Assembly (NCBI GenBank): GCA_014871385.1 | Contig: CM026421.1 | Span: 23,178,865 to 23,242,864 of the forward strand | Reading direction: 5' to 3' | From: Ceratodon purpureus | Lineage: Eukaryota > Streptophyta > Bryopsida > Pseudoditrichales > Ditrichaceae | DNA length: 64,000 bases | Part shown: positions 1 to 64,000 of the stretch, one piece after another | Position numbering within the stretch: the stretch's first letter is position 1 | Layout of the letters: every line of letters begins with the position of its first letter | Translations under genes and position numbers: made by a program | The notes under the pieces: model-generated | Seen by the model: only the letters and a program-made list of their open reading frames with translations | Told to the model about the DNA's origin: nothing | Databases searched by the model: none

Positions 1-75
1 GCATTTGTTTTTATTATTGTCTTCCAACCTTCTTCAATGGTACTCCTAAGGAAATGAGAGTTTGTTTTAAGGGGG

Positions 76-361
76 GACCCTCTCGCGCCCCCCCTTGATC
101 CCGCTCGCGCCCCCCCATACCCGCTTGCGCACCTCCCCTGAACCCGCTCGCGCCCCCCCCCCCCATACCCGCTCGCGCCCCCCCCATACCCGCTCGCGCC
201 CCCTGCCTCGCTCGCGCCCCCCCCCCCCCCCGAGACCCGCTCGCGCCCCCCCCTAAACCCGCGCGCGCCCCCCCTTAATCCCGCTCGCGCCCCCCCTCAG
301 CCGCTCGCGCCCCCCCGACCCCGCTCGCGCCCCCCCGACCCCGCTCGCGCCCCCCCCCCCG
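76..361. repeat. C-rich minisatellite upstream of RING gene
   Basis: About fourteen imperfect units of the form CCCGCTCGCGCCCCCC, separated by short variable linkers (tgaa, atac, gacc), fill this stretch. The other strand is G-rich and could form G-quadruplexes. It ends directly at a TATA box. A second block with the same unit and orientation lies downstream of the gene at 3346-3513. Confidence 0.9.
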
Positions 362-362
362 A

Positions 363-371
363 CTATATAAG
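363..371 (+). promoter_or_regulatory. TATA box of RING gene
   Basis: CTATATAAG follows the C-rich minisatellite with no gap. It lies about 340 bp before the first good start codon of the gene at 704, so the leader would be roughly 310 nt. Inferred from sequence and position only. Confidence 0.5.
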
Positions 372-424
372 TGAAGGGGGCGCCCTCCCCCCCCCACTTT
401 TTTTAGCTCCACCTTGGCACTCAG

Positions 425-588
425 GCCTTGAACTACCTCACGGTGGCTTATTGCTGAGTACTTGGGTGGGGTCTACAGTATTTTGACAACGCCACGTACC
501 AGCTTTCAGCCTTATTTTGTACGCTCATCCGGGAATTCGGGCCCTAAACTACCTCATGGTGGCTTATTGCTGAATACTTGGGTGGGCC
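425..588 (+). repeat. Direct repeat in RING gene leader
   Basis: A segment of about 47 bp (425-473) recurs at 541-588 with few changes. Both copies contain AACTACCTCA followed by GGTGGCTTATTGCTGA and then TACTTGGGTGG. The copies are about 115 bp apart and lie between the TATA box and the coding region, so both would be in the transcript leader. Confidence 0.75.
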
Positions 589-703
589 ACAAAGTATAGT
601 TACAATACCATAATCAACCACGGAGGAAAATTTTAAAATCAATTGGGGGAAGTTCTGAGGAGTTGGTGTGTTTTTTAACACAGAAAACTTTACCAGTACA
701 CCA

Positions 704-3088
704 CGATGGAGGGAAACCCAGATCCGGCGGAGGAAAGGCCACTCACCAAGGCCGAAAAGAAGAAAATCAGAGATCGTGAACAAGAAGATGCGTGGTGGCA
801 AGAAGATGAAGAAGCGGCTCCATGTGCTGAACAACCCCACAAAGTTGGCATTTAGAGGTTGGCAAGATGAGCCGGAACCGTGGAAATATTCCACATGCGA
901 GGAATTCATTGAGTGGTGCCACATCACAAAAATATTTCCACATGATCGGCACAGAAAACACAGGATCTCAGACAAGGCTAACCTCTATTATTGCTTGAAT
1001 GCGGAGTTTGTTGAACGTTCTATACAAGTTTACCAGCATCTATACAAGCAACGATGTGTTGAACGCAATGAAGTACCATTGTTCATTTGCAGAATGGTGT
1101 ATGCTGAGGTGGTGCTTCACAAAGTGGTGGATTGGTCCACCATCAAATCCACGCCGAGTGTTAGGGCGCCGACAGAGCGTGACATTCCCAAACAAAGGAA
1201 ATACGCAGATGGTGGCCTGGGGAAAAAAATGAAGGAAAAAACACAAGTGCGGGAGCCTGATACAGCAGAGTCTGAACCAGATTCTGATTCCGATGGTCGT
1301 CGTGGAGAACGTCCACCACGTAGAGTTGCAGCATCAGCAAATATGGCTGTAGAGCCTCCAATGAACCATCCAGCGGACGTCATAGAACCTCACGACGATG
1401 CAAACAACATCTTCATGGAAAACGATCCAAATACGGCAGCTAATTTGGACGTGGTCGGAACTGAACCTACGATGGTTCTTGGCATGCCGGTTCTAGTTAG
1501 AAATGACCAGTCTAACCAGACCGAGGAGGTCGGGGAGTTGCAATTACAACTAATAGAAAAGGATGGCTTCATTGCAGAGTTACAAGAGACCATCCGAAAA
1601 CTACGATTGGAATCAGCAGCAAAAGATGCAGTAATATCAGATTTGCGCAATCAATTGCAAGAACGAGAAAGACCTCAGTCTTCTCAAGCCAATGATATAC
1701 CCGTAGTTCAAGATCCAATGTTGGTGGATGAATCTTACATCAACAACACGGTTGATGTTGCAACGGCCGGTGTGTTGGAGAATATTTCCACTCGAGCAAA
1801 ACGACGACGAGTTGGAGTGATATTGCCTCCACCAGCCCCATACCCGCGACCCTATGTGGACATCGATGGACCATTAAGTCAAGATTCCTTGTCATTTCCA
1901 CCCGATGCTCTAACGGGAGAAGTGGAGACATTGAAGAGAGCCAATAATGATTTGCGGCTCCTTGTTTCTAAGTTTGCTAAAGCATACTACGAGTGGAAAG
2001 TGGCAACCATTCTCAGCGTTGATAGCGGTCGCCAAATTGCATTAGAGTTCAAGAAGATCGACGAATCGTACTTGCAACACAACAAACGAAGGAATTTTGG
2101 CCTCACTTCATGGACAAACGCAGATGATATGTATCCAGATACCATGGCAAAGCAAGCATCGAATCCTGAACTCATAGATTGGGCCAAGTTGAATTTCGAT
2201 GTAAACGCAACTTCGTGCCATGATCTTCAAATGAAGGAAGGAGTTAATAGCAGAAAGCTTTGGCCAAATCCTCAACCGTGGGTGATGGATGGTTCAAAAG
2301 AATGCCCTGTGTGTATAAATCCATTTGGTCCTGAGGGTGGATGGGCAGTTGGATCATGTACCCACATGTTCCATCCTATGTGTTTAATTAACATTTTTTT
2401 GGTAAGGAGATTTTGCCCGGTGTGCAAATCCCCGTTCCATGAACGCTTGTACGAGGTTTTTGGACTCACTCCATACATGCCACCAAGCCATGAGAAAAAT
2501 CCCGAAAACACACCAGGTGAACAGTACCGCAACATGTGGGGGGAAGATTTGATTTGGAGTTGGCGGGCCCAGACTCATTCGGTCTTCAAGAGCAATGTAA
2601 GTGACGAGTTGGGATGGGAGGATGACCCCAATCAGATTGTGAGGGTGGCAAAGAAGATAATTGGATCAAAGAAGGAGGACCAAGGGAAACGAAATTTCTT
2701 CTATCAGACTTTGAATGGATACTGGGATCCGAAGCATAGGAAGTTCCAACTTGGTAATCACCCAAAAGGCCTCATATGGAACAAGGACGGGGAATTGGTT
2801 ACAGACCTCGAAGGTCAATTCATGTCTTTGACCGCCCGTGATGCAGTCCAAATGTCTCTTTCGGAGTGGAAGTTAATTTTCAAACATGAGGCTGTTGACT
2901 TTCTTCTGGAGGAACACTCTCCACAGACATTGCGTACATTGAGAGAATTGAGGAACTCGCAAATTTTGCGTTCTCTCAGTGAAAGTGATGGCCCATTCCG
3001 GCGAACACGGACGAGAGCCAGGCGCAGCTTGACGCTGGACGATGGAGCGGGACCAAGTGGCACAGCGGGAGTAGATGCAGATGAATAG
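704..3088 (+). CDS. RING-H2 and coiled-coil protein, family not recognised
   Basis: One long open frame ends with a TAG codon at 3088 and covers about 770-800 residues. About two thirds along (nt 2301-2430) is a RING-H2 finger: CPVC, then CTHMFHPMC, then FCPVC, which fits C3H2C3 zinc ligands and suggests E3 ubiquitin ligase activity. Near nt 1530-1670 is a charged heptad stretch (LQLQLIEKDGFIAEL onward) likely to form a coiled coil. A basic segment near nt 1195-1260 and a Ser/Asp-rich segment follow the conserved N-terminal block (GWQDEPEPWKYS). The long frame has only a GTG at 668 at its 5' end. The best start context, accacgATGG at 704, opens a different frame (MEGNPDPAEERPLTK) that closes near 857, so the N terminus is unresolved: a small unseen intron, a frameshift, or a start at 788. 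Function is inferred from the RING only. Confidence 0.65.
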   Translation, partial: RWRETQIRRRKGHSPRPKRRKSEIVNKKMRGGKKMKKRLHVLNNPTKLAFRGWQDEPEPWKYSTCEEFIEWCHITKIFPHDRHRKHRISDKANLYYCLNAEFVERSIQVYQHLYKQRCVERNEVPLFICRMVYAEVVLHKVVDWSTIKSTPSVRAPTERDIPKQRKYADGGLGKKMKEKTQVREPDTAESEPDSDSDGRRGERPPRRVAASANMAVEPPMNHPADVIEPHDDANNIFMENDPNTAANLDVVGTEPTMVLGMPVLVRNDQSNQTEEVGELQLQLIEKDGFIAELQETIRKLRLESAAKDAVISDLRNQLQERERPQSSQANDIPVVQDPMLVDESYINNTVDVATAGVLENISTRAKRRRVGVILPPPAPYPRPYVDIDGPLSQDSLSFPPDALTGEVETLKRANNDLRLLVSKFAKAYYEWKVATILSVDSGRQIALEFKKIDESYLQHNKRRNFGLTSWTNADDMYPDTMAKQASNPELIDWAKLNFDVNATSCHDLQMKEGVNSRKLWPNPQPWVMDGSKECPVCINPFGPEGGWAVGSCTHMFHPMCLINIFLVRRFCPVCKSPFHERLYEVFGLTPYMPPSHEKNPENTPGEQYRNMWGEDLIWSWRAQTHSVFKSNVSDELGWEDDPNQIVRVAKKIIGSKKEDQGKRNFFYQTLNGYWDPKHRKFQLGNHPKGLIWNKDGELVTDLEGQFMSLTARDAVQMSLSEWKLIFKHEAVDFLLEEHSPQTLRTLRELRNSQILRSLSESDGPFRRTRTRARRSLTLDDGAGPSGTAGVDADE

Positions 3089-3345
3089 GAATAGTTACAA
3101 CTTAGTACTAAGTGACTAGTTTTCATATACTACAATTTTTGTAATGTTTTGGTTTGAATTGGTAATGAAATGCTTTTACTTTCATAAATGTATACAACTT
3201 TGCAAAGTCCATGTATTTTGGCTCACGAGTATCTCATTTTTTCTATGCTGAATTTACACTTTTGTCATTGCGCTTAGCCCCAATATATTATTCTGATGAA
3301 AATGTTAGGTTTTTTTGCATTGTCAAAAATTTACTATCTACCTGA

Positions 3346-3513
3346 ACCCCCCTGAACCCGCTCGCGCCCCCCCTGAACCCGCTCGCGCCCCCCCCCTGAA
3401 CCCGCTCGCGCCCCCTCCCTGAACCCGCTCGCGCCCCCCCCCCCCTGAACCCGCTCGCGCCCCCCTGAACCCGCTCGCGCCCCCCCTGTACCCGCTCTCG
3501 CCCCCTACACATG
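3346..3513. repeat. C-rich minisatellite downstream of RING gene
   Basis: Seven to eight units of CCTGAACCCGCTCGCGCCCCC lie about 260 bp after the stop codon. They have the same unit and orientation as the upstream block, so the gene sits between two direct repeats. The Arg/Gly-rich open frames on the minus strand here are by-products of this repeat. Confidence 0.9.
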
Positions 3514-4123
3514 CTGGCACCCCTTTTGCATATGTGGAATTCCCCGTCATCGTTCGTTGTCCATGTCATCAATATGTTTCCCCTATAGGTAAGTTGTAAA
3601 AAAAAAAAACTAACTTAGTAATTTTCCTCCTCCCCTCAATGTCCGAGTATGTCCGGGGACCGACCGGTCCGTCCGTCCGTCCGTCCGTCTATGTCCGGAA
3701 ATTTTGCCCATGTCCGTCCGAATAGACAACCCTGATGGACGAAGACCCAGATCGATGCACCAACAGGCTACGGCTTAACCGTACACCCAATCAATCCATA
3801 CTCAAGTGCTCATCATAGAGCAAACTCATCTCAACATTTATGTCGATGGGATATGTCGGGAACCCAATACCGTCACAACAGGATCACCAACAGCAACCGG
3901 CTACATACAGGTGCAGCCCGGGACGCAACCAACAACGACAATTGGTGAACCCCCAGCAACGGATGGCGACGACAAACAGCGGAGTGACACAACGAAGAAC
4001 AACACCAACGAAACCACTCGACGGAAGGAGACGCCATCTGCCATCACCAGGTTCCTTGTCACAATCTACAGGTATTTTGGAACCGTCCTGGGGTATTTAT
4101 GGGTTTATTATGAACACACTTCA
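3514..4123. other. Intergenic stretch, only a (GTCC)n tract seen
   Basis: Contains a short microsatellite of GTCC units at 3667-3689. A Thr-rich open frame at 3806-4213 has no recognisable domain and no clear coding signature, so it is not called. Confidence 0.5.
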
Positions 4124-4440
4124 CGCCAGATCCTGAGCTCATCTGTTGGTCGGTTAATGGGCGTTTGTCTTCGAACCGGTCCGGGTTCGAAACCACTCCG
4201 TGACCCCGTCTGAGCGGGGCGGAGGCATGGATGGATCTGGCACCCCTCTAGTGAGAATTGGAGGCAGGAAAGTGTGTTGTAACCCGACCAACAGGCGCTA
4301 GCCCCACCTGTAAGCTAACAATTGTGACAAGAACGCGCGGCTCATGTTGTGCATGGCCAAGTGGTGTGGCTATGGCTACTCCGATTGGTCACCCCTGTAT
4401 TTCACCCGGGTAGCTCCGGCTACCCACCCCCCCCCTCTAC
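4124..4440 (+). mobile_element. tRNA-derived SINE, copy 1
   Basis: The left end holds an A-box-like GAGCTCATCTGTTGG and, about 50 bp on, a perfect B box GGGTTCGAAACC, which together form a Pol III internal promoter of the kind that heads tRNA-derived SINEs. A unique body follows, then a tail hairpin GGGTAGC-TCC-GGCTACCC running into a C-rich tract. The whole unit recurs in the opposite orientation at 16631-16943 with moderate divergence, which defines it as a dispersed family. The family name is unknown to me. Confidence 0.7.
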
Positions 4441-4990
4441 CTTTTGACACATTCAGCTACATGGACATATCCAAATCTGAATTTGCAGATGGTACAGGAA
4501 TTCACAAGTTCACAGGAACCACTTCCAGCCCTGCCTTTTGCAGCTCACTAGTTAGTTCTAGGCAGACTAGTTAGAGTGATGTATTAGTGACTCACATGAG
4601 CCTCTCTCAACCTACCAACCTTACTAATAGTTAGTGGTGGGCAGATTAGTTTGAGGATATCCTTACTGATTACCCAATTACAACTGCTATGATAGAATCA
4701 GGATGGTAGTGTATGCAGATCCCCTCAGAGTAGTATCCAGTCATAGTTCCTTCTCTTCTGATAGGGAGCGAATCTCATTCTGGTTACTCTTTGACTTTGT
4801 TGTGTACCTGCCCCAACACTACAGTGCAATGCACTGTTGAGTTGGCCCGGATACACACGACACCCGGGGCCTCTCCCCGGGTCTTGTGTCCCCCCGCTTG
4901 CGGGGGTGGCCTCTGTGGGCCGGTGGCCGTGCATGCCGTCTTGGGCCTGAGGCCGTGTTCTCTTTTTCCCGCGCTTCGGCGTCTTTTTTA

Positions 4991-5064
4991 CCCCGGTGGG
5001 GTTTTATGGTTATCACATCAGTCCAACAGACTGAAGGTCTTCGGTTCGAACCCGGCCGAGAACA
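4991..5064 (+). tRNA. tRNA-Val-like sequence, probably a pseudogene
   Basis: From the D arm to the 3' end it matches plant tRNA-Val(AAC): GGTTATCACATCAGTC, then an anticodon loop CCAACAG, then GGTTCGAACCC and CCGAGAACA. The 5' acceptor strand (ccccggt) does not pair with the 3' strand and the D loop is damaged, so a functional tRNA is unlikely. tRNA-Phe follows after 40 bp. Confidence 0.6.
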
Positions 5065-6213
5065 TTGTTGACTTTCCTCTAATAGTCAACGTGACACGTG
5101 TCATGCGGGGATAGCTCAGTTGGGAGAGCGTCAAACTGAAGATCTGAAGGTCGCGTGTTCGATCCACGCTCACCGCATCCACCTTTTGTCCAAATTCAAA
5201 CAACGTATGTACCTTTTAGGCCATTTCTAGAGGATTCCAACGCATTAAAAGATTTGTTATGAATTTTCAAAATATTTCACCAAAATACACCATCTCCTTG
5301 ACAAAACCAAAACTAGCTTCCACCCTTTCTCTATTGAAATCATTTATAAACTCACCATGTCTTTTTAGGAGTGGAACCTACAATGTTTGCATTGCAACAC
5401 ATCCTTTTATCAAGTCAATCAAACACCATGGCACTAAAGAGTATTCTCCCACATCTACCTACCTAGATCAAACTACCCGATAGCAATAATGCCACACGTC
5501 ACAATATGGACAACACACATTCGTCGATAAAATGCTACAAATGCCTATGCACAACACATGCAAAGAACGCTCGTTTCAGCATTAACAAGGTCCATTGCTT
5601 GCCCACTTCCGCTTGTACCAACCTCTAATAAGGTGGACTTAAAGGGTCACATGTGGCTTCAATTGAATAGGGTGCCTTCATCTTTACATTCGAAAATACT
5701 AGGGTGTCTCTAGAAGGAGGTAGAAAACAATTTTCTTTAAACCAATTAGCACCCTGGGCCATCCAGCCAATTCTTCAATTGGACTATATAGACTTGTTGA
5801 TTCAATGTGGCCTTAACCCCTAAAGGCCCTTGGTGTTTTTGGAGCCAAAACTGCCAAAAATATACCCCTAGTGATTGAAATCCACTGATGTCTAAATTTA
5901 GATTCAATATCAAATATGTAACCATAGGATCTTGTACCTGCCTTATTTAGAAAGGTATATACTATTTTCAAGGATAATCCACTATATATATTGCGACATT
6001 ATAACGTTTGAAGTCACTGTAAAAGTTTTTTTGACACTGCCCCGTGAGTATACCTAAGTTTTGATGCCCAAAAACTATACTTTGCAAACACATTTGATGT
6101 ATGGAGGATCATCAATTCCTTTAGGTATGGAAGTTAGGTATAAGCTCACAAAGTTTGAGCCTCATACCGGCTTAGAAAGGGAAAATAATCCTTGATTTTG
6201 TGAAAGGGGGGTG
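5006..6213 (+). repeat. Arm 1 of 1,208-bp inverted repeat
   Basis: Every stretch I compared is the exact reverse complement of 7530-8737 (paired positions sum to 13743). Identity starts within the tRNA-Val-like sequence and stops at 6213. The flank outside it (4790-5005 against 8738-8900) is related but clearly diverged. A dispersed repeat also found at 28.6-29.3 kb runs through the inner end of this arm into the spacer, so this arm has the ancestral arrangement. Confidence 0.93.
5105..5177 (+). tRNA. tRNA-Phe(GAA)
   Basis: A 73-nt cloverleaf from GCGGGGATAGC to CACCGCA with intact A and B boxes. The anticodon loop CTGAAGA gives GAA. It is identical to the well-known plant nuclear tRNA-Phe except that the anticodon stem reads TCAAA against TCTGA, which puts one A-C mismatch at the fourth pair. 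A TTTT terminator follows at about 5183. It lies in arm 1 of the large inverted repeat. Confidence 0.9.
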
Positions 6214-7529
6214 TACTGAAATTGCCTTATATTCTCCAAAATTAAAACAACTTAAAGGATAGTCAAAAAATGTCCAATTGAAAACCCTAACAGTAGATAT
6301 GTTGAAGTCAATGAAGGAAAGAATCACAAGAAATTTCAATGCAATCGGAGTAGATCTCAAATTTCTAGAATTTTTATGGGACCTATAGGGAGGGCCTACG
6401 CTCCCAACATTGGGAACGCAAATGTTCCCTAAGATCCCAATGAACTCACTGATGACTTTGCTGGTTAATCAAAATGTCATGGTATAGAGAGGAGAAACAA
6501 AGCGTTTGCCTGTTGACTGGGGGGTCATAGGGTTTAGGGTTTAGGGTTTTGGGTTAGGGTTTAGAATTTAGGGTTTTAGGGTGAAAATCTTAAATCCTAA
6601 AACCTAAGGTTTTTACGTGTGAATTTATAGCAGCATACATTTTAACAATTTTGTCGTAGTTAAACAATTTTGTTCATAAGTTTGTGAAGATAAGATAATC
6701 TAGCGGTGTTTTGATGACTCAAAGTTGTAGATACACTTCTTTTGCTTCTTTTAGCTGTAGTTATGGAAGTCATGATATTGAAGATGAAATTGATGTTGAA
6801 CTTCGTATCATGTAAACTGCAATTTGTAATTACTTTGTGTATTATTCTTGTAAAGATGCTCCAACTCCCACCTTTAAATCGAAATTGAAAGCTTGACCAA
6901 TATCTACATCTTTTCCAAACAAAATCAATACAACAATACATACTAAGTACTCCACATTTTTTATCAAGCATTTACCTTAATTATTCTCTCGTAACTTGTA
7001 CAGATTTTATCAATAATTTGAGTCAACCATTATAATAAACCACTATTTTTATGAACTAGAAAGTTATATATTGCAATGAGAAACAACTTAGCTAGCTATA
7101 TACCTAGTTGGATTTTTGAAGTGGTGTATGTGATGCATGACTAGGCTAAATGTTAAATGAACACTTTCTATCTTTGGATAGATTTGGTATTTCAATCACA
7201 TTATTCTAAAACCTTGCACAAGAGAATTGTATCCGGCCTCTCAAAATGATAATGATTTAATATGTCTGAGACTTTTAGCACTTTTTGCTTTGGAACGGGA
7301 AGATCTTTCCAAACTCCAATAGTAAGATCCCAAAATTACATATCCACAGAAGATAAAACAACCTAGAATAGATAGAATGATTGGTGTGCCTTGTTACCAT
7401 TGTTGAATTTTGTCTTAAATTCCACATGAAGAAAAATGTAAAAAATAGGGAGTGGAAATGAAATTTTATTTTTTAGGCAAAGTATGAATTTGAGCGTATG
7501 GCGTTCAATTCTACATTCAGGATTATTTT
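6214..7529. other. AT-rich spacer of the inverted repeat
   Basis: No gene seen. At 6529-6582 there is a degenerate run of the plant telomere word TTTAGGG. Its first about 130 bp continue the dispersed repeat shared with 28.6-29.3 kb. Confidence 0.6.
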
Positions 7530-8737
7530 CACCCCCCTTTCACAAAATCAAGGATTATTTTCCCTTTCTAAGCCGGTATGAGGCTCAAACTTTGTGAGCT
7601 TATACCTAACTTCCATACCTAAAGGAATTGATGATCCTCCATACATCAAATGTGTTTGCAAAGTATAGTTTTTGGGCATCAAAACTTAGGTATACTCACG
7701 GGGCAGTGTCAAAAAAACTTTTACAGTGACTTCAAACGTTATAATGTCGCAATATATATAGTGGATTATCCTTGAAAATAGTATATACCTTTCTAAATAA
7801 GGCAGGTACAAGATCCTATGGTTACATATTTGATATTGAATCTAAATTTAGACATCAGTGGATTTCAATCACTAGGGGTATATTTTTGGCAGTTTTGGCT
7901 CCAAAAACACCAAGGGCCTTTAGGGGTTAAGGCCACATTGAATCAACAAGTCTATATAGTCCAATTGAAGAATTGGCTGGATGGCCCAGGGTGCTAATTG
8001 GTTTAAAGAAAATTGTTTTCTACCTCCTTCTAGAGACACCCTAGTATTTTCGAATGTAAAGATGAAGGCACCCTATTCAATTGAAGCCACATGTGACCCT
8101 TTAAGTCCACCTTATTAGAGGTTGGTACAAGCGGAAGTGGGCAAGCAATGGACCTTGTTAATGCTGAAACGAGCGTTCTTTGCATGTGTTGTGCATAGGC
8201 ATTTGTAGCATTTTATCGACGAATGTGTGTTGTCCATATTGTGACGTGTGGCATTATTGCTATCGGGTAGTTTGATCTAGGTAGGTAGATGTGGGAGAAT
8301 ACTCTTTAGTGCCATGGTGTTTGATTGACTTGATAAAAGGATGTGTTGCAATGCAAACATTGTAGGTTCCACTCCTAAAAAGACATGGTGAGTTTATAAA
8401 TGATTTCAATAGAGAAAGGGTGGAAGCTAGTTTTGGTTTTGTCAAGGAGATGGTGTATTTTGGTGAAATATTTTGAAAATTCATAACAAATCTTTTAATG
8501 CGTTGGAATCCTCTAGAAATGGCCTAAAAGGTACATACGTTGTTTGAATTTGGACAAAAGGTGGATGCGGTGAGCGTGGATCGAACACGCGACCTTCAGA
8601 TCTTCAGTTTGACGCTCTCCCAACTGAGCTATCCCCGCATGACACGTGTCACGTTGACTATTAGAGGAAAGTCAACAATGTTCTCGGCCGGGTTCGAACC
8701 GAAGACCTTCAGTCTGTTGGACTGATGTGATAACCAT
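7530..8737 (-). repeat. Arm 2 of 1,208-bp inverted repeat
   Basis: Reverse complement of 5006-6213 with no difference seen, including the tRNA-Phe and most of the tRNA-Val-like sequence. The lack of differences implies recent inverted duplication or gene conversion. Confidence 0.93.
8566..8638 (-). tRNA. tRNA-Phe(GAA), second copy
   Basis: Same 73 nt as the copy at 5105-5177, on the opposite strand in arm 2, and with the same A-C mismatch in the anticodon stem. Confidence 0.9.
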
Positions 8738-8751
8738 CTACACCACCGGGG
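8679..8751 (-). tRNA. tRNA-Val-like sequence, second copy
   Basis: The 3' two thirds are identical to the copy in arm 1. The 5' part keeps a better D arm (GGTGGTGTAGATGG) than arm 1, but the acceptor stem still pairs at only about three positions. Likely a pseudogene. Confidence 0.6.
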
Positions 8752-9539
8752 TATAGATGACGCCAAAGCGCGGCAAAAACACGGCCGAAGGCCCAGACGA
8801 CCACAAGCGGGGAGGACACAAACCCGGAGCGGACCCCGGGTTGCCACGTGCCCCCGGACCAAACGGACAGTGCACGCACTATTCCCTTGGGGCAGGGACA
8901 CGTCCTAGATAAATAGCCGACCTCAAAGTAATACTCCTGCTGCAGAACTAACTACCTGGCTGGGTGTTCTGGTACTAATCTGAAATCCCAAAATTAAGGC
9001 ACTAATCTGGACTGACTAGAACAAAGGGCGCTCTGATCAAATAGTGCTCAACTATGGTATGCACACCTATACCCGGGCCCCCCCCCAAAGGCGTACCCTA
9101 TAATTTGCCATTTATGCAATAGTGATGAATTCTGTCATCGTACATCCGCGTGGAGGGGCAATTTGGGGAATACATCCAACGGATTTAGGTTCAAGGCAAT
9201 TGATGATGGATCTGAGCAAAACAGTTAAAAGTAAAAGGACTCTTTAACATAAGGCCGCCGCCGTCCAATGTAACTATGCTCAGTTTAGAAAATGACGGCT
9301 TTCATGTTAAGTAACAAGTGTCCTTAACATTGAATGTTGAGAGTAATGGGTGCCGTCACATATGCTTTTAGTACAGCTAATGTGCGATTTTGCACTTGCC
9401 CTCATTTGGAGTATGTATCTATCACTGATTGACAAAGTGTAGAGAAGAGTGTCGAATAGAGAGTAGTGGAGAATTTTACAATGTATGAGAGTTTTGTTCA
9501 ACTAGATTGTGCTTAGCTTTGTGAAAGGAGAGAACTAAA

Positions 9540-12500
9540 ATGTCTCTTAACAATGATGAGCATCGTGGTGCTGGGCAGTACTTCCTGAGAAGGGGGGCCA
9601 CTGACCGCTCACATCACCAATTCCCATCTGTAAGCTATCAAAGTGGAAGAAGAAGTATGTTCAGTCCACTGAGTCCACCTGCAGCAGTTTCCTTTGATGA
9701 GCGTGCACATAGAAACTCTCAGGAGCATTTCAGTGATATTCATGGATCGTGTCAAGTATATTCATCAGCTGCGCTACTGGGAGGTGGATCGATAGTGTAT
9801 CCTACACCGCAGCGTTTCCTGCCTCCTGCAAACTTACAGCAGCAGAATCAAGGATGTTCATCAGATGATCAGGTGCGATCACTTCACTCATGCCTTGAAC
9901 ATTCATACTCTCGTAACTTGACTGGAAGGATCAAATTTATCCTAAGTCATTTCAACAAGTCACTCTGTTTATATTTTGCTATGTGTTAAAAGGAAACAGT
10001 CGTGATGAATTTGGGTTCAGTTTTACCTAGCAGGTCATGAGTTCTTGATGCAGTCCCGCTTCTCCGATCATTTCCTGTCCAGCTTCCCCAATCGTTTCCC
10101 AGTCGAGCTTCTTTGATCGTTCCCTGTAGATTGCGTGTTCTAGACTCCGTTAGCGTCATATTTCACCATGTAGTACATCTGCTTGGTATCGCCGTTAACT
10201 GGTACTTTCGTAACTGCTTCATATCCGTAACAAGTCTCGGATAGTCTCATTGTAGATTTCCAACAGTGAGGCCTGGATATGCACATGTTTCGGCTGTTAG
10301 AGAAGATGATCAATTAAATAACATACAATAAACTGGGACTCGTGTGAGTACAGCAATGTAGGAAATTAGATCTTCACCTTGTAAACGTCAAGAGCGCTTT
10401 GTACCAGCTGAGAAATTACTTCGAAAACGCCACCTTGTTTTACTTCAGGTGCACAAACTTTATCGAATGTGAATGAATGCTTCCCTCCTCCTGCTGTCAA
10501 TTACAATGAAAGAAGTCAGACTACCGCATCTCAAGCAACGTTCTATACACATAAATTAACCTATTAAAAGGGATAGCACTGAACAGTTTAGGTGACAGTA
10601 GTAATTGATGTCAAGCTGTCGGTGTTGCTTCGATCAGTGGGCAGTGAATCTCGTTTTCTTTCTGGGCTTTACATGCCTTGGTGAATCGTTGCTGAGTCAT
10701 TTCTGGTGAAATTGCGGTAGAGTAAAGCTTCACATTGGATTGAAAGAAAACTTCATAGGTTCCAAAGAGGTGCAATGTGCTTAGTTCTTCAGCTTCAGAG
10801 CCTGGTGGATGTCAAAAAGTCTATCGTGCTCCCCCCATATCAGCAGCACCTCCTTCATTTGCATCTCAGTTATAAGAGAGTCTTACACAGGTATATCACA
10901 GGAGACTTCTAAACTGGACTTCAAAATTCCAGAGTGCAAAATTCAACAAGATACAGTATGTAAAATTAGAGTTTTCTACAGAGCATTCAACAGTATTCTG
11001 AATAAAACCTGAAAACAACTCGAGGGTAAGTATGGATTTTAATTAACTGACTTGCCTCTCCCCAATTGAAGCCATCAGAGATTAGGTCAATGTAAGAAGA
11101 TGCACACACCTGTGTCAAGGTAGGACGTGTGAGCGCCTCATCTGTTCCGAAGCTTGATCCCTCCGATGTGTGACTCCGATGTCCCTCCGAACATGGGTAA
11201 CTACAGTATGGTCTCGTATCAGTAAAGTTTCACATTTCGCCCTTGAGCACAGTGTCTTGCAAGTGGGCATGAAATGAAGAGACTGAAGCGGTACAGTCGG
11301 CTATATGGTCTAAATGTCACATGATGTCAACGGTTGTCAACCTGATTAATATTGTAGCACAAGTGTGGACAAATTTCATGTGTAACTATGTGAAATTTCG
11401 ATGTTACCTGCTGGTTGCAGAAGTTCAATTGCTCGACCTTGTCCCTCAGTAGAAGATGGATATTGATCAATCGCTGTCTCATTGCCATCCTAGGAGTGTC
11501 GGTTTCGCTTCTGTAGTCATACAAGAAATTCGCTGTGTATTTAATGCCATAACGAGAAGCATTCGTTCCGGCCTCTGGATCTGTAGCCAACTGGAAAGCG
11601 CTCAGCTGAATCATAGGTCCACGAGCTGAAATCTAACCAGCATAAGTTTTATTTCCACTGAGTTAGCTTGCTAAAATTATAATTCAGACAGAATGTCATT
11701 GATCAAATTCGCAAGCCCTACAATCGAATCATTAAATTTCTGTGAAATGAAAAGAGCATACATGTAGAGGAATCGAAAGTTATGTGACGACATAGAACAT
11801 ATTTGACAGGAGCTTAAAATCTACCATCCCGCAACAACCAGAATAACAAATACAAGCATTTGTCTAAACAGCACCTTCATAACATCTGCAATTGTAAATG
11901 TGCAGGTTCACCCACGCAGCACATTTGAGCTGAAATCTAACCATCTCCAATTGTAAATGTGCAGGTTCACCCACGCAGCACATTTGAGCTCCAACATCGC
12001 AACCTGCAACATAGACTGGATCGGGCATATGAGAACATTAATGATGATGAAGGAGCTGATTGCACTGGAGTACAGAACCAGTTCTCAAAACAAGTGGACC
12101 AACGACCAACACATTCGATCCAATCACGAGGTTCTGAAAGAATGTTCAACCCAGAGAGCTCACAACCTGCAGAGGATTGGAGCGCTGATGGAGGAGAGCA
12201 CCAGCAGCGAAGCAAAGACCTACAAAATTCAGAAGTAAGATCAAAACGCTCCTCCACTAAACGTAAAGTAGGACAGTGGACAGATGAGCAGATGAGAAGG
12301 GCACTGGCAGCAGTGGATAACGGTGAACCTGTGAGATCAGCAGCAGAAAGATATGATATACCTGCAAGTACCTTGGCTGATTGGGTTCATGGGCGGGTTG
12401 TGAAGAGGAAGAAAGGGCCTCCAACTGTTCTAACTGCGACTGAAGAAAGTGAACTAGAAAGATATATTTTTCTAATGCAGGAGTATGGATATCCACTGAC

Positions 12501-15500
12501 AACAGAGATGGTAAAACACAAAGTTTCAGAGATTGTGCAAGAGCGGGTGACGCCGTTCACAGATGGTATCCCAGGTTCTGGGTGGATGAGGTGGTTTAAA
12601 AAACGGCATCCAAACCTGACAATCCGTCATTCACAGGCGTTAGAGTTTTCCAGGGCTAAAAATTTGTGTCCTGAAGCTGTAAGGTCATTCTATGACAATC
12701 TTGCAAAACTAAACAACAAAGAGAACTATCCACCACAACAGATCTGGAATTGCGATGAAACAGGAGTAATGGCAGGGAAGAACGGAGGTGCAAGAGTGTG
12801 GGCTAGACGTGGTTCCCAGACAGTTCAGAAAATTGTGCCAGATGGTAGAGAATGGATGACATATCTCACATGCATCAATGCAAGTGGAGATAGCATACCT
12901 GGATTTTACATATTCCGTGGAGAAAGGATACGACAGAATTACATATCTCATTGTGAGAATGGGGCAACGATGGCTGTGCAAAAGAAAGCATGGATGACTG
13001 CAGCCTTATTCAAGGATTGGATCTCACATTTTGTGAGATCTGTGGAAGCAAAGGGCGGAATATCTACAACAAGAAGGCACTTGTTAGTTGTGGATGGCCA
13101 TGCATCACATGTAACATTAGATGTGGTCTACAAGTGCAAGGAAATTGGCTTGGACTTACTTACAATTCCAAGCCACACAAGCCATCATCTTCAGCCGCTG
13201 GATGTTGGAGTGTATGGTCCTTTCAAGCGCTACTTCCGGAATTTCAGGAACAGGTGGATACCCATAAGGGGGAAACCGGTAAGCAAAAAATTATTGGCTA
13301 AGTGGGTGTATCTGGCTATGAGAAAGGCCCTATCAGAGAGAAACATTCAATCAGGGTTTCGAGCAACGGGGATTTACCCATTTAATTCACATGCAGTTGA
13401 TAAGTATCTTGGCCCTTCCCAGTCGTTCACCCCTGCAGATGAGGCAGAAGAAGGATCTGAGGTACCGATTAGCACCCAGGCACCAAACATCTCATCTTCC
13501 AGCGAAGAAAGTGATGAAGACAACGGTACTGAACAAGACAATGTTACCAGTGGTGACGAAGCAGTGAGTGATGCAGAAAATGGACGTCAGCAGTATTTTG
13601 TTGGCTCCATCGAGCCTGGTGGCCACTCCGACGGAGACAACGGCTCTACACAGGGCGAGGGCAATCTCATGGCACCAGGTAAGGGCTTTGCACTACAAGC
13701 TTTTCATGTTATTAGCCTACAATAACCTTCAGAAATCATCCAGTCACCGGAAGGGAAATCTCCCTTGAATTCGTGAACTGGCTGTATTTCCAAGGTCATA
13801 TTTGCAGATTCTGCCTTTCTCGGTTGAATAGTACCTTCGGTCTTCCAGTTCTCTAAAGAATGTGTTCAACAAAGCCAAATTTTAGTCAATTAATATTGTC
13901 ATTGTGGCATGACTTCTGTCGAGGAACGAAATCGGACTGAATGAAAATGAACAGACAGTAACATAACATATCGATTGACATAGGCATGATCTTTTAACGA
14001 CGGTCAGAGTTGCACACCGAAGTGTAATTCTATTATATTGGCAACTACTGTTGACTTGTACAATGGAATTAACTCTCCGAAGGCTGCTCACTAATTGCTC
14101 GCTGGTAATTCTTGAGCATGTGTGAGTCTAAACTTCGAGAGCGGACGCTAGACCTTGGAGATGCCCAATTCTTTTAGAGTTGGTGGATCGTTAGGCATGG
14201 TCATCACGGTTCCACTACTCGTGGCAGATGATTTAAAGCATACCTTGAAGCCAATAACTACTATACGCTGTAACAAAATCCTGGTTTCGTAAGGACCGTG
14301 ATATGTTACAGACAAAGCTTTGTGACGTACCTGGAACTGCAGCAGAGCATTCTGGTCGTTGATACTTGCGTTGAGTGCTTGGAGTAGCCTTCGACCTCTG
14401 CGCTCCGTGAACCCTTCGACCTCTGCGCTCCGTGAACTCGTCATTTTCGAAAATACTTACAGAGAAGATTTCCTCAGATGTTCGGTGTCCTCTACAGAGT
14501 CGGTGTCCTGGTTGAGTGAGAGAGAGGATAGTAAGAGAGGATAGTTGGTTTGTCAATTTCTCTTGTTAGGTAAATTTACAGTACACAAACCACAATTAAC
14601 CCATATGGAGTGATGTTATTCATATTCTTTTAGAGTTGGTGGATCGTTGGAATTTTTAGTAGCAAAGATCTCTTCCTAAGAAAAAACACATATCACATAT
14701 GCAGTTTCGATTGAATGCAAGCTTCTGCTTCATGAGGCCAACGGAGCTATATTTGCGAAGAATCGTGCACAAAAATTTACTGAAAGGATCCGATGAATTG
14801 AAACTTGCCTGTCTCCGAGTGCAGCAGCATTTGTGGAAGCCATAACTTCGTAGGATCCAAACAAGGTAGCATGTCTCTGGAGTCTGCAGAGTGCAGATGA
14901 TCAATCCACAGCTAGTGAATGATTTTGCAATCGGGTCGTAATCGAGTAATGTGGAGGCAGGCGCTTTTCTGTCTCATACAATGACGTAGGATTTTTAAAG
15001 TATCTGACAAAGACTTATAAAGAAATGAGGTGTATTTTATTTTCAGAATTCTAGGGTATATGCACGGTTCCAAGTTCTGATCTCACCCTTCGACCAACAT
15101 ATATAATTGGTGAGGTATACTTACTTGGTTGATTAAAATTCTATTGGATGCTATGTACCTTTCTTGCCGATTCTGTGCAGGTGACGACGCTGATGGGAGC
15201 AGCGATGGGAGCAGCGACGAAGCAGCCGGTTTAGGGTTTCCTCCTGTCGAAGCTTGCAGGTTGGGTGCTTCGGCGGCACTCGGTGGCGGAGGTTCTTCGA
15301 GTCGCCTCCAAGGGCTGCTTGCCCTACCCCGCATACCTACCAAGAAGCCACGCAAAAAATACCAGGACCCCATAATCGATTACAGCAAGTCTTTGTTACT
15401 GACTTCCGAAGATTACTTGAATGCTATGCAGGAGAAAGCTGAAAAGAGAGAGGCTGTGAGACGAGAAGCAGAGCAGCGACGTACCGAAATGCAGAGAAGA

Positions 15501-15917
15501 AGATTTGAGAGGCAAGCTGAGAAAGAAAGAAGGGATGCCGAGAGAGCCCAACGACGAGCAGACAAGGAAGCCATGGCAGCATTTCGAAAGAAGTGGACAC
15601 CCCAAGCAATCTCCGCTGCTGGAGAGCAACTTCAGCACCTTCTTAAAAATCCACCACCTCTCACTTCGACAGATTACAGAGCACCATTCTGTGGTGTCCT
15701 TCCTCCTATCTGCAAACGAAACATGGCGTTGCGATTAGAGAAACAACGAGCTAAGAGAGGTAGGAGCTACGATGCAAATGCCGTCAACTGTGTCTGTGTA
15801 CCACCTCCGTGGGTGCACCAGTGCGACACAAGATTTCAAGTGGAGGGAGAAGTATCTATAGCTGAGCGCTTCAACCTCGAACCCGCACATTGTGGATCTC
15901 GTCGGCGCGCAACTTGA
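9540..15917 (+). CDS. pogo-family DDE transposase, three exons, 927 aa
   Basis: Exons 9540-9872, 11965-13678 and 15181-15917 join in frame: donor CAG|GTGCGA to acceptor TGTGCAG (phase 0), then CCAG|GTAAGG to TCTGTGCAG (phase 1). They total 2,784 nt with one stop at the end. Exon 1 is Ser/Gln-rich without a known domain. Exon 2 holds a psq-type helix-turn-helix ([17 protein letters not shown], about residues 210-258), a CENP-B-type helix-turn-helix (about 275-345, with [12 protein letters not shown]), and the DDE_1 catalytic core: D in WNCDETGV (about 373), D in VVDGHASH, and D in LQPLDVGVY 35 residues later (DD35D). The third exon carries the DPIIDYSKS motif and a long Arg/Glu-rich coiled coil. 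The enzyme should bind the terminal repeats and cut and paste the element. All catalytic residues are present. The GTG at 11959 is not a start. Further small exons in intron 1 cannot be excluded. Confidence 0.85.
10611..11614 (-). CDS. Antisense spliced gene in transposase intron, unknown 151-aa protein
   Basis: Three minus-strand blocks join in frame: 11614-11408 ([16 protein letters not shown] start, donor CAG|GTAACA), 11109-11052 (acceptor TTGACACAG, donor GCAA|GTCAGT) and 10801-10611 (acceptor CATCCACCAG, ends IEATPTA and TGA). They total 456 nt, 151 aa. The protein has an Arg/Leu-rich middle ([19 protein letters not shown]) and a C-terminal block with [14 protein letters not shown] and a Lys/Gln-rich helix. 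I recognise no domain. An acceptor before 11625 suggests an upstream exon. A hydrophobic peptide ([18 protein letters not shown]) encoded at 11880-11827 on the same strand could be a leader, but I could not join it in frame. The gene lies wholly inside intron 1 of the transposase and is unchanged in the second copy. Inferred, not transcript-supported. Confidence 0.5.
11884..11990 (+). repeat. 59-bp tandem duplication carrying two splice acceptors
   Basis: A 59-bp unit starting ATCTSCAATTGTAAATGTGCAG is repeated once, so the exon-2 acceptor exists twice, at 11905/11906 and 11964/11965. Only the second gives a long frame. The first reads 16 codons and meets TAA. Confidence 0.85.
14338..14444 (-). 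other. Candidate antisense exon(s) in transposase intron 2
   Basis: An ATG at 14444 opens a coding-like stretch ([18 protein letters not shown]) that ends at a good donor CAG|GTACGT. A short block RIVVIGFK follows between an acceptor and a GTATGC donor near 14.27 kb. Further upstream on the same strand, near 14.8-14.9 kb, [12 protein letters not shown] resembles [12 protein letters not shown] of the intron-1 antisense gene. Suggestive of a second or longer antisense gene, but I could not assemble it. Confidence 0.3.
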
Positions 15918-16630
15918 ATCTCATCGGCGTTCTGGAGCTTGGTGGTCACACAACGGTCTGCAAGAAACGACAATGGGTGTACTCCTTTTTGCATGCCACC
16001 TTTACTGACTTGCTAACTCAAGTTACTGGACTTGTTTATTTGGTAGCTCCTCCACATGCTTGGGTTACAGGTTCCTGCTTTTGAGGCTCTTTTTTGTTGT
16101 TCATAACCTCAAAGCTTACTAATATAGTGCTCCTAGCCTTGTATATAGATGAGTCCAGCTCGAAATTGGAGTACTCTATGTTTTACTATAGGGGGTCTAC
16201 TAATATTCTCTTCGAATATTTGCTGTAATTACAAATTTGCTTTTAAATGTAATTTTTTTTTCCAATTCTTTTTTGTTTGTATTTCCCATTCTACAGTAAA
16301 AATTTCAGGCCCTAAAATTCACTGCAAATAAGGTAGGCTGCTTAAATGTCCGAAAATAGGTGCTCATACCATAAGAGTACAGCAAGAAGCCAGACCACCA
16401 CCAAAGCTCTGCACCAAGGTTATTCAATGAACTGAGACTATGTACTGAAACTAACTAATGAAAGAGCTAATCAACAATGGCCAGGACAAGGACTGAACTG
16501 GTCTGAAAGTGATCCCCTATGAGAAATCAGAGTCTAGAATGAAGCCACTCCTCCACAATATCTTCAAACCTGGGTGTCTCCTTGTTGAGAGCTTGTCTGT
16601 TACATGTGAATAAATCTGGTAAAAGATGGG

Positions 16631-16943
16631 AAAAGGGGAGGGGGGGTGGGTAGCCGGAGCTACCCGGGTGAAATATGGGTTTGATCAATCCAAGCAACCA
16701 GAGCTGCTTGAATCGACCCTGCACAACATGAGCCGCGCGGTCTTGTCACAAGTGTTAGCATCAGGGGGCTAGCAACCGTTGGTTGGGTTCCAACACATTT
16801 CCTGCCAGTAATTTCTCACTAGACGGGTGCCAGGTCATTTCATGTCTCAGCCCCGCTCAACGGGGTCATCTTCCGGTTTCGAACCCGGACCGGGTGAAAC
16901 AAACGCTCAGTCCCAACCAACAAGTGAGCTCATGACCTGGCGA
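16631..16943 (-). mobile_element. tRNA-derived SINE, copy 2
   Basis: On the minus strand it has the same order as the copy at 4124-4440: A box ATGAGCTCACTTGTTGG, B box GGGTTCGAAACC, the body with GCGCGGCTCATGTTGTGCA, and the same tail hairpin followed by CCCACCCCCC. It lies 0.26 kb past the end of the pogo copy. Confidence 0.7.
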
Positions 16944-17035
16944 TGATTGTGTTAACAGAAATCCCTTAAGAAGAGAGACTCCTCCTAAGGCCAAGAGTTA
17001 CCCTGAGCTAAACAGCATGTGACTTACCTTTCATT

Positions 17036-17550
17036 TTTCTGTCGCTCTTTGAGTTGTGGATGTGTCAAGCCAAGTGCGTTCGTTGCTGAATACTTGGTCT
17101 TCGTTCGTTGATGTCTCGTCTCTGGCTCTTGAGTTTTCGTCAGTGTACCCCGTCCTTAGCAGTTTGGTGTTGTTGTCCTCATTGCCGGGGTTGTACTTGT
17201 ATGTCCTCGCGCTCATAAATGTGTCGTCAATGTGTACGGCTCGTCCTCTCGTGTTGTCTTGAATGTGATCCAACCTGTGACTGTAAACCTATCATGACGG
17301 CTTCGGATATTTTCTTCCTGTTTTGCCTGTATCAATTGTGTCTTGATGGGCTGAATCTGTGTATATTATACTCGATACGTCTTGGATATGGGGATCTGCT
17401 GACTTGAATGCTCTTCATCTTGTGTATAAGTAGCGGGTCCTCCTCAATGAGTTCTGAGATTGGTATATGTTCTTCTTGCTGGGTGCGATGGCTCAGAAAC
17501 GCAGCGAAGTGATGCAGTGGTTGTCTATTGTTTTTTCTCGTTAGGAACAA
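17036..17550 (-). other. Coding-like minus-strand stretches, unassigned
   Basis: Two adjacent minus-strand frames (17550-17332 and 17273-17031) have codon-like composition (for example HFAAFLSHRTQQEEHIPISE and ARDETSTNEDQVFSNERTWL) but no domain I recognise and no start codon. They may be exons of one gene or the distal part of the neighbouring LINE. Confidence 0.2.
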
Positions 17551-17589
17551 ATCTTTTTTCGTTGTCCTGACTTGCCGGTTCTAGGGCAA

Positions 17590-18201
17590 ATGCTGAGTGA
17601 TGCGAACAGATTTCGCTGGACTGATGAGTGCTGTGCTGAGGTTCGCCGTTTGGGGGATGCTGCTGGATACTCCTTTGAGACTCACCTCAGCATCCGTGAT
17701 AAGCCGCGCCATGTTCCGGGGTGTTGTGTTGAGGATCCTATCGTCGTAGAAGACTCTTCAGCTCCGCCTGGTGCTAAGTGTTCACGACCCGATACTGCTG
17801 AGGGTCTGAAACAGGTGGAACGTTCGTCTTCTATCGTGAGTGCTGCTTCGTTAGTGCTGCCCCCTTCCAATCATTGTGGGGCAGTAACTTCAACGCCATC
17901 GGTGGCTGCTACTAATGTGTCGCCGGCCCCATCGACGGTGGTTAAAACTGGTGCGGCCAAGGCTCCGCAGCCTCCTGAGAATGTGTTTCCAAGGAAGCCA
18001 GGGTCGCCTTTGTGCAAAGGGTATATCATCATAACGGGGGAGTATCCAGACGGGCCTGATGCAATTTCCGAAGACACTACATCTACTCGCACTGAGGATT
18101 CCGGGGAGCTGCATTACTATCCTACTACTAGTGGCTCAAGCCGTGGCAGTGCATTCTACTCTATTGCATCTCGTGATACTGCAGGGAGCGGGGTGCTTTA
18201 G
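17590..18201 (+). CDS. Unidentified Ser/Pro/Thr-rich open frame
   Basis: An open frame of about 203 codons from the first ATG. It is rich in Ser, Pro and Thr with low-complexity stretches (SSAPPGAKCSRPDTAEG) and has no recognisable domain. An acceptor-like GGTTCTAG precedes it, so it could be an internal exon. Further coding-like sequence continues to about 18.35 kb with interruptions. It lies between the pogo copy and the LINE 3' end. It may be N-terminal sequence of another element's ORF1 or a host fragment. Low confidence. Confidence 0.3.
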   Translation: MLSDANRFRWTDECCAEVRRLGDAAGYSFETHLSIRDKPRHVPGCCVEDPIVVEDSSAPPGAKCSRPDTAEGLKQVERSSSIVSAASLVLPPSNHCGAVTSTPSVAATNVSPAPSTVVKTGAAKAPQPPENVFPRKPGSPLCKGYIIITGEYPDGPDAISEDTTSTRTEDSGELHYYPTTSGSSRGSAFYSIASRDTAGSGVL

Positions 18202-18500
18202 CTGGGACTAGGGAACTAGGAGTAGGATTAGCTCTTTCTTTGACTGAAGAACTCTCGGCGAAGACTCTCTACCACAGATTGTGGCTAAAGACTTACGGGA
18301 TCTTCATAATTTTGTGAGAGAGGCTATGAGTGCTAACGCTGTGTGACTAACTGGTGCTATGGCAATTCTTCAACTAATGCTCTCTTGGATTGATGACCGG
18401 AGGGTATAGAGCTTACCTGTGTCGGGTATGTGCTGGTCGGTGTTTCTTCTTGTCGTCTCTTTGTCTCCTCGCACAAAACCCTAGAGCTCTGCTTCCAATG

Positions 18501-21500
18501 TTATCCTGGGTGTCGTCGTCCGAGGTTGAAAAACCGTCGGCCATTCGCCATCCAGGTCCGGAAATTATCTTCGCTGAGGTGCTGGGCTGTTTGTGCGTAT
18601 ACCTCTAATGCGGTAAGTCCTTGGAAGTTTGGGGTGTTGCGTGCTCTCTCGAGAATTACCGGAAGGTCCTCCCGCGTGTAGGGGGTGTCAATCATTCCTC
18701 GTCTCATCTCTTCTTCTGTGTGGTTGATGTGTCTCCTGGTCGCTGGTGGGTGTTCTGGAGAATGATATTCATGTCGTTCCTCTTCTGCACGGTTTAAAAG
18801 TTCTTCTATCTCCTGTTGCAAGCGGTGTTCTATCAACCTTGCTTCTCTCGGGCTAGCTTCGTGTAGGATCTGGTCGATTGTTCTTGTGGTTGAGCATTCT
18901 CCTATACGTGTGTTAACCATTTCCATGTCAATCCGTCGTTGCCGTCTGTCGATCATTTCTTGTGATGCGGTTGTGTATCCTCATCTATACCTTCTGAGTG
19001 TTATTCCTTGGGCTTGGTGTGTTGGTGCCGATGTTGCTGTCGCTGCGGAGGAGTTAGGGAGTTGATGTTCTGCGAGTGGCTCCTCTATCGAATCTTGTTC
19101 TTCTGGTTCTGCTGTCGCCTGCGCTGGTGGCTCTGTTGATTCTGTTCTCGGGGTTTGTTCGACGTCTTGATTCTGGAACGTGTTTTCTCTTTGTTGTAGA
19201 TCAAGGTTAACTTCCGCAAAGAGGTCGTCAATGGCGCCCGAGAGATCTTCACTGGGTGCCGAGGAGGAAGCTGCGGCTCTGTCTGGGCTATAGGATGGGG
19301 CCAGCTGAGGTTGATCTCGGTCTCTTATTAGTATCTGAGCAAGGTTTTGAGGTAGTAGAGCGTCCGGGGGCGTGGAGTTCCACTTCGGTGCTTGCGCCAT
19401 CCTCCCAAAGACTCCCTGCTTCGTCCAAATGGTCTCAAATGCGGCCATCATTTCCGCCCTTCGTTCCGTACTTCGATGTTTCGCGTGTCTGAATATCTCC
19501 GCCCATACTTCCATACCAATCTGGATTGTGGTCTTCCACGAGTAAAACAGGACCTTACCTACGCTGAAGGATTCGCCGTTGAGTTCTTGTGCACATTTTT
19601 GGACCCAAATGTTCCAGACTAGACATGCTCGGAGTATGTCCCATGCTGTATTCTCCGTTGTCACGGTCAGGCCACTCGAATCCCATTTTGTCGCCTCTTC
19701 TATAGTTGATGCTCCTGGTGGTGATGTGATCTCTCCGTAAAGAATCTTATTCCATGTGTTGCAGTTATTTGGTAGGTTGTAATGAGCTCGTAGGGCAGCA
19801 TATCGTATCCATACTTCTGCCACCATGGGGCATGTTCGTAGAGCATGCTCAGGTGACTCTATGTCGGCGGTGTTGCACATTTTACACTCTCCTCCCCAAC
19901 CTGCAAGATGTCGCCATGCTCCGACCGGTAGACCTCCTGCCATTGTTAGCCATAACATTGCTGAAATTTTCTTAGGAAGCCAAGAGTGCCATACCTTGTT
20001 TATGACGAGTTTGCATTGTTTGTAATTGTACCCTTGAGCTCTCAGATGTCTAATGCCCCTCATTGTGCTTGGGCGGGTTCTCAGGCCAATCTTATATCCT
20101 CTTTTAGTCTCGTAGCCAAAGAATCCTGTGGCCTTGAGGGATCCTATAGCAGCCCACTCCCATTCTGTAGGGTCCCAGGCGAGGCGGATGATGGGGACGG
20201 TGCCGAACATCCAAATTTGCTCGTTGGGGCTTGGTGTCATCTTCGGGTTGTATCGCTTGATTTCTTGTCGTATACCGCACGAGATGAGTACTCTTACCTG
20301 TTCTGGCGTTCCGGCGGGTACTCGTACTTCTCCTTCCTCGTCAAGGATGAGCTCCTCCGATGCTGTTTTCAGGTATCGTCGTCCAAACCATTGCCCTTCC
20401 CTTTCTTCTGTCAGGTGATAGATGTGTTCAATCTGTTGTTGCAGTTCAAGGGCAATCCATTCACCTGATTGTACGTGGCTGGGTTGGATTTGCCACGGTA
20501 TGCTGGCTATGATAGCTGGTCGCTGGATCGGAATGAGTCGTGAGTGTGTCTGATGTTGTAGCTTCCATTCCGATTTCCAATCTTGTTCCTCCAGGTCCCA
20601 TAGATCCTTGATGGTGAACACTCCATGTTTCGCCCAGGTTGTGTAGTTCGAGCGATTTTCGGGTCCATAGGACTTGCCATTAGGTTGTAGGATCAGGTCG
20701 TTTCCAAATAGTGGTTGCCTTAGAATTTCTTTGGCATGCATCGAGGGAAGATGCTTGAGACCTGTCCTTGTGCTGCTCCATGCTTTGAAAGTGGATTTCC
20801 ATAATGCCGTGGAACTGGGGTGTGGTTGAAGGGCTTGCATCAGCCAGTGAGCCGATTTAGGTCATCTGTCGTTGCGGTTCATCTTCAGCTGGGTGATGCG
20901 GTACCTTAGGAATGTCTTCCAAGGTTCGTAGCCCGGCTTTAAACCTCTAACAATGAGCTTGGTTAAGAGTGCTTGTGCCTGTAGGGTAGGATCAATAATT
21001 TTCAATCCTCCATGTGCTACAGGTTGGATCACTGTTTCCCATTTAACCTTGGCTCGTGTGGTTCTTCCTTGTTTGGCCCCCCAGACGTAGTTTCGAACGA
21101 GGCCTTTGATCTGCGAGAAGGTTGATGTGCCAATGCTAGAGCAGGAACATAAATACCATATTGAGGCGAGAATTACCTGGTTGGCGATGAGAATTCTTCC
21201 TGCCAACGAGAGAGCTCGAGTCGACCAGGTTGTAAGGCCTTTCGACACCATTGCTATGACTTTGTTGCTGATTTCCTCTGTGGGTAAACGAAAGCCAACT
21301 GGAAAGCCCAGGTAGGGAGCTGATTCCCCTTCGATGAGCCATCGGAGTCCTGGATCTTCCGTCCACGTCCACTGTCGGGGTGTCGTTGACGCCCAGATTC
21401 CGACCGTTTTTGTCCAGTTAACTTTGGCACCCGAATCCTTACAAAAGATGTTAAGAATGTGTATAGCGTTGTTCAAGTTCTGTTCTGTCCCTTCTAGGTA

Positions 21501-23690
21501 TAGTGACGCATCATCGGCAAACATGTAATTAGTAGTTGAGGACCCATCGGGAAGTTTAAATCCTATTAGGCCTCTAGCTGGATCATCGAGCATATGACCT
21601 AGGACATCTGCTACTAGAAGGTACAGGTAGGGTGCCAAGGGGCAGCCCTGCCTTACCGATCGCTGGAGGTTAAAATGGTTCCCTTGAATTCCATTCAAAC
21701 TGACAGAGGCCGAGGCGTTAGAATAGAGTGACATGATAAGCATAATCCAACGGTCGCTGAATCCCATGGCCTCCATAGTTTCCCTAAGAAAGGTCCAACT
21801 TACTCTATCGTATGCTTTTTCGAAGTCTAGGAGAAGGAGAATTAGTTTCTGGTTACTTACCTGCGCCCAATCCATGGCTTCAAATGCCGTGAAGACATTG
21901 TTGAATATGCTTCTCCCTTTAACAAAAGCGGTCTGAGTTTTCCGTATCCACTTCGGTAGGTATGGGATCATTCTAGTTGCGATTATTTTCGTTATGATTT
22001 TGTAGATTGTACCTAACAGGGATATGGGTCTATAGTTTGGGAGGAGGGTAACGTCACCTGGTTTTCGTAGGAGGCTGATCTTACTTATGTTGAGTTCGTT
22101 GCAGAGGTGAAAGCTCTCGAAAACTTCTTTGGTGAAGGCGAGGAGGTCTTCGCCGGTTTCCTTGAAGAGCTCTTTGAAGAATTCGATTGGTACGCCGTCC
22201 ACTCCTGTCGCTTTCCCTGCCGGTATTTCTTGAACTGCCTCATCGATTTCGGTTAGCGTTGGGGGTAGCTCCAGCATTTCGTTCTGATCGTCCGTGACGC
22301 ATTTGCTTATGCTTGAGAAGCAATCCTCCTGTGCTTCCTCCTCTTCGATTCCTTCGGTTGGTTGAGTGTATAGGTTCATGTAGTACGAGTTAACATATTC
22401 CTGAAGATCTTCCTGTTGGTTGAGGACTTTCCCGTCTCGTACTAGTTCCTTGATGAGTACCGGTTTCCTTTGACTGTTGTGGAAGTTAAAGAAATCTTTG
22501 TTACATCTGTCCCCTATCCTAGTCCAGCTAGCCTGTTGCTTGTCATATTTGTATTCTAGTCGAGCTTGTCTGACTCGCTGGAGCTGCGCCTGTGCCTCGT
22601 TAAGTTGTGATCTCGCCGCCGGGTCGTTCCAGTTGATCTCTAGGTTTCGTTCCGCCTCGTACACGTCGTCGAACTGGTCTTCAAATTCTGCTGTCCATTT
22701 CTGTTTCCTTCTTCGAGTTTCCTCATCACTCTTAAGTTTCACTGCATGTAAGGCTTGTGTAATTTTATAGTTCCAATTATGGTTTTTGTTTTTATTAATA
22801 CTTTCCAGCCATGCGCTTATTAAGAGTTGCTTACCTTCGTCCTCCTTAAGTAGTTGTCTGTTGAACGCGGTCTGCCGGTGTTGCTTAGGGCCGAGAAGCC
22901 GAAGCTTCATGAAGATGGCCGAGTGATCTGAGACTTGAGGTACGTGACGCCATATGCCTGTAATGCCTCCTATCTCTTTCTGAGTGTCATTCAAATAGAA
23001 TTTGTCAATCCTGGAAAATATGAGTTCCGAAGCGGATCTCTTGTTGTTCCAGGTGAATTTCTTATTGGTGACATTCCGAAATTCGTCTACTTGGAAGATA
23101 TCTTGAATCCCGAGTTGAAGCTGGAGCGCTGTCCAGGCATCTATCTCCCTAGCCCCCCTATCAGTAGTCGGTAAGCCTCCCAGCTTGTCTTCAATTTGTT
23201 CGATCATGTTGGTGTCGCCTGCAAGGATCCAGTTGGCTTCCGGGAGGGGGTAGTTGCGGATTTTGGTCCAGAATCTGGCTCTCTGTCTTGTGTCGTTTGG
23301 CGCGTAGACATTTATAATACCTATGTTGATATTCTGTGTCCACTGAAAAACAATGAATTGCGCTCGGCCTTTGACTATGATTCCATGGTGTGTAATTGCA
23401 GCTGTAATTCTGGCTGAGGTTAAGAAACCAGTGCCCTCCACGAAGCTGTCATTTGCTGCATCATATTGGCCTTCATTCCAAAAGGTAGTGCCTCGAAGAA
23501 AATTAAGTTGATTCGTCTTGCTGAGGCAGTCTGCTTGAGTGAACCTATGCTCCTGGAGCAATACTATGTCTGGTTTGGGGGTTGCGTTTTCTAGCAAATC
23601 TTTAATCTCCCTCCTTTTCCTAATGCCGCCCATATCTCTCCCAAGGCCTTGAACGTTTAGGGAGGCGATTGATAGGTGGCTAACTGACAT
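18501..23690 (-). CDS. LINE ORF2: endonuclease and reverse transcriptase
   Basis: Starts at the ATG at 23690 (MSVSHLSIASLNVQGLG). The APE-type endonuclease shows SLNVQGLG, LLQEHRF, AGDTN and SDHSAIF. The reverse transcriptase shows ATGVDGVPIEFFKE, NYRPISLLGTIYK, LLLDFEKAYDRVSW, GCPLAPYLY and the catalytic YMFADD box. After an in-frame TGA at 20862 the same frame continues for 619 codons from 20840 and includes a zf-RVT-type segment (ECKMC, then HALRTCP). A second in-frame TGA at 18981 is followed by 151 more codons (18956-18501). Both stops follow AGA and could come from CGA to TGA changes. ORF2 performs target-primed reverse transcription. The catalytic residues are present, but the stops make this copy probably inactive unless they are read through. 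Confidence 0.85.
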
Positions 23691-26052
23691 AAATGATTTC
23701 AGGCGGGGTGATTGCCCCGTCAATTTCTCCTGTAGCGGAGGCAGCTCTCTCTGGTGAATCCTCTGGACGCCATTGGTGGGAACCAATATCCGGTATCTGC
23801 GTTGGTGGGGAAGGTCCGAGGAGGAATTTGTGTTCTGGGATGGTTAATCGCCAGTTTGCCTGTTTGGTGCTCAGGGCAGGGAGCTTGTTTTGGATCGCCT
23901 TTGGAAGGGTTAACCAGCGATATGCTCCTGGATTCCGCATGGTAAATACCTCTTCAGAGAACAGGATGAAGACAAATAAGGTGCATAATCCTGTTCCTTG
24001 CTTCGGTTTACTCCATTCGTAAAGCCATTGAGCATCTTCACACCTTTTGAGTGGGTTCCTGTGAAGCGCCCGAAGCTTGATATGCCTTCGAAGATGTAGC
24101 ATAGTTTCATTGACCAGGGCTCCTTTGGCTTCTGCTGCCGACCATTTCTTCTCTTCCTTACCGTGTGAAAGATAAAAAATGGTGACTGGCCTAGCATTCT
24201 TCGCTGAATGGTCCATAAGCGCCTCGAATCCTTGTTCGGGACTCTCTCGGATGAACATGGGCGCTACCAGGCCTGCTGTTCGGGCGTTGGGGGGGATGCC
24301 TTGAAAATCGAGGGCTCGCCATAGTTCTGCATGAATGTCTGTTGTTCGCTAGCTGACTACGGTTTCGTCGATGTTGAGCTTTGGTGCCGCCTCCTTTGCC
24401 TTCTGAATAGGTTTCCACACCCATTCAGCTGCGCTGGGATCCTTAGATTGTTTAGATTTATTCTCCCGAGCTGGTGATGAACTGACTGGGTTCGGAGTTC
24501 TTTTCTTTCGCTCTGCTATCCTTTCCTCAACCGGTCTTCTCCATGCCGTGCATTTTGAGACGGGATGATCATAGGATCTGCAGCGACTGCATTGCATCGG
24601 AAACCCACTATAACCCATGGAATACTCCATATTGCCTACTCCGTCAATCCTAGGTAGGGAGATTGTAGGTGGTAATGTATCAACGTTTTCCACTAAGATG
24701 CGTACACGAGGTCCTGACACTTTTGCAATGTAGGATTCTGTATCATCTACTACTAGCACCTCTCCTATATGGCTCAGTACTTCTGACAGGAATGGTTTGG
24801 TGCGGAGTAATGGGGGCAGATCCACAATCTGTGCCCATACTGCCATCTTCACTGAGTCGTCCAACGTGAGATCAGTGTCGAAGTATGGAGACCAAGCCGA
24901 GAAAGTCACCACCTGTCCATCACAAGTGTAAGTTCTGTCTGTAAGGGTGAACGCTCTGCCTTCCTCTTGGGAAAACCTAGCCTCGAAGTAGTTGTTAGCC
25001 CGCATTGAGAGATGTGTGAAAGATCGGTGCAGCCTGCTGCTCGCCCACTGATTGAGCCTGCGTGGACCTGGACACTTCCCTTTGATTCTCCCTAGCACCA
25101 TAAATTCAGAAGATTTCTCTATTAATTCCTTACACTGTTTGAGTAGTTCAGTACTCAGTTCAATGTGTAGCGGTGCTGGTTTAGAAGGCTCTGGGGAATT
25201 GTCATTGTCTCCTGAGGGGTCTCTACTTGCCTCCTGCTCCGGAATTGGTGTCGCCACTGAGTCCGATATGAACTGAGGGGTAATCTCTGCAACCGGCGCT
25301 AGGTGTTGTAATGGCGTCTTGGCGTGGTCTGACAGGTCCTTGTACCTGGGGAAATACTCCGGGATGAACCTTGTGAGTTCTGGGGCAACTCTGCTGATTG
25401 ATTGTCGGAGGTCTTCTTCTTCTGTCGTGGTTAGGGTAAGCCCAATGTTGGGGTTCTTCTTGATAATCTCCTCCGCCTTCGATCGTTTGAGTTTATATCG
25501 TTTCATCAGTAAAACGAAAACTTCTAGGTCGGTGTCGTCCCATGATTCGATTGGGTCTTCCTCCTCCTGATGCTGTCCGTAGGATTTTGCAGGAGTGATG
25601 GGCGCCAATGCTTCTCGATGCGATGTGGTGTTGGCGGCCTCAACTCCTAACTCTTTCCCTGCCATCTGCGAATATTCAGGAAGAGCAAGTGTAGGGGATC
25701 TTACCTGTGGCTCCGAGCTCTCGGCTCGAATCTGTGACTCACTTATGGATGTGGGTCGCTCCTTGGGGGGGCGAGATTCGCCGCTGTTGAGGTTGTGTTC
25801 GTCTGTTGCTTCCTCCTCCGGCGTCGCCCGAGATTTGCTGCGGCTTCGCGTAGTGCTGGCACTATACGTGAGCCTGGTTGTGTGGTGGCTGTGTCCTTCC
25901 GGCGCTGCTCCCCACCTTCTCGCTTGATTCGTAACTGTTTCCTGTAATCCTGTCACATTGTGATCAATGGGTCTTGCTCTCGGGTCAGGTGCAAGAGACT
26001 TGCTCCTGGACCGCGTGGCTCTGTCCCGGCTAGCTCCTCCTTCACGCTCCAT
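23680..26052 (-). CDS. LINE ORF1: DUF4283-like, CCHC zinc knuckle protein
   Basis: The first ATG is at 26052 (MEREGGASRDRAT); the longer frame upstream has only a GTG. The N-terminal half is acidic and Ser-rich. The middle resembles the DUF4283 domain of plant LINE ORF1 (GRIKGKCPGPRRLNQWASS onward). The CCHC knuckle is CSRCRSYDHPVSKC. An in-frame TAG at 24349 is followed by a clearly coding continuation (RTTDIHAELWRALDFQGIPP onward) to 23680. The final codons overlap the ORF2 start by 11 nt (ATGTCAGTTAG), an arrangement suited to termination-reinitiation. Binds element RNA in related families. Confidence 0.8.
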
Positions 26053-26190
26053 ACTGCTCAGAATTCGGCGCAAATTTGTGCACAATACTCTCCTAGAGCA
26101 GTATGTGCTCCACTAACAATCACAATGCTTCAAACTCACTCACACTCGCTTAGATCTCACTCCCTATATTCTCGCAAATTTTCCCGCTCA

Positions 26191-26215
26191 GCGCCTCCGC
26201 GTTTCGCGGAGGCGC
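26191..26215. other. 11-bp-stem GC hairpin in LINE leader
   Basis: GCGCCTCCGCG, loop TTT, CGCGGAGGCGC: a perfect stem close to the LINE 5' end. It may be an RNA structure of the element's leader. Confidence 0.8.
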
Positions 26216-26244
26216 CCCCTCCAGCAGACTGATGTGATCACCCG

Positions 26245-26278
26245 GACTGATGTGATGACCAACTACACCACGAGAACC
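26245..26278 (-). tRNA. 5' half of tRNA-Val at the LINE 5' junction
   Basis: The minus strand reads GGTTCTCGTGGTGTAGTTGG and then TCATCACATCAGTC, the acceptor strand, D arm and 5' anticodon-stem strand of tRNA-Val. Its acceptor GTTCTCG would pair exactly with the CGAGAAC found in the tRNA-Val-like copies at 5 and 8.7 kb. After the anticodon stem, ATCACATCAGTC is repeated once and LINE sequence begins. The 3' half is missing. Confidence 0.7.
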
Positions 26279-27499
26279 GGAACCCGTCAATACCCGGAAA
26301 ACCAGAACTTCATGGCACGAACCGTGCATGTGCCGGGTACCGGGGACATGTACAGTGGCGTTTCGCTTCTCTCTTTGCTTCTCGCTTCACCACGGGTGGC
26401 TCAGCAACGATGCCCAGATGTCTGCTATAAAAACCTGCCTCCTTCCAGACATTTTCATAGCCAGCATTGATATAATACCAAATGAATAAGTCATGAATTT
26501 CCAAAATGCCTATTACGGTCACATGACACAAGTGCAGCCCAATTTTCATGTTGCCGTGGTGTATATCCTTGTAATTTGGATCAAATCATTTCATAATGTT
26601 TTTTCAAGGTTTATAGATGTTGGAAATATGGACAAGCTTAGAAGTAGTGCACAATGTTTTTCCAAGGGTGATAGAAGCCAAATGCTTGTTTTTAATTGGC
26701 AATTGCCCTCTTTCAGTGTATGTTTGAATTGCTTACCACAAATTGCATTTCAAATGGTTAATTGTTAAGGACAAATTGCCTAAGATGCTAGTGTCTAAAA
26801 ATGTTCATTTACAATGATTCATGAACTCTGTCATTTCATACGTTCTAAATGGTGGATGACGCTAGGGAGGTTTAGAGAGGGAACCAAGTTTTTTAGAAAA
26901 GCACATGATATCGACATACATTATCAAAGACACATGACAATTGTCATGAGAAAGCATACCTTCTAATAAAACTAGAAATCGTTGCCTAGAACGTTAGCCA
27001 TATCATCCATAGAACTAGTTGATGGCTTTGCGGGGAGTGGAGAGACCTCGCTTCCAAAATACAGGGGCTCTTCATCAACTAATTTTTTTGACATCAATTT
27101 TAGAGACTTATGTATACTACTTCCGCCCTTTGTTTTGATCTTCTCATATAACTGCAGAAGAAGGTTATGTGTCGGAACAATGAACCCAATTCATGAAAAC
27201 TACAACAATGTTAAAGATGGCTAAGAGGAATCGTATACTACTTGAGAGACTCGAGGTTTACTCTTGGTTCTTGACAGAAGGATTCCACACTGAACTGCAG
27301 AATGTTTGTCAAAGGCCAATATGTAAATTAATTCCGAACTCATGCAGCATGCCTAGACACCTACAGTTTAGATTAAATGTTGAGCGTAGTAGAAATCAAC
27401 AGTAAACTGTGTATAAATTCAAGGAAAAGGCACACCACATCCCCAAAAGTAAACGTTGATGAGAAACTGACTCCATTACAACTCAGAAAATTATAAGAA
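26279..27499. other. Intergenic stretch with dispersed repeat
   Basis: No gene supported. The segment 26463-26760 is similar to 29885-30070 (shared GAATAAGT, ATGAATTT and ATCCTTGT blocks in the same order), so it belongs to a dispersed AT-rich repeat. A TATAAAA at about 26428 has no gene that I can assign. Confidence 0.5.
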
Positions 27500-28428
27500 C
27501 TAGAGCCCCTTCTCCTCGAGCAACGTCTCAAACTGCTGCCAACTCAAACCCTTGCCGCCCTTGATAAGGAGCACTTTGGCAGGATTGAACGGCCCGCGAA
27601 TGCGGTCGATGGCACGAATCGTAGCCGATGGAGGCAACACCGGTTCTGCAGGATCGTAAGCTGTGGGCCTCATCAGAGAAGAAGAAAAGCCCTGCATCCA
27701 TAGCCACCAGTTAGAGAATGTACTCTGTTGTAACCATTACAGCCTGGGTCGATTTACAAGAGGCGACAACAACAACAGCACCCATATCATCTAGGCGAAT
27801 TCCAAGCTTGTACCACTACTTAGGATCTAAGTTACCTTGATAGTCGTGCTTCAACTACGACCGTGTGGCTGAATTGAATCCGCTCGTGAACTATATAAAA
27901 AACTCTCCGTAACAATTGGATTCGCCCGTGACCTACTTATCTCCAATTGCGATTATTTGCTGCACAGGCTCCTATTGCAATGACCCTGGGAGGTACCATA
28001 ACTCAGAAAAGTTTAACTTGGGGTGAAGGGATAGAAGTCAGTAGATACGGAAATACCTTAAAGACGATCACTTGGTCTTCCTCCCCGTCCACCACTGCGT
28101 GCACACGAAGGACTTCGTTCTTCACTTTCTCCGTGTACTGCTCCAAGCGGGTGATGTCAAACGGCAAATCCTGCAGGTCCTGCAAACTCCCTGCCTCCGC
28201 TGTCGCTGCAGGCTCATCCCCAGTGGCAGCTGCCAGGCTGCCAGCTCGTCTGCAGCCGGATTTCCACGCCCCTGTTTGACTTGAGGAGTAGACAAAACGA
28301 GCCTGGATGGTCGGGAACACAGAATTGCGGATGGCGAGCCCGGGAGGACGATGGTGTCGAGGAGAGAGAGAGCCTGGCATGGGCGGTGGTGGGAGGGCGC
28401 AGTGATGGAGCGAGGTCGCCATCGCCAT
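27500..28428 (-). CDS. Probable plastid-targeted conserved plant protein, 187 aa
   Basis: Two exons, 28428-28057 and 27691-27500, join in phase 0 (AAG|GTATTT to GGATGCAG) and give 187 aa. The ATG at 28428 (MAMATSLHHC) starts a Ser/Pro/Arg-rich N terminus of about 60 residues with few acids, typical of a chloroplast transit peptide. The conserved core starts at LEQYTEKVKNEVLRVHAVVD, crosses the exon junction (VIVFK then GFSSSLMRPTAYDP), and ends with IDRIRGPFNPAK and LSWQQFETLLEEKGL. It resembles a small plant and algal plastid family of unknown function, possibly DUF7734, recalled from memory. No catalytic motif is visible. The intron is 365 bp. Confidence 0.8.
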
Positions 28429-28559
28429 GACACAGCCTAGCAGCAATCTACACTACATCAAGCCCGGGCTCCTCGAGATCCCTTCCTAGTTCCCACTGCT
28501 TAAAGTGACCCAGCCATGGCCCATGGCCGAGGATTTCATATCGTTAAAGGGGGAGTTCG

Positions 28560-29188
28560 GGGTGCTGGCAAGGAGTTACTTCATTCATAGGTCTAGAGTT
28601 GACTACTAATGTGATTGAAAGAGAGAGAGGTGTAGATCCTTTGAGAATTAGGGTTAGAAATGAGTTCAGGCTATTGCGACTTTAATTCCTAAAATTTTCT
28701 TGGTGTTTTGGGAGACAAAATTGCAAAAAAAATATACCTCTACTCATAGCAATCTAGAGCTATGTAAATTAGACTTCACACTGAATTTGAAACCGTAAGA
28801 TCTTGTACGTACCTTATATAAAAAGGTGTATTTGAAATTGGAGCACAGTCCACCGTACAAATTGTGAGTTTATAAAGTTTCAAAGTCATTACAAAATTTA
28901 TTTTTGACATTACCAGAGCAGTGTACTTAAGTTTTGATGCTAAAAAAGTATACTTTGCAAACGCATTCAATCTATCAAAGGTCATCAATCCTTATAGGTA
29001 TGAAAGTTAGGTTTCCCCTCACCAACTTTGAGCCCCATTCATACTTGGAGAAGAGCAAAAAAAACTTGTTTTAGTCATTGAAAGTGTGCTCAAAATGCCT
29101 AAGATTCTCCAAATTTAAAACAACCAAAAGGGTAATCTAAAAATTTACATTTGGAAATCCAAACAGTAGATAAGTTTTTGTCTGTGAG

Positions 29189-29240
<52 letters not shown>

Positions 29241-29275
29241 TCAAAAATTTCAATGAAATTTGAATAAAACCTGAA
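28560..29275 (+). repeat. Dispersed AT-rich repeat related to 5.8-6.35 kb
   Basis: Aligns in order with 5810-6345: CTTGGTGTTTT, AAATATACC, ATCTTGTAC, AAGTTTTGATGC and TATACTTTGCAAAC blocks recur with about 70-75% similarity by eye. The match continues beyond the inner end of inverted-repeat arm 1. It contains a run of 50 A at 29189-29238. No coding potential; class unknown. Confidence 0.7.
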
Positions 29276-30617
29276 ATTTTGTTAATTATTGGAGTACAAA
29301 CAATATAATTTCTTGTAATTTCAAAAAAGCAACTCTAGAACAGTGGGCCCTGTGGATGGATTTGGTTATTGGCTACCCAGATTTAAGGCAAATTCTTCTA
29401 AAATCCATTACTTTTGCATTGTAACTTCAAATGCTTTGAAAATTGTGCCGTTAGAAGGCTACTGGTGAAAATTATATACACATAAAAAATATTAAAATTC
29501 CATTAATCCAAGAGCTTAAAATAGCCTACCCAAAAGTATTGCAACAACAATGTGGTATCAAAAAGCTTTAGGTATTAAATAGCTGTACCCCCATTTTAAG
29601 CAATTACTAAGTTGCTTGTCAACTTATACAATTGCCTATTTTGTCCAATCACGATTCTTTAGCCTATGCAACTAGACATTTTTACAAATGATGCATGTAA
29701 CAAACCTTCTTTGGATATGTAAAAATACTTATTGTCGATCTTCAAAAGAGGTTTTAGACCTGTTTATATAAAGTAGGAGCACCCATAAGCATGCGTTTAA
29801 GGGTTTTGAACATGCTCACTATTAATAAACATCCAAAAAACTACAAGATTCTGTAAGCAAGAGAAAAATAATTCCAATGCCCTTTAGAATGTATTATTTG
29901 GACATCGTATGAATAAGTTATGAATTTTTAAAGTATCTACCTTTCATGCACTTAAAACCGACCCTATGGGTCTCCTAAGGTCTGATGTTGAGATATGGTA
30001 CATCCTTGTGATCATATCAATTCATATTCCAAGATTTTCCTAGATTTTAGATGGGGCGGTTATGGGGACAATCAATCTTATGGGTGCTGCTACCTTAAGC
30101 ACGGTGTAAGTTTCTTTTCACAACAAATAAACTAGTTTGCAATCTCTAGTAACTGATAATTGAATGTGAATATCATATCTTTTTAGAGGTAAGAAAGACA
30201 ATATTTAGAATTTTCATTCAAGAAAAATTGCATGTTTTTGAAATATCATTTATGTATTGTTTCTAAAATAAATATATTGTAACTGTAGGTTTTACTAAAT
30301 TTCCATTGCACTTACAAAACATTAATAAAAAACTTTGTAAAAATGTAATTTGCAAAGTTGATACTAAATTTTAATATCTATGGAATCTTTTTTCTAGGTT
30401 GATTTTATTAGGTCTATATACATCTTTCTCTTTTCTCCAAATGTCGAGCAAAATTACTTTCGGTACTTTGATTTATCGATCTATGCAATAACTATATTTT
30501 AGGTGAAACTTTAGAGGTTAATTTACTTTAGAGGTACACCAAGTGATACTTTAGTGGTAAACTTTGATGGATTGAGGATGTAAGTATCATCATGGATGGC
30601 AGCGTTGGAATATATTA
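29276..30617. other. AT-rich stretch without genes
   Basis: Nothing coding seen. 29885-30070 resembles 26463-26760 (see that entry). Confidence 0.5.
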
Positions 30618-31195
30618 GAGCATCCACATTGTTCACACGGGGAAAAGTCTTGGTATGAAGCACTTCTTGTGCCACTCTAAGCCCACACTTACTGGGTCTT
30701 CTTTTTGGCGTGCTGTCACGGACATGTCATACGGGACTTCATCCACATTCTAGGGGTACCTATACCGACCATACAACATAGAAGCTTCTCACATTAAGGG
30801 AAGTCTAGGGTCTCTATAAGGCCTTTGGGTTTTCCCACGTGCCTAAAATTTTGGTGAAACCAGTGTACTTTATCCTACTAGCACCAATGGTGCCACGAGG
30901 TCGCCAACAGTAAATTTTGTGGGTTCAACCAGTCGCTGCCAGCGACAGCGTGTACCACTGCTGATAGCGCAGTATATAGTGCAAGCATTAATGATGCTGT
31001 CAACACTGTAGCTCTTAACGCTATCAACGGGCAAGATATCAATCAATGGGATTAATTAGAGAGGCATGCGTGGGCAGCACGCTCACCTACTTCGGGCTGT
31101 CTTATAAGGCCTTTTGGAGACCCCACATTTCTCCTAATGAGAGCTTTCTCGGAGTGCACTAATTCAGTATGTTTAGCTGCTATTCGGTTTCAGTA

Positions 31196-31491
31196 ACTTC
31201 TAGAAGGTTCTACATATTTTGACTAGTTTCTAGAACCTTTCACTAGTTTCCGGAAGCTTTCACTAGATTCTGGAAGCTTTCACAAGCTTCTAAAAGATTC
31301 TACATAGATGCAGTTGTTCCAAAAGCTTCCAAAAGATTCTACATAGATGCAGTTGTTCCAAAAGCTTCCAAAAGCTTCTACAAGGTTCTGTTTGACCTTC
31401 CCAAATTTTGGAAGCTCCTATAAGCTTCCGAAAGGTCCTATGGAGCCTTCTAGGACCCTACTCTAGAAGTTTCTTCTAGCCTAATATAAAA
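31196..31491 (+). promoter_or_regulatory. Heat-shock-element-like promoter of Harbinger transposase
   Basis: AACTTCTAGAAGGTTCTA at 31196-31213 is a perfect TTCnnGAAnnTTC element. Close relatives (TTCTAGAACCTTT, TTCCGGAAGCTTT, TTCTGGAAGCTTT) follow within 100 bp, and a 39-bp direct repeat rich in GCTTCC is at 31292-31369. A TATA box (ATATAAAA, 31484-31491) lies downstream, about 400 bp before the transposase start. Heat response is inferred from the motif only. Confidence 0.5.
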
Positions 31492-31892
31492 AGAGAGTTG
31501 ATGGCCGTTGCTCCTCACTCTCTTCATCACCAATTGTATTTATTCTTCTGATCATCAATACTACTTCTATTTTTTTTGACTTCGAGTGTTATTCTGAGTC
31601 TTATGTGAGGAGTCTCGCACTTCTAGTCTATTTTGGTCTTCCTTTGAGGTATCCCGTCAATCTAATCTTTTGTTCTATCACAGAATTGTCATCCACAACA
31701 CGTGCCTCCCTTTGCAACCATGCCCTATTGAGACCCATGCCATTCGATCTGATCTTCTTTTCTTGGCCCACTTGCTCATGTACGGTCGTATCACTTTGTC
31801 TTACACCTTAGTTTAACTTTCAACGCCCTTCACTCTGTTTGCAGGTCGAGCAGTTGCAGTAGTGAGGTTTCTTTTCTTTTCTTTGGGCCACT

Positions 31893-32900
31893 ATGGAAGC
31901 TTGGCAAGTGCAACTTACAGCCTCGAGGCAACAATTAATTCAAGATGATGATGGGGACGAACTCATTCTCAACTTTGTAGCCGGTCAATTTGATATTGGT
32001 GGGGATGCTTTGCTGAGAGTAGTTTACCATGAATTAAGACCAGAAAGAGCATAGTAACATTAATGGGGACTCGAGAGAGGCAACAAGAGCACAATCGGAT
32101 TTTTGCTGACTACTTTGCGGATCCCCCTGTATTTGGCCCAGATATATTCAGACAACTGTTTAGAATGTAATGTTAGTTATTCTTGAGAATTATGGCCCTT
32201 GTTTGTGCAGGGGATGATTGGTGTGTACAGAAGCTTGATGCATGTGGTTTATTGGACTTGTTTGCGTTGGCAAGCATGCGCAACGCTGTGGGGCTTAGTT
32301 TGGATCACACTACTTGAGGCATCCAACGTGGACAATTCTTGAAGTGCAATGAGGATCAATGCGGCTCGTGGATTTCCATGTATGTTTGCATTATTGACTG
32401 CATGCATTATGTGTAGAAGAACTACCGCGTTTTGTGGCAGGGCGGTTATGGAGACAAAATGGTGCCAAGTCCATCATTTTAGAGGCAATTGCTAATCATA
32501 GTCTTTATATCTGGCATGTTTTCTTCGATTTGTTTGGATTGAATAATGATATCAATGTTTAAGATTATTTAAAGCTAGTTTAAGATGTCATTTAGTGCTT
32601 TAAGGTTTTGCAAGCACAATTTGTCATCATTGAAAATCCTTGGAGACAATGGTCAATAAGCATCATAGGCCACATTATGTTCGCACGCATTATTTTTCAC
32701 AACATGATCTTAGATGATGAGCAAAATCTTGATTTAGAACTTCCATATGACATCAATTAGAGGTGCCATTAAGCCGAGGCCTATCTTTTGATGAGTTAGC
32801 TGCAGGAAGAATAGAGGCTGAGAATTAAGATTTTCATTATAGTCTTAGAAGAGACCTCATTGAGTACATGTGGGCATTGAAAGGACAAAACATTAACTAA
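31893..32900 (+). pseudogene. Harbinger transposase pseudogene
   Basis: Several short frames follow the order of a PIF/Harbinger (HARBI1-like) nuclease: RIFADYFADPPVFGPDIFRQ, then ARGFPCM, then DCMHYV, then LYIWHVFFDLFGLNNDINV, then FHNMILDDEQN, then the C-terminal RRDLIEYMWALKGQ. The frame is broken by many stops and shifts (for example stops after LRPERA and after DINV), so no product is expected. The family signature (GFPG..DCMHW..W and a PG/NDINV block followed by LHNM) is well preserved. Confidence 0.8.
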
Positions 32901-33563
32901 TTTTTATTGATTTCATAAACTTTGGAAATACAAACAACCATTCAAGTTCAAATTAAATCCTACATTCTGATTTCCCTCACTTACAGTGGTTCTATGAAAG
33001 TCATGGCCTTTCACATTCGTTCGGGAGAGAAAATCATGCCACTGTTGATGTGCATGAGCCCTCTAAGCACCAAAACCGTCCAACACACCCCACTTGTCTC
33101 TTCTTACATACTGCTGCAATCCAAAATCGATCTGATCGGAGTCCCTGGTTGCCTCATTAAGGACTCCTCCCGGCCACTGGCCACCTCCAACTTCTGCATA
33201 GGCAGTGCCATGACCATAGCCTCAGCTCCCATCCTAATCGCCTTGCTCTTTGTCATGGTCTCAGTTGTTCTCATTGCTAATGTGATTGCATCGATTGTCA
33301 TGATCGCCATGCTGGTCTTCCTCATCACCGCCGTAGCCGGCCTGGTGATTGCCGCAAGGCTAGACGTGCTCCCTGCTATCGTCACCACCTTGTTGCTCAC
33401 CATTGGAACTCTGCACACTACTCTCGAGGGGCTGATCACCAAGGGGGCCGTCACCTTGGCTTTGGAGAGGAGTTGGCTGTAGAGGCAGCGTGCGCCCCAA
33501 TGCCGCTAGCGCCTGTGCCCGGGCCTCCTCGCTGCAGACTGAGACCGATGAAGTTGATGTAGA

Positions 33564-34330
33564 CTAATTCGACTCCCGCTCCTCCTCCTCGACCAAGCAC
33601 CTTCTTAGCTTCTTCAGCTTCTCACTTCGTTGCAAGTGGAGGTATTTAACTACTTTGGCTTCAAATCTTGGATAGAAGGCAACGTCATGATCACGAGCAG
33701 ATTCGCATCGTCTATCAGCTTGTTCTTGCGCTCTACGGTTGCAACCATTATTTGGGTCGCAACAGCTTGTGGACGCAATGCGCTCTCTCGAATCTTGGAG
33801 TGCTTCAACTCTTCCTTGGCAATTTTCAAAGCAGATGGCCGTGAGCTAGAAAGCCTCGTCGACGCACCTGATAAACCTAACTCCATGATGCAGCAATTGG
33901 ATTCTTCAAATCGGTCGATGGCTCCTCCATCTTTGCAAATGGCGTCAGTTTTTTTCGTGCATCTACCCCTAAGACTAACGAGGCATCAACATCAACCATC
34001 AACCATATGTGCTTGAATGTACACTTATAAATCTTGATGTACTTCAAACGGTATAGCTCCTATGCGTCCTTCAAGACATCTGTAGCGCTACTACTACTCT
34101 AATTTTCATTGACACATTGTTGGTGCGCTTCTATGAATTTAGCAACGACATGCTTGATTTGGCCCGACTTGGTCTCTAAAGATCTAATAGGTCAAACTGC
34201 ACCAGGTTTGTTCTCATCGTGATGGACGAAGATGCATTTTCAAAATGAACTCCACTTCTCGCGGTTACCCACACTTGGGTCTTGTGTGGCATGTCAAACG
34301 CTCCTCGTCAATTGCCTCTCTTCGTCCTTC
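33564..34330 (-). pseudogene. Harbinger Myb-like DNA-binding gene, decayed
   Basis: The minus strand reads segments typical of the Myb/SANT partner protein of PIF elements: DENKPGAV, IRSLETKSGQIKHVVAKFIE, AHQQCVNEN, then EELKHSKIRESALRPQAVAT and ERKNKLIDDANLLVIMTLP, and finally RSEKLKKLRRCLVEEEERE. Frame changes and stops separate them. In working elements this protein imports and recruits the transposase. The overlapping plus-strand hydrophobic frame at 32922-33482 is a shadow. Confidence 0.75.
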
Positions 34331-34712
34331 ACAAAATTCTTCCCCTTTCACTACCTTCTCCATGCCCACACTCACACCACGTTCTTCTTTACACGCCCAA
34401 ACATCCTCTCTACCCAAAATTTGACCCCACACACTCATATGACCACGGCCCCTCCTAGCAACAACACATCGCCCCTTCCTGACAGCACCACCCCGTAGCC
34501 TCCCTCGAGCGCCACTACGCCTCCTTTCTACATCCTAAACAACACTTCGCCCCTTCCGTCTCGCAGAGATTTGGCTCACATCCCTTCCCTCTACGTCAAA
34601 ATCGTACAACCATGCATCCTCCCATCCCTCCCCACACCAATCCTCATCTACAAAATTGGAATCCCACGTTGACGTTGTGTCTAGAGCCCTCTCCAAAAAC
34701 TTGAGCTGTAAC

Positions 34713-34793
34713 TCCCCTTCAAGTTACACCTCCCCTCTCCCCTTCGAGTTACACCTCCCCTCTCCCCTTCAAGTTACACCTCCCCTTTCAGCC
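34713..34793. repeat. 27-bp tandem repeat, three units
   Basis: Three near-identical units of CTTCAAGTTACACCTCCCCT plus a short CT-rich linker, inside the Harbinger element upstream of the Myb-like remnant. Confidence 0.8.
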
Positions 34794-34996
34794 ATCACAC
34801 TTGAACTTTGTCAACCTAATACATCACTTGATCAAGCTTGCAGATATGCTAGACGTGGTTCCCAAGGTTGTGCCATGACTCCACCAAGTGACTTTAAGTC
34901 GGCATTCCCACAATGCCGTTGCAACATTCTTTTCCTCACCGCACCACGGATGCTCATAGTTTAGGTCACTTTTTGCCATGATTGCCAAGACTATGA

Positions 34997-35154
34997 CTCA
35001 CCCTCCATGGAAAAAGCAAACTGGTTAAAAATAGAATTTTGAATTTTTTTTACTAAATCATTCAGAAATTTTGTTTTACAAGTAGACTACAATTTTGATG
35101 ATAGGGTCCCAAATTTCTATTTTTAACCAGGTTGGTTTTTCCAAGGAAGGTGAG
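34997..35154. mobile_element. 158-bp MITE-like inverted repeat
   Basis: The outer about 45 bp on each side are imperfect inverted repeats (CTCACCCTCC..GGAAAAAGC..CTGGTTAAAAATAGAA against its complement) around a short AT-rich centre. It begins 45 bp after the Harbinger end. The target duplication is not clear, so the superfamily is unassigned. Confidence 0.6.
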
Positions 35155-36021
35155 ATGTAGAGGTGGGAAAATGAGAATGTGTATTTCTTTTATCAAATCG
35201 TTTTTTGCAATATTGAAATCCTCTGGCAGCACATATATATATATTTTGTACACACCACTGCGTCGACCTGAAAAACCCCAGAAAAAACTCTGTTTTTCCA
35301 GAATGGAATCTGGGCACCAAAGGGTTAAATGACGCATTTGCTCACTTAAAACACAATATCTGAAGTGATTTTCTTATTTTTTTTAATTTAAATTTTTTTA
35401 TTATAGAGAATTGCTTGCAGAGAAAATCAAAATTAGGACCACATGAATGTATGCTGACGGTGACAATGTAAGTCAACAACTACGCACACTGGAATATACC
35501 CTTGAAATAGCATACAAATTGGACCCCCCACGTTACGATAATCAAGTCATTATGGCAATCCAGCACTTAATCTTTTTGAAAGATGAGCAAGTCTAGAACC
35601 ACATGAAATAGTACGTGCAGTTGTACATGTGAGATTTGAGATATTTACTACAAAAAGAACACCCTTAAATGTTTTAACTTCAACTGTGTCACTCCTGTAG
35701 GAGACCCGCTTTCCAAATGACAAATCGGACTCGGCATCCCACTGTCCAACACCAGAGTGACTCGGAAATGAAAACCTGGTTCAAAAAACGACGAACACAA
35801 TCATCAGAATAATGGCTTCAAACAGCTTGGTTAGGTCAAAAGCACAACCGGAAAGAAATTGCTTCTCCTTTTTAAGATGCATTCTCGGGAAATCTTAGTT
35901 GACCTTTAAATTAAATGAATTAGCAAGCACAAATCCTTTAATAGACGTAAGCGTGTGAAACAAACGAGAAAATCGAAACACAAATTGAAGACTACTTACA
36001 TAGTTCAGGTGATGGGACTGA
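35155..36021. other. Intergenic, downstream of LSM7
   Basis: AT-rich, no gene supported. Presumably holds the LSM7 3' untranslated region at its right end. Confidence 0.5.
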
Positions 36022-37435
36022 TCAAGCAGCGGCAGGGGCATCGGCTGCAAGAAAAGGATTTTGTATTTCCTCAGTACCGTCTGTTGGAGCAACCAACATG
36101 ACAGCGGTTCCTCGACAGACCTGGCACACACAAGCATGTGTCAAAAGCGCCCATGCTTTAAAACTCAAACATGAGCTTTACATTGAGAGAGCGTCACCTT
36201 CAGCCGAACAAAGCATACACGAACATAAACATCAGAGATCTGCTAGTAGGTCTAGTAGAGCATGTATGGAAGCTTACAATCAAGCCTAATTGTCTCATTT
36301 GGTCAGTTGTCTTCAGAGGATCATCCGAGTCTGGAAACAAGTAAAGCGTTTGATCAAAGCCATTTCGCAATCAGAGCGACACACATAATTCAGTACGTAT
36401 GATAGGAAAAGAAAACCTACAACAGAGCTCCACATGAGAAAAACGTCAATCAAGACTACAAATGATTTACTAGTGATGTAACATGTTAGTACAACGTAAC
36501 GAATAGCTGATGTGTTACTAGAATAAATAAAAGCTTTTAAGAAAACTTATCTTCGGCAAGCCACAGAACGAATTGATCAACATCATTCTCAAGTTTTTAA
36601 ACTAACATGGAACAATTTAAGGAGAAATATTCCGTGTTACAACGCAAATCTAGATAATCGTAAAGAACCTCAACCCTGTCATTAGCTCTCCAACAGTATA
36701 TGACCCTCAAGAACGTACACGATAACAGCAAAAAAATTAAAATTAAAAAAACTAACCTCTCAAGTTTTCCGTGGCCTCGTCAAGCACCAAATTCAACAAC
36801 TGGTCGTATCCTTTCAAAGTTCCCGTCACTGACATATCACCCACATTCCAACGTTACTGCACGGTACACATAATAGACATCACACTCAAGAACTTCTCTT
36901 TGACTGGCAACAAAAAGAGCTGCAAACATATTCGATGAGGTGACATGACCTGCCTTCGACTCCATTTTCCAACTCAAGAATCCTGCACGCAAGTGCCCTT
37001 AAACCCTAATTTTCACACAGAAGTTCGGATTTCACGCAATAGAAACGATCGTCCGGCTAGCATAACCAAAACTCACCTTGACGACCGCCACTCAGCTTCA
37101 CCGATACTCCTCTATCCACGAACTTAGCCAGATCCAGCACTGTCTCCTTCCTTCCTGACTGAAACCCCAAAACCCCAAAAACCCAAAAACCCAAAAAACT
37201 CAGAAAACCCAAAAGTTAAAAACCCCAACCATCGACCCAAAAAACGCCCATCACTTCAAACCAAGAAACCCACAAAAACAACGCTGAAACAATCGCACAG
37301 TCCACGAGAAAAATATTGCCAGGAAGCAGAATTAGGGTTTGGGAAAGAGAAGCAATGGGTTTGGAGCAACCCAAGTTAATAAATTGCGAAACAAAGAGTG
37401 CAGAATGAATGCAATCACGTACCATGATGGAAAAT
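36022..37435 (-). CDS. LSM7: U6 snRNA-associated Sm-like protein LSM7
   Basis: Five exons join in frame: 37435-37433 (ATG only), 37158-37077, 36828-36757, 36330-36278 and 36120-36022, 309 nt for 102 aa, the usual LSM7 length. All junctions are GT-AG. The protein begins MSGRKETVLDLAKFVDRGV. Sm motif 1 spans VKLSGGRQVTGTLKGYDQLL and NLVLDEATENLR. Sm motif 2 is LIVCRGTAVMLVAP. LSM7 is part of the LSM2-8 ring that binds the U6 snRNA 3' end in the nucleus and of the LSM1-7 ring in cytoplasmic mRNA decay. The first coding exon holds just the start codon. The first intron contains a CCCCAAAA-rich low-complexity tract at 37163-37213. No sign of decay. Confidence 0.95.
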
Positions 37436-40400
37436 CTGGGTTGAGATGGCGAGAAGTAACTTATGCGATCCAAGTGCTGTGTGCGGTGCAAGAGAGGGAG
37501 AGAGTTGCGAAGTTGTGATGGCTTATCCGCACACCATCACCAAGTTCATGACCTCGTTGGCTTGTGGAGTTGAGTGTGTCTGTGTCGCCAAGGCACTGCT
37601 CTGCTCTGCCTGTACTGGTTCTGTAACGCTTTTGTTATTGTGTGTTACGCCCAGCAGCCCTTCTTGTGACACTGACTCTGGAAGGACACAAATGTTGGGA
37701 GCATACGAAACATAGGTTCTCAAAATTATTAGTCGTATATTTATAATTTTAATTTAATTTAGAAATCGAAACAATTTTCTATTCTTAATCTTAGACCATG
37801 ATCTTGAAGTAAAGTAGTGTATAGTGCGTGACTTCTATATAAAACCATTGTTGCATAGATTAAAAAACAATAGCATTTGAAGTGAAGAAGAAAATCTTTT
37901 GCTTTCTAAGGAGATTCTTATGAATAAAGTGTTTGTTTGATTTACCACTACATTTAAGTCCACCGGTCAGAGATATAGAACAACTCTTTTTTTTTCAAAT
38001 AAACACTTAAAGTGACCGGTGATCGTACATGATCAAGGTCTGGATGAGGTTTGGATTCTAAGTTTTGTTGTACAATAGTCAGTAAATGGATGTGATGTTT
38101 TTCAAGTCTTTCAAGTCATGAACTCAGTTGTTGTTTGGAAACAACATATGTCTCATATGATTAGTCCACATTCAAAACTTGATGCACTCATTTGAGCTAC
38201 ACTAGTGTGCAATATGTAGTGACTTGACACTGTTAAGTGAGCAGTCTCATGTAAAAAAACATAATTTGCCATCCAACACGCCTACCATGTGACGCAGGCA
38301 AGTGTTGTTATTGGTAACATCAATAAAAAAATAGACATGACATGTTAGATGGCTATGGTATTTTTATTTTCAATACAGTTTTAATAATAGTTTTGGTTAT
38401 TTTGAATTTATCTTTGAGCAATTTCATTGATGGGACATGTGTAGTGGCATTAGCTCAAACAAAAATGACAACAAGAGGGTTTATTTTCCAACCCTTTGCA
38501 ACAATGCTTTCAGTGAGCAATTGGTATATGCTGACTTTTTACTAGGTGAGAATGTATCATTGCAATATGTGAATTTGATGAATATACAGTGAGACTTTGG
38601 TCTACATCAGTGGGTGGATCATTTTGGTATGATAGTCCTTGATGCATTGCTAGTAAGGTCTAAATCTAATGTTGGAGTGGCATCTTTGATAACCACATAT
38701 GTATGGATGCAACCAAACAAAAACTAAATTTTCTTTTAGATTGTTGTTGAAGGTATCCGAATTTATGAGAATATAATACGTAGATATTTTAGAAGATATT
38801 AACAATTCTATAATTTTGTAGACTACTTTATTGTATCTTTAGATTTTGAAGAGAAAGATATAGCACATGTAGGACATGTGATTAGTACATGCAACTCCAT
38901 ATTTAAATTTGATGAATTACATATGGATTCTGTGATGGAGCTATATCTTTCTCTTCAAAAAAAGAGTAGTTTTTAGCACATCCAATATATTGGGTGGTAT
39001 GGAATTTGATGAAACATGTTTTTTCTAAGTCAATAATGACAAAATTGTCTCAAAATTCATTCAATAGTTCTTTTTCAATGTCTGCAATACTTGTCCATTT
39101 GTTAATATTAGAGAATTCTTTAGCAAAAATTTATAGATTGTTTTTTTTATGTATTTGATAATTTTTCCTTTGAGAAATTTTATAGGACCTTTGACAAGTG
39201 TGCGTCAATCGTAGATGGCATATCCTTTTTTTCTAAAATTGACATGGTGTAGCATGTGCATGCTCATATGGATGGGTAGCATCTTTGTAGGAAAAGCCTT
39301 TTTTGGATTTTGCTCCTGCTCCTACCAAACCATTTTCGACATTGTCAAGGGGTTTGAGAGCTAAGTGGGGACCTGAAAAACAAAAGTTTCCGCACCAGTT
39401 GGGAAAGCAAGTTGTGATCCAGCTAGTACATCAAACAATGCAATCTATATAGCATACAAAACTGTGGCCTCCAAGATCACCACTGCACTTGTGTATTGAG
39501 CGCTGCAATGCGAATGTGAGATCAAAGCTTACCTGCTCATATTCAAGTAGTACTTCACAACTTCTTTGAACATGAAGTTGGTTTCGTATATGTGGTCTTC
39601 CAAATCTCGACAATTGGAGTTGGGAAATTCTGTTATTTAGGCCAGCTTTGTCGACACCCTTTCTCCTTTCAAGGCAGGTACGCCTGCAACGATTCGCCTT
39701 GGGTGAGAATTGAAGGATCTACGCATGCTCCTCAATTTCGTAGCAATGGGATACATGCTGCATTTGTATTAATCGGCAAGGCATCAAATCGAATAGACGA
39801 ATCTCATAACAATCCATTCTGTAGGCCAACGCATTCTTCATTGGCTCCCTTGCACTCCGAGCGCAGTCCCCCAAGCGTTGTAAATTCAGCTCACCTCAGC
39901 AAGAACATGAAATTAAAGCAAAATATCGTTCACAAAATTCAGCTTTACTTCAGCAAAATATTTCTTTCCACACATGATCTTCCAAATTTTTGAAGTTTTT
40001 TGTTTTAAAATGCTCCACCAAGATATCAAGGCAATTCATAGGATCTTGAATAACTAACAGCGCATAAAGTTGTCCAAACGGGTTATGAAGCCCATGTCTG
40101 AGTCTGGGCGGATACTCAAGGGTGGAGTAGCCTTCACCATCAATGACTGGACGATCCTCATAAGCATCCTGCTGGCTCCAATCAGCACTCTCTCCTGCTT
40201 ATGATAATCCTGAAAACATAGTTCTAATTAATTACTCACTGAGTCCCTCTTCAATGACGCACGTCACAGCTGCTTCAGCAATCAGCCCTGAGCCCTCGGA
40301 TTATGTAAACATAGAACCCTTACCTGAAAACGCAATTCCGAGTCACTAGCTGTACAGAGCTAGAATCGATCCAAGAAATTTGACCACAACTCTATTTTGA

Positions 40401-40600
40401 CTATGAAATTTCACAAATTTCTTGATTGAAATTTCCTACCCTAGGGAGAGGAAAGAAAACTGCGCCAATTTTCCTGTGCTGGATTCTAGTTTCGTATGTG
40501 CAACATATTTCTTGGTACAAGATCAAGGGAGGCTGAATGGGTTAATCGTATGAGCGGCATGTTATTTTTGACCTGGAAATGCACAGACGAACTTCAGCTT
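37436..40600. other. AT-rich intergenic region
   Basis: No gene or recognisable element from 37.5 to about 40.6 kb, beyond scattered coding-like fragments near 39.6-39.9 kb that I could not assign. LSM7 promoter sequence should lie just right of 37435. Confidence 0.4.
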
Positions 40601-42590
40601 GCAGGATGGGATGGCTAATAGACAAGAGCCGTTTTGATGACAACCGAGGAGATAGCATTCTCGAAGTCCTTACGTTCGCTACTTGGAAGCCTTGGGTGAG
40701 GATCATAAATCACGAGAAAATCATTGCTTTGCTTCAAAATCTCCTAAGGCTCCTGTCCATTGGACCCAGTGACCCTAACAGCTTCGCGAAGGAACAAACG
40801 ATTCACGACGATGTAAATTTGATTAGAGTCCGGATCCTCCACTTTCCATCTTGCAAAAACCACCTGCAATTATAAGCGATGACTGATCAGTATTGAGGAT
40901 ATGCACAGCTAAGAGCCCTATCATTTGGACCAACATTCTCTCACAAACACAAGTGCTGATTACTGTAACACGGACTCACCCGACATTGACTTGACCCCTC
41001 TGGCTTCGAGTTTGGTCGCTTCCTTGATAAAATCTAGTGCCAATTTTTGCGATAACCACATGCTAAAAGAAGTATGGAATTCCCCGACGCAATATTCAAT
41101 ATGCAAATTCAGCAACGTCTTAGGCGCAAGTGCTCAAAACTTTCACAATGCAGATTCTGGGTGCAACTAGAGCATTTTTGATGCCATTGGCAAGTTCCTT
41201 ACTACTCCAAATGTCAACAAGCACTATGACATGGTAGACTTTTTAAATGGATATAGAGGCTGACAACGCAATGTAGATCATAATCGGCAATGTGAAAACT
41301 ACAAACATGATGAAAATGGTCATCTCACCTTGGGAGCGGGAGTCGTCACAAGGCATTTATAAGCTGATTGGCCGGAGTAATCTGGAGAAGCGCAACGACC
41401 AAGGCCGGTGGGTCTGTCCATAAAAGAAGCCTCAATCAGCACCTTTCTATAAATATCAATGAGATGGTGCTCCACATTTGCACTAGTATACTTCATTTCC
41501 AAATTAAGCAGCTCTTGTATCCTCAAATCACCGCCTTAGCACTGGGAAGAATCCAAACGCCTCCCTTGCTCATCCGACCTGAGGGATATGTACTGCTTAA
41601 TTGGGTGGAAATCGGGTTTCTTGGGATGTTCTGATGAATCACCATCTTGAATGGAGAATTTCTTCGAGATAATATGGGTTCCCTTGACAACACTATCCTT
41701 AGTCAGGTGAACAGTTTCCCTCCTACCACTATCAATGCTCCTGCACGTCCACCTTCCGCAAAGCTCTCCATACAGCGCCCGCAAAACCTCCCAGGCTCTG
41801 CGGCACACCGTCAGCTTCTGCAAGCCAGCTCTTAAAGACGGCCTTAACCGTGCTGTGCAGTTGGTGCAGCATGTGGATTACTGGGTCATTTTGGTTCGCA
41901 AAGTTAATGGAGCGCCACTTGAAAGTCTCATTCTCGTTGATATTCCGGGTAGCGTTCACATCGCATTTATGAGGTGCTTCGAACGCAACCGAGACCATAG
42001 AATCAGAACATGACTTCTGCAAGTGATGAAAGCAAAATATTCTTCAGTGTATTAGAATGACATTCTCCAAACACACGCCAGAGGTATCTCAAACCTATTA
42101 TTCAATTGTTTTTCAGCCCTAGAACCCGCTTTAGCGAAAGGCAAAGGCTGCGCATAGGCCCAAGTCACATGCATGAACCCGGCCAATTTATCAATCCTGC
42201 TTCTCGCCTAGGTTAGCTTACTTGTTGTCCGATGCGTATTTTCGGTTTCGTCCCAAGTGAAATAACGGAAACATTCCCTAGAATCGCTACAGGAGAGTGG
42301 GCCTCAGTTCAGTATGACACCTTCAAAATGACATTGAGTGACACTAAGGATGTCATTTTTGAAGGATACATATCCAACGTGGTAGCACTGAGGGTGCCAT
42401 TCTTGGGATGTGGTTTTTTGGCCGCTTTTCTTCTAGCGGGCCTTGAGCCCTTACTAACGTACGCTACTCAGTTGCTGAGCATCGAGACATGTATCCAGCA
42501 ACAATCGACCCAACACCATGTGCGAAACTACCCTGCCCAAATTGTGCCCACAGAAAATGATGCGCTTCCCAGCCATTAGGAGGTCCGGAA
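40600..42590 (-). pseudogene. Lipase class 3-like gene, decayed
   Basis: Minus-strand blocks in order: GKRIIFCGHNLGRVVSHMVL (42585-42467), which is the lipase nucleophile-elbow region with GHSLG changed to GHNLG, so the catalytic Ser is lost; VSVAFEAPHKCDVNATRNIN followed by FANQNDPVIHMLHQLHSTVK (about 42015-41830), matching the Asp-containing part of lipase_3; then a C-terminal region with AWEVLRALYGELCG, KKPDFHPIKQYISL and NLEMKYTSANVEHHLIDIYR to a donor at about 41328; then ALDFIKEATKLEARGV near 41.0 kb and VVFARWKVEDPDSNQIYIVV at 40.86 kb. A frame change near 41825 and in-frame stops (for example TAA before GGDLRIQELL) show decay. Plant relatives include EDS1/PAD4-like and other lipase_3 proteins. 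Confidence 0.6.
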
Positions 42591-43456
42591 GAGGGTCGCG
42601 CTGATTTGAGCCCTAAAAGTATTCCGCATGGTCGTAGAATCCTCAGTGAAAGAAGCCCCCTAACCGATTACCAATAGGATAGTTATTTTGGTGTAAACAA
42701 GCATTAGTTGTTGATGAGGTTCGAAAAGATGTGATTCAATTAGAAGGTGAAACATGTTGGTATAAAACGAGCTGGTGAGATTCCAATCTGGACGTGGATA
42801 TTGTCATGTTGGAGAATTGTGCCTGAAATAGAAGCTGGAAACTATACACTTGGAGAAATTATGTGTGTGACTATGACTTGGAATTTGATGTGATTAAGAA
42901 CCAATGAGGAAATTAATGTGCTGGTATAAGCCAACGGGGACTTGCCAAATTGGAGAAGCGTTGAAAGAGAAGGTCATCAATTGGCAGAATAAATATGAAA
43001 TTAAATTTGATGGAGCTGGTGTGGCGAGAGAACCGAATAATTTGAATGCTCCTTTGAAGTTCGATGTTGGTGAATATTATGAAACTTAAGAATTGAACGA
43101 GGAACTAAATGATTGTTGAAGAAAGATTATCTATCATCTACACTAAGGGGCTGATCAGTGTCAACCTATTACAAACTGATCAATTGTGACCTCAATATTG
43201 AATTATCATATAATTAGATGTTACCTTAAATATACCCCAAATCAATTCAAAATACATCACATATTGTACTCAAGGGTCAGGTTTGGCACTATTGTGTGAA
43301 ATAATTAGTTAATTCTAAAAATATGTTTTAGCAAAACCAAATATTCTTAATATGTCAATTTTACCTTAAGGAAAAAGAAATTTAAGAGAAAGGTAATTTC
43401 TGAAATTTGTTGGTAATCTATTTTTAGAATTTTTTTGGCCGAACCTCACTCTTGGG
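42591..43456. other. Unassigned stretch
   Basis: No convincing gene. The short frame 42904-43089 has no recognisable features. Confidence 0.4.
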
Positions 43457-43566
43457 TACCCTATAGTCCTACCCTATAATATCCTATAGTACTATATAAT
43501 ATACAATGTATATAGCCTATAGTGCTATATAGGGTACTATAGGATATTGCCCAATACTATAGGGTA
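43457..43566. repeat. 110-bp near-palindrome of CTATAG words
   Basis: Nested inverted repeats: an inner perfect 15-bp pair (AATATCCTATAGTAC with its complement at 43534-43548) and an outer 11-bp pair (TACCCTATAGT with 43556-43566). It could form a long hairpin. It lies 280 bp left of the pogo copy 2 insertion. Confidence 0.8.
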
Positions 43567-44331
43567 TAGGAAATGGACAATTGTGCCCAATACTGTGAAT
43601 TGTTCACCTTGTCTATCTTCCCATTTCCCGATGGATGTGTTAAGACTACCGTATGTTGATGATTTTAGTGTACTCTAGTTGGTAAAGAGTCACCAGGGAA
43701 AAGGCCAAACACGGCATATTTAGACTCCCTAGCGAAGTGGTTCCTTGTGGCTGTAAATTACTCCAGGACTCGGTACTACAGTTCCAAAGAACCGGTCAAC
43801 ACCAAACGACCTACATGCAAGAACCAAGTTCAGCCAGATACGAATATGGTATGCACACCTATACCCGGGCCCCCCCCCAAAGGCGTACCCTATAATTTGC
43901 CATTTATGCAATAGTGATGAATTCTGTCATCGTACATCCGCGTGGAGGGGCAATTTGGGGAATACATCCAACGGATTTAGGTTCAAGGCAATTGATGATG
44001 GATCTGAGCAAAACAGTTAAAAGTAAAAGGACTCTTTAACATAAGGCCGCCGCCGTCCAATGTAACTATGCTCAGTTTAGAAAATGACGGCTTTCATGTT
44101 AAGTAACAAGTGTCCTTAACATTGAATGTTGAGAGTAATGGGTGCCGTCACATATGCTTTTAGTACAGCTAATGTGCGATTTTGCACTTGCCCTCATTTG
44201 GAGTATGTATCTATCACTGATTGACAAAGTGTAGAGAAGAGTGTCGAATAGAGAGTAGTGGAGAATTTTACAATGTATGAGAGTTTTGTTCAACTAGATT
44301 GTGCTTAGCTTTGTGAAAGGAGAGAACTAAA

Positions 44332-47300
44332 ATGTCTCTTAACAATGATGAGCATCGTGGTGCTGGGCAGTACTTCCTGAGAAGGGGGGCCACTGACCGC
44401 TCACATCACCAATTCCCATCTGTAAGCTATCAAAGTGGAAGAAGAAGTATGTTCAGTCCACTGAGTCCACCTGCAGCAGTTTCCTTTGATGAGCGTGCAC
44501 ATAGAAACTCTCAGGAGCATTTCAGTGATATTCATGGATCGTGTCAAGTATATTCATCAGCTGCGCTACTGGGAGGTGGATCGATAGTGTATCCTACACC
44601 GCAGCGTTTCCTGCCTCCTGCAAACTTACAGCAGCAGAATCAAGGATGTTCATCAGATGATCAGGTGCGATCACTTCACTCATGCCTTGAACATTCATAC
44701 TCTCGTAACTTGACTGGAAGGATCAAATTTATCCTAAGTCATTTCAACAAGTCACTCTGTTTATATTTTGCTATGTGTTAAAAGGAAACAGTCGTGATGA
44801 ATTTGGGTTCAGTTTTACCTAGCAGGTCATGAGTTCTTGATGCAGTCCCGCTTCTCCGATCATTTCCTGTCCAGCTTCCCCAATCGTTTCCCAGTCGAGC
44901 TTCTTTGATCGTTCCCTGTAGATTGCGTGTTCTAGACTCCGTTAGCGTCATATTTCACCATGTAGTACATCTGCTTGGTATCGCCGTTAACTGGTACTTT
45001 CGTAACTGCTTCATATCCGTAACAAGTCTCGGATAGTCTCATTGTAGATTTCCAACAGTGAGGCCTGGATATGCACATGTTTCGGCTGTTAGAGAAGATG
45101 ATCAATTAAATAACATACAATAAACTGGGACTCGTGTGAGTACAGCAATGTAGGAAATTAGATCTTCACCTTGTAAACGTCAAGAGCGCTTTGTACCAGC
45201 TGAGAAATTACTTCGAAAACGCCACCTTGTTTTACTTCAGGTGCACAAACTTTATCGAATGTGAATGAATGCTTCCCTCCTCCTGCTGTCAATTACAATG
45301 AAAGAAGTCAGACTACCGCATCTCAAGCAACGTTCTATACACATAAATTAACCTATTAAAAGGGATAGCACTGAACAGTTTAGGTGACAGTAGTAATTGA
45401 TGTCAAGCTGTCGGTGTTGCTTCGATCAGTGGGCAGTGAATCTCGTTTTCTTTCTGGGCTTTACATGCCTTGGTGAATCGTTGCTGAGTCATTTCTGGTG
45501 AAATTGCGGTAGAGTAAAGCTTCACATTGGATTGAAAGAAAACTTCATAGGTTCCAAAGAGGTGCAATGTGCTTAGTTCTTCAGCTTCAGAGCCTGGTGG
45601 ATGTCAAAAAGTCTATCGTGCTCCCCCCATATCAGCAGCACCTCCTTCATTTGCATCTCAGTTATAAGAGAGTCTTACACAGGTATATCACAGGAGACTT
45701 CTAAACTGGACTTCAAAATTCCAGAGTGCAAAATTCAACAAGATACAGTATGTAAAATTAGAGTTTTCTACAGAGCATTCAACAGTATTCTGAATAAAAC
45801 CTGAAAACAACTCGAGGGTAAGTATGGATTTTAATTAACTGACTTGCCTCTCCCCAATTGAAGCCATCAGAGATTAGGTCAATGTAAGAAGATGCACACA
45901 CCTGTGTCAAGGTAGGACGTGTGAGCGCCTCATCTGTTCCGAAGCTTGATCCCTCCGATGTGTGACTCCGATGTCCCTCCGAACATGGGTAACTACAGTA
46001 TGGTCTCGTATCAGTAAAGTTTCACATTTCGCCCTTGAGCACAGTGTCTTGCAAGTGGGCATGAAATGAAGAGACTGAAGCGGTACAGTCGGCTATATGG
46101 TCTAAATGTCACATGATGTCAACGGTTGTCAACCTGATTAATATTGTAGCACAAGTGTGGACAAATTTCATGTGTAACTATGTGAAATTTCGATGTTACC
46201 TGCTGGTTGCAGAAGTTCAATTGCTCGACCTTGTCCCTCAGTAGAAGATGGATATTGATCAATCGCTGTCTCATTGCCATCCTAGGAGTGTCGGTTTCGC
46301 TTCTGTAGTCATACAAGAAATTCGCTGTGTATTTAATGCCATAACGAGAAGCATTCGTTCCGGCCTCTGGATCTGTAGCCAACTGGAAAGCGCTCAGCTG
46401 AATCATAGGTCCACGAGCTGAAATCTAACCAGCATAAGTTTTATTTCCACTGAGTTAGCTTGCTAAAATTATAATTCAGACAGAATGTCATTGATCAAAT
46501 TCGCAAGCCCTACAATCGAATCATTAAATTTCTGTGAAATGAAAAGAGCATACATGTAGAGGAATCGAAAGTTATGTGACGACATAGAACATATTTGACA
46601 GGAGCTTAAAATCTACCATCCCGCAACAACCAGAATAACAAATACAAGCATTTGTCTAAACAGCACCTTCATAACATCTGCAATTGTAAATGTGCAGGTT
46701 CACCCACGCAGCACATTTGAGCTGAAATCTAACCATCTCCAATTGTAAATGTGCAGGTTCACCCACGCAGCACATTTGAGCTCCAACATCGCAACCTGCA
46801 ACATAGACTGGATCGGGCATATGAGAACATTAATGATGATGAAGGAGCTGATTGCACTGGAGTACAGAACCAGTTCTCAAAACAAGTGGACCAACGACCA
46901 ACACATTCGATCCAATCACGAGGTTCTGAAAGAATGTTCAACCCAGAGAGCTCACAACCTGCAGAGGATTGGAGCGCTGATGGAGGAGAGCACCAGCAGC
47001 GAAGCAAAGACCTACAAAATTCAGAAGTAAGATCAAAACGCTCCTCCACTAAACGTAAAGTAGGACAGTGGACAGATGAGCAGATGAGAAGGGCACTGGC
47101 AGCAGTGGATAACGGTGAACCTGTGAGATCAGCAGCAGAAAGATATGATATACCTGCAAGTACCTTGGCTGATTGGGTTCATGGGCGGGTTGTGAAGAGG
47201 AAGAAAGGGCCTCCAACTGTTCTAACTGCGACTGAAGAAAGTGAACTAGAAAGATATATTTTTCTAATGCAGGAGTATGGATATCCACTGACAACAGAGA

Positions 47301-50300
47301 TGGTAAAACACAAAGTTTCAGAGATTGTGCAAGAGCGGGTGACGCCGTTCACAGATGGTATCCCAGGTTCTGGGTGGATGAGGTGGTTTAAAAAACGGCA
47401 TCCAAACCTGACAATCCGTCATTCACAGGCGTTAGAGTTTTCCAGGGCTAAAAATTTGTGTCCTGAAGCTGTAAGGTCATTCTATGACAATCTTGCAAAA
47501 CTAAACAACAAAGAGAACTATCCACCACAACAGATCTGGAATTGCGATGAAACAGGAGTAATGGCAGGGAAGAACGGAGGTGCAAGAGTGTGGGCTAGAC
47601 GTGGTTCCCAGACAGTTCAGAAAATTGTGCCAGATGGTAGAGAATGGATGACATATCTCACATGCATCAATGCAAGTGGAGATAGCATACCTGGATTTTA
47701 CATATTCCGTGGAGAAAGGATACGACAGAATTACATATCTCATTGTGAGAATGGGGCAACGATGGCTGTGCAAAAGAAAGCATGGATGACTGCAGCCTTA
47801 TTCAAGGATTGGATCTCACATTTTGTGAGATCTGTGGAAGCAAAGGGCGGAATATCTACAACAAGAAGGCACTTGTTAGTTGTGGATGGCCATGCATCAC
47901 ATGTAACATTAGATGTGGTCTACAAGTGCAAGGAAATTGGCTTGGACTTACTTACAATTCCAAGCCACACAAGCCATCATCTTCAGCCGCTGGATGTTGG
48001 AGTGTATGGTCCTTTCAAGCGCTACTTCCGGAATTTCAGGAACAGGTGGATACCCATAAGGGGGAAACCGGTAAGCAAAAAATTATTGGCTAAGTGGGTG
48101 TATCTGGCTATGAGAAAGGCCCTATCAGAGAGAAACATTCAATCAGGGTTTCGAGCAACGGGGATTTACCCATTTAATTCACATGCAGTTGATAAGTATC
48201 TTGGCCCTTCCCAGTCGTTCACCCCTGCAGATGAGGCAGAAGAAGGATCTGAGGTACCGATTAGCACCCAGGCACCAAACATCTCATCTTCCAGCGAAGA
48301 AAGTGATGAAGACAACGGTACTGAACAAGACAATGTTACCAGTGGTGACGAAGCAGTGAGTGATGCAGAAAATGGACGTCAGCAGTATTTTGTTGGCTCC
48401 ATCGAGCCTGGTGGCCACTCCGACGGAGACAACGGCTCTACACAGGGCGAGGGCAATCTCATGGCACCAGGTAAGGGCTTTGCACTACAAGCTTTTCATG
48501 TTATTAGCCTACAATAACCTTCAGAAATCATCCAGTCACCGGAAGGGAAATCTCCCTTGAATTCGTGAACTGGCTGTATTTCCAAGGTCATATTTGCAGA
48601 TTCTGCCTTTCTCGGTTGAATAGTACCTTCGGTCTTCCAGTTCTCTAAAGAATGTGTTCAACAAAGCCAAATTTTAGTCAATTAATATTGTCATTGTGGC
48701 ATGACTTCTGTCGAGGAACGAAATCGGACTGAATGAAAATGAACAGACAGTAACATAACATATCGATTGACATAGGCATGATCTTTTAACGACGGTCAGA
48801 GTTGCACACCGAAGTGTAATTCTATTATATTGGCAACTACTGTTGACTTGTACAATGGAATTAACTCTCCGAAGGCTGCTCACTAATTGCTCGCTGGTAA
48901 TTCTTGAGCATGTGTGAGTCTAAACTTCGAGAGCGGACGCTAGACCTTGGAGATGCCCAATTCTTTTAGAGTTGGTGGATCGTTAGGCATGGTCATCACG
49001 GTTCCACTACTCGTGGCAGATGATTTAAAGCATACCTTGAAGCCAATAACTACTATACGCTGTAACAAAATCCTGGTTTCGTAAGGACCGTGATATGTTA
49101 CAGACAAAGCTTTGTGACGTACCTGGAACTGCAGCAGAGCATTCTGGTCGTTGATACTTGCGTTGAGTGCTTGGAGTAGCCTTCGACCTCTGCGCTCCGT
49201 GAACCCTTCGACCTCTGCGCTCCGTGAACTCGTCATTTTCGAAAATACTTACAGAGAAGATTTCCTCAGATGTTCGGTGTCCTCTACAGAGTCGGTGTCC
49301 TGGTTGAGTGAGAGAGAGGATAGTAAGAGAGGATAGTTGGTTTGTCAATTTCTCTTGTTAGGTAAATTTACAGTACACAAACCACAATTAACCCATATGG
49401 AGTGATGTTATTCATATTCTTTTAGAGTTGGTGGATCGTTGGAATTTTTAGTAGCAAAGATCTCTTCCTAAGAAAAAACACATATCACATATGCAGTTTC
49501 GATTGAATGCAAGCTTCTGCTTCATGAGGCCAACGGAGCTATATTTGCGAAGAATCGTGCACAAAAATTTACTGAAAGGATCCGATGAATTGAAACTTGC
49601 CTGTCTCCGAGTGCAGCAGCATTTGTGGAAGCCATAACTTCGTAGGATCCAAACAAGGTAGCATGTCTCTGGAGTCTGCAGAGTGCAGATGATCAATCCA
49701 CAGCTAGTGAATGATTTTGCAATCGGGTCGTAATCGAGTAATGTGGAGGCAGGCGCTTTTCTGTCTCATACAATGACGTAGGATTTTTAAAGTATCTGAC
49801 AAAGACTTATAAAGAAATGAGGTGTATTTTATTTTCAGAATTCTAGGGTATATGCACGGTTCCAAGTTCTGATCTCACCCTTCGACCAACATATATAATT
49901 GGTGAGGTATACTTACTTGGTTGATTAAAATTCTATTGGATGCTATGTACCTTTCTTGCCGATTCTGTGCAGGTGACGACGCTGATGGGAGCAGCGATGG
50001 GAGCAGCGACGAAGCAGCCGGTTTAGGGTTTCCTCCTGTCGAAGCTTGCAGGTTGGGTGCTTCGGCGGCACTCGGTGGCGGAGGTTCTTCGAGTCGCCTC
50101 CAAGGGCTGCTTGCCCTACCCCGCATACCTACCAAGAAGCCACGCAAAAAATACCAGGACCCCATAATCGATTACAGCAAGTCTTTGTTACTGACTTCCG
50201 AAGATTACTTGAATGCTATGCAGGAGAAAGCTGAAAAGAGAGAGGCTGTGAGACGAGAAGCAGAGCAGCGACGTACCGAAATGCAGAGAAGAAGATTTGA

Positions 50301-50709
50301 GAGGCAAGCTGAGAAAGAAAGAAGGGATGCCGAGAGAGCCCAACGACGAGCAGACAAGGAAGCCATGGCAGCATTTCGAAAGAAGTGGACACCCCAAGCA
50401 ATCTCCGCTGCTGGAGAGCAACTTCAGCACCTTCTTAAAAATCCACCACCTCTCACTTCGACAGATTACAGAGCACCATTCTGTGGTGTCCTTCCTCCTA
50501 TCTGCAAACGAAACATGGCGTTGCGATTAGAGAAACAACGAGCTAAGAGAGGTAGGAGCTACGATGCAAATGCCGTCAACTGTGTCTGTGTACCACCTCC
50601 GTGGGTGCACCAGTGCGACACAAGATTTCAAGTGGAGGGAGAAGTATCTATAGCTGAGCGCTTCAACCTCGAACCCGCACATTGTGGATCTCGTCGGCGC
50701 GCAACTTGA
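44332..50709 (+). CDS. pogo-family DDE transposase, copy 2
   Basis: Exons 44332-44664, 46757-48470 and 49973-50709 are the same as those of copy 1 in frame, junctions and protein (927 aa, DD35D, psq and CENP-B helix-turn-helix, C-terminal coiled coil). The duplicated acceptor is also present at 46697/46698 and 46756/46757. Both genes are intact as far as can be read. Confidence 0.85.
45403..46406 (-). CDS. Antisense spliced gene in transposase intron, copy 2
   Basis: Blocks 46406-46200, 45901-45844 and 45593-45403 repeat the 151-aa reading of copy 1 without change. Because the two copies look identical, this second copy adds no evidence of selection. Confidence 0.5.
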
Positions 50710-51201
50710 ATCTCATCGGCGTTCTGGAGCTTGGTGGTCACACAACGGTCTGCAAGAAACGACAATGGGTGTACTCCTTTTTGCATGCCACCTTTACTGA
50801 CTTGCTAACTCAAGTTACTGGACTTGTTTATTTGGTAGCTCCTCCACATGCTTGGGTTACAGGTTCCTGCTTTTGAGGCTCTTTTTTGTTGTTCATAACC
50901 TCAAAGCTTACTAATATAGTGCTCCTAGCCTTGTATATAGATGAGTCCAGCTCGAAATTGGAGTACTCTATGTTTTACTATAGGGGGTCTACTAATATTC
51001 TCTTCGAATATTTGCTGTAATTACAAATTTGCTTTTAAATGTAATTTTTTTTTCCAATTCTTTTTTGTTTGTATTTCCCATTCTACAGTAAAAATTTCAG
51101 GCCCTAAAATTCACTGCAAATAAGGTAGGCTGCTTAAATGTCCGAAAATAGGTGCTCATACCATAGATGAATTGTAATAAAGTATGAGGAGAGGATATCA
51201 C

Positions 51202-51533
51202 CTGAATCCTCATCTGAATCCTGTTCCCATTCTGAAGCCTTGGAGTGTGCCAAGTTCCAACCTCAGAGCTCCTTTCGTATAAGTATCGCTCACATGTCCA
51301 TGAGTTGCAATGTGAACGAAGGCCTGGCAAAATCCGTGCTGATCAGACGAATCTGAAGGCCTTCTTCCCCAATCAAGAACCTTCTGAACAGATGCCTTTG
51401 TCCCCAGCAGCTTCTTAATATCTTTTCCTTCAAAGATGGAACTTATCAAGTGGATCTCTTTTTTACTCTTCATCAGTCTGTCACTCTCCTTCCTGAATGC
51501 AGCGTTGCCAACGACCAAACAAGCCTTCCCATT
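51202..51533 (-). pseudogene. CHAT-domain-like exon
   Basis: Starts after acceptor CCTTGCAG at 51534 and ends at donor CAG|GTGATA. The frame reads ACLVVGNAAFRKESDRL, KEIHLISSIFEGKDIKKLLG and FCQAFVHIATHGHVSDTY, matching the order VGN, LLG and HxATHG of CHAT (caspase-like, HetF-associated) domains, with the His of ATHG as the presumed catalytic residue. A TGA falls in frame shortly before the donor, so the copy is probably broken. Across the pogo insertion, 43845-43729 on the same strand reads LNLVLACRSFG, which could be the Cys-containing CHAT segment. Whether this exon and the lipase remnant at 40.6-42.6 kb were one gene is inference. Confidence 0.5.
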
Positions 51534-51759
51534 CTGCAAGGAATATCCTTGCTGTGTGCACACTGCACAGCCGATCGCTGAGGTACTTTATTGTCCGTAA
51601 CGAGGGAGCTATGCAAGGGACAAATTTCTCAAAGAGATATTTGCCGCCTTCATCCAGCAAAAGCTGAAAGGGTAACTCGAACAGGCCCTAAAAGATACAG
51701 AGAAACATCATTAGATTCTTGCCCACCAGTGAATTTTACAAGGCAATTAATTGGGGTGA

Positions 51760-53640
51760 GGACCATGTTGAAGACGGCTTTAGGGTAGTTAATGCAAGGC
51801 CGAGGATTGTTGTGCTTGTTGTGCTTTTTCGTTGATGTCTTTCTTTCCTGGTGCAGACGTTTTGCCAGAGCGTAAACGCACCTCGGCCTGTGGAGCAAGC
51901 GGCTTCGCATCCCCCTTCTAGCGAGCAACAACCAGCAGGTGAGCTTTTTCTATGTCTCTTAGGGTATCTGTTTCTGGACATGTTCTGTTTTTGGAGATGT
52001 TTCTGCTTTTGGAGATCGCTACAGTACGGCTATGAGCATGGCTGTGAAGAATAGGTCGGAAACTGTGCTGAAATTGCATGTGTCCGTTGTGTGCAGGCTC
52101 TACAGGTGGCTGTGCCTTCTGGGCATTTGATGAGCTATCTATCTTTCTGGACTTCTTAAGAGTGTGATGAGTCGTGAAGGTCATCAATTTTGACGCGTTA
52201 ATGTCCCAGATAGAGGACTACTTTGATGCAATTTCTTTTCAGGTCAGCATTCAGGCAGTCTTTTTGCAGCAGCAGTCTTTTTTCAGTCCAGGCCCAGTGG
52301 CAAAAGTTGTAGACACTTAGATTGAGCCAGGAAGCAGGATCGATGATGTAGAGCTGGATTGAGAGGCTGTGCCCAACGATGAGTTACCTCCAAAAGAACC
52401 GGAAAGAGATTTGATTATAGAACTGAATTGCGATTGTGAAGAGAGATCGTTGATTTGGGTCCCTGATTGTATTGTGTGGTTTAGGCAGGGCGGCCTACGT
52501 GTCAGACTCTGGACGAGTGGGATGACGGACAAATTTTTCATGGAGAGGGCGGACAGATTGGAGAAAAGGAGTGGCGAGTTGAAAAACGAAATCTATCAAC
52601 TGGTGAGCGTGGTGTCGACCGCCGTGACGCAGATGGCTGCAATCGACTTTTAATTGGTGTGTAGCTTATCCTTATCGTTCTGCACTTAAAATTGCTCTCC
52701 TCTCTGAACCTCTGGTTCGATGGAACAGGGTTTGACGAGCTCGGCTCAGATGACTAGGTTCTGGGTAGTTAATGCAAGGCCGAGGATTGTTGTGCTTGTT
52801 GTGCTTTTTCGTTGATGTGTTTCTTTCGTGGTGCAGACGTTTTGCCAGAGCATAAGGTACACACCTCTGCCTATGGAGCAAGCGGCTTCGCAGCCGTCTT
52901 CTACCGAGCAACAACCGTCTTCTACCGAGCAACAGCCGTCTTCTAACGGAGGCAGAGGTTGTAGACTCTGAGATTGAGCCAGGAAGCAGGATCGATGATA
53001 TAGAGCTGGATTGAGAGGCTTTGCTCAGCGATGAGTTACCTCCAAAAGAACCGGAAAGTGATTTGATTATAGAAGTTTACGATGAGCTTATTAGAAGTGA
53101 TTCGATACCGAGACTTGGTAGTTCGAGTAGTAGCACCAGCACCAGCACGATTGCAAGTGAGCATTCCGCACTTCAAATTTTTCCTACACCGATGGGGAGT
53201 AGTCCTGCTCTTTTGCAATTCTTCGTTCGTTGGCAATTCTTCGTGCGGACATATGGACATGGTGGAGTCTGTTGCAGGTAACTCTCTTCTCTTGTGACTC
53301 TCTTCCTCTGAAGGAGCTCCGAATTTGAGTTGCTGCTGTCTCAGGTTCTTCTATGTCTCTTAGGGTATTTCATACTGGGGATGTGTCTGTTTTTGGAGAT
53401 CGCTACGGCTATGAGCATGGCTATGGAGAATATGTCCGATAATTGTGCTGAAATTACATGTGTCTGTTGTGTGCAGGCTCTACATGTGATGTGTCTTCTG
53501 GGCATTTGATGAACTATCTATGCTTCTGGGCTTCTTAAGAGGAGTGGGGAATCGTGAAGGTCACAAGTTTTGACGCGTTAATGTCCCAGACAGAGGACTA
53601 ATTTTATGTAGTTCATTTTCAGGTCAGCATTTCACAGAAA
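51760..53640 (+). repeat. Decaying tandem array of a plus-strand gene fragment
   Basis: Three kinds of block recur in the order A-B-C-A-C-B. A (51785 and 52763) starts GGGTAGTTAATGCAAGGCCG and holds an exon-like TFCQS segment after TGGTGCAG. B (51948 and 53349) starts TTCTATGTCTCTTAGGGTAT. C (52318 and 52968) encodes EPGSRIDD and DELPPKEPE with an internal stop. After the first C there is a coiled-coil stretch (ERADRLEKRSGELKNEIYQL). It looks like a threefold tandem duplication with later deletions. No intact gene remains. Confidence 0.65.
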
Positions 53641-53649
53641 CAAACACGC

Positions 53650-54576
53650 TTTCCTCATTTGACTTCCTTTCTGCCCCCTCAAATCTAGAATATTATCCGT
53701 TTTGTTGAGCTCATTTCACTACACCACCCCCACGTAACGTCCACTGTCCTCTCACCGTTTGTCAACAAAGATCGGTCTTATTTCCAACAAGCATGATGAT
53801 CACATCACTCCCACGCTCTGTTCGAACTTCTTCTGGACACCCACCGAGTTGTGTTCAGAAACGACTGCCGATCTGTCCACAATGCACAATGTCAACACAA
53901 TCTCCTGTATCATGCAATAGAAATACGTAGACCTGCACAATCTAAGCTGCAAATCACCTGCGTCTGCCTCTTCCTTCCAACGGGACAACACACTCTAATA
54001 GTTCCATACGCACCTGTAGAAGCGCACCTGTAGAAGCGCAACGCTAGATCATTGTTAAATCTTCCAATTCGTGATACACTCACGCAATCCGAGCTACTTC
54101 ACGGAGCATCCAAAATCGTTCGCATTAATCGCATGGATACTTTGCGCTCTGAGGAGAGTTCAGGATCTTCACGAATCTTCACGATTGAGGACGTAAACGA
54201 CTCCACCCACAAACTTCCAACAATGACTTAGTCTGTGTTGATAAATGAATTGTAGCATGAGCAGGCCTGGGCGCTGTCACCACCATCACCGTCGCACCTG
54301 CGGCACTCAAAACAGGCATTCACATGAAAAGAGCTTCCAAAGTAGGTCAAATTATAATTACCATGACATACTTCCGATATGCTCCTCTCGACAATCGAAT
54401 GAAATGCAATGAAAGAAAAGGGTATGAGATTACCTGCGGATATGGCGGTCGTGGTGATCGCGCTTCAACGCTACTGAAAGATCCTGGGCAAGCGCTGGCG
54501 ATGAAGAGGTCGCCTTCACCAATTAGCGGGCAGGTCACATCGCCCAAGCGAAAAGGGTTCAACCCATCATACCTCA
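53650..54576. other. Intergenic, downstream of the PPR gene
   Basis: No gene supported. The right part presumably holds the PPR 3' untranslated region. Confidence 0.5.
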
Positions 54577-57500
54577 TCACCAGTAATCACCACATGAGCA
54601 GACGCCATTTTTAAAATGGTGAAACCGATTAGCATCCCTCACTATGATCTCTCGTCCCTCCACCTTTGAGATTAACTTCGTTGCTGTATGACAATCGGTG
54701 CACACCCGAAGGTTCTCGAATACACGAATAGGATTTCCAGGGGGTGTATGCATCAGCCCATACACAATTGCCAACTTCTCACTGTGAGAGCAAATATCAA
54801 GCTCCTTGTCCTTCATGTTCCTGTTCTTCAGCACCAGCCGGGTATCAGGAATGTACCCTTCAGCCTTTAATTTTTCAATCAATTTGTCCTTATTTTCATT
54901 TATCTCCTTGCATTCTGGATGAGATAAGTCGGCTACCAGAAAATCATGAATCTTGTTATCGACTTCGATCCAGCTACGTCCTGGCTCCTTGCGGATCCCT
55001 CTCTCCCGCATCATAGTCCGCACCCCCGATACCATGTCCCAATTTCCAGATTCAGCATAGATATTAGAAAGGAGAACATATGTAGCGGCATTTTCCGGAT
55101 CCAGTTTCAGCCATTCTCTAGCAGCAAGTTCGCCCAATTCTACATTACCGTAAGTTCTACAAGAACCAAGCAGGGCTCCCCAAGTTGCTTCATCAGGTTC
55201 AACTGCCATGCTATCAATGAAGTGCTTTGCTTCCATCAAGCGTCCTGCCCGCCCCAGGAGATCCACCATGCAGTTACAATGAGACACATCAGGTTCAATG
55301 CCATACTCTTGTGTCATAGCCAAATACTGGGAAAGACCTTCCTCAACAAGGCCTGCATGACTGCATGCTGAAAGAACTGCTACAAATGTGAACCCATCAG
55401 GCTTCACATCGTGCGCAGCCATTTGTCTGAAAACTTCCAAAGCGTCCTGCCCAAGACCATGTTGTGCCAAGCCAGAAATCATCGAATTCCACGATACAAC
55501 ATCGCGCACCTTCATTCTATCAAACACCACTCGTGCATCATCAATGCTGCCACTCTTCGCATACATGTGAACAAGGGCATTGCCCACACGCACATCCAAC
55601 TCACGGCCTGCATCCAAGGCATGCCTGTGGACCTTCTTCACCCACTCCAATGCTCCCGCACTTGCACATGCATTCAAGATGCTCAAATATGTGATTGCAT
55701 CTGGCTCACAACCCTCTCCTTGCATCTGGAGAAACAGATCATATGCTTCATGACCACGCCCATGTTCTGCATATGCGCCTATCATCACATTCCACGATAC
55801 AACATCGCGCACCTTCATTCTATCAAACACCACTCGTGCATCATCGATGCTGCCACTCTTCGCATACATGTGAACAAGGGCATTGCCCACACGCACATCC
55901 AACTCACGGCCTGCATCCAAGGCATGTCTGTGGACCTTCTTCACCCACTCCAATGCTCCCGCACTTGCACATGCATTCAAGATGCTCAAATATGTGATTG
56001 CATCTGGCTCACAACCCTCTCCTTGCATCTGGAGATACAGATCATATGCTTCATGACCACGCCCATGTTCTGCATATGCGCCTATCATCACATTCCACGA
56101 TACAACATCGCGCACCTTCATTCTATCAAACACCACTCGTGCATCATCAATGCTGCCACTCTTCGCATACATGTGAACAAGGGCATTGCCCACACGCACA
56201 TCCAACTCACGGCCTGCATCCAAGGCATGCCTGTGGACCTTCTTCACCCACTCCAATGCTCCCGCACTTGCACATGCATTCAAGATGCTCAAATATGTGA
56301 TTGCATCTGGCTCACAACCCTCTCCTTGCATCTGGAGAAACAGATCAAATGCTTCATGACCACGCCCATGTTCTGCATATGCGCCTATCATCACAGTCCA
56401 TGATACAACATTGCGCACCTTCATTCTATCAAACACCACTCGTGCATCATCGATGCTGCCACTCTTCGCATACATGTGAACAAGGGCATTGCCCACACGC
56501 ACATCCAACTCACGGCCTGCATCCAAGGCATGCCTGTGGACCTTCTTCACCCACTCCAATGCTCCCGCACTTGCACATGCATTCAAGATGCTCAAATATG
56601 TGATTGCATCTGGCTCACAACCCTCTCCTTGCATCTGGAGAAACAGATCATATGCTTCATGACCACGCCCATGTTCTGCATATGCGCCTATCATCACAGT
56701 CCATGATACAACATTGCGCACCTTCATTCTATCAAACACCACTCGTGCATCATCAATGCTGCCACTCTTCGCATACATGTGAACAAGTGCATTGCCTACA
56801 CGCACATCCAACTCATGGCCTGCATCCAAGGCATGCCTGTGGACCTTCTTCACCCACTCCAATGCTCCCGCACTTGCACATGCATTCAAGATGCTCAAAT
56901 ATGTGATTGCATCTGGTTTGAATCCGTCCTGTTCCATTTCTAATATGAGTCGATATGCTTCCTTGCCATCTCCACTTTGTGCATAAGCTCCAATCATCAC
57001 AGTCCAGGAGATGATATCATGATCCATCAGGTTATCAAAAATGCGCCTTGCCTCCTGGATGGACCCACACTTTGCATACATCCCAAGAAGGGCAGTCCCC
57101 ACCCGTACATCTGATTTGAGCCCACCGTGTCTGATGCAGGCATGAACTTCTTTCCCCCATTTCAACGCTGACAAACTGGCACAAGCCTTCAAGATGATCA
57201 TGTATGTACCCGCATTTGGCTGCACATCTTCTTCATGCATTTGCCTAAAAACTCCCATTGCATCCTCAGCTTGATTGTAATCCAAATAACCTGCAATCAT
57301 TTTGTTACAGCTTCCAGCGCCCTTCTTCACAAGTCCATCAAACACATGGCGTGCCTCCTCCAGTCTTCCACATCCGATGTACACACGAAGGAGGTTACTC
57401 ACCACATAATCGTTTCGCTCCAATCCACTTTTGATGATGCAGTCATGAACCTGCTTGGCTGCCAGAAGATCCTTTTGCTCCAAGCACCGCTTCAAAACGT

Positions 57501-57597
57501 CAACATACATGTAGGAATATATAATCATGCCTCGTTGCAGACGGTTCTTCAGAACCACAAGCGCTTCACTCAAGCTATTTACACTTTGCACATGCAT
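54577..57597 (-). CDS. PPR protein, PLS class with E and DYW domains, 1006 aa
   Basis: A single exon from the first in-frame ATG at 57597 (MHVQSVNSLSEALVV). The frame is open for 20-odd codons further up without an ATG, and an acceptor-like TTAG near 57687 leaves room for an upstream exon. About 23 P, L and S motifs form PLS triplets, followed by P2-L2-S2, E1 and E2 (ATWGALLGSCRTYGNVELG onward) and a complete DYW domain with HSEKLA (zinc ligand and glutamate), CTDCH and terminal CSCGDYW. DYW proteins are C-to-U RNA editing enzymes of mitochondria or plastids. Five consecutive triplets in the middle are almost identical, and Thr/Asn at position 5 of the P motifs is the main variation. No obvious targeting peptide is seen from this start, which also hints at a missing 5' exon. 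Confidence 0.92.
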   Translation of the reverse strand: MHVQSVNSLSEALVVLKNRLQRGMIIYSYMYVDVLKRCLEQKDLLAAKQVHDCIIKSGLERNDYVVSNLLRVYIGCGRLEEARHVFDGLVKKGAGSCNKMIAGYLDYNQAEDAMGVFRQMHEEDVQPNAGTYMIILKACASLSALKWGKEVHACIRHGGLKSDVRVGTALLGMYAKCGSIQEARRIFDNLMDHDIISWTVMIGAYAQSGDGKEAYRLILEMEQDGFKPDAITYLSILNACASAGALEWVKKVHRHALDAGHELDVRVGNALVHMYAKSGSIDDARVVFDRMKVRNVVSWTVMIGAYAEHGRGHEAYDLFLQMQGEGCEPDAITYLSILNACASAGALEWVKKVHRHALDAGRELDVRVGNALVHMYAKSGSIDDARVVFDRMKVRNVVSWTVMIGAYAEHGRGHEAFDLFLQMQGEGCEPDAITYLSILNACASAGALEWVKKVHRHALDAGRELDVRVGNALVHMYAKSGSIDDARVVFDRMKVRDVVSWNVMIGAYAEHGRGHEAYDLYLQMQGEGCEPDAITYLSILNACASAGALEWVKKVHRHALDAGRELDVRVGNALVHMYAKSGSIDDARVVFDRMKVRDVVSWNVMIGAYAEHGRGHEAYDLFLQMQGEGCEPDAITYLSILNACASAGALEWVKKVHRHALDAGRELDVRVGNALVHMYAKSGSIDDARVVFDRMKVRDVVSWNSMISGLAQHGLGQDALEVFRQMAAHDVKPDGFTFVAVLSACSHAGLVEEGLSQYLAMTQEYGIEPDVSHCNCMVDLLGRAGRLMEAKHFIDSMAVEPDEATWGALLGSCRTYGNVELGELAAREWLKLDPENAATYVLLSNIYAESGNWDMVSGVRTMMRERGIRKEPGRSWIEVDNKIHDFLVADLSHPECKEINENKDKLIEKLKAEGYIPDTRLVLKNRNMKDKELDICSHSEKLAIVYGLMHTPPGNPIRVFENLRVCTDCHTATKLISKVEGREIIVRDANRFHHFKNGVCSCGDYW
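55487..56915 (-). repeat. 303-bp tandem repeat within the PPR gene
   Basis: About 4.7 units with a strict 303-bp (101-codon) period, each encoding one PLS triplet. Marker word GTGCATCAT recurs at about 55534, 55837, 56140, 56443 and 56746. Units differ by only a few bases. The repeats also create a 330-codon open frame on the plus strand (55411-56403), which is a shadow. Confidence 0.93.
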
Positions 57598-57951
57598 ATT
57601 ACCACCACCTTCCACAATTTGACCCAACGCTCTCGCACTTTCACATGCAGTAACTAATTTTCCATCGTTGTCCTTGGCTTGCCTAATTCATCGACAGATT
57701 CTGCATTACTTCCACTTCAAGCAGAAATCGCCAATTCACAAAGTGAACGATGAAATGCAATTTATTTACTGTACAGAAACGTTGCATACATGCATCCTCA
57801 GCATACATCACAATCTTCACATTTCTACCACAAAGAGCAATCCCACCAGACGTGCAATTAAAAGTGCAAAGCAAGGCAAGCAAGAGTGGTACAAGCCAAA
57901 TCCTCAATATAACTCAAACCCTAGATTTAGGCTGCACTGCTGTCCTTGCTG

Positions 57952-58382
57952 CTACAGATTAACATGCTCATGCTCATACCTTTTCCCTTGTGCGGCACGC
58001 TCAACACGTTTGGTGTTACATGTAGCATCAGGTCGCAATCCCACCCGAGCCACGAGTTGGAACTTTTCCTTCACCCATTCTGGAGTATACCAACCATCTA
58101 TCCAAAGCGCTTCCCCTGTCACCTTATGTTTAAAGTCAGGTGCCCTCGGATTTCCCTACACACACAACCACCCAAGAATCAGATACAGGAAAACCTGACT
58201 AATACTTACTGATCTCTCCTCAACAGGCGACAATCCAGGAGTATATCTTTCTAACAACAACAATCGACCTCAACCATGCCAGAGACAGAGTCATGGTCAT
58301 ACCTTTCGATTCCTGTTGTCCCACCACTGAGAAGGGCCCGAAAAGTACTCCTCCCAGAGTTCATGAATCGTCTGTGAATTCC
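57952..58382 (-). CDS. OSB: OSB-type organellar single-strand DNA-binding protein, 3' exons
   Basis: Exon 58382-58303 (acceptor GATTGCAG, donor AAAG|GTATGA) and terminal exon 58155-57952 (acceptor TGTGTGTAG) read ELWEEYFSGPSQWWDNRNRK and then GNPRAPDFKHKVTGEALWID, followed by GWYTPEWVKEKF and a short tail ending HEHVNL. This is the PDF motif of plant OSB proteins, which bind single-stranded DNA in mitochondria or plastids and limit recombination. The OB-fold part should lie upstream. Candidates are a basic, acid-poor leader from an ATG at 59880 (MRIVHRLGCLLASCNYR) and an exon-like block TIELFSPREFALQGVADNVV near 59.5 kb, but I could not join them in frame. The stop is only 355 bp from the ATG of the PPR gene on the same strand. 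Confidence 0.8.
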
Positions 58383-60500
58383 CTGCAATCAATTTCATAC
58401 ATGTCAGTCCATCATTCCAGAAGGGACGCATAATAGTTTTTAAATAATATCTCATGATTTGCTGAAATGAGGAAGAGGTGGATTCATTGAGTGGTTCTAA
58501 CTCTTTAGAGCTCGTACCGATCCCAAAAACCTCTCAAAGATTATCCTCAAAGACTGAAACAAATCTGATTTCCAAAAAACGCTCAAACTTGGATGCAAAC
58601 GACACAATTCACCTCCAGATTGACGAGAAGAAGACTCGACAGACATGGATGAGAAGCTCCAAGGAAGAGATGCCCACAAGTCAAACCTACGCCCCAGCAG
58701 CAGCGAGGGCAAGCCACCTCTCGCTCTTCCAGCTCCCTGGTGCAACATTTCTAACCTTCGGGTACCTACCAATACATCATCAAGCTAGGAACTGAGAGAA
58801 TCATCAAGCATTCGAGACAGAGTAGGACACTAGTAAATATACAGCATTATTCACTATCTGGGCAACGAGTATCCTAAATCTTCAATTCCAAGCTCTCAAG
58901 AAATTTTGAAGACCCACTGCAGCTTTGGCTCATGGTTCAAAATAGAAATGTGGCAGTTCGGCACATATTCTTCTGTGAATTTGATAATTCAGCAACACAT
59001 TACAATTTTGCGCAAATGTATAAATTCCAGCACGCTGGCTTTAGAGTAAAAGTCACACGATTGATTCCTGTTTAACAGTATTTAAGGGTTTAGGGTTTTA
59101 TGAAGTATTTATTACTTCATGAATTTGCTACGTGTTTATCCCTGCACAACCATACAATGTCTTTTTTGGACAGTAAAACCCAGTGACAAGAGGCATAGAT
59201 ACTCTATTGCTAGCCTCAATGTACGAAGAAATTTAACTTACGAACCAAGCACTGCATTGCCGCCTGAAAAAATTGCTACACTGATGTGAGAATTAATTGA
59301 CCAATTCTGGAAAAACACTACAAAATTTCACGATACAAAACTACTTCTATTGTGAGTGTAAATTCCTAGGTGAATCATCCGCTTAAGAGGGTTAGCTTTA
59401 CACACAGCCTACAACAAATGAACGTGCCAGATAAAGTTCTGTCAGCTTGTGAGTTCTTTACGAATGAAGAAGTCACCATCTCTGGTGTGACAAGAATGGC
59501 AAGAAGTAGATGACAACCGACCCACAACCACATTGTCTGCAACACCTTGCAAGGCAAACTCACGGGGGCTAAACAGCTCTATTGTCTGTAGAATGAGCAT
59601 TCTAGAGACATTATTATTTTTTAAAATTTAAAAAGAGGAAAAAAAAAAGATTGAACTTGAACCTGTGGATGGTTTGGTCGCTCCGCAGCAAAGCTCCAGA
59701 TGCACGCTGAAGCTAAACCGCTGCACGGCCCGAAGCTCCTCCTCGCAGCACTTGCAAGCATCCTCCGCGGTCCGCACCTCTACCGGGTCCCCTGCTCTGA
59801 CAATAAATCGGATCCCCTCGGAATGCAGTGCGATAATTGCAACTCGCGAGAAGACAACCCAAACGATGTACAATGCGCATCGATGTGCCGCTCCAAGGAC
59901 AAAGGCGTTCCGAGGACAAACACGAAAGGCAAGCAGGAGCGAAATGGGCTACGAATGGAAGTCCGCTGGCCGCAGCCTTAAATCTGCAGCCCACCTCTTG
60001 CTTGCAGTGGAGAATGCAAGGTTTACAAACTTCCCCTGACTATAATCCTCGCCCACGTCTTAACGGCGTTCGCTATTTCTGTTCCCTTCCGCGGCGGTCC
60101 CGCGAGACAGGGCCCACGGCGCGAGACCCTTCTTTCGCTCCAGAATTCTTTCCGTCGCTCCCCCTTCTCGCGAGCCGTGTCCGGGCTCGGGATGCCACGT
60201 CGGACCCCGTCTCGAAACCCTCCCTGCCACGTCTGCATCCTCCACCTTGTCTCGTCTCGGAACCCAGAAAGACGAGACACCCCATGCATGGGCTGTCTCG
60301 CGAGACAGCCTCATGGCACTATGGCCCATGGGCATGCATGGAGATTTTCATCCATCCGAGACGGATAGAATTCGTCACGTCCTGTCGAATGACCTTCCAC
60401 GTTTTAGGGTATGATGTCTCATTTTCGTGGGTGTCACTTCTGCTCTCTCCTGTCACTTCTGCTTTCAGTCTGTCTCGTCGGAGCTGTTTCGGGTGTTGAG
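58383..60500. other. Upstream part of OSB gene and intergenic DNA
   Basis: Should contain the missing 5' OSB exons on the minus strand. From about 60.1 kb on, CGAGACA words become frequent (see findings). Confidence 0.4.
60294..60307. promoter_or_regulatory. Palindrome TGTCTCGCGAGACA
   Basis: A perfect 14-bp palindrome with core TCTCGCGAGA, which in animals is a known promoter element. Here it is two head-to-head copies of the heptamer that recurs throughout 60.1-64 kb. Confidence 0.6.
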
Positions 60501-60726
60501 GTGATGATGGGGTTCTGTGGGTGGAGATCATGCGCCGTCTCTTGCAGCCTTTTCCTCGATTTTGATTTCTGAGGTTTAGTAGGTGTGATGATGGCGTCTC
60601 CCCCCTGCTCTGTGTTTAAATTGGCAGCCTCCTGGAAAACCGGACTCATTTTATGCCATTGCCTGAGGAGAGTTGCGAGAGTTGTCTCGTGGGGTGGTGA
60701 GAGTGTTCCCTCGAGAGGAGGTGCGA

Positions 60727-60737
60727 GGGTTTATATG
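60727..60737 (+). promoter_or_regulatory. Possible TATA box of the 61.5-kb gene
   Basis: GGTTTATATGC lies about 280 bp before a good donor at 61010 (GAG|GTATGT), which would end a leader exon. Telomere-box words (GGGTTTAGGGTTTAGG at 61141-61156) lie in the following intron. Inferred. Confidence 0.35.
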
Positions 60738-61556
60738 CGCGCGTTGTCGAAGTTTGCTAATTTCTCTGCCAATTTCTCTCCGTTTCCTTCTCCGCTGTCT
60801 CGCGCCATTGTTAGATGTGTTGCGCTTAGTATTTGTGAGGTGGAGAGTGTTGTGCGAGAGGCGCTTTCATGGGCGGAGAGTGTTGTGATAGAGTTTGAGA
60901 GTGTTGTGAGAACTGAGGAGTCGGAGTCTGTTGCTGGAGCCGCGATCCAGGAGTTTGTGCGATTTGCTCGGAGGAGGAGTGCAGAGGCGATTTCGCTGAG
61001 ACAATCGAGGTATGTATACGTTCATCATCTTCTATGTGTTTGTTTTTATGGTGTTCCGGAGAGACGAGAGCGATTTTGTTGCCGGAGTTTGTCACAGAGA
61101 TTAGTTTTAGGGTTTAGTAGTCATACGTCACGACGTTCTGGGGTTTAGGGTTTAGGATAGACATGTCTCGTGGAATAGTGTTCAGGTGTATCTTGTCTGC
61201 GGTCGTTGTGGGTGGGCTCGCTGCTAATGTCAAAATGAAATGAGGACGACGATGTCGCCCCCATTACAGGAGTGTCTCGCGTTGGAATTGGAAGGGAGTT
61301 CCTGAGGATACCAATTTTGTGCATAGAATCTTAATTTCTGTCCCGATTCGTCGTTCATGTTTCGCCGAGACAACGATCCATCGTAGAGGCTCCTTCCTGT
61401 CGTCCACAGTTCCTGCCGAATTTGATGTGCACGGTTTTTGCTTCGCAGTTGTCTCGCAGTCTCGCCCCTATGTCTGTGTCTCGGAAGGCCTTATAAACTT
61501 CGCATCCAGGTTACTAACCTCCGCCCCTGTTTGTTTTAGGTTCAAGTTAGCGAGAC

Positions 61557-64000
61557 ATGGCTCCCGAGTACAGGAGGAACCTCCAGATCACGGACGACGG
61601 CGTCACGGAGGTCCACGAAAGCGACAAGAAGCTGTTTACGGAACACTACACATGGGAGGAGTGGAAGAGTTTGCTCCTGGAGTGTCATAGCGCGCCGGTG
61701 ATGTTAGGACGTCGATTGTTCTGCTGCAAGCACGAATGCCGTGGCAAGAATGGGGAGCCCATGTGTGCTCAGAAGGCGCGTCTGAATACTCATAGGTGGC
61801 ACGGGTGCCCCCTAAATGTCGACGCGAACTGTAACGTCATCCCGGAGAAGATGTACCCGAATCTGCTTGAGAAGAACGTTACCATTGACAAGCTGCAAGC
61901 GGGTGTCTCGCCCCAGAAGTTGGTGAGGGACTACGTGAACGAGACACAGGCTATGTTGCGTCGAGGTGAGCCGGTTAAATTCCAACAAGGCGTCCCTGCG
62001 ATTCGTGGTCCGAGTGGTAGATCGCCGAAGAAGCAGACGAAGAAACCCATGAAGGCCGAGACAAAAACTGTCCCTGATAGGTTGGCTGTGAGGACTTATG
62101 ATATGGTGCTCAGCAGTTCAGATTCCGAGGCAGAGGCAGACAGTGACTTTGAGGCCTCGGACTCGCCCGTGGTGGAGCGAAGACCCCATAGTAGGCCCCC
62201 GTTCATCGCCAATCCCGAGACAGCACCGACGCCTGCTGTTGTCCCTATCATCCTCTCACCGCCCCGGCGAGACACATCTGCAGGCGAAGACGACGCCACG
62301 GGAGCTGTACCTGATACGTTTGTCGTTGTTCCTCGGGCAGGACTCCCTCCTCGACAGCGAGACAAATAAGGACGAGATATTTCTGTGAGGGCTTATAAGC
62401 CGGTGAAGGAACTCGAGGACAGGGAGTTTAACTCTCGGAAAAAAAAACGCAAGACAACCCCGGCACAGAAGGTCCCAGCGGCAAAGAGCGAGACAAACAC
62501 GACGGCAACGAAGCGACCGAAACCATCGGACGAGAAACCGCCATCCCCAATCCGGGACAAGACAGCCGGATACGCCTCGGATACGTCTCGGATACGTCCC
62601 GGATACGGCTCTAATACGCCCGTCTCCACTCCCACTGTCCACACAGAGGATACTGGAGCGGAGGCTATGGTGGTCGACGAGGCCCCGATGGAGGTTCCCC
62701 TGAGCACAATGTCCGCCTTAATGCGAGACAAGGAGAAGGTTGTGGAGGAGGCTCAAGAGGCAGCGGAGTCCCTGTTCACACTAGATCCAATTCGCCAGCC
62801 CGAGACACGCTTGGGACACACGGGCCTCACCATCCTAATGGATTACGGACTTTTTGGGGAGGAGAGGGAGTTCCACACGTGGGACAGGGGAACTCTTCGG
62901 ACCAGACTGGGGGAGTTTTTGAAGAAGGAGGGGCTCGAGACAATCATCTCGCTTACCTACTTCCAATTCCAGAAGTTGAATCGAAAGGTACGGCATCTCC
63001 TCCCTGGAGTTCTCAACTTATTTATTTTATAATAACTTGTATTTGTCGTTAATATGTTGCGATATTTTAATTCTTTTTCGTCTATCTTTCATACTTGTCT
63101 CGCACTTCAATCTGTGCCTCAAGGTTGCTAACGGGGGAGGACTGCCGTACTCTCTGAATTGCAGAATTCTCTATACTCCGAGAGAGATAGCGGTCTAGCG
63201 GCAGATCTTTCTGAAGTGTTGGACACCGGGGAAATGTCCGAGACAGAGATGGACCGTCTCGCGAACGCCTCCATGGACTACTACGTCAATGTCCACGACT
63301 CGAAGAAACACGAGGAGGCCGTAGATGCCCAGCGCCTTCATAACGCCAGTCTGAAGGAGAAATTCATCGCAGACAGGGTTGCAGCGTGGGAGGAGTCCAA
63401 GGCTGGGGAGTTGGAGGAAGTGTCATGGGGTTGGAATCCTCTGTACCACATATGCGCGAAGAACCCCGCTGTCTCGGAGAGGCTACCTCCCATGCCCTGG
63501 AAGCACAACGAAACGGAGGCGCGAGACGTGGTCAAGGCACTCGGTACGAGACGGACGCTGCCAATCGGAGCAGGCCTGGAGCCAAAGATCATTCGCGTTT
63601 TCCTCCTCGTCCACAATATTTGGTACAGGTCAGTAGAGTGTACTTGTTTATTTTTATTTTTTCGTCCTGAGGTACCTTATTCAATTCAAACTAATTTTGA
63701 AAAAAAAAAAACGGCACGGGCCCCTCATATTCTCCTCGTGCTCTGGTATACCAGCTCAGCGGACCCACTGCAAGGAGCACTGGACAAAAGTGTCCAGGAG
63801 AAGTTGTCTTTGCCTGGAGCTCTAGACACAGCGAGGTGTCTCGTTCAGGCCGCTGGGAGTACACTATTTGCTGCTGATCCAGTCGCGGAGACGGCGGACG
63901 CCATTACAGCAGCATGCATGTCCCTCCAGGGCGGTGTCTTGGATGCCCTGCAGGCGTGGCTCCTGACAGTCCAGGCTCGGGCACTGGAAGACTTTGCAGC
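61557..64000 (+). CDS. Unidentified multi-exon gene, 5' part, runs off window
   Basis: A leader intron 61010-61539 (GAG|GTATGT to TTGTTTTAG) precedes the ATG at 61557 (agacATGG, MAPEYRRNLQITDDG). Block 1 (61557-62369) holds a Cys/His cluster (CCKHEC, then C, then HRWHGC) that could bind zinc, then a basic and an acidic Ser/Asp region. Block 2 (62370-62987) adds KKKRKTTPAQK, a nuclear-signal-like stretch, and ends at donor AAG|GTACGG. Exon 63165-63628 and an exon from 63755 to the window end follow with matching phases (introns 62988-63164 and 63629-63754). The frame is not continuous between blocks 1 and 2, so this copy is interrupted once or has an unseen intron. No domain recognised; FAR1/MULE-like zinc binding is only a guess. 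It could be a host gene or part of a mobile element. The coding sequence carries the CGAGACA heptamer in several frames. Confidence 0.5.

Follow-up and report, generated by a model that had tools for sequence, protein, structure and literature searches.

A dense CGAGACA array along a Mutator-like transposon of the moss Ceratodon purpureus, a putative family-specific label for an element-encoded protein

Why should one seven-letter word, CGAGACA (TGTCTCG on the opposite strand), recur again and again within a few kilobases of a moss genome? The question arises at one end of the 64,000-nucleotide stretch of Ceratodon purpureus DNA analysed here (the window), where a preliminary description had counted 37 hexamers CGAGAC/GTCTCG, 28 of them extended to the full heptamer; both figures were reproduced exactly. 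The same description took the region for a stand-alone gene with its leader, but what lies there is one end of a Mutator-like transposon, as its terminal inverted repeats (TIRs), target-site duplication and transposase reveal.

The transposon and its two genes

The transposon measures 11,108 bp and straddles the window edge, reaching ~7.1 kb beyond the window end (Table 1). Its left and right TIRs, 317 bp in length, are 97.2% identical over 317 aligned columns, and the 9-bp target-site duplication ACAAACTTC flanks it in two identical copies. TIRs and a target-site duplication of ~9 bp are hallmarks of the Mutator (MULE) superfamily, to which the element belongs by these features and by its MULE transposase domain (PF10551, E 1.1e-14, 55.1 bits against a cut-off of 27.6).

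Besides this transposase, the element codes for a second protein, which has an Ulp1-like domain; the gene models were inferred from reading frames and splice signals. Exon 1 of the second gene is repeated in the genome, 18 matches spanning a 270-aa query. The Ulp1-like domain, which ends the gene, emerged from a profile of five relatives that matches PDB 6dg4, an Ulp1-like SUMO protease, at 5.3e-7; single-sequence Pfam scans of the second protein did not reach C48, and one relative, L046, matches C48 in Pfam only at E 0.14. The catalytic residues of Ulp1-like (C48) domains are His-Asp-Cys. In the catalytic-motif region, the relatives L046, L047 and L049 read HLDS, the element's own family HLGS and the relative L044 LLGT; the Gly of the latter two presumably replaces the usual catalytic Asp, and, judged from these residues, the His-Asp-Cys set is not intact in the element's family. 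Pfam found no known DNA-binding domain in the second protein, and a structure prediction of its first 169 residues (pLDDT 41) gave an N-terminal fold without confidence.

Table 1. Positions of the transposon, its second gene and the heptamer array in the window
Feature	Position	Strand	Basis and remarks
Target-site duplication ACAAACTTC, left copy	60025..60033	.	right copy directly after C1:23250005, outside the window
Mutator-like transposon, left 3,967 bp of 11,108	60034..64000	+	TIRs, target-site duplication, transposase; continues to C1:23250005
Left terminal inverted repeat	60034..60349	.	alignment to right TIR
CGAGACA/TGTCTCG array, part in the window	60103..63843	.	28 heptamers (15 forward, 13 reverse), 37 hexamers
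Second gene, exon 1	61557..62987	+	frames and GT-AG sites; in-frame TAA in this copy (62367-62369)
Second gene, exon 2 (inferred)	63165..63628	+	frames and GT-AG sites
Second gene, start of exon 3 (inferred)	63755..64000	+	frames and GT-AG sites; ends at 64143, beyond the window

Extent and sharpness of the array

The whole element holds 75 heptamers (39 forward, 36 reverse) and 109 hexamers. The array first described was thus real but partial: it runs beyond the window, spans this one mobile element and ends where the element ends. Elsewhere in the window the word is sparse, as had been reported, with 3 heptamers in the first 60 kb, and it is not generally abundant in the genome, where 13,165 + 13,239 = 26,404 occurrences in 362,488,568 bases (38,407 for the reversed control word) amount to one per 13.7 kb; at that density ~0.28 heptamers would be expected in 3.8 kb and 0.8 in the whole element. 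Dinucleotide shuffles of the element (n=1000) yielded a mean of 2.4 and a maximum of 9. Under synonymous-codon shuffling (n=500) the 23 heptamers of the second gene compare with a mean of 3.1 and a maximum of 9, and the 10 of the transposase with a mean of 1.2 and a maximum of 5; when codon-junction dinucleotides were also kept, the means rose to 5.5 and 2.4 and the maxima to 12 and 8, respectively. The two outcomes that the preliminary description had named as fatal to its claim, an equally high genome-wide density and a count lost in codon- and dinucleotide-matched shuffles, were not observed.

The word is sharply defined, in that 19 of its 21 one-mismatch variants occur 0-6 times in the element, the exceptions being CGAGACG (26) and CAAGACA (12). 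Inferred exons contain 33 of the 75 heptamers, the densest parts are the TIRs (15.8 per kb) and the transposase introns, and the TIRs and other non-coding DNA of the element are at least as dense as the exons. Since sites occupy both strands, several reading frames and coding as well as non-coding DNA, and exceed synonymous shuffles, the constraint on the word acts on DNA and not on protein, as had been proposed; the frames and the shuffles likewise rule out protein-driven repetition. Neither strictly even spacing (gap CV 0.83 against 0.98 for random placement, 5.9% of 5000 simulations being as even) nor 10.5-bp helical phasing (phase R 0.08) was found among the sites. No repeat family covers the array, in whose range TRF detects nothing beyond a local 11-bp repeat at 62567-62621, which rejects a tandem repeat as its source, and a known structured RNA was rejected too, Rfam returning only two tRNAs in the window.

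Retention and turnover among copies and relatives

Is the word kept as the element diverges? A diverged copy retains 30 of 72 heptamer sites, compared with 202 of 1000 control words (Fisher 5.7e-5). In further comparisons, covering 13 of the 29 other second-gene loci (L033 belongs to the diverged copy already compared), the motif was kept above controls in all 13, with p < 0.05 in 10 and no significance in 3, statistics in which copies share ancestry and control words overlap each other. Eight of the 10 sites present in the diverged copy only lie one substitution from the word. A CGAGAC array is present too in the family of L044, whose transposase shares ~50% identity; in the coding sequence aligned between the two there are 27 and 24 hexamer sites, only 2 of them at a matching position, so that individual sites come and go at a maintained density. 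The support sought in the preliminary description, namely homologues that keep the motif where protein and position are not conserved, is thus provided by the diverged copies and L044, although the word common to L044 and the window element may reflect inheritance and not independent maintenance.

More distant relatives write something else. L043, L046, L047 and L049 carry another word, AGTGTCAC, in 9-14 copies against 0.2-0.4 expected, and L048 has the second protein with neither array; these six relatives, L044 included, were chosen by protein similarity and not randomly (1 CGAGAC, 4 AGTGTCAC, 1 neither). A AGTGTCAC cluster found by pattern alone, the one examined among the 100 places listed, belongs to an element of 15.5 kb that has TIRs and a 9-bp duplication and contains genes for a similar transposase and an Ulp1-like protein. 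Three MULE loci taken from 93 MULE matches (L052, L053, L054) comprised two of one family with TGATGGGTATT arrays and one with a local tandem repeat only. The enriched-word ranking covered words made up of at least three different letters, and tandem repeats in some control blocks likewise yielded strongly enriched words.

A putative reader of the word

What might such a word be for? To the reading of the array as a set of sites recognised by a DNA-binding protein of the element itself, a family-specific address label with an anti-silencing role, we assign a probability of about 0.5. A reader, most probably the Ulp1-like-domain protein of the second gene, alone or with the transposase, would recognise CGAGAC followed by A or G, and the many sites over all 11 kb would let it mark the whole element and distinguish it from host DNA, in which single sites are sparse. 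On the model of VANC (see below), it would next erase silencing marks along the element or keep them off, so that the element could express its genes and move. Binding, the identity of the binding protein and the anti-silencing outcome, including the putative likeness to VANC in this last respect, are what we infer from the sequence.

A described pattern of this kind exists, contrary to the preliminary description, which knew of none. According to excerpts of PMC5735166, the VANC proteins of Arabidopsis VANDAL transposons bind family-specific short motifs at high density, VANC21 and VANC6 reading different motifs, each of its own family. The moss element resembles VANDALs in being Mutator-like, in having a second gene besides the transposase, and in a family-specific short motif that is dense in the element and sparse elsewhere, with different motifs in related families. 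However, its TIRs are long (317 bp), whereas those of VANDALs are degenerate (PMC10398659, excerpt); VANC motifs lie mainly in non-coding tandem repeats, in one orientation (PMC5735166, excerpt), whereas the moss sites lie in exons too, on both strands and mostly outside tandem repeats; and, unlike in VANC, neither DUF1985 nor DUF287 was matched when the second moss protein was scanned piece by piece with Pfam (E up to 1, E up to 10), distant homology being possible. Ulp1-carrying Mutator-like elements are known as the KIU/Kaonashi group in Arabidopsis and also from grapevine, melon and rice, and some VANC genes have an Ulp1-like domain (PMC13317346, excerpt). The moss element shares with that group the pairing of a MULE transposase with an Ulp1-like-domain protein but departs from it in its TIRs, the Arabidopsis elements being non-TIR in the same excerpt, and in the Gly at the putative catalytic Asp in its own family and L044. 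It is conceivable, if rather doubtful, that TIR-bearing Mutator-like elements of this moss write a family word over their full length, exons included, that selection for density shapes their codons, and that an Ulp1-derived protein, Asp-less in the element's own family, reads the word and lifts silencing over the whole element.

Could the array instead be the transposase's own binding code, with end sites serving transposition and internal sites synapsis, titration or copy control? Subterminal motifs play such transposase-binding roles in CACTA elements, the TIRs are among the densest parts here, the word tracks transposase relatedness (~50% identity shares CGAGAC, ~38% does not), and two MULE loci picked regardless of Ulp1 have arrays of another word flanking the transposase gene. 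Nevertheless, sites through all 11 kb, in introns and exons, far exceed the needs of end recognition, and the word tracks the relatedness of the second protein equally well, so that we regard this explanation as unlikely. An action of the word in RNA (export, processing or small-RNA escape) has nothing direct in its favour beyond sites in inferred exons and introns, and a signal in double-stranded DNA accounts better for the even orientation and for a site density in TIRs and other non-coding DNA that equals or exceeds that of exons; an RNA role is the least probable of the explanations weighed here.

The preliminary description had left open whether an element-encoded or a host protein would bind the array; the former is the best reading of the sequence, and the host candidates that suggest themselves, the ARF proteins, are disfavoured. 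ARFs bind TGTCNN, TGTCTC being among the first such elements described (PMC10690724, excerpt), and could activate the transposon if its sites were auxin response elements: TGTCTC lies within the heptamer, its density per 10 kb being 73.8 in the element and 6.3 in the remaining window sequence, and a TGTCNN core is likewise present in AGTGTCAC. However, TGTCGG, the sequence that ARFs prefer, shows no enrichment (1.8 per 10 kb inside the element, 2.0 outside it in the window), the element holds no IR7/8 or DR4/5 pair and one ER8, and neither the sharp seventh base nor a location throughout coding DNA is required of ARF sites, all of which makes this quite improbable. We consider it slightly less probable still that selection played no part and that local repetition or mutation bias created the array, which then spread as the element multiplied. 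Some transposase-intron sites do lie 27 bp apart, other moss MULEs have tandem-derived arrays, and tandem repeats elsewhere in the window also yield strongly enriched words; yet here no repeat unit covers the array, the sites unique to the diverged copy are mostly single substitutions away from the word, the word outlasts controls, and positions differ between families at similar density.

If TIR-bearing elements do write such a word for an Ulp1-derived reader that lifts silencing, a sequence-specific anti-silencing system would exist well beyond the flowering plants, having either been present in the ancestor of land plants or evolved independently. The open-access subset of the literature yielded no account of VANDAL-type anti-silencing in bryophytes, nor of Mutator motif arrays in Ceratodon purpureus or Ulp1-carrying moss MULEs; co-evolution of these systems in eudicots is the subject of a separate paper cited in excerpts of PMC13317346 and PMC10398659. 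Work on VANDALs in Arabidopsis has asked how a protein reading so short a motif can pick out its own transposon over kilobases, and how motif and reader evolve in concert. In a single genome, Mutator-like elements here carry arrays of three different motifs (CGAGACA, AGTGTCAC and TGATGGGTATT), and their relatives span a range of divergence. One of the words also occurs within exons, which allows selection for it to be told apart from selection for the encoded protein. How reader and label co-evolve becomes testable in a haploid moss far from Arabidopsis. The sites in the TIRs, for their part, would suit binding by the transposase equally well.

Extent of the array

Recounting at 60.1-63.85 kb of the window returned exactly the 37 hexamers (CGAGAC/GTCTCG) and 28 heptamers (CGAGACA/TGTCTCG) of the preliminary description, and the array continues beyond the window, which spans G000:C1:23178865-23242864, to about C1:23250000, where it ends; the next 7 kb hold no heptamer. 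Its limits coincide with the ends of a Mutator-like transposon of 11,108 bp (see table), which in total carries 75 heptamers and 109 hexamers, the heptamers being divided 39 to 36 between the two orientations. Against these 75, the genome average predicts 0.8, and 1000 dinucleotide shuffles of the element gave a mean of 2.4 and a maximum of 9. The density is local rather than a property of the whole genome: the 362.5-Mb assembly contains 26,404 heptamers, fewer than the 38,407 copies of the reversed word, and ten 6-kb blocks of the window plus two beyond the element have 0-1 each. The adjoining 7-kb block (G000:C1:23250006-23257000) is AT-rich, with a GC of 0.28-0.35 per kb, unlike its surroundings.

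The word is sharp, in that 19 of its 21 one-mismatch neighbours have only 0-6 copies. CGAGACG, with 26 copies, is a second form of it, and CAAGACA, with 12 copies in the element, is the product expected from a CpG transition. The hexamer's flanks are weakly biased, for example towards G following position 7 (48/109).

Structure of the Mutator-like element and heptamer density in its parts
Feature	Position or strand	Description	Heptamers per kb
Left end	window 60034	begins CCCTGACTATAATCC	
Right end	C1:23250005	inverse of CCCTGACTATAATCC	
Terminal inverted repeats (TIRs)		317 bp; 97.2% identity between left and right	15.8
Target-site duplication	both flanks of element	9-bp direct repeat ACAAACTTC	
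Transposase gene	minus strand	Mutator-like; PF10551, E 1.1e-14	
Transposase exons			3.7
Transposase introns			21.8
Second gene	plus strand	five exons, Ulp1-like last exon	
Second gene, exons			5.4
Second gene, introns			6.8
In-frame TAA in second gene, window's copy	window 62367-62369	frame reading	
Other non-coding			7.6

Genes of the element and placement of the word

A model built from reading frames and GT-AG sites gives the element two convergent genes. In the transposase, the PF10551 part is followed by a SWIM-like CxC...CxH stretch, spotted by eye, before which the frame of the window's copy has two stops. Pfam scans of the second protein made no call for an Ulp1 domain in the Ulp1-like exon; the label is based on a profile of five relatives, which matched the Ulp1-like SUMO protease 6dg4 at 5.3e-7. 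At what we take to be the usual catalytic Asp of such domains, this element and its relative L044 have Gly (HLGS and LLGT), whereas three other related loci (L046, L047 and L049) read HLDS. A 270-aa query from the second gene found 36 matches in the genome, 18 of them full-span at 92-100% identity, the window's copy counted, with 8 of the 18 on contig C6; the other 17 full-span matches lie in open frames of 351-493 aa, 4 having a stop within the match.

Heptamers are denser in the non-coding parts, yet 33 of the 75 fall in inferred exons. The 23 heptamers in the coding part of the second gene are spread across all three reading frames, 10 of them as an xET tripeptide, and synonymous shuffles of both genes yielded far fewer heptamers than observed. 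Four heptamers in a transposase intron (L009:9460-9580) stand at 27- or 54-bp steps; nowhere else does the element resemble what is left of a tandem array.

Diverged copies and related families

Does the word persist as copies diverge? In a C6 copy with 80% identity outside the motifs, 30 of 72 heptamer sites are retained, as against 202 of 1000 control words of equal GC and one CpG. By hand count, 18 of the 42 lost sites are single CpG transitions, and 8 of the 10 sites unique to that copy are one substitution off the word. Across the left 3.8 kb, motif retention exceeded that of controls in all 13 pairwise tests, at p<0.05 in 10 and without significance in three (copies L016, L020 and L036); these p values are approximate, since the copies are related by descent, one of them belongs to the C6 copy and control words overlap.

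Six loci with related proteins were examined. L044 has both genes (transposase pieces 50-51% identical to the element's, second-protein pieces 25-29%) and 50 CGAGAC in 10 kb, though A is not preferred at position 7, unlike in the window's element; in alignable coding parts its 24 sites share only 2 positions with the element's 27. More distant loci, with transposase pieces 38-41% identical (L043, L047) or second-protein pieces 21-36% identical (L046, L047, L049), carry a different word, AGTGTCAC, in 9 (L043), 14 (L046), 9 (L047) and 12 (L049) copies, where 0.2-0.4 are expected. CGAGACA is absent from L043, and CGAGAC occurs once in L046 and twice each in L047 and L049. L048 has neither a CGAGAC-type word nor a AGTGTCAC array.

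Genome-wide, AGTGTCAC has 14,080 copies versus 14,012 of its reversed control. In a reverse test, one cluster located through this word itself was read. It proved to be an element of 15.5 kb, flanked by the 9-bp duplication ATACGAACA, whose TIRs measure 303-317 bp and are 92% identical. Its transposase has significant pieces 31-53% identical to those of the window's element, an Ulp1-like gene is also present, and all 28 AGTGTCAC copies in the 18 kb fetched fall inside it. A group of five AGTGTCAC words spaced ~381 bp apart close to the contig start (G000:C1:2403-3933) is perhaps a satellite repeat.

Another Mutator-like family, picked regardless of Ulp1, is represented by L052 (G000:C1:26253200-26259199) and L054 (G000:C6:62489000-62494999), which have 17 and 15 copies of GATGGGTA, mostly inside TGATGGGTATT. 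These flank the transposase gene on both sides in opposite orientations, often at ~46-bp steps, a layout closer to that of VANDAL21; no TIR was found within the 6 kb read. The top words of L053, a third locus from transposase-domain matches, are a local tandem repeat only.

Precedents and other features of the window

Binding sites for an element protein, whether the transposase or the second gene's product, would be expected to look like this: a sharp, family-specific, double-stranded word that fills one mobile element and no more, persists as copies diverge and gives way to another word in more distant families. The Arabidopsis VANDAL transposons and their anti-silencing VANC proteins are a described precedent. 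VANC21 binds YAGTATTAY and VANC6 targets carry AGTTGTCC or AGTTGTAC (PMC5735166); motif density matters, and binding accompanies a loss of methylation that spreads across the element (PMC5735166, PMC10398659). Some VANC genes have an Ulp1 domain, according to a review (PMC13317346). By analogy, the window's element looks as if it works in this way, but by the features tested it is not a member of the group, because it has long TIRs and exonic sites in both orientations, and neither DUF1985 nor DUF287 was found in it. An auxin-response reading, tested because the word contains TGTCTC, was supported by neither site preference nor spacing.

Elsewhere in the window, four tandem repeats at 10053-15217 are found again at 44845-50009, each displaced by 34,792 bp, a sign that the segment may have been duplicated. 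A 1016-aa PPR-type frame, named by eye (54577-57627, minus strand), contains a 303-bp tandem repeat (55478-56916, 4.7 copies, 98% matches). Two tRNA-Phe genes with equal Rfam scores lie in opposite orientation at 5104-5181 (+) and 8562-8639 (-), and a C-rich 20-23-bp unit (CCCGCTCGCGCC-like) forms two arrays, at 78-357 and 3347-3505, separated by 3.3 kb.
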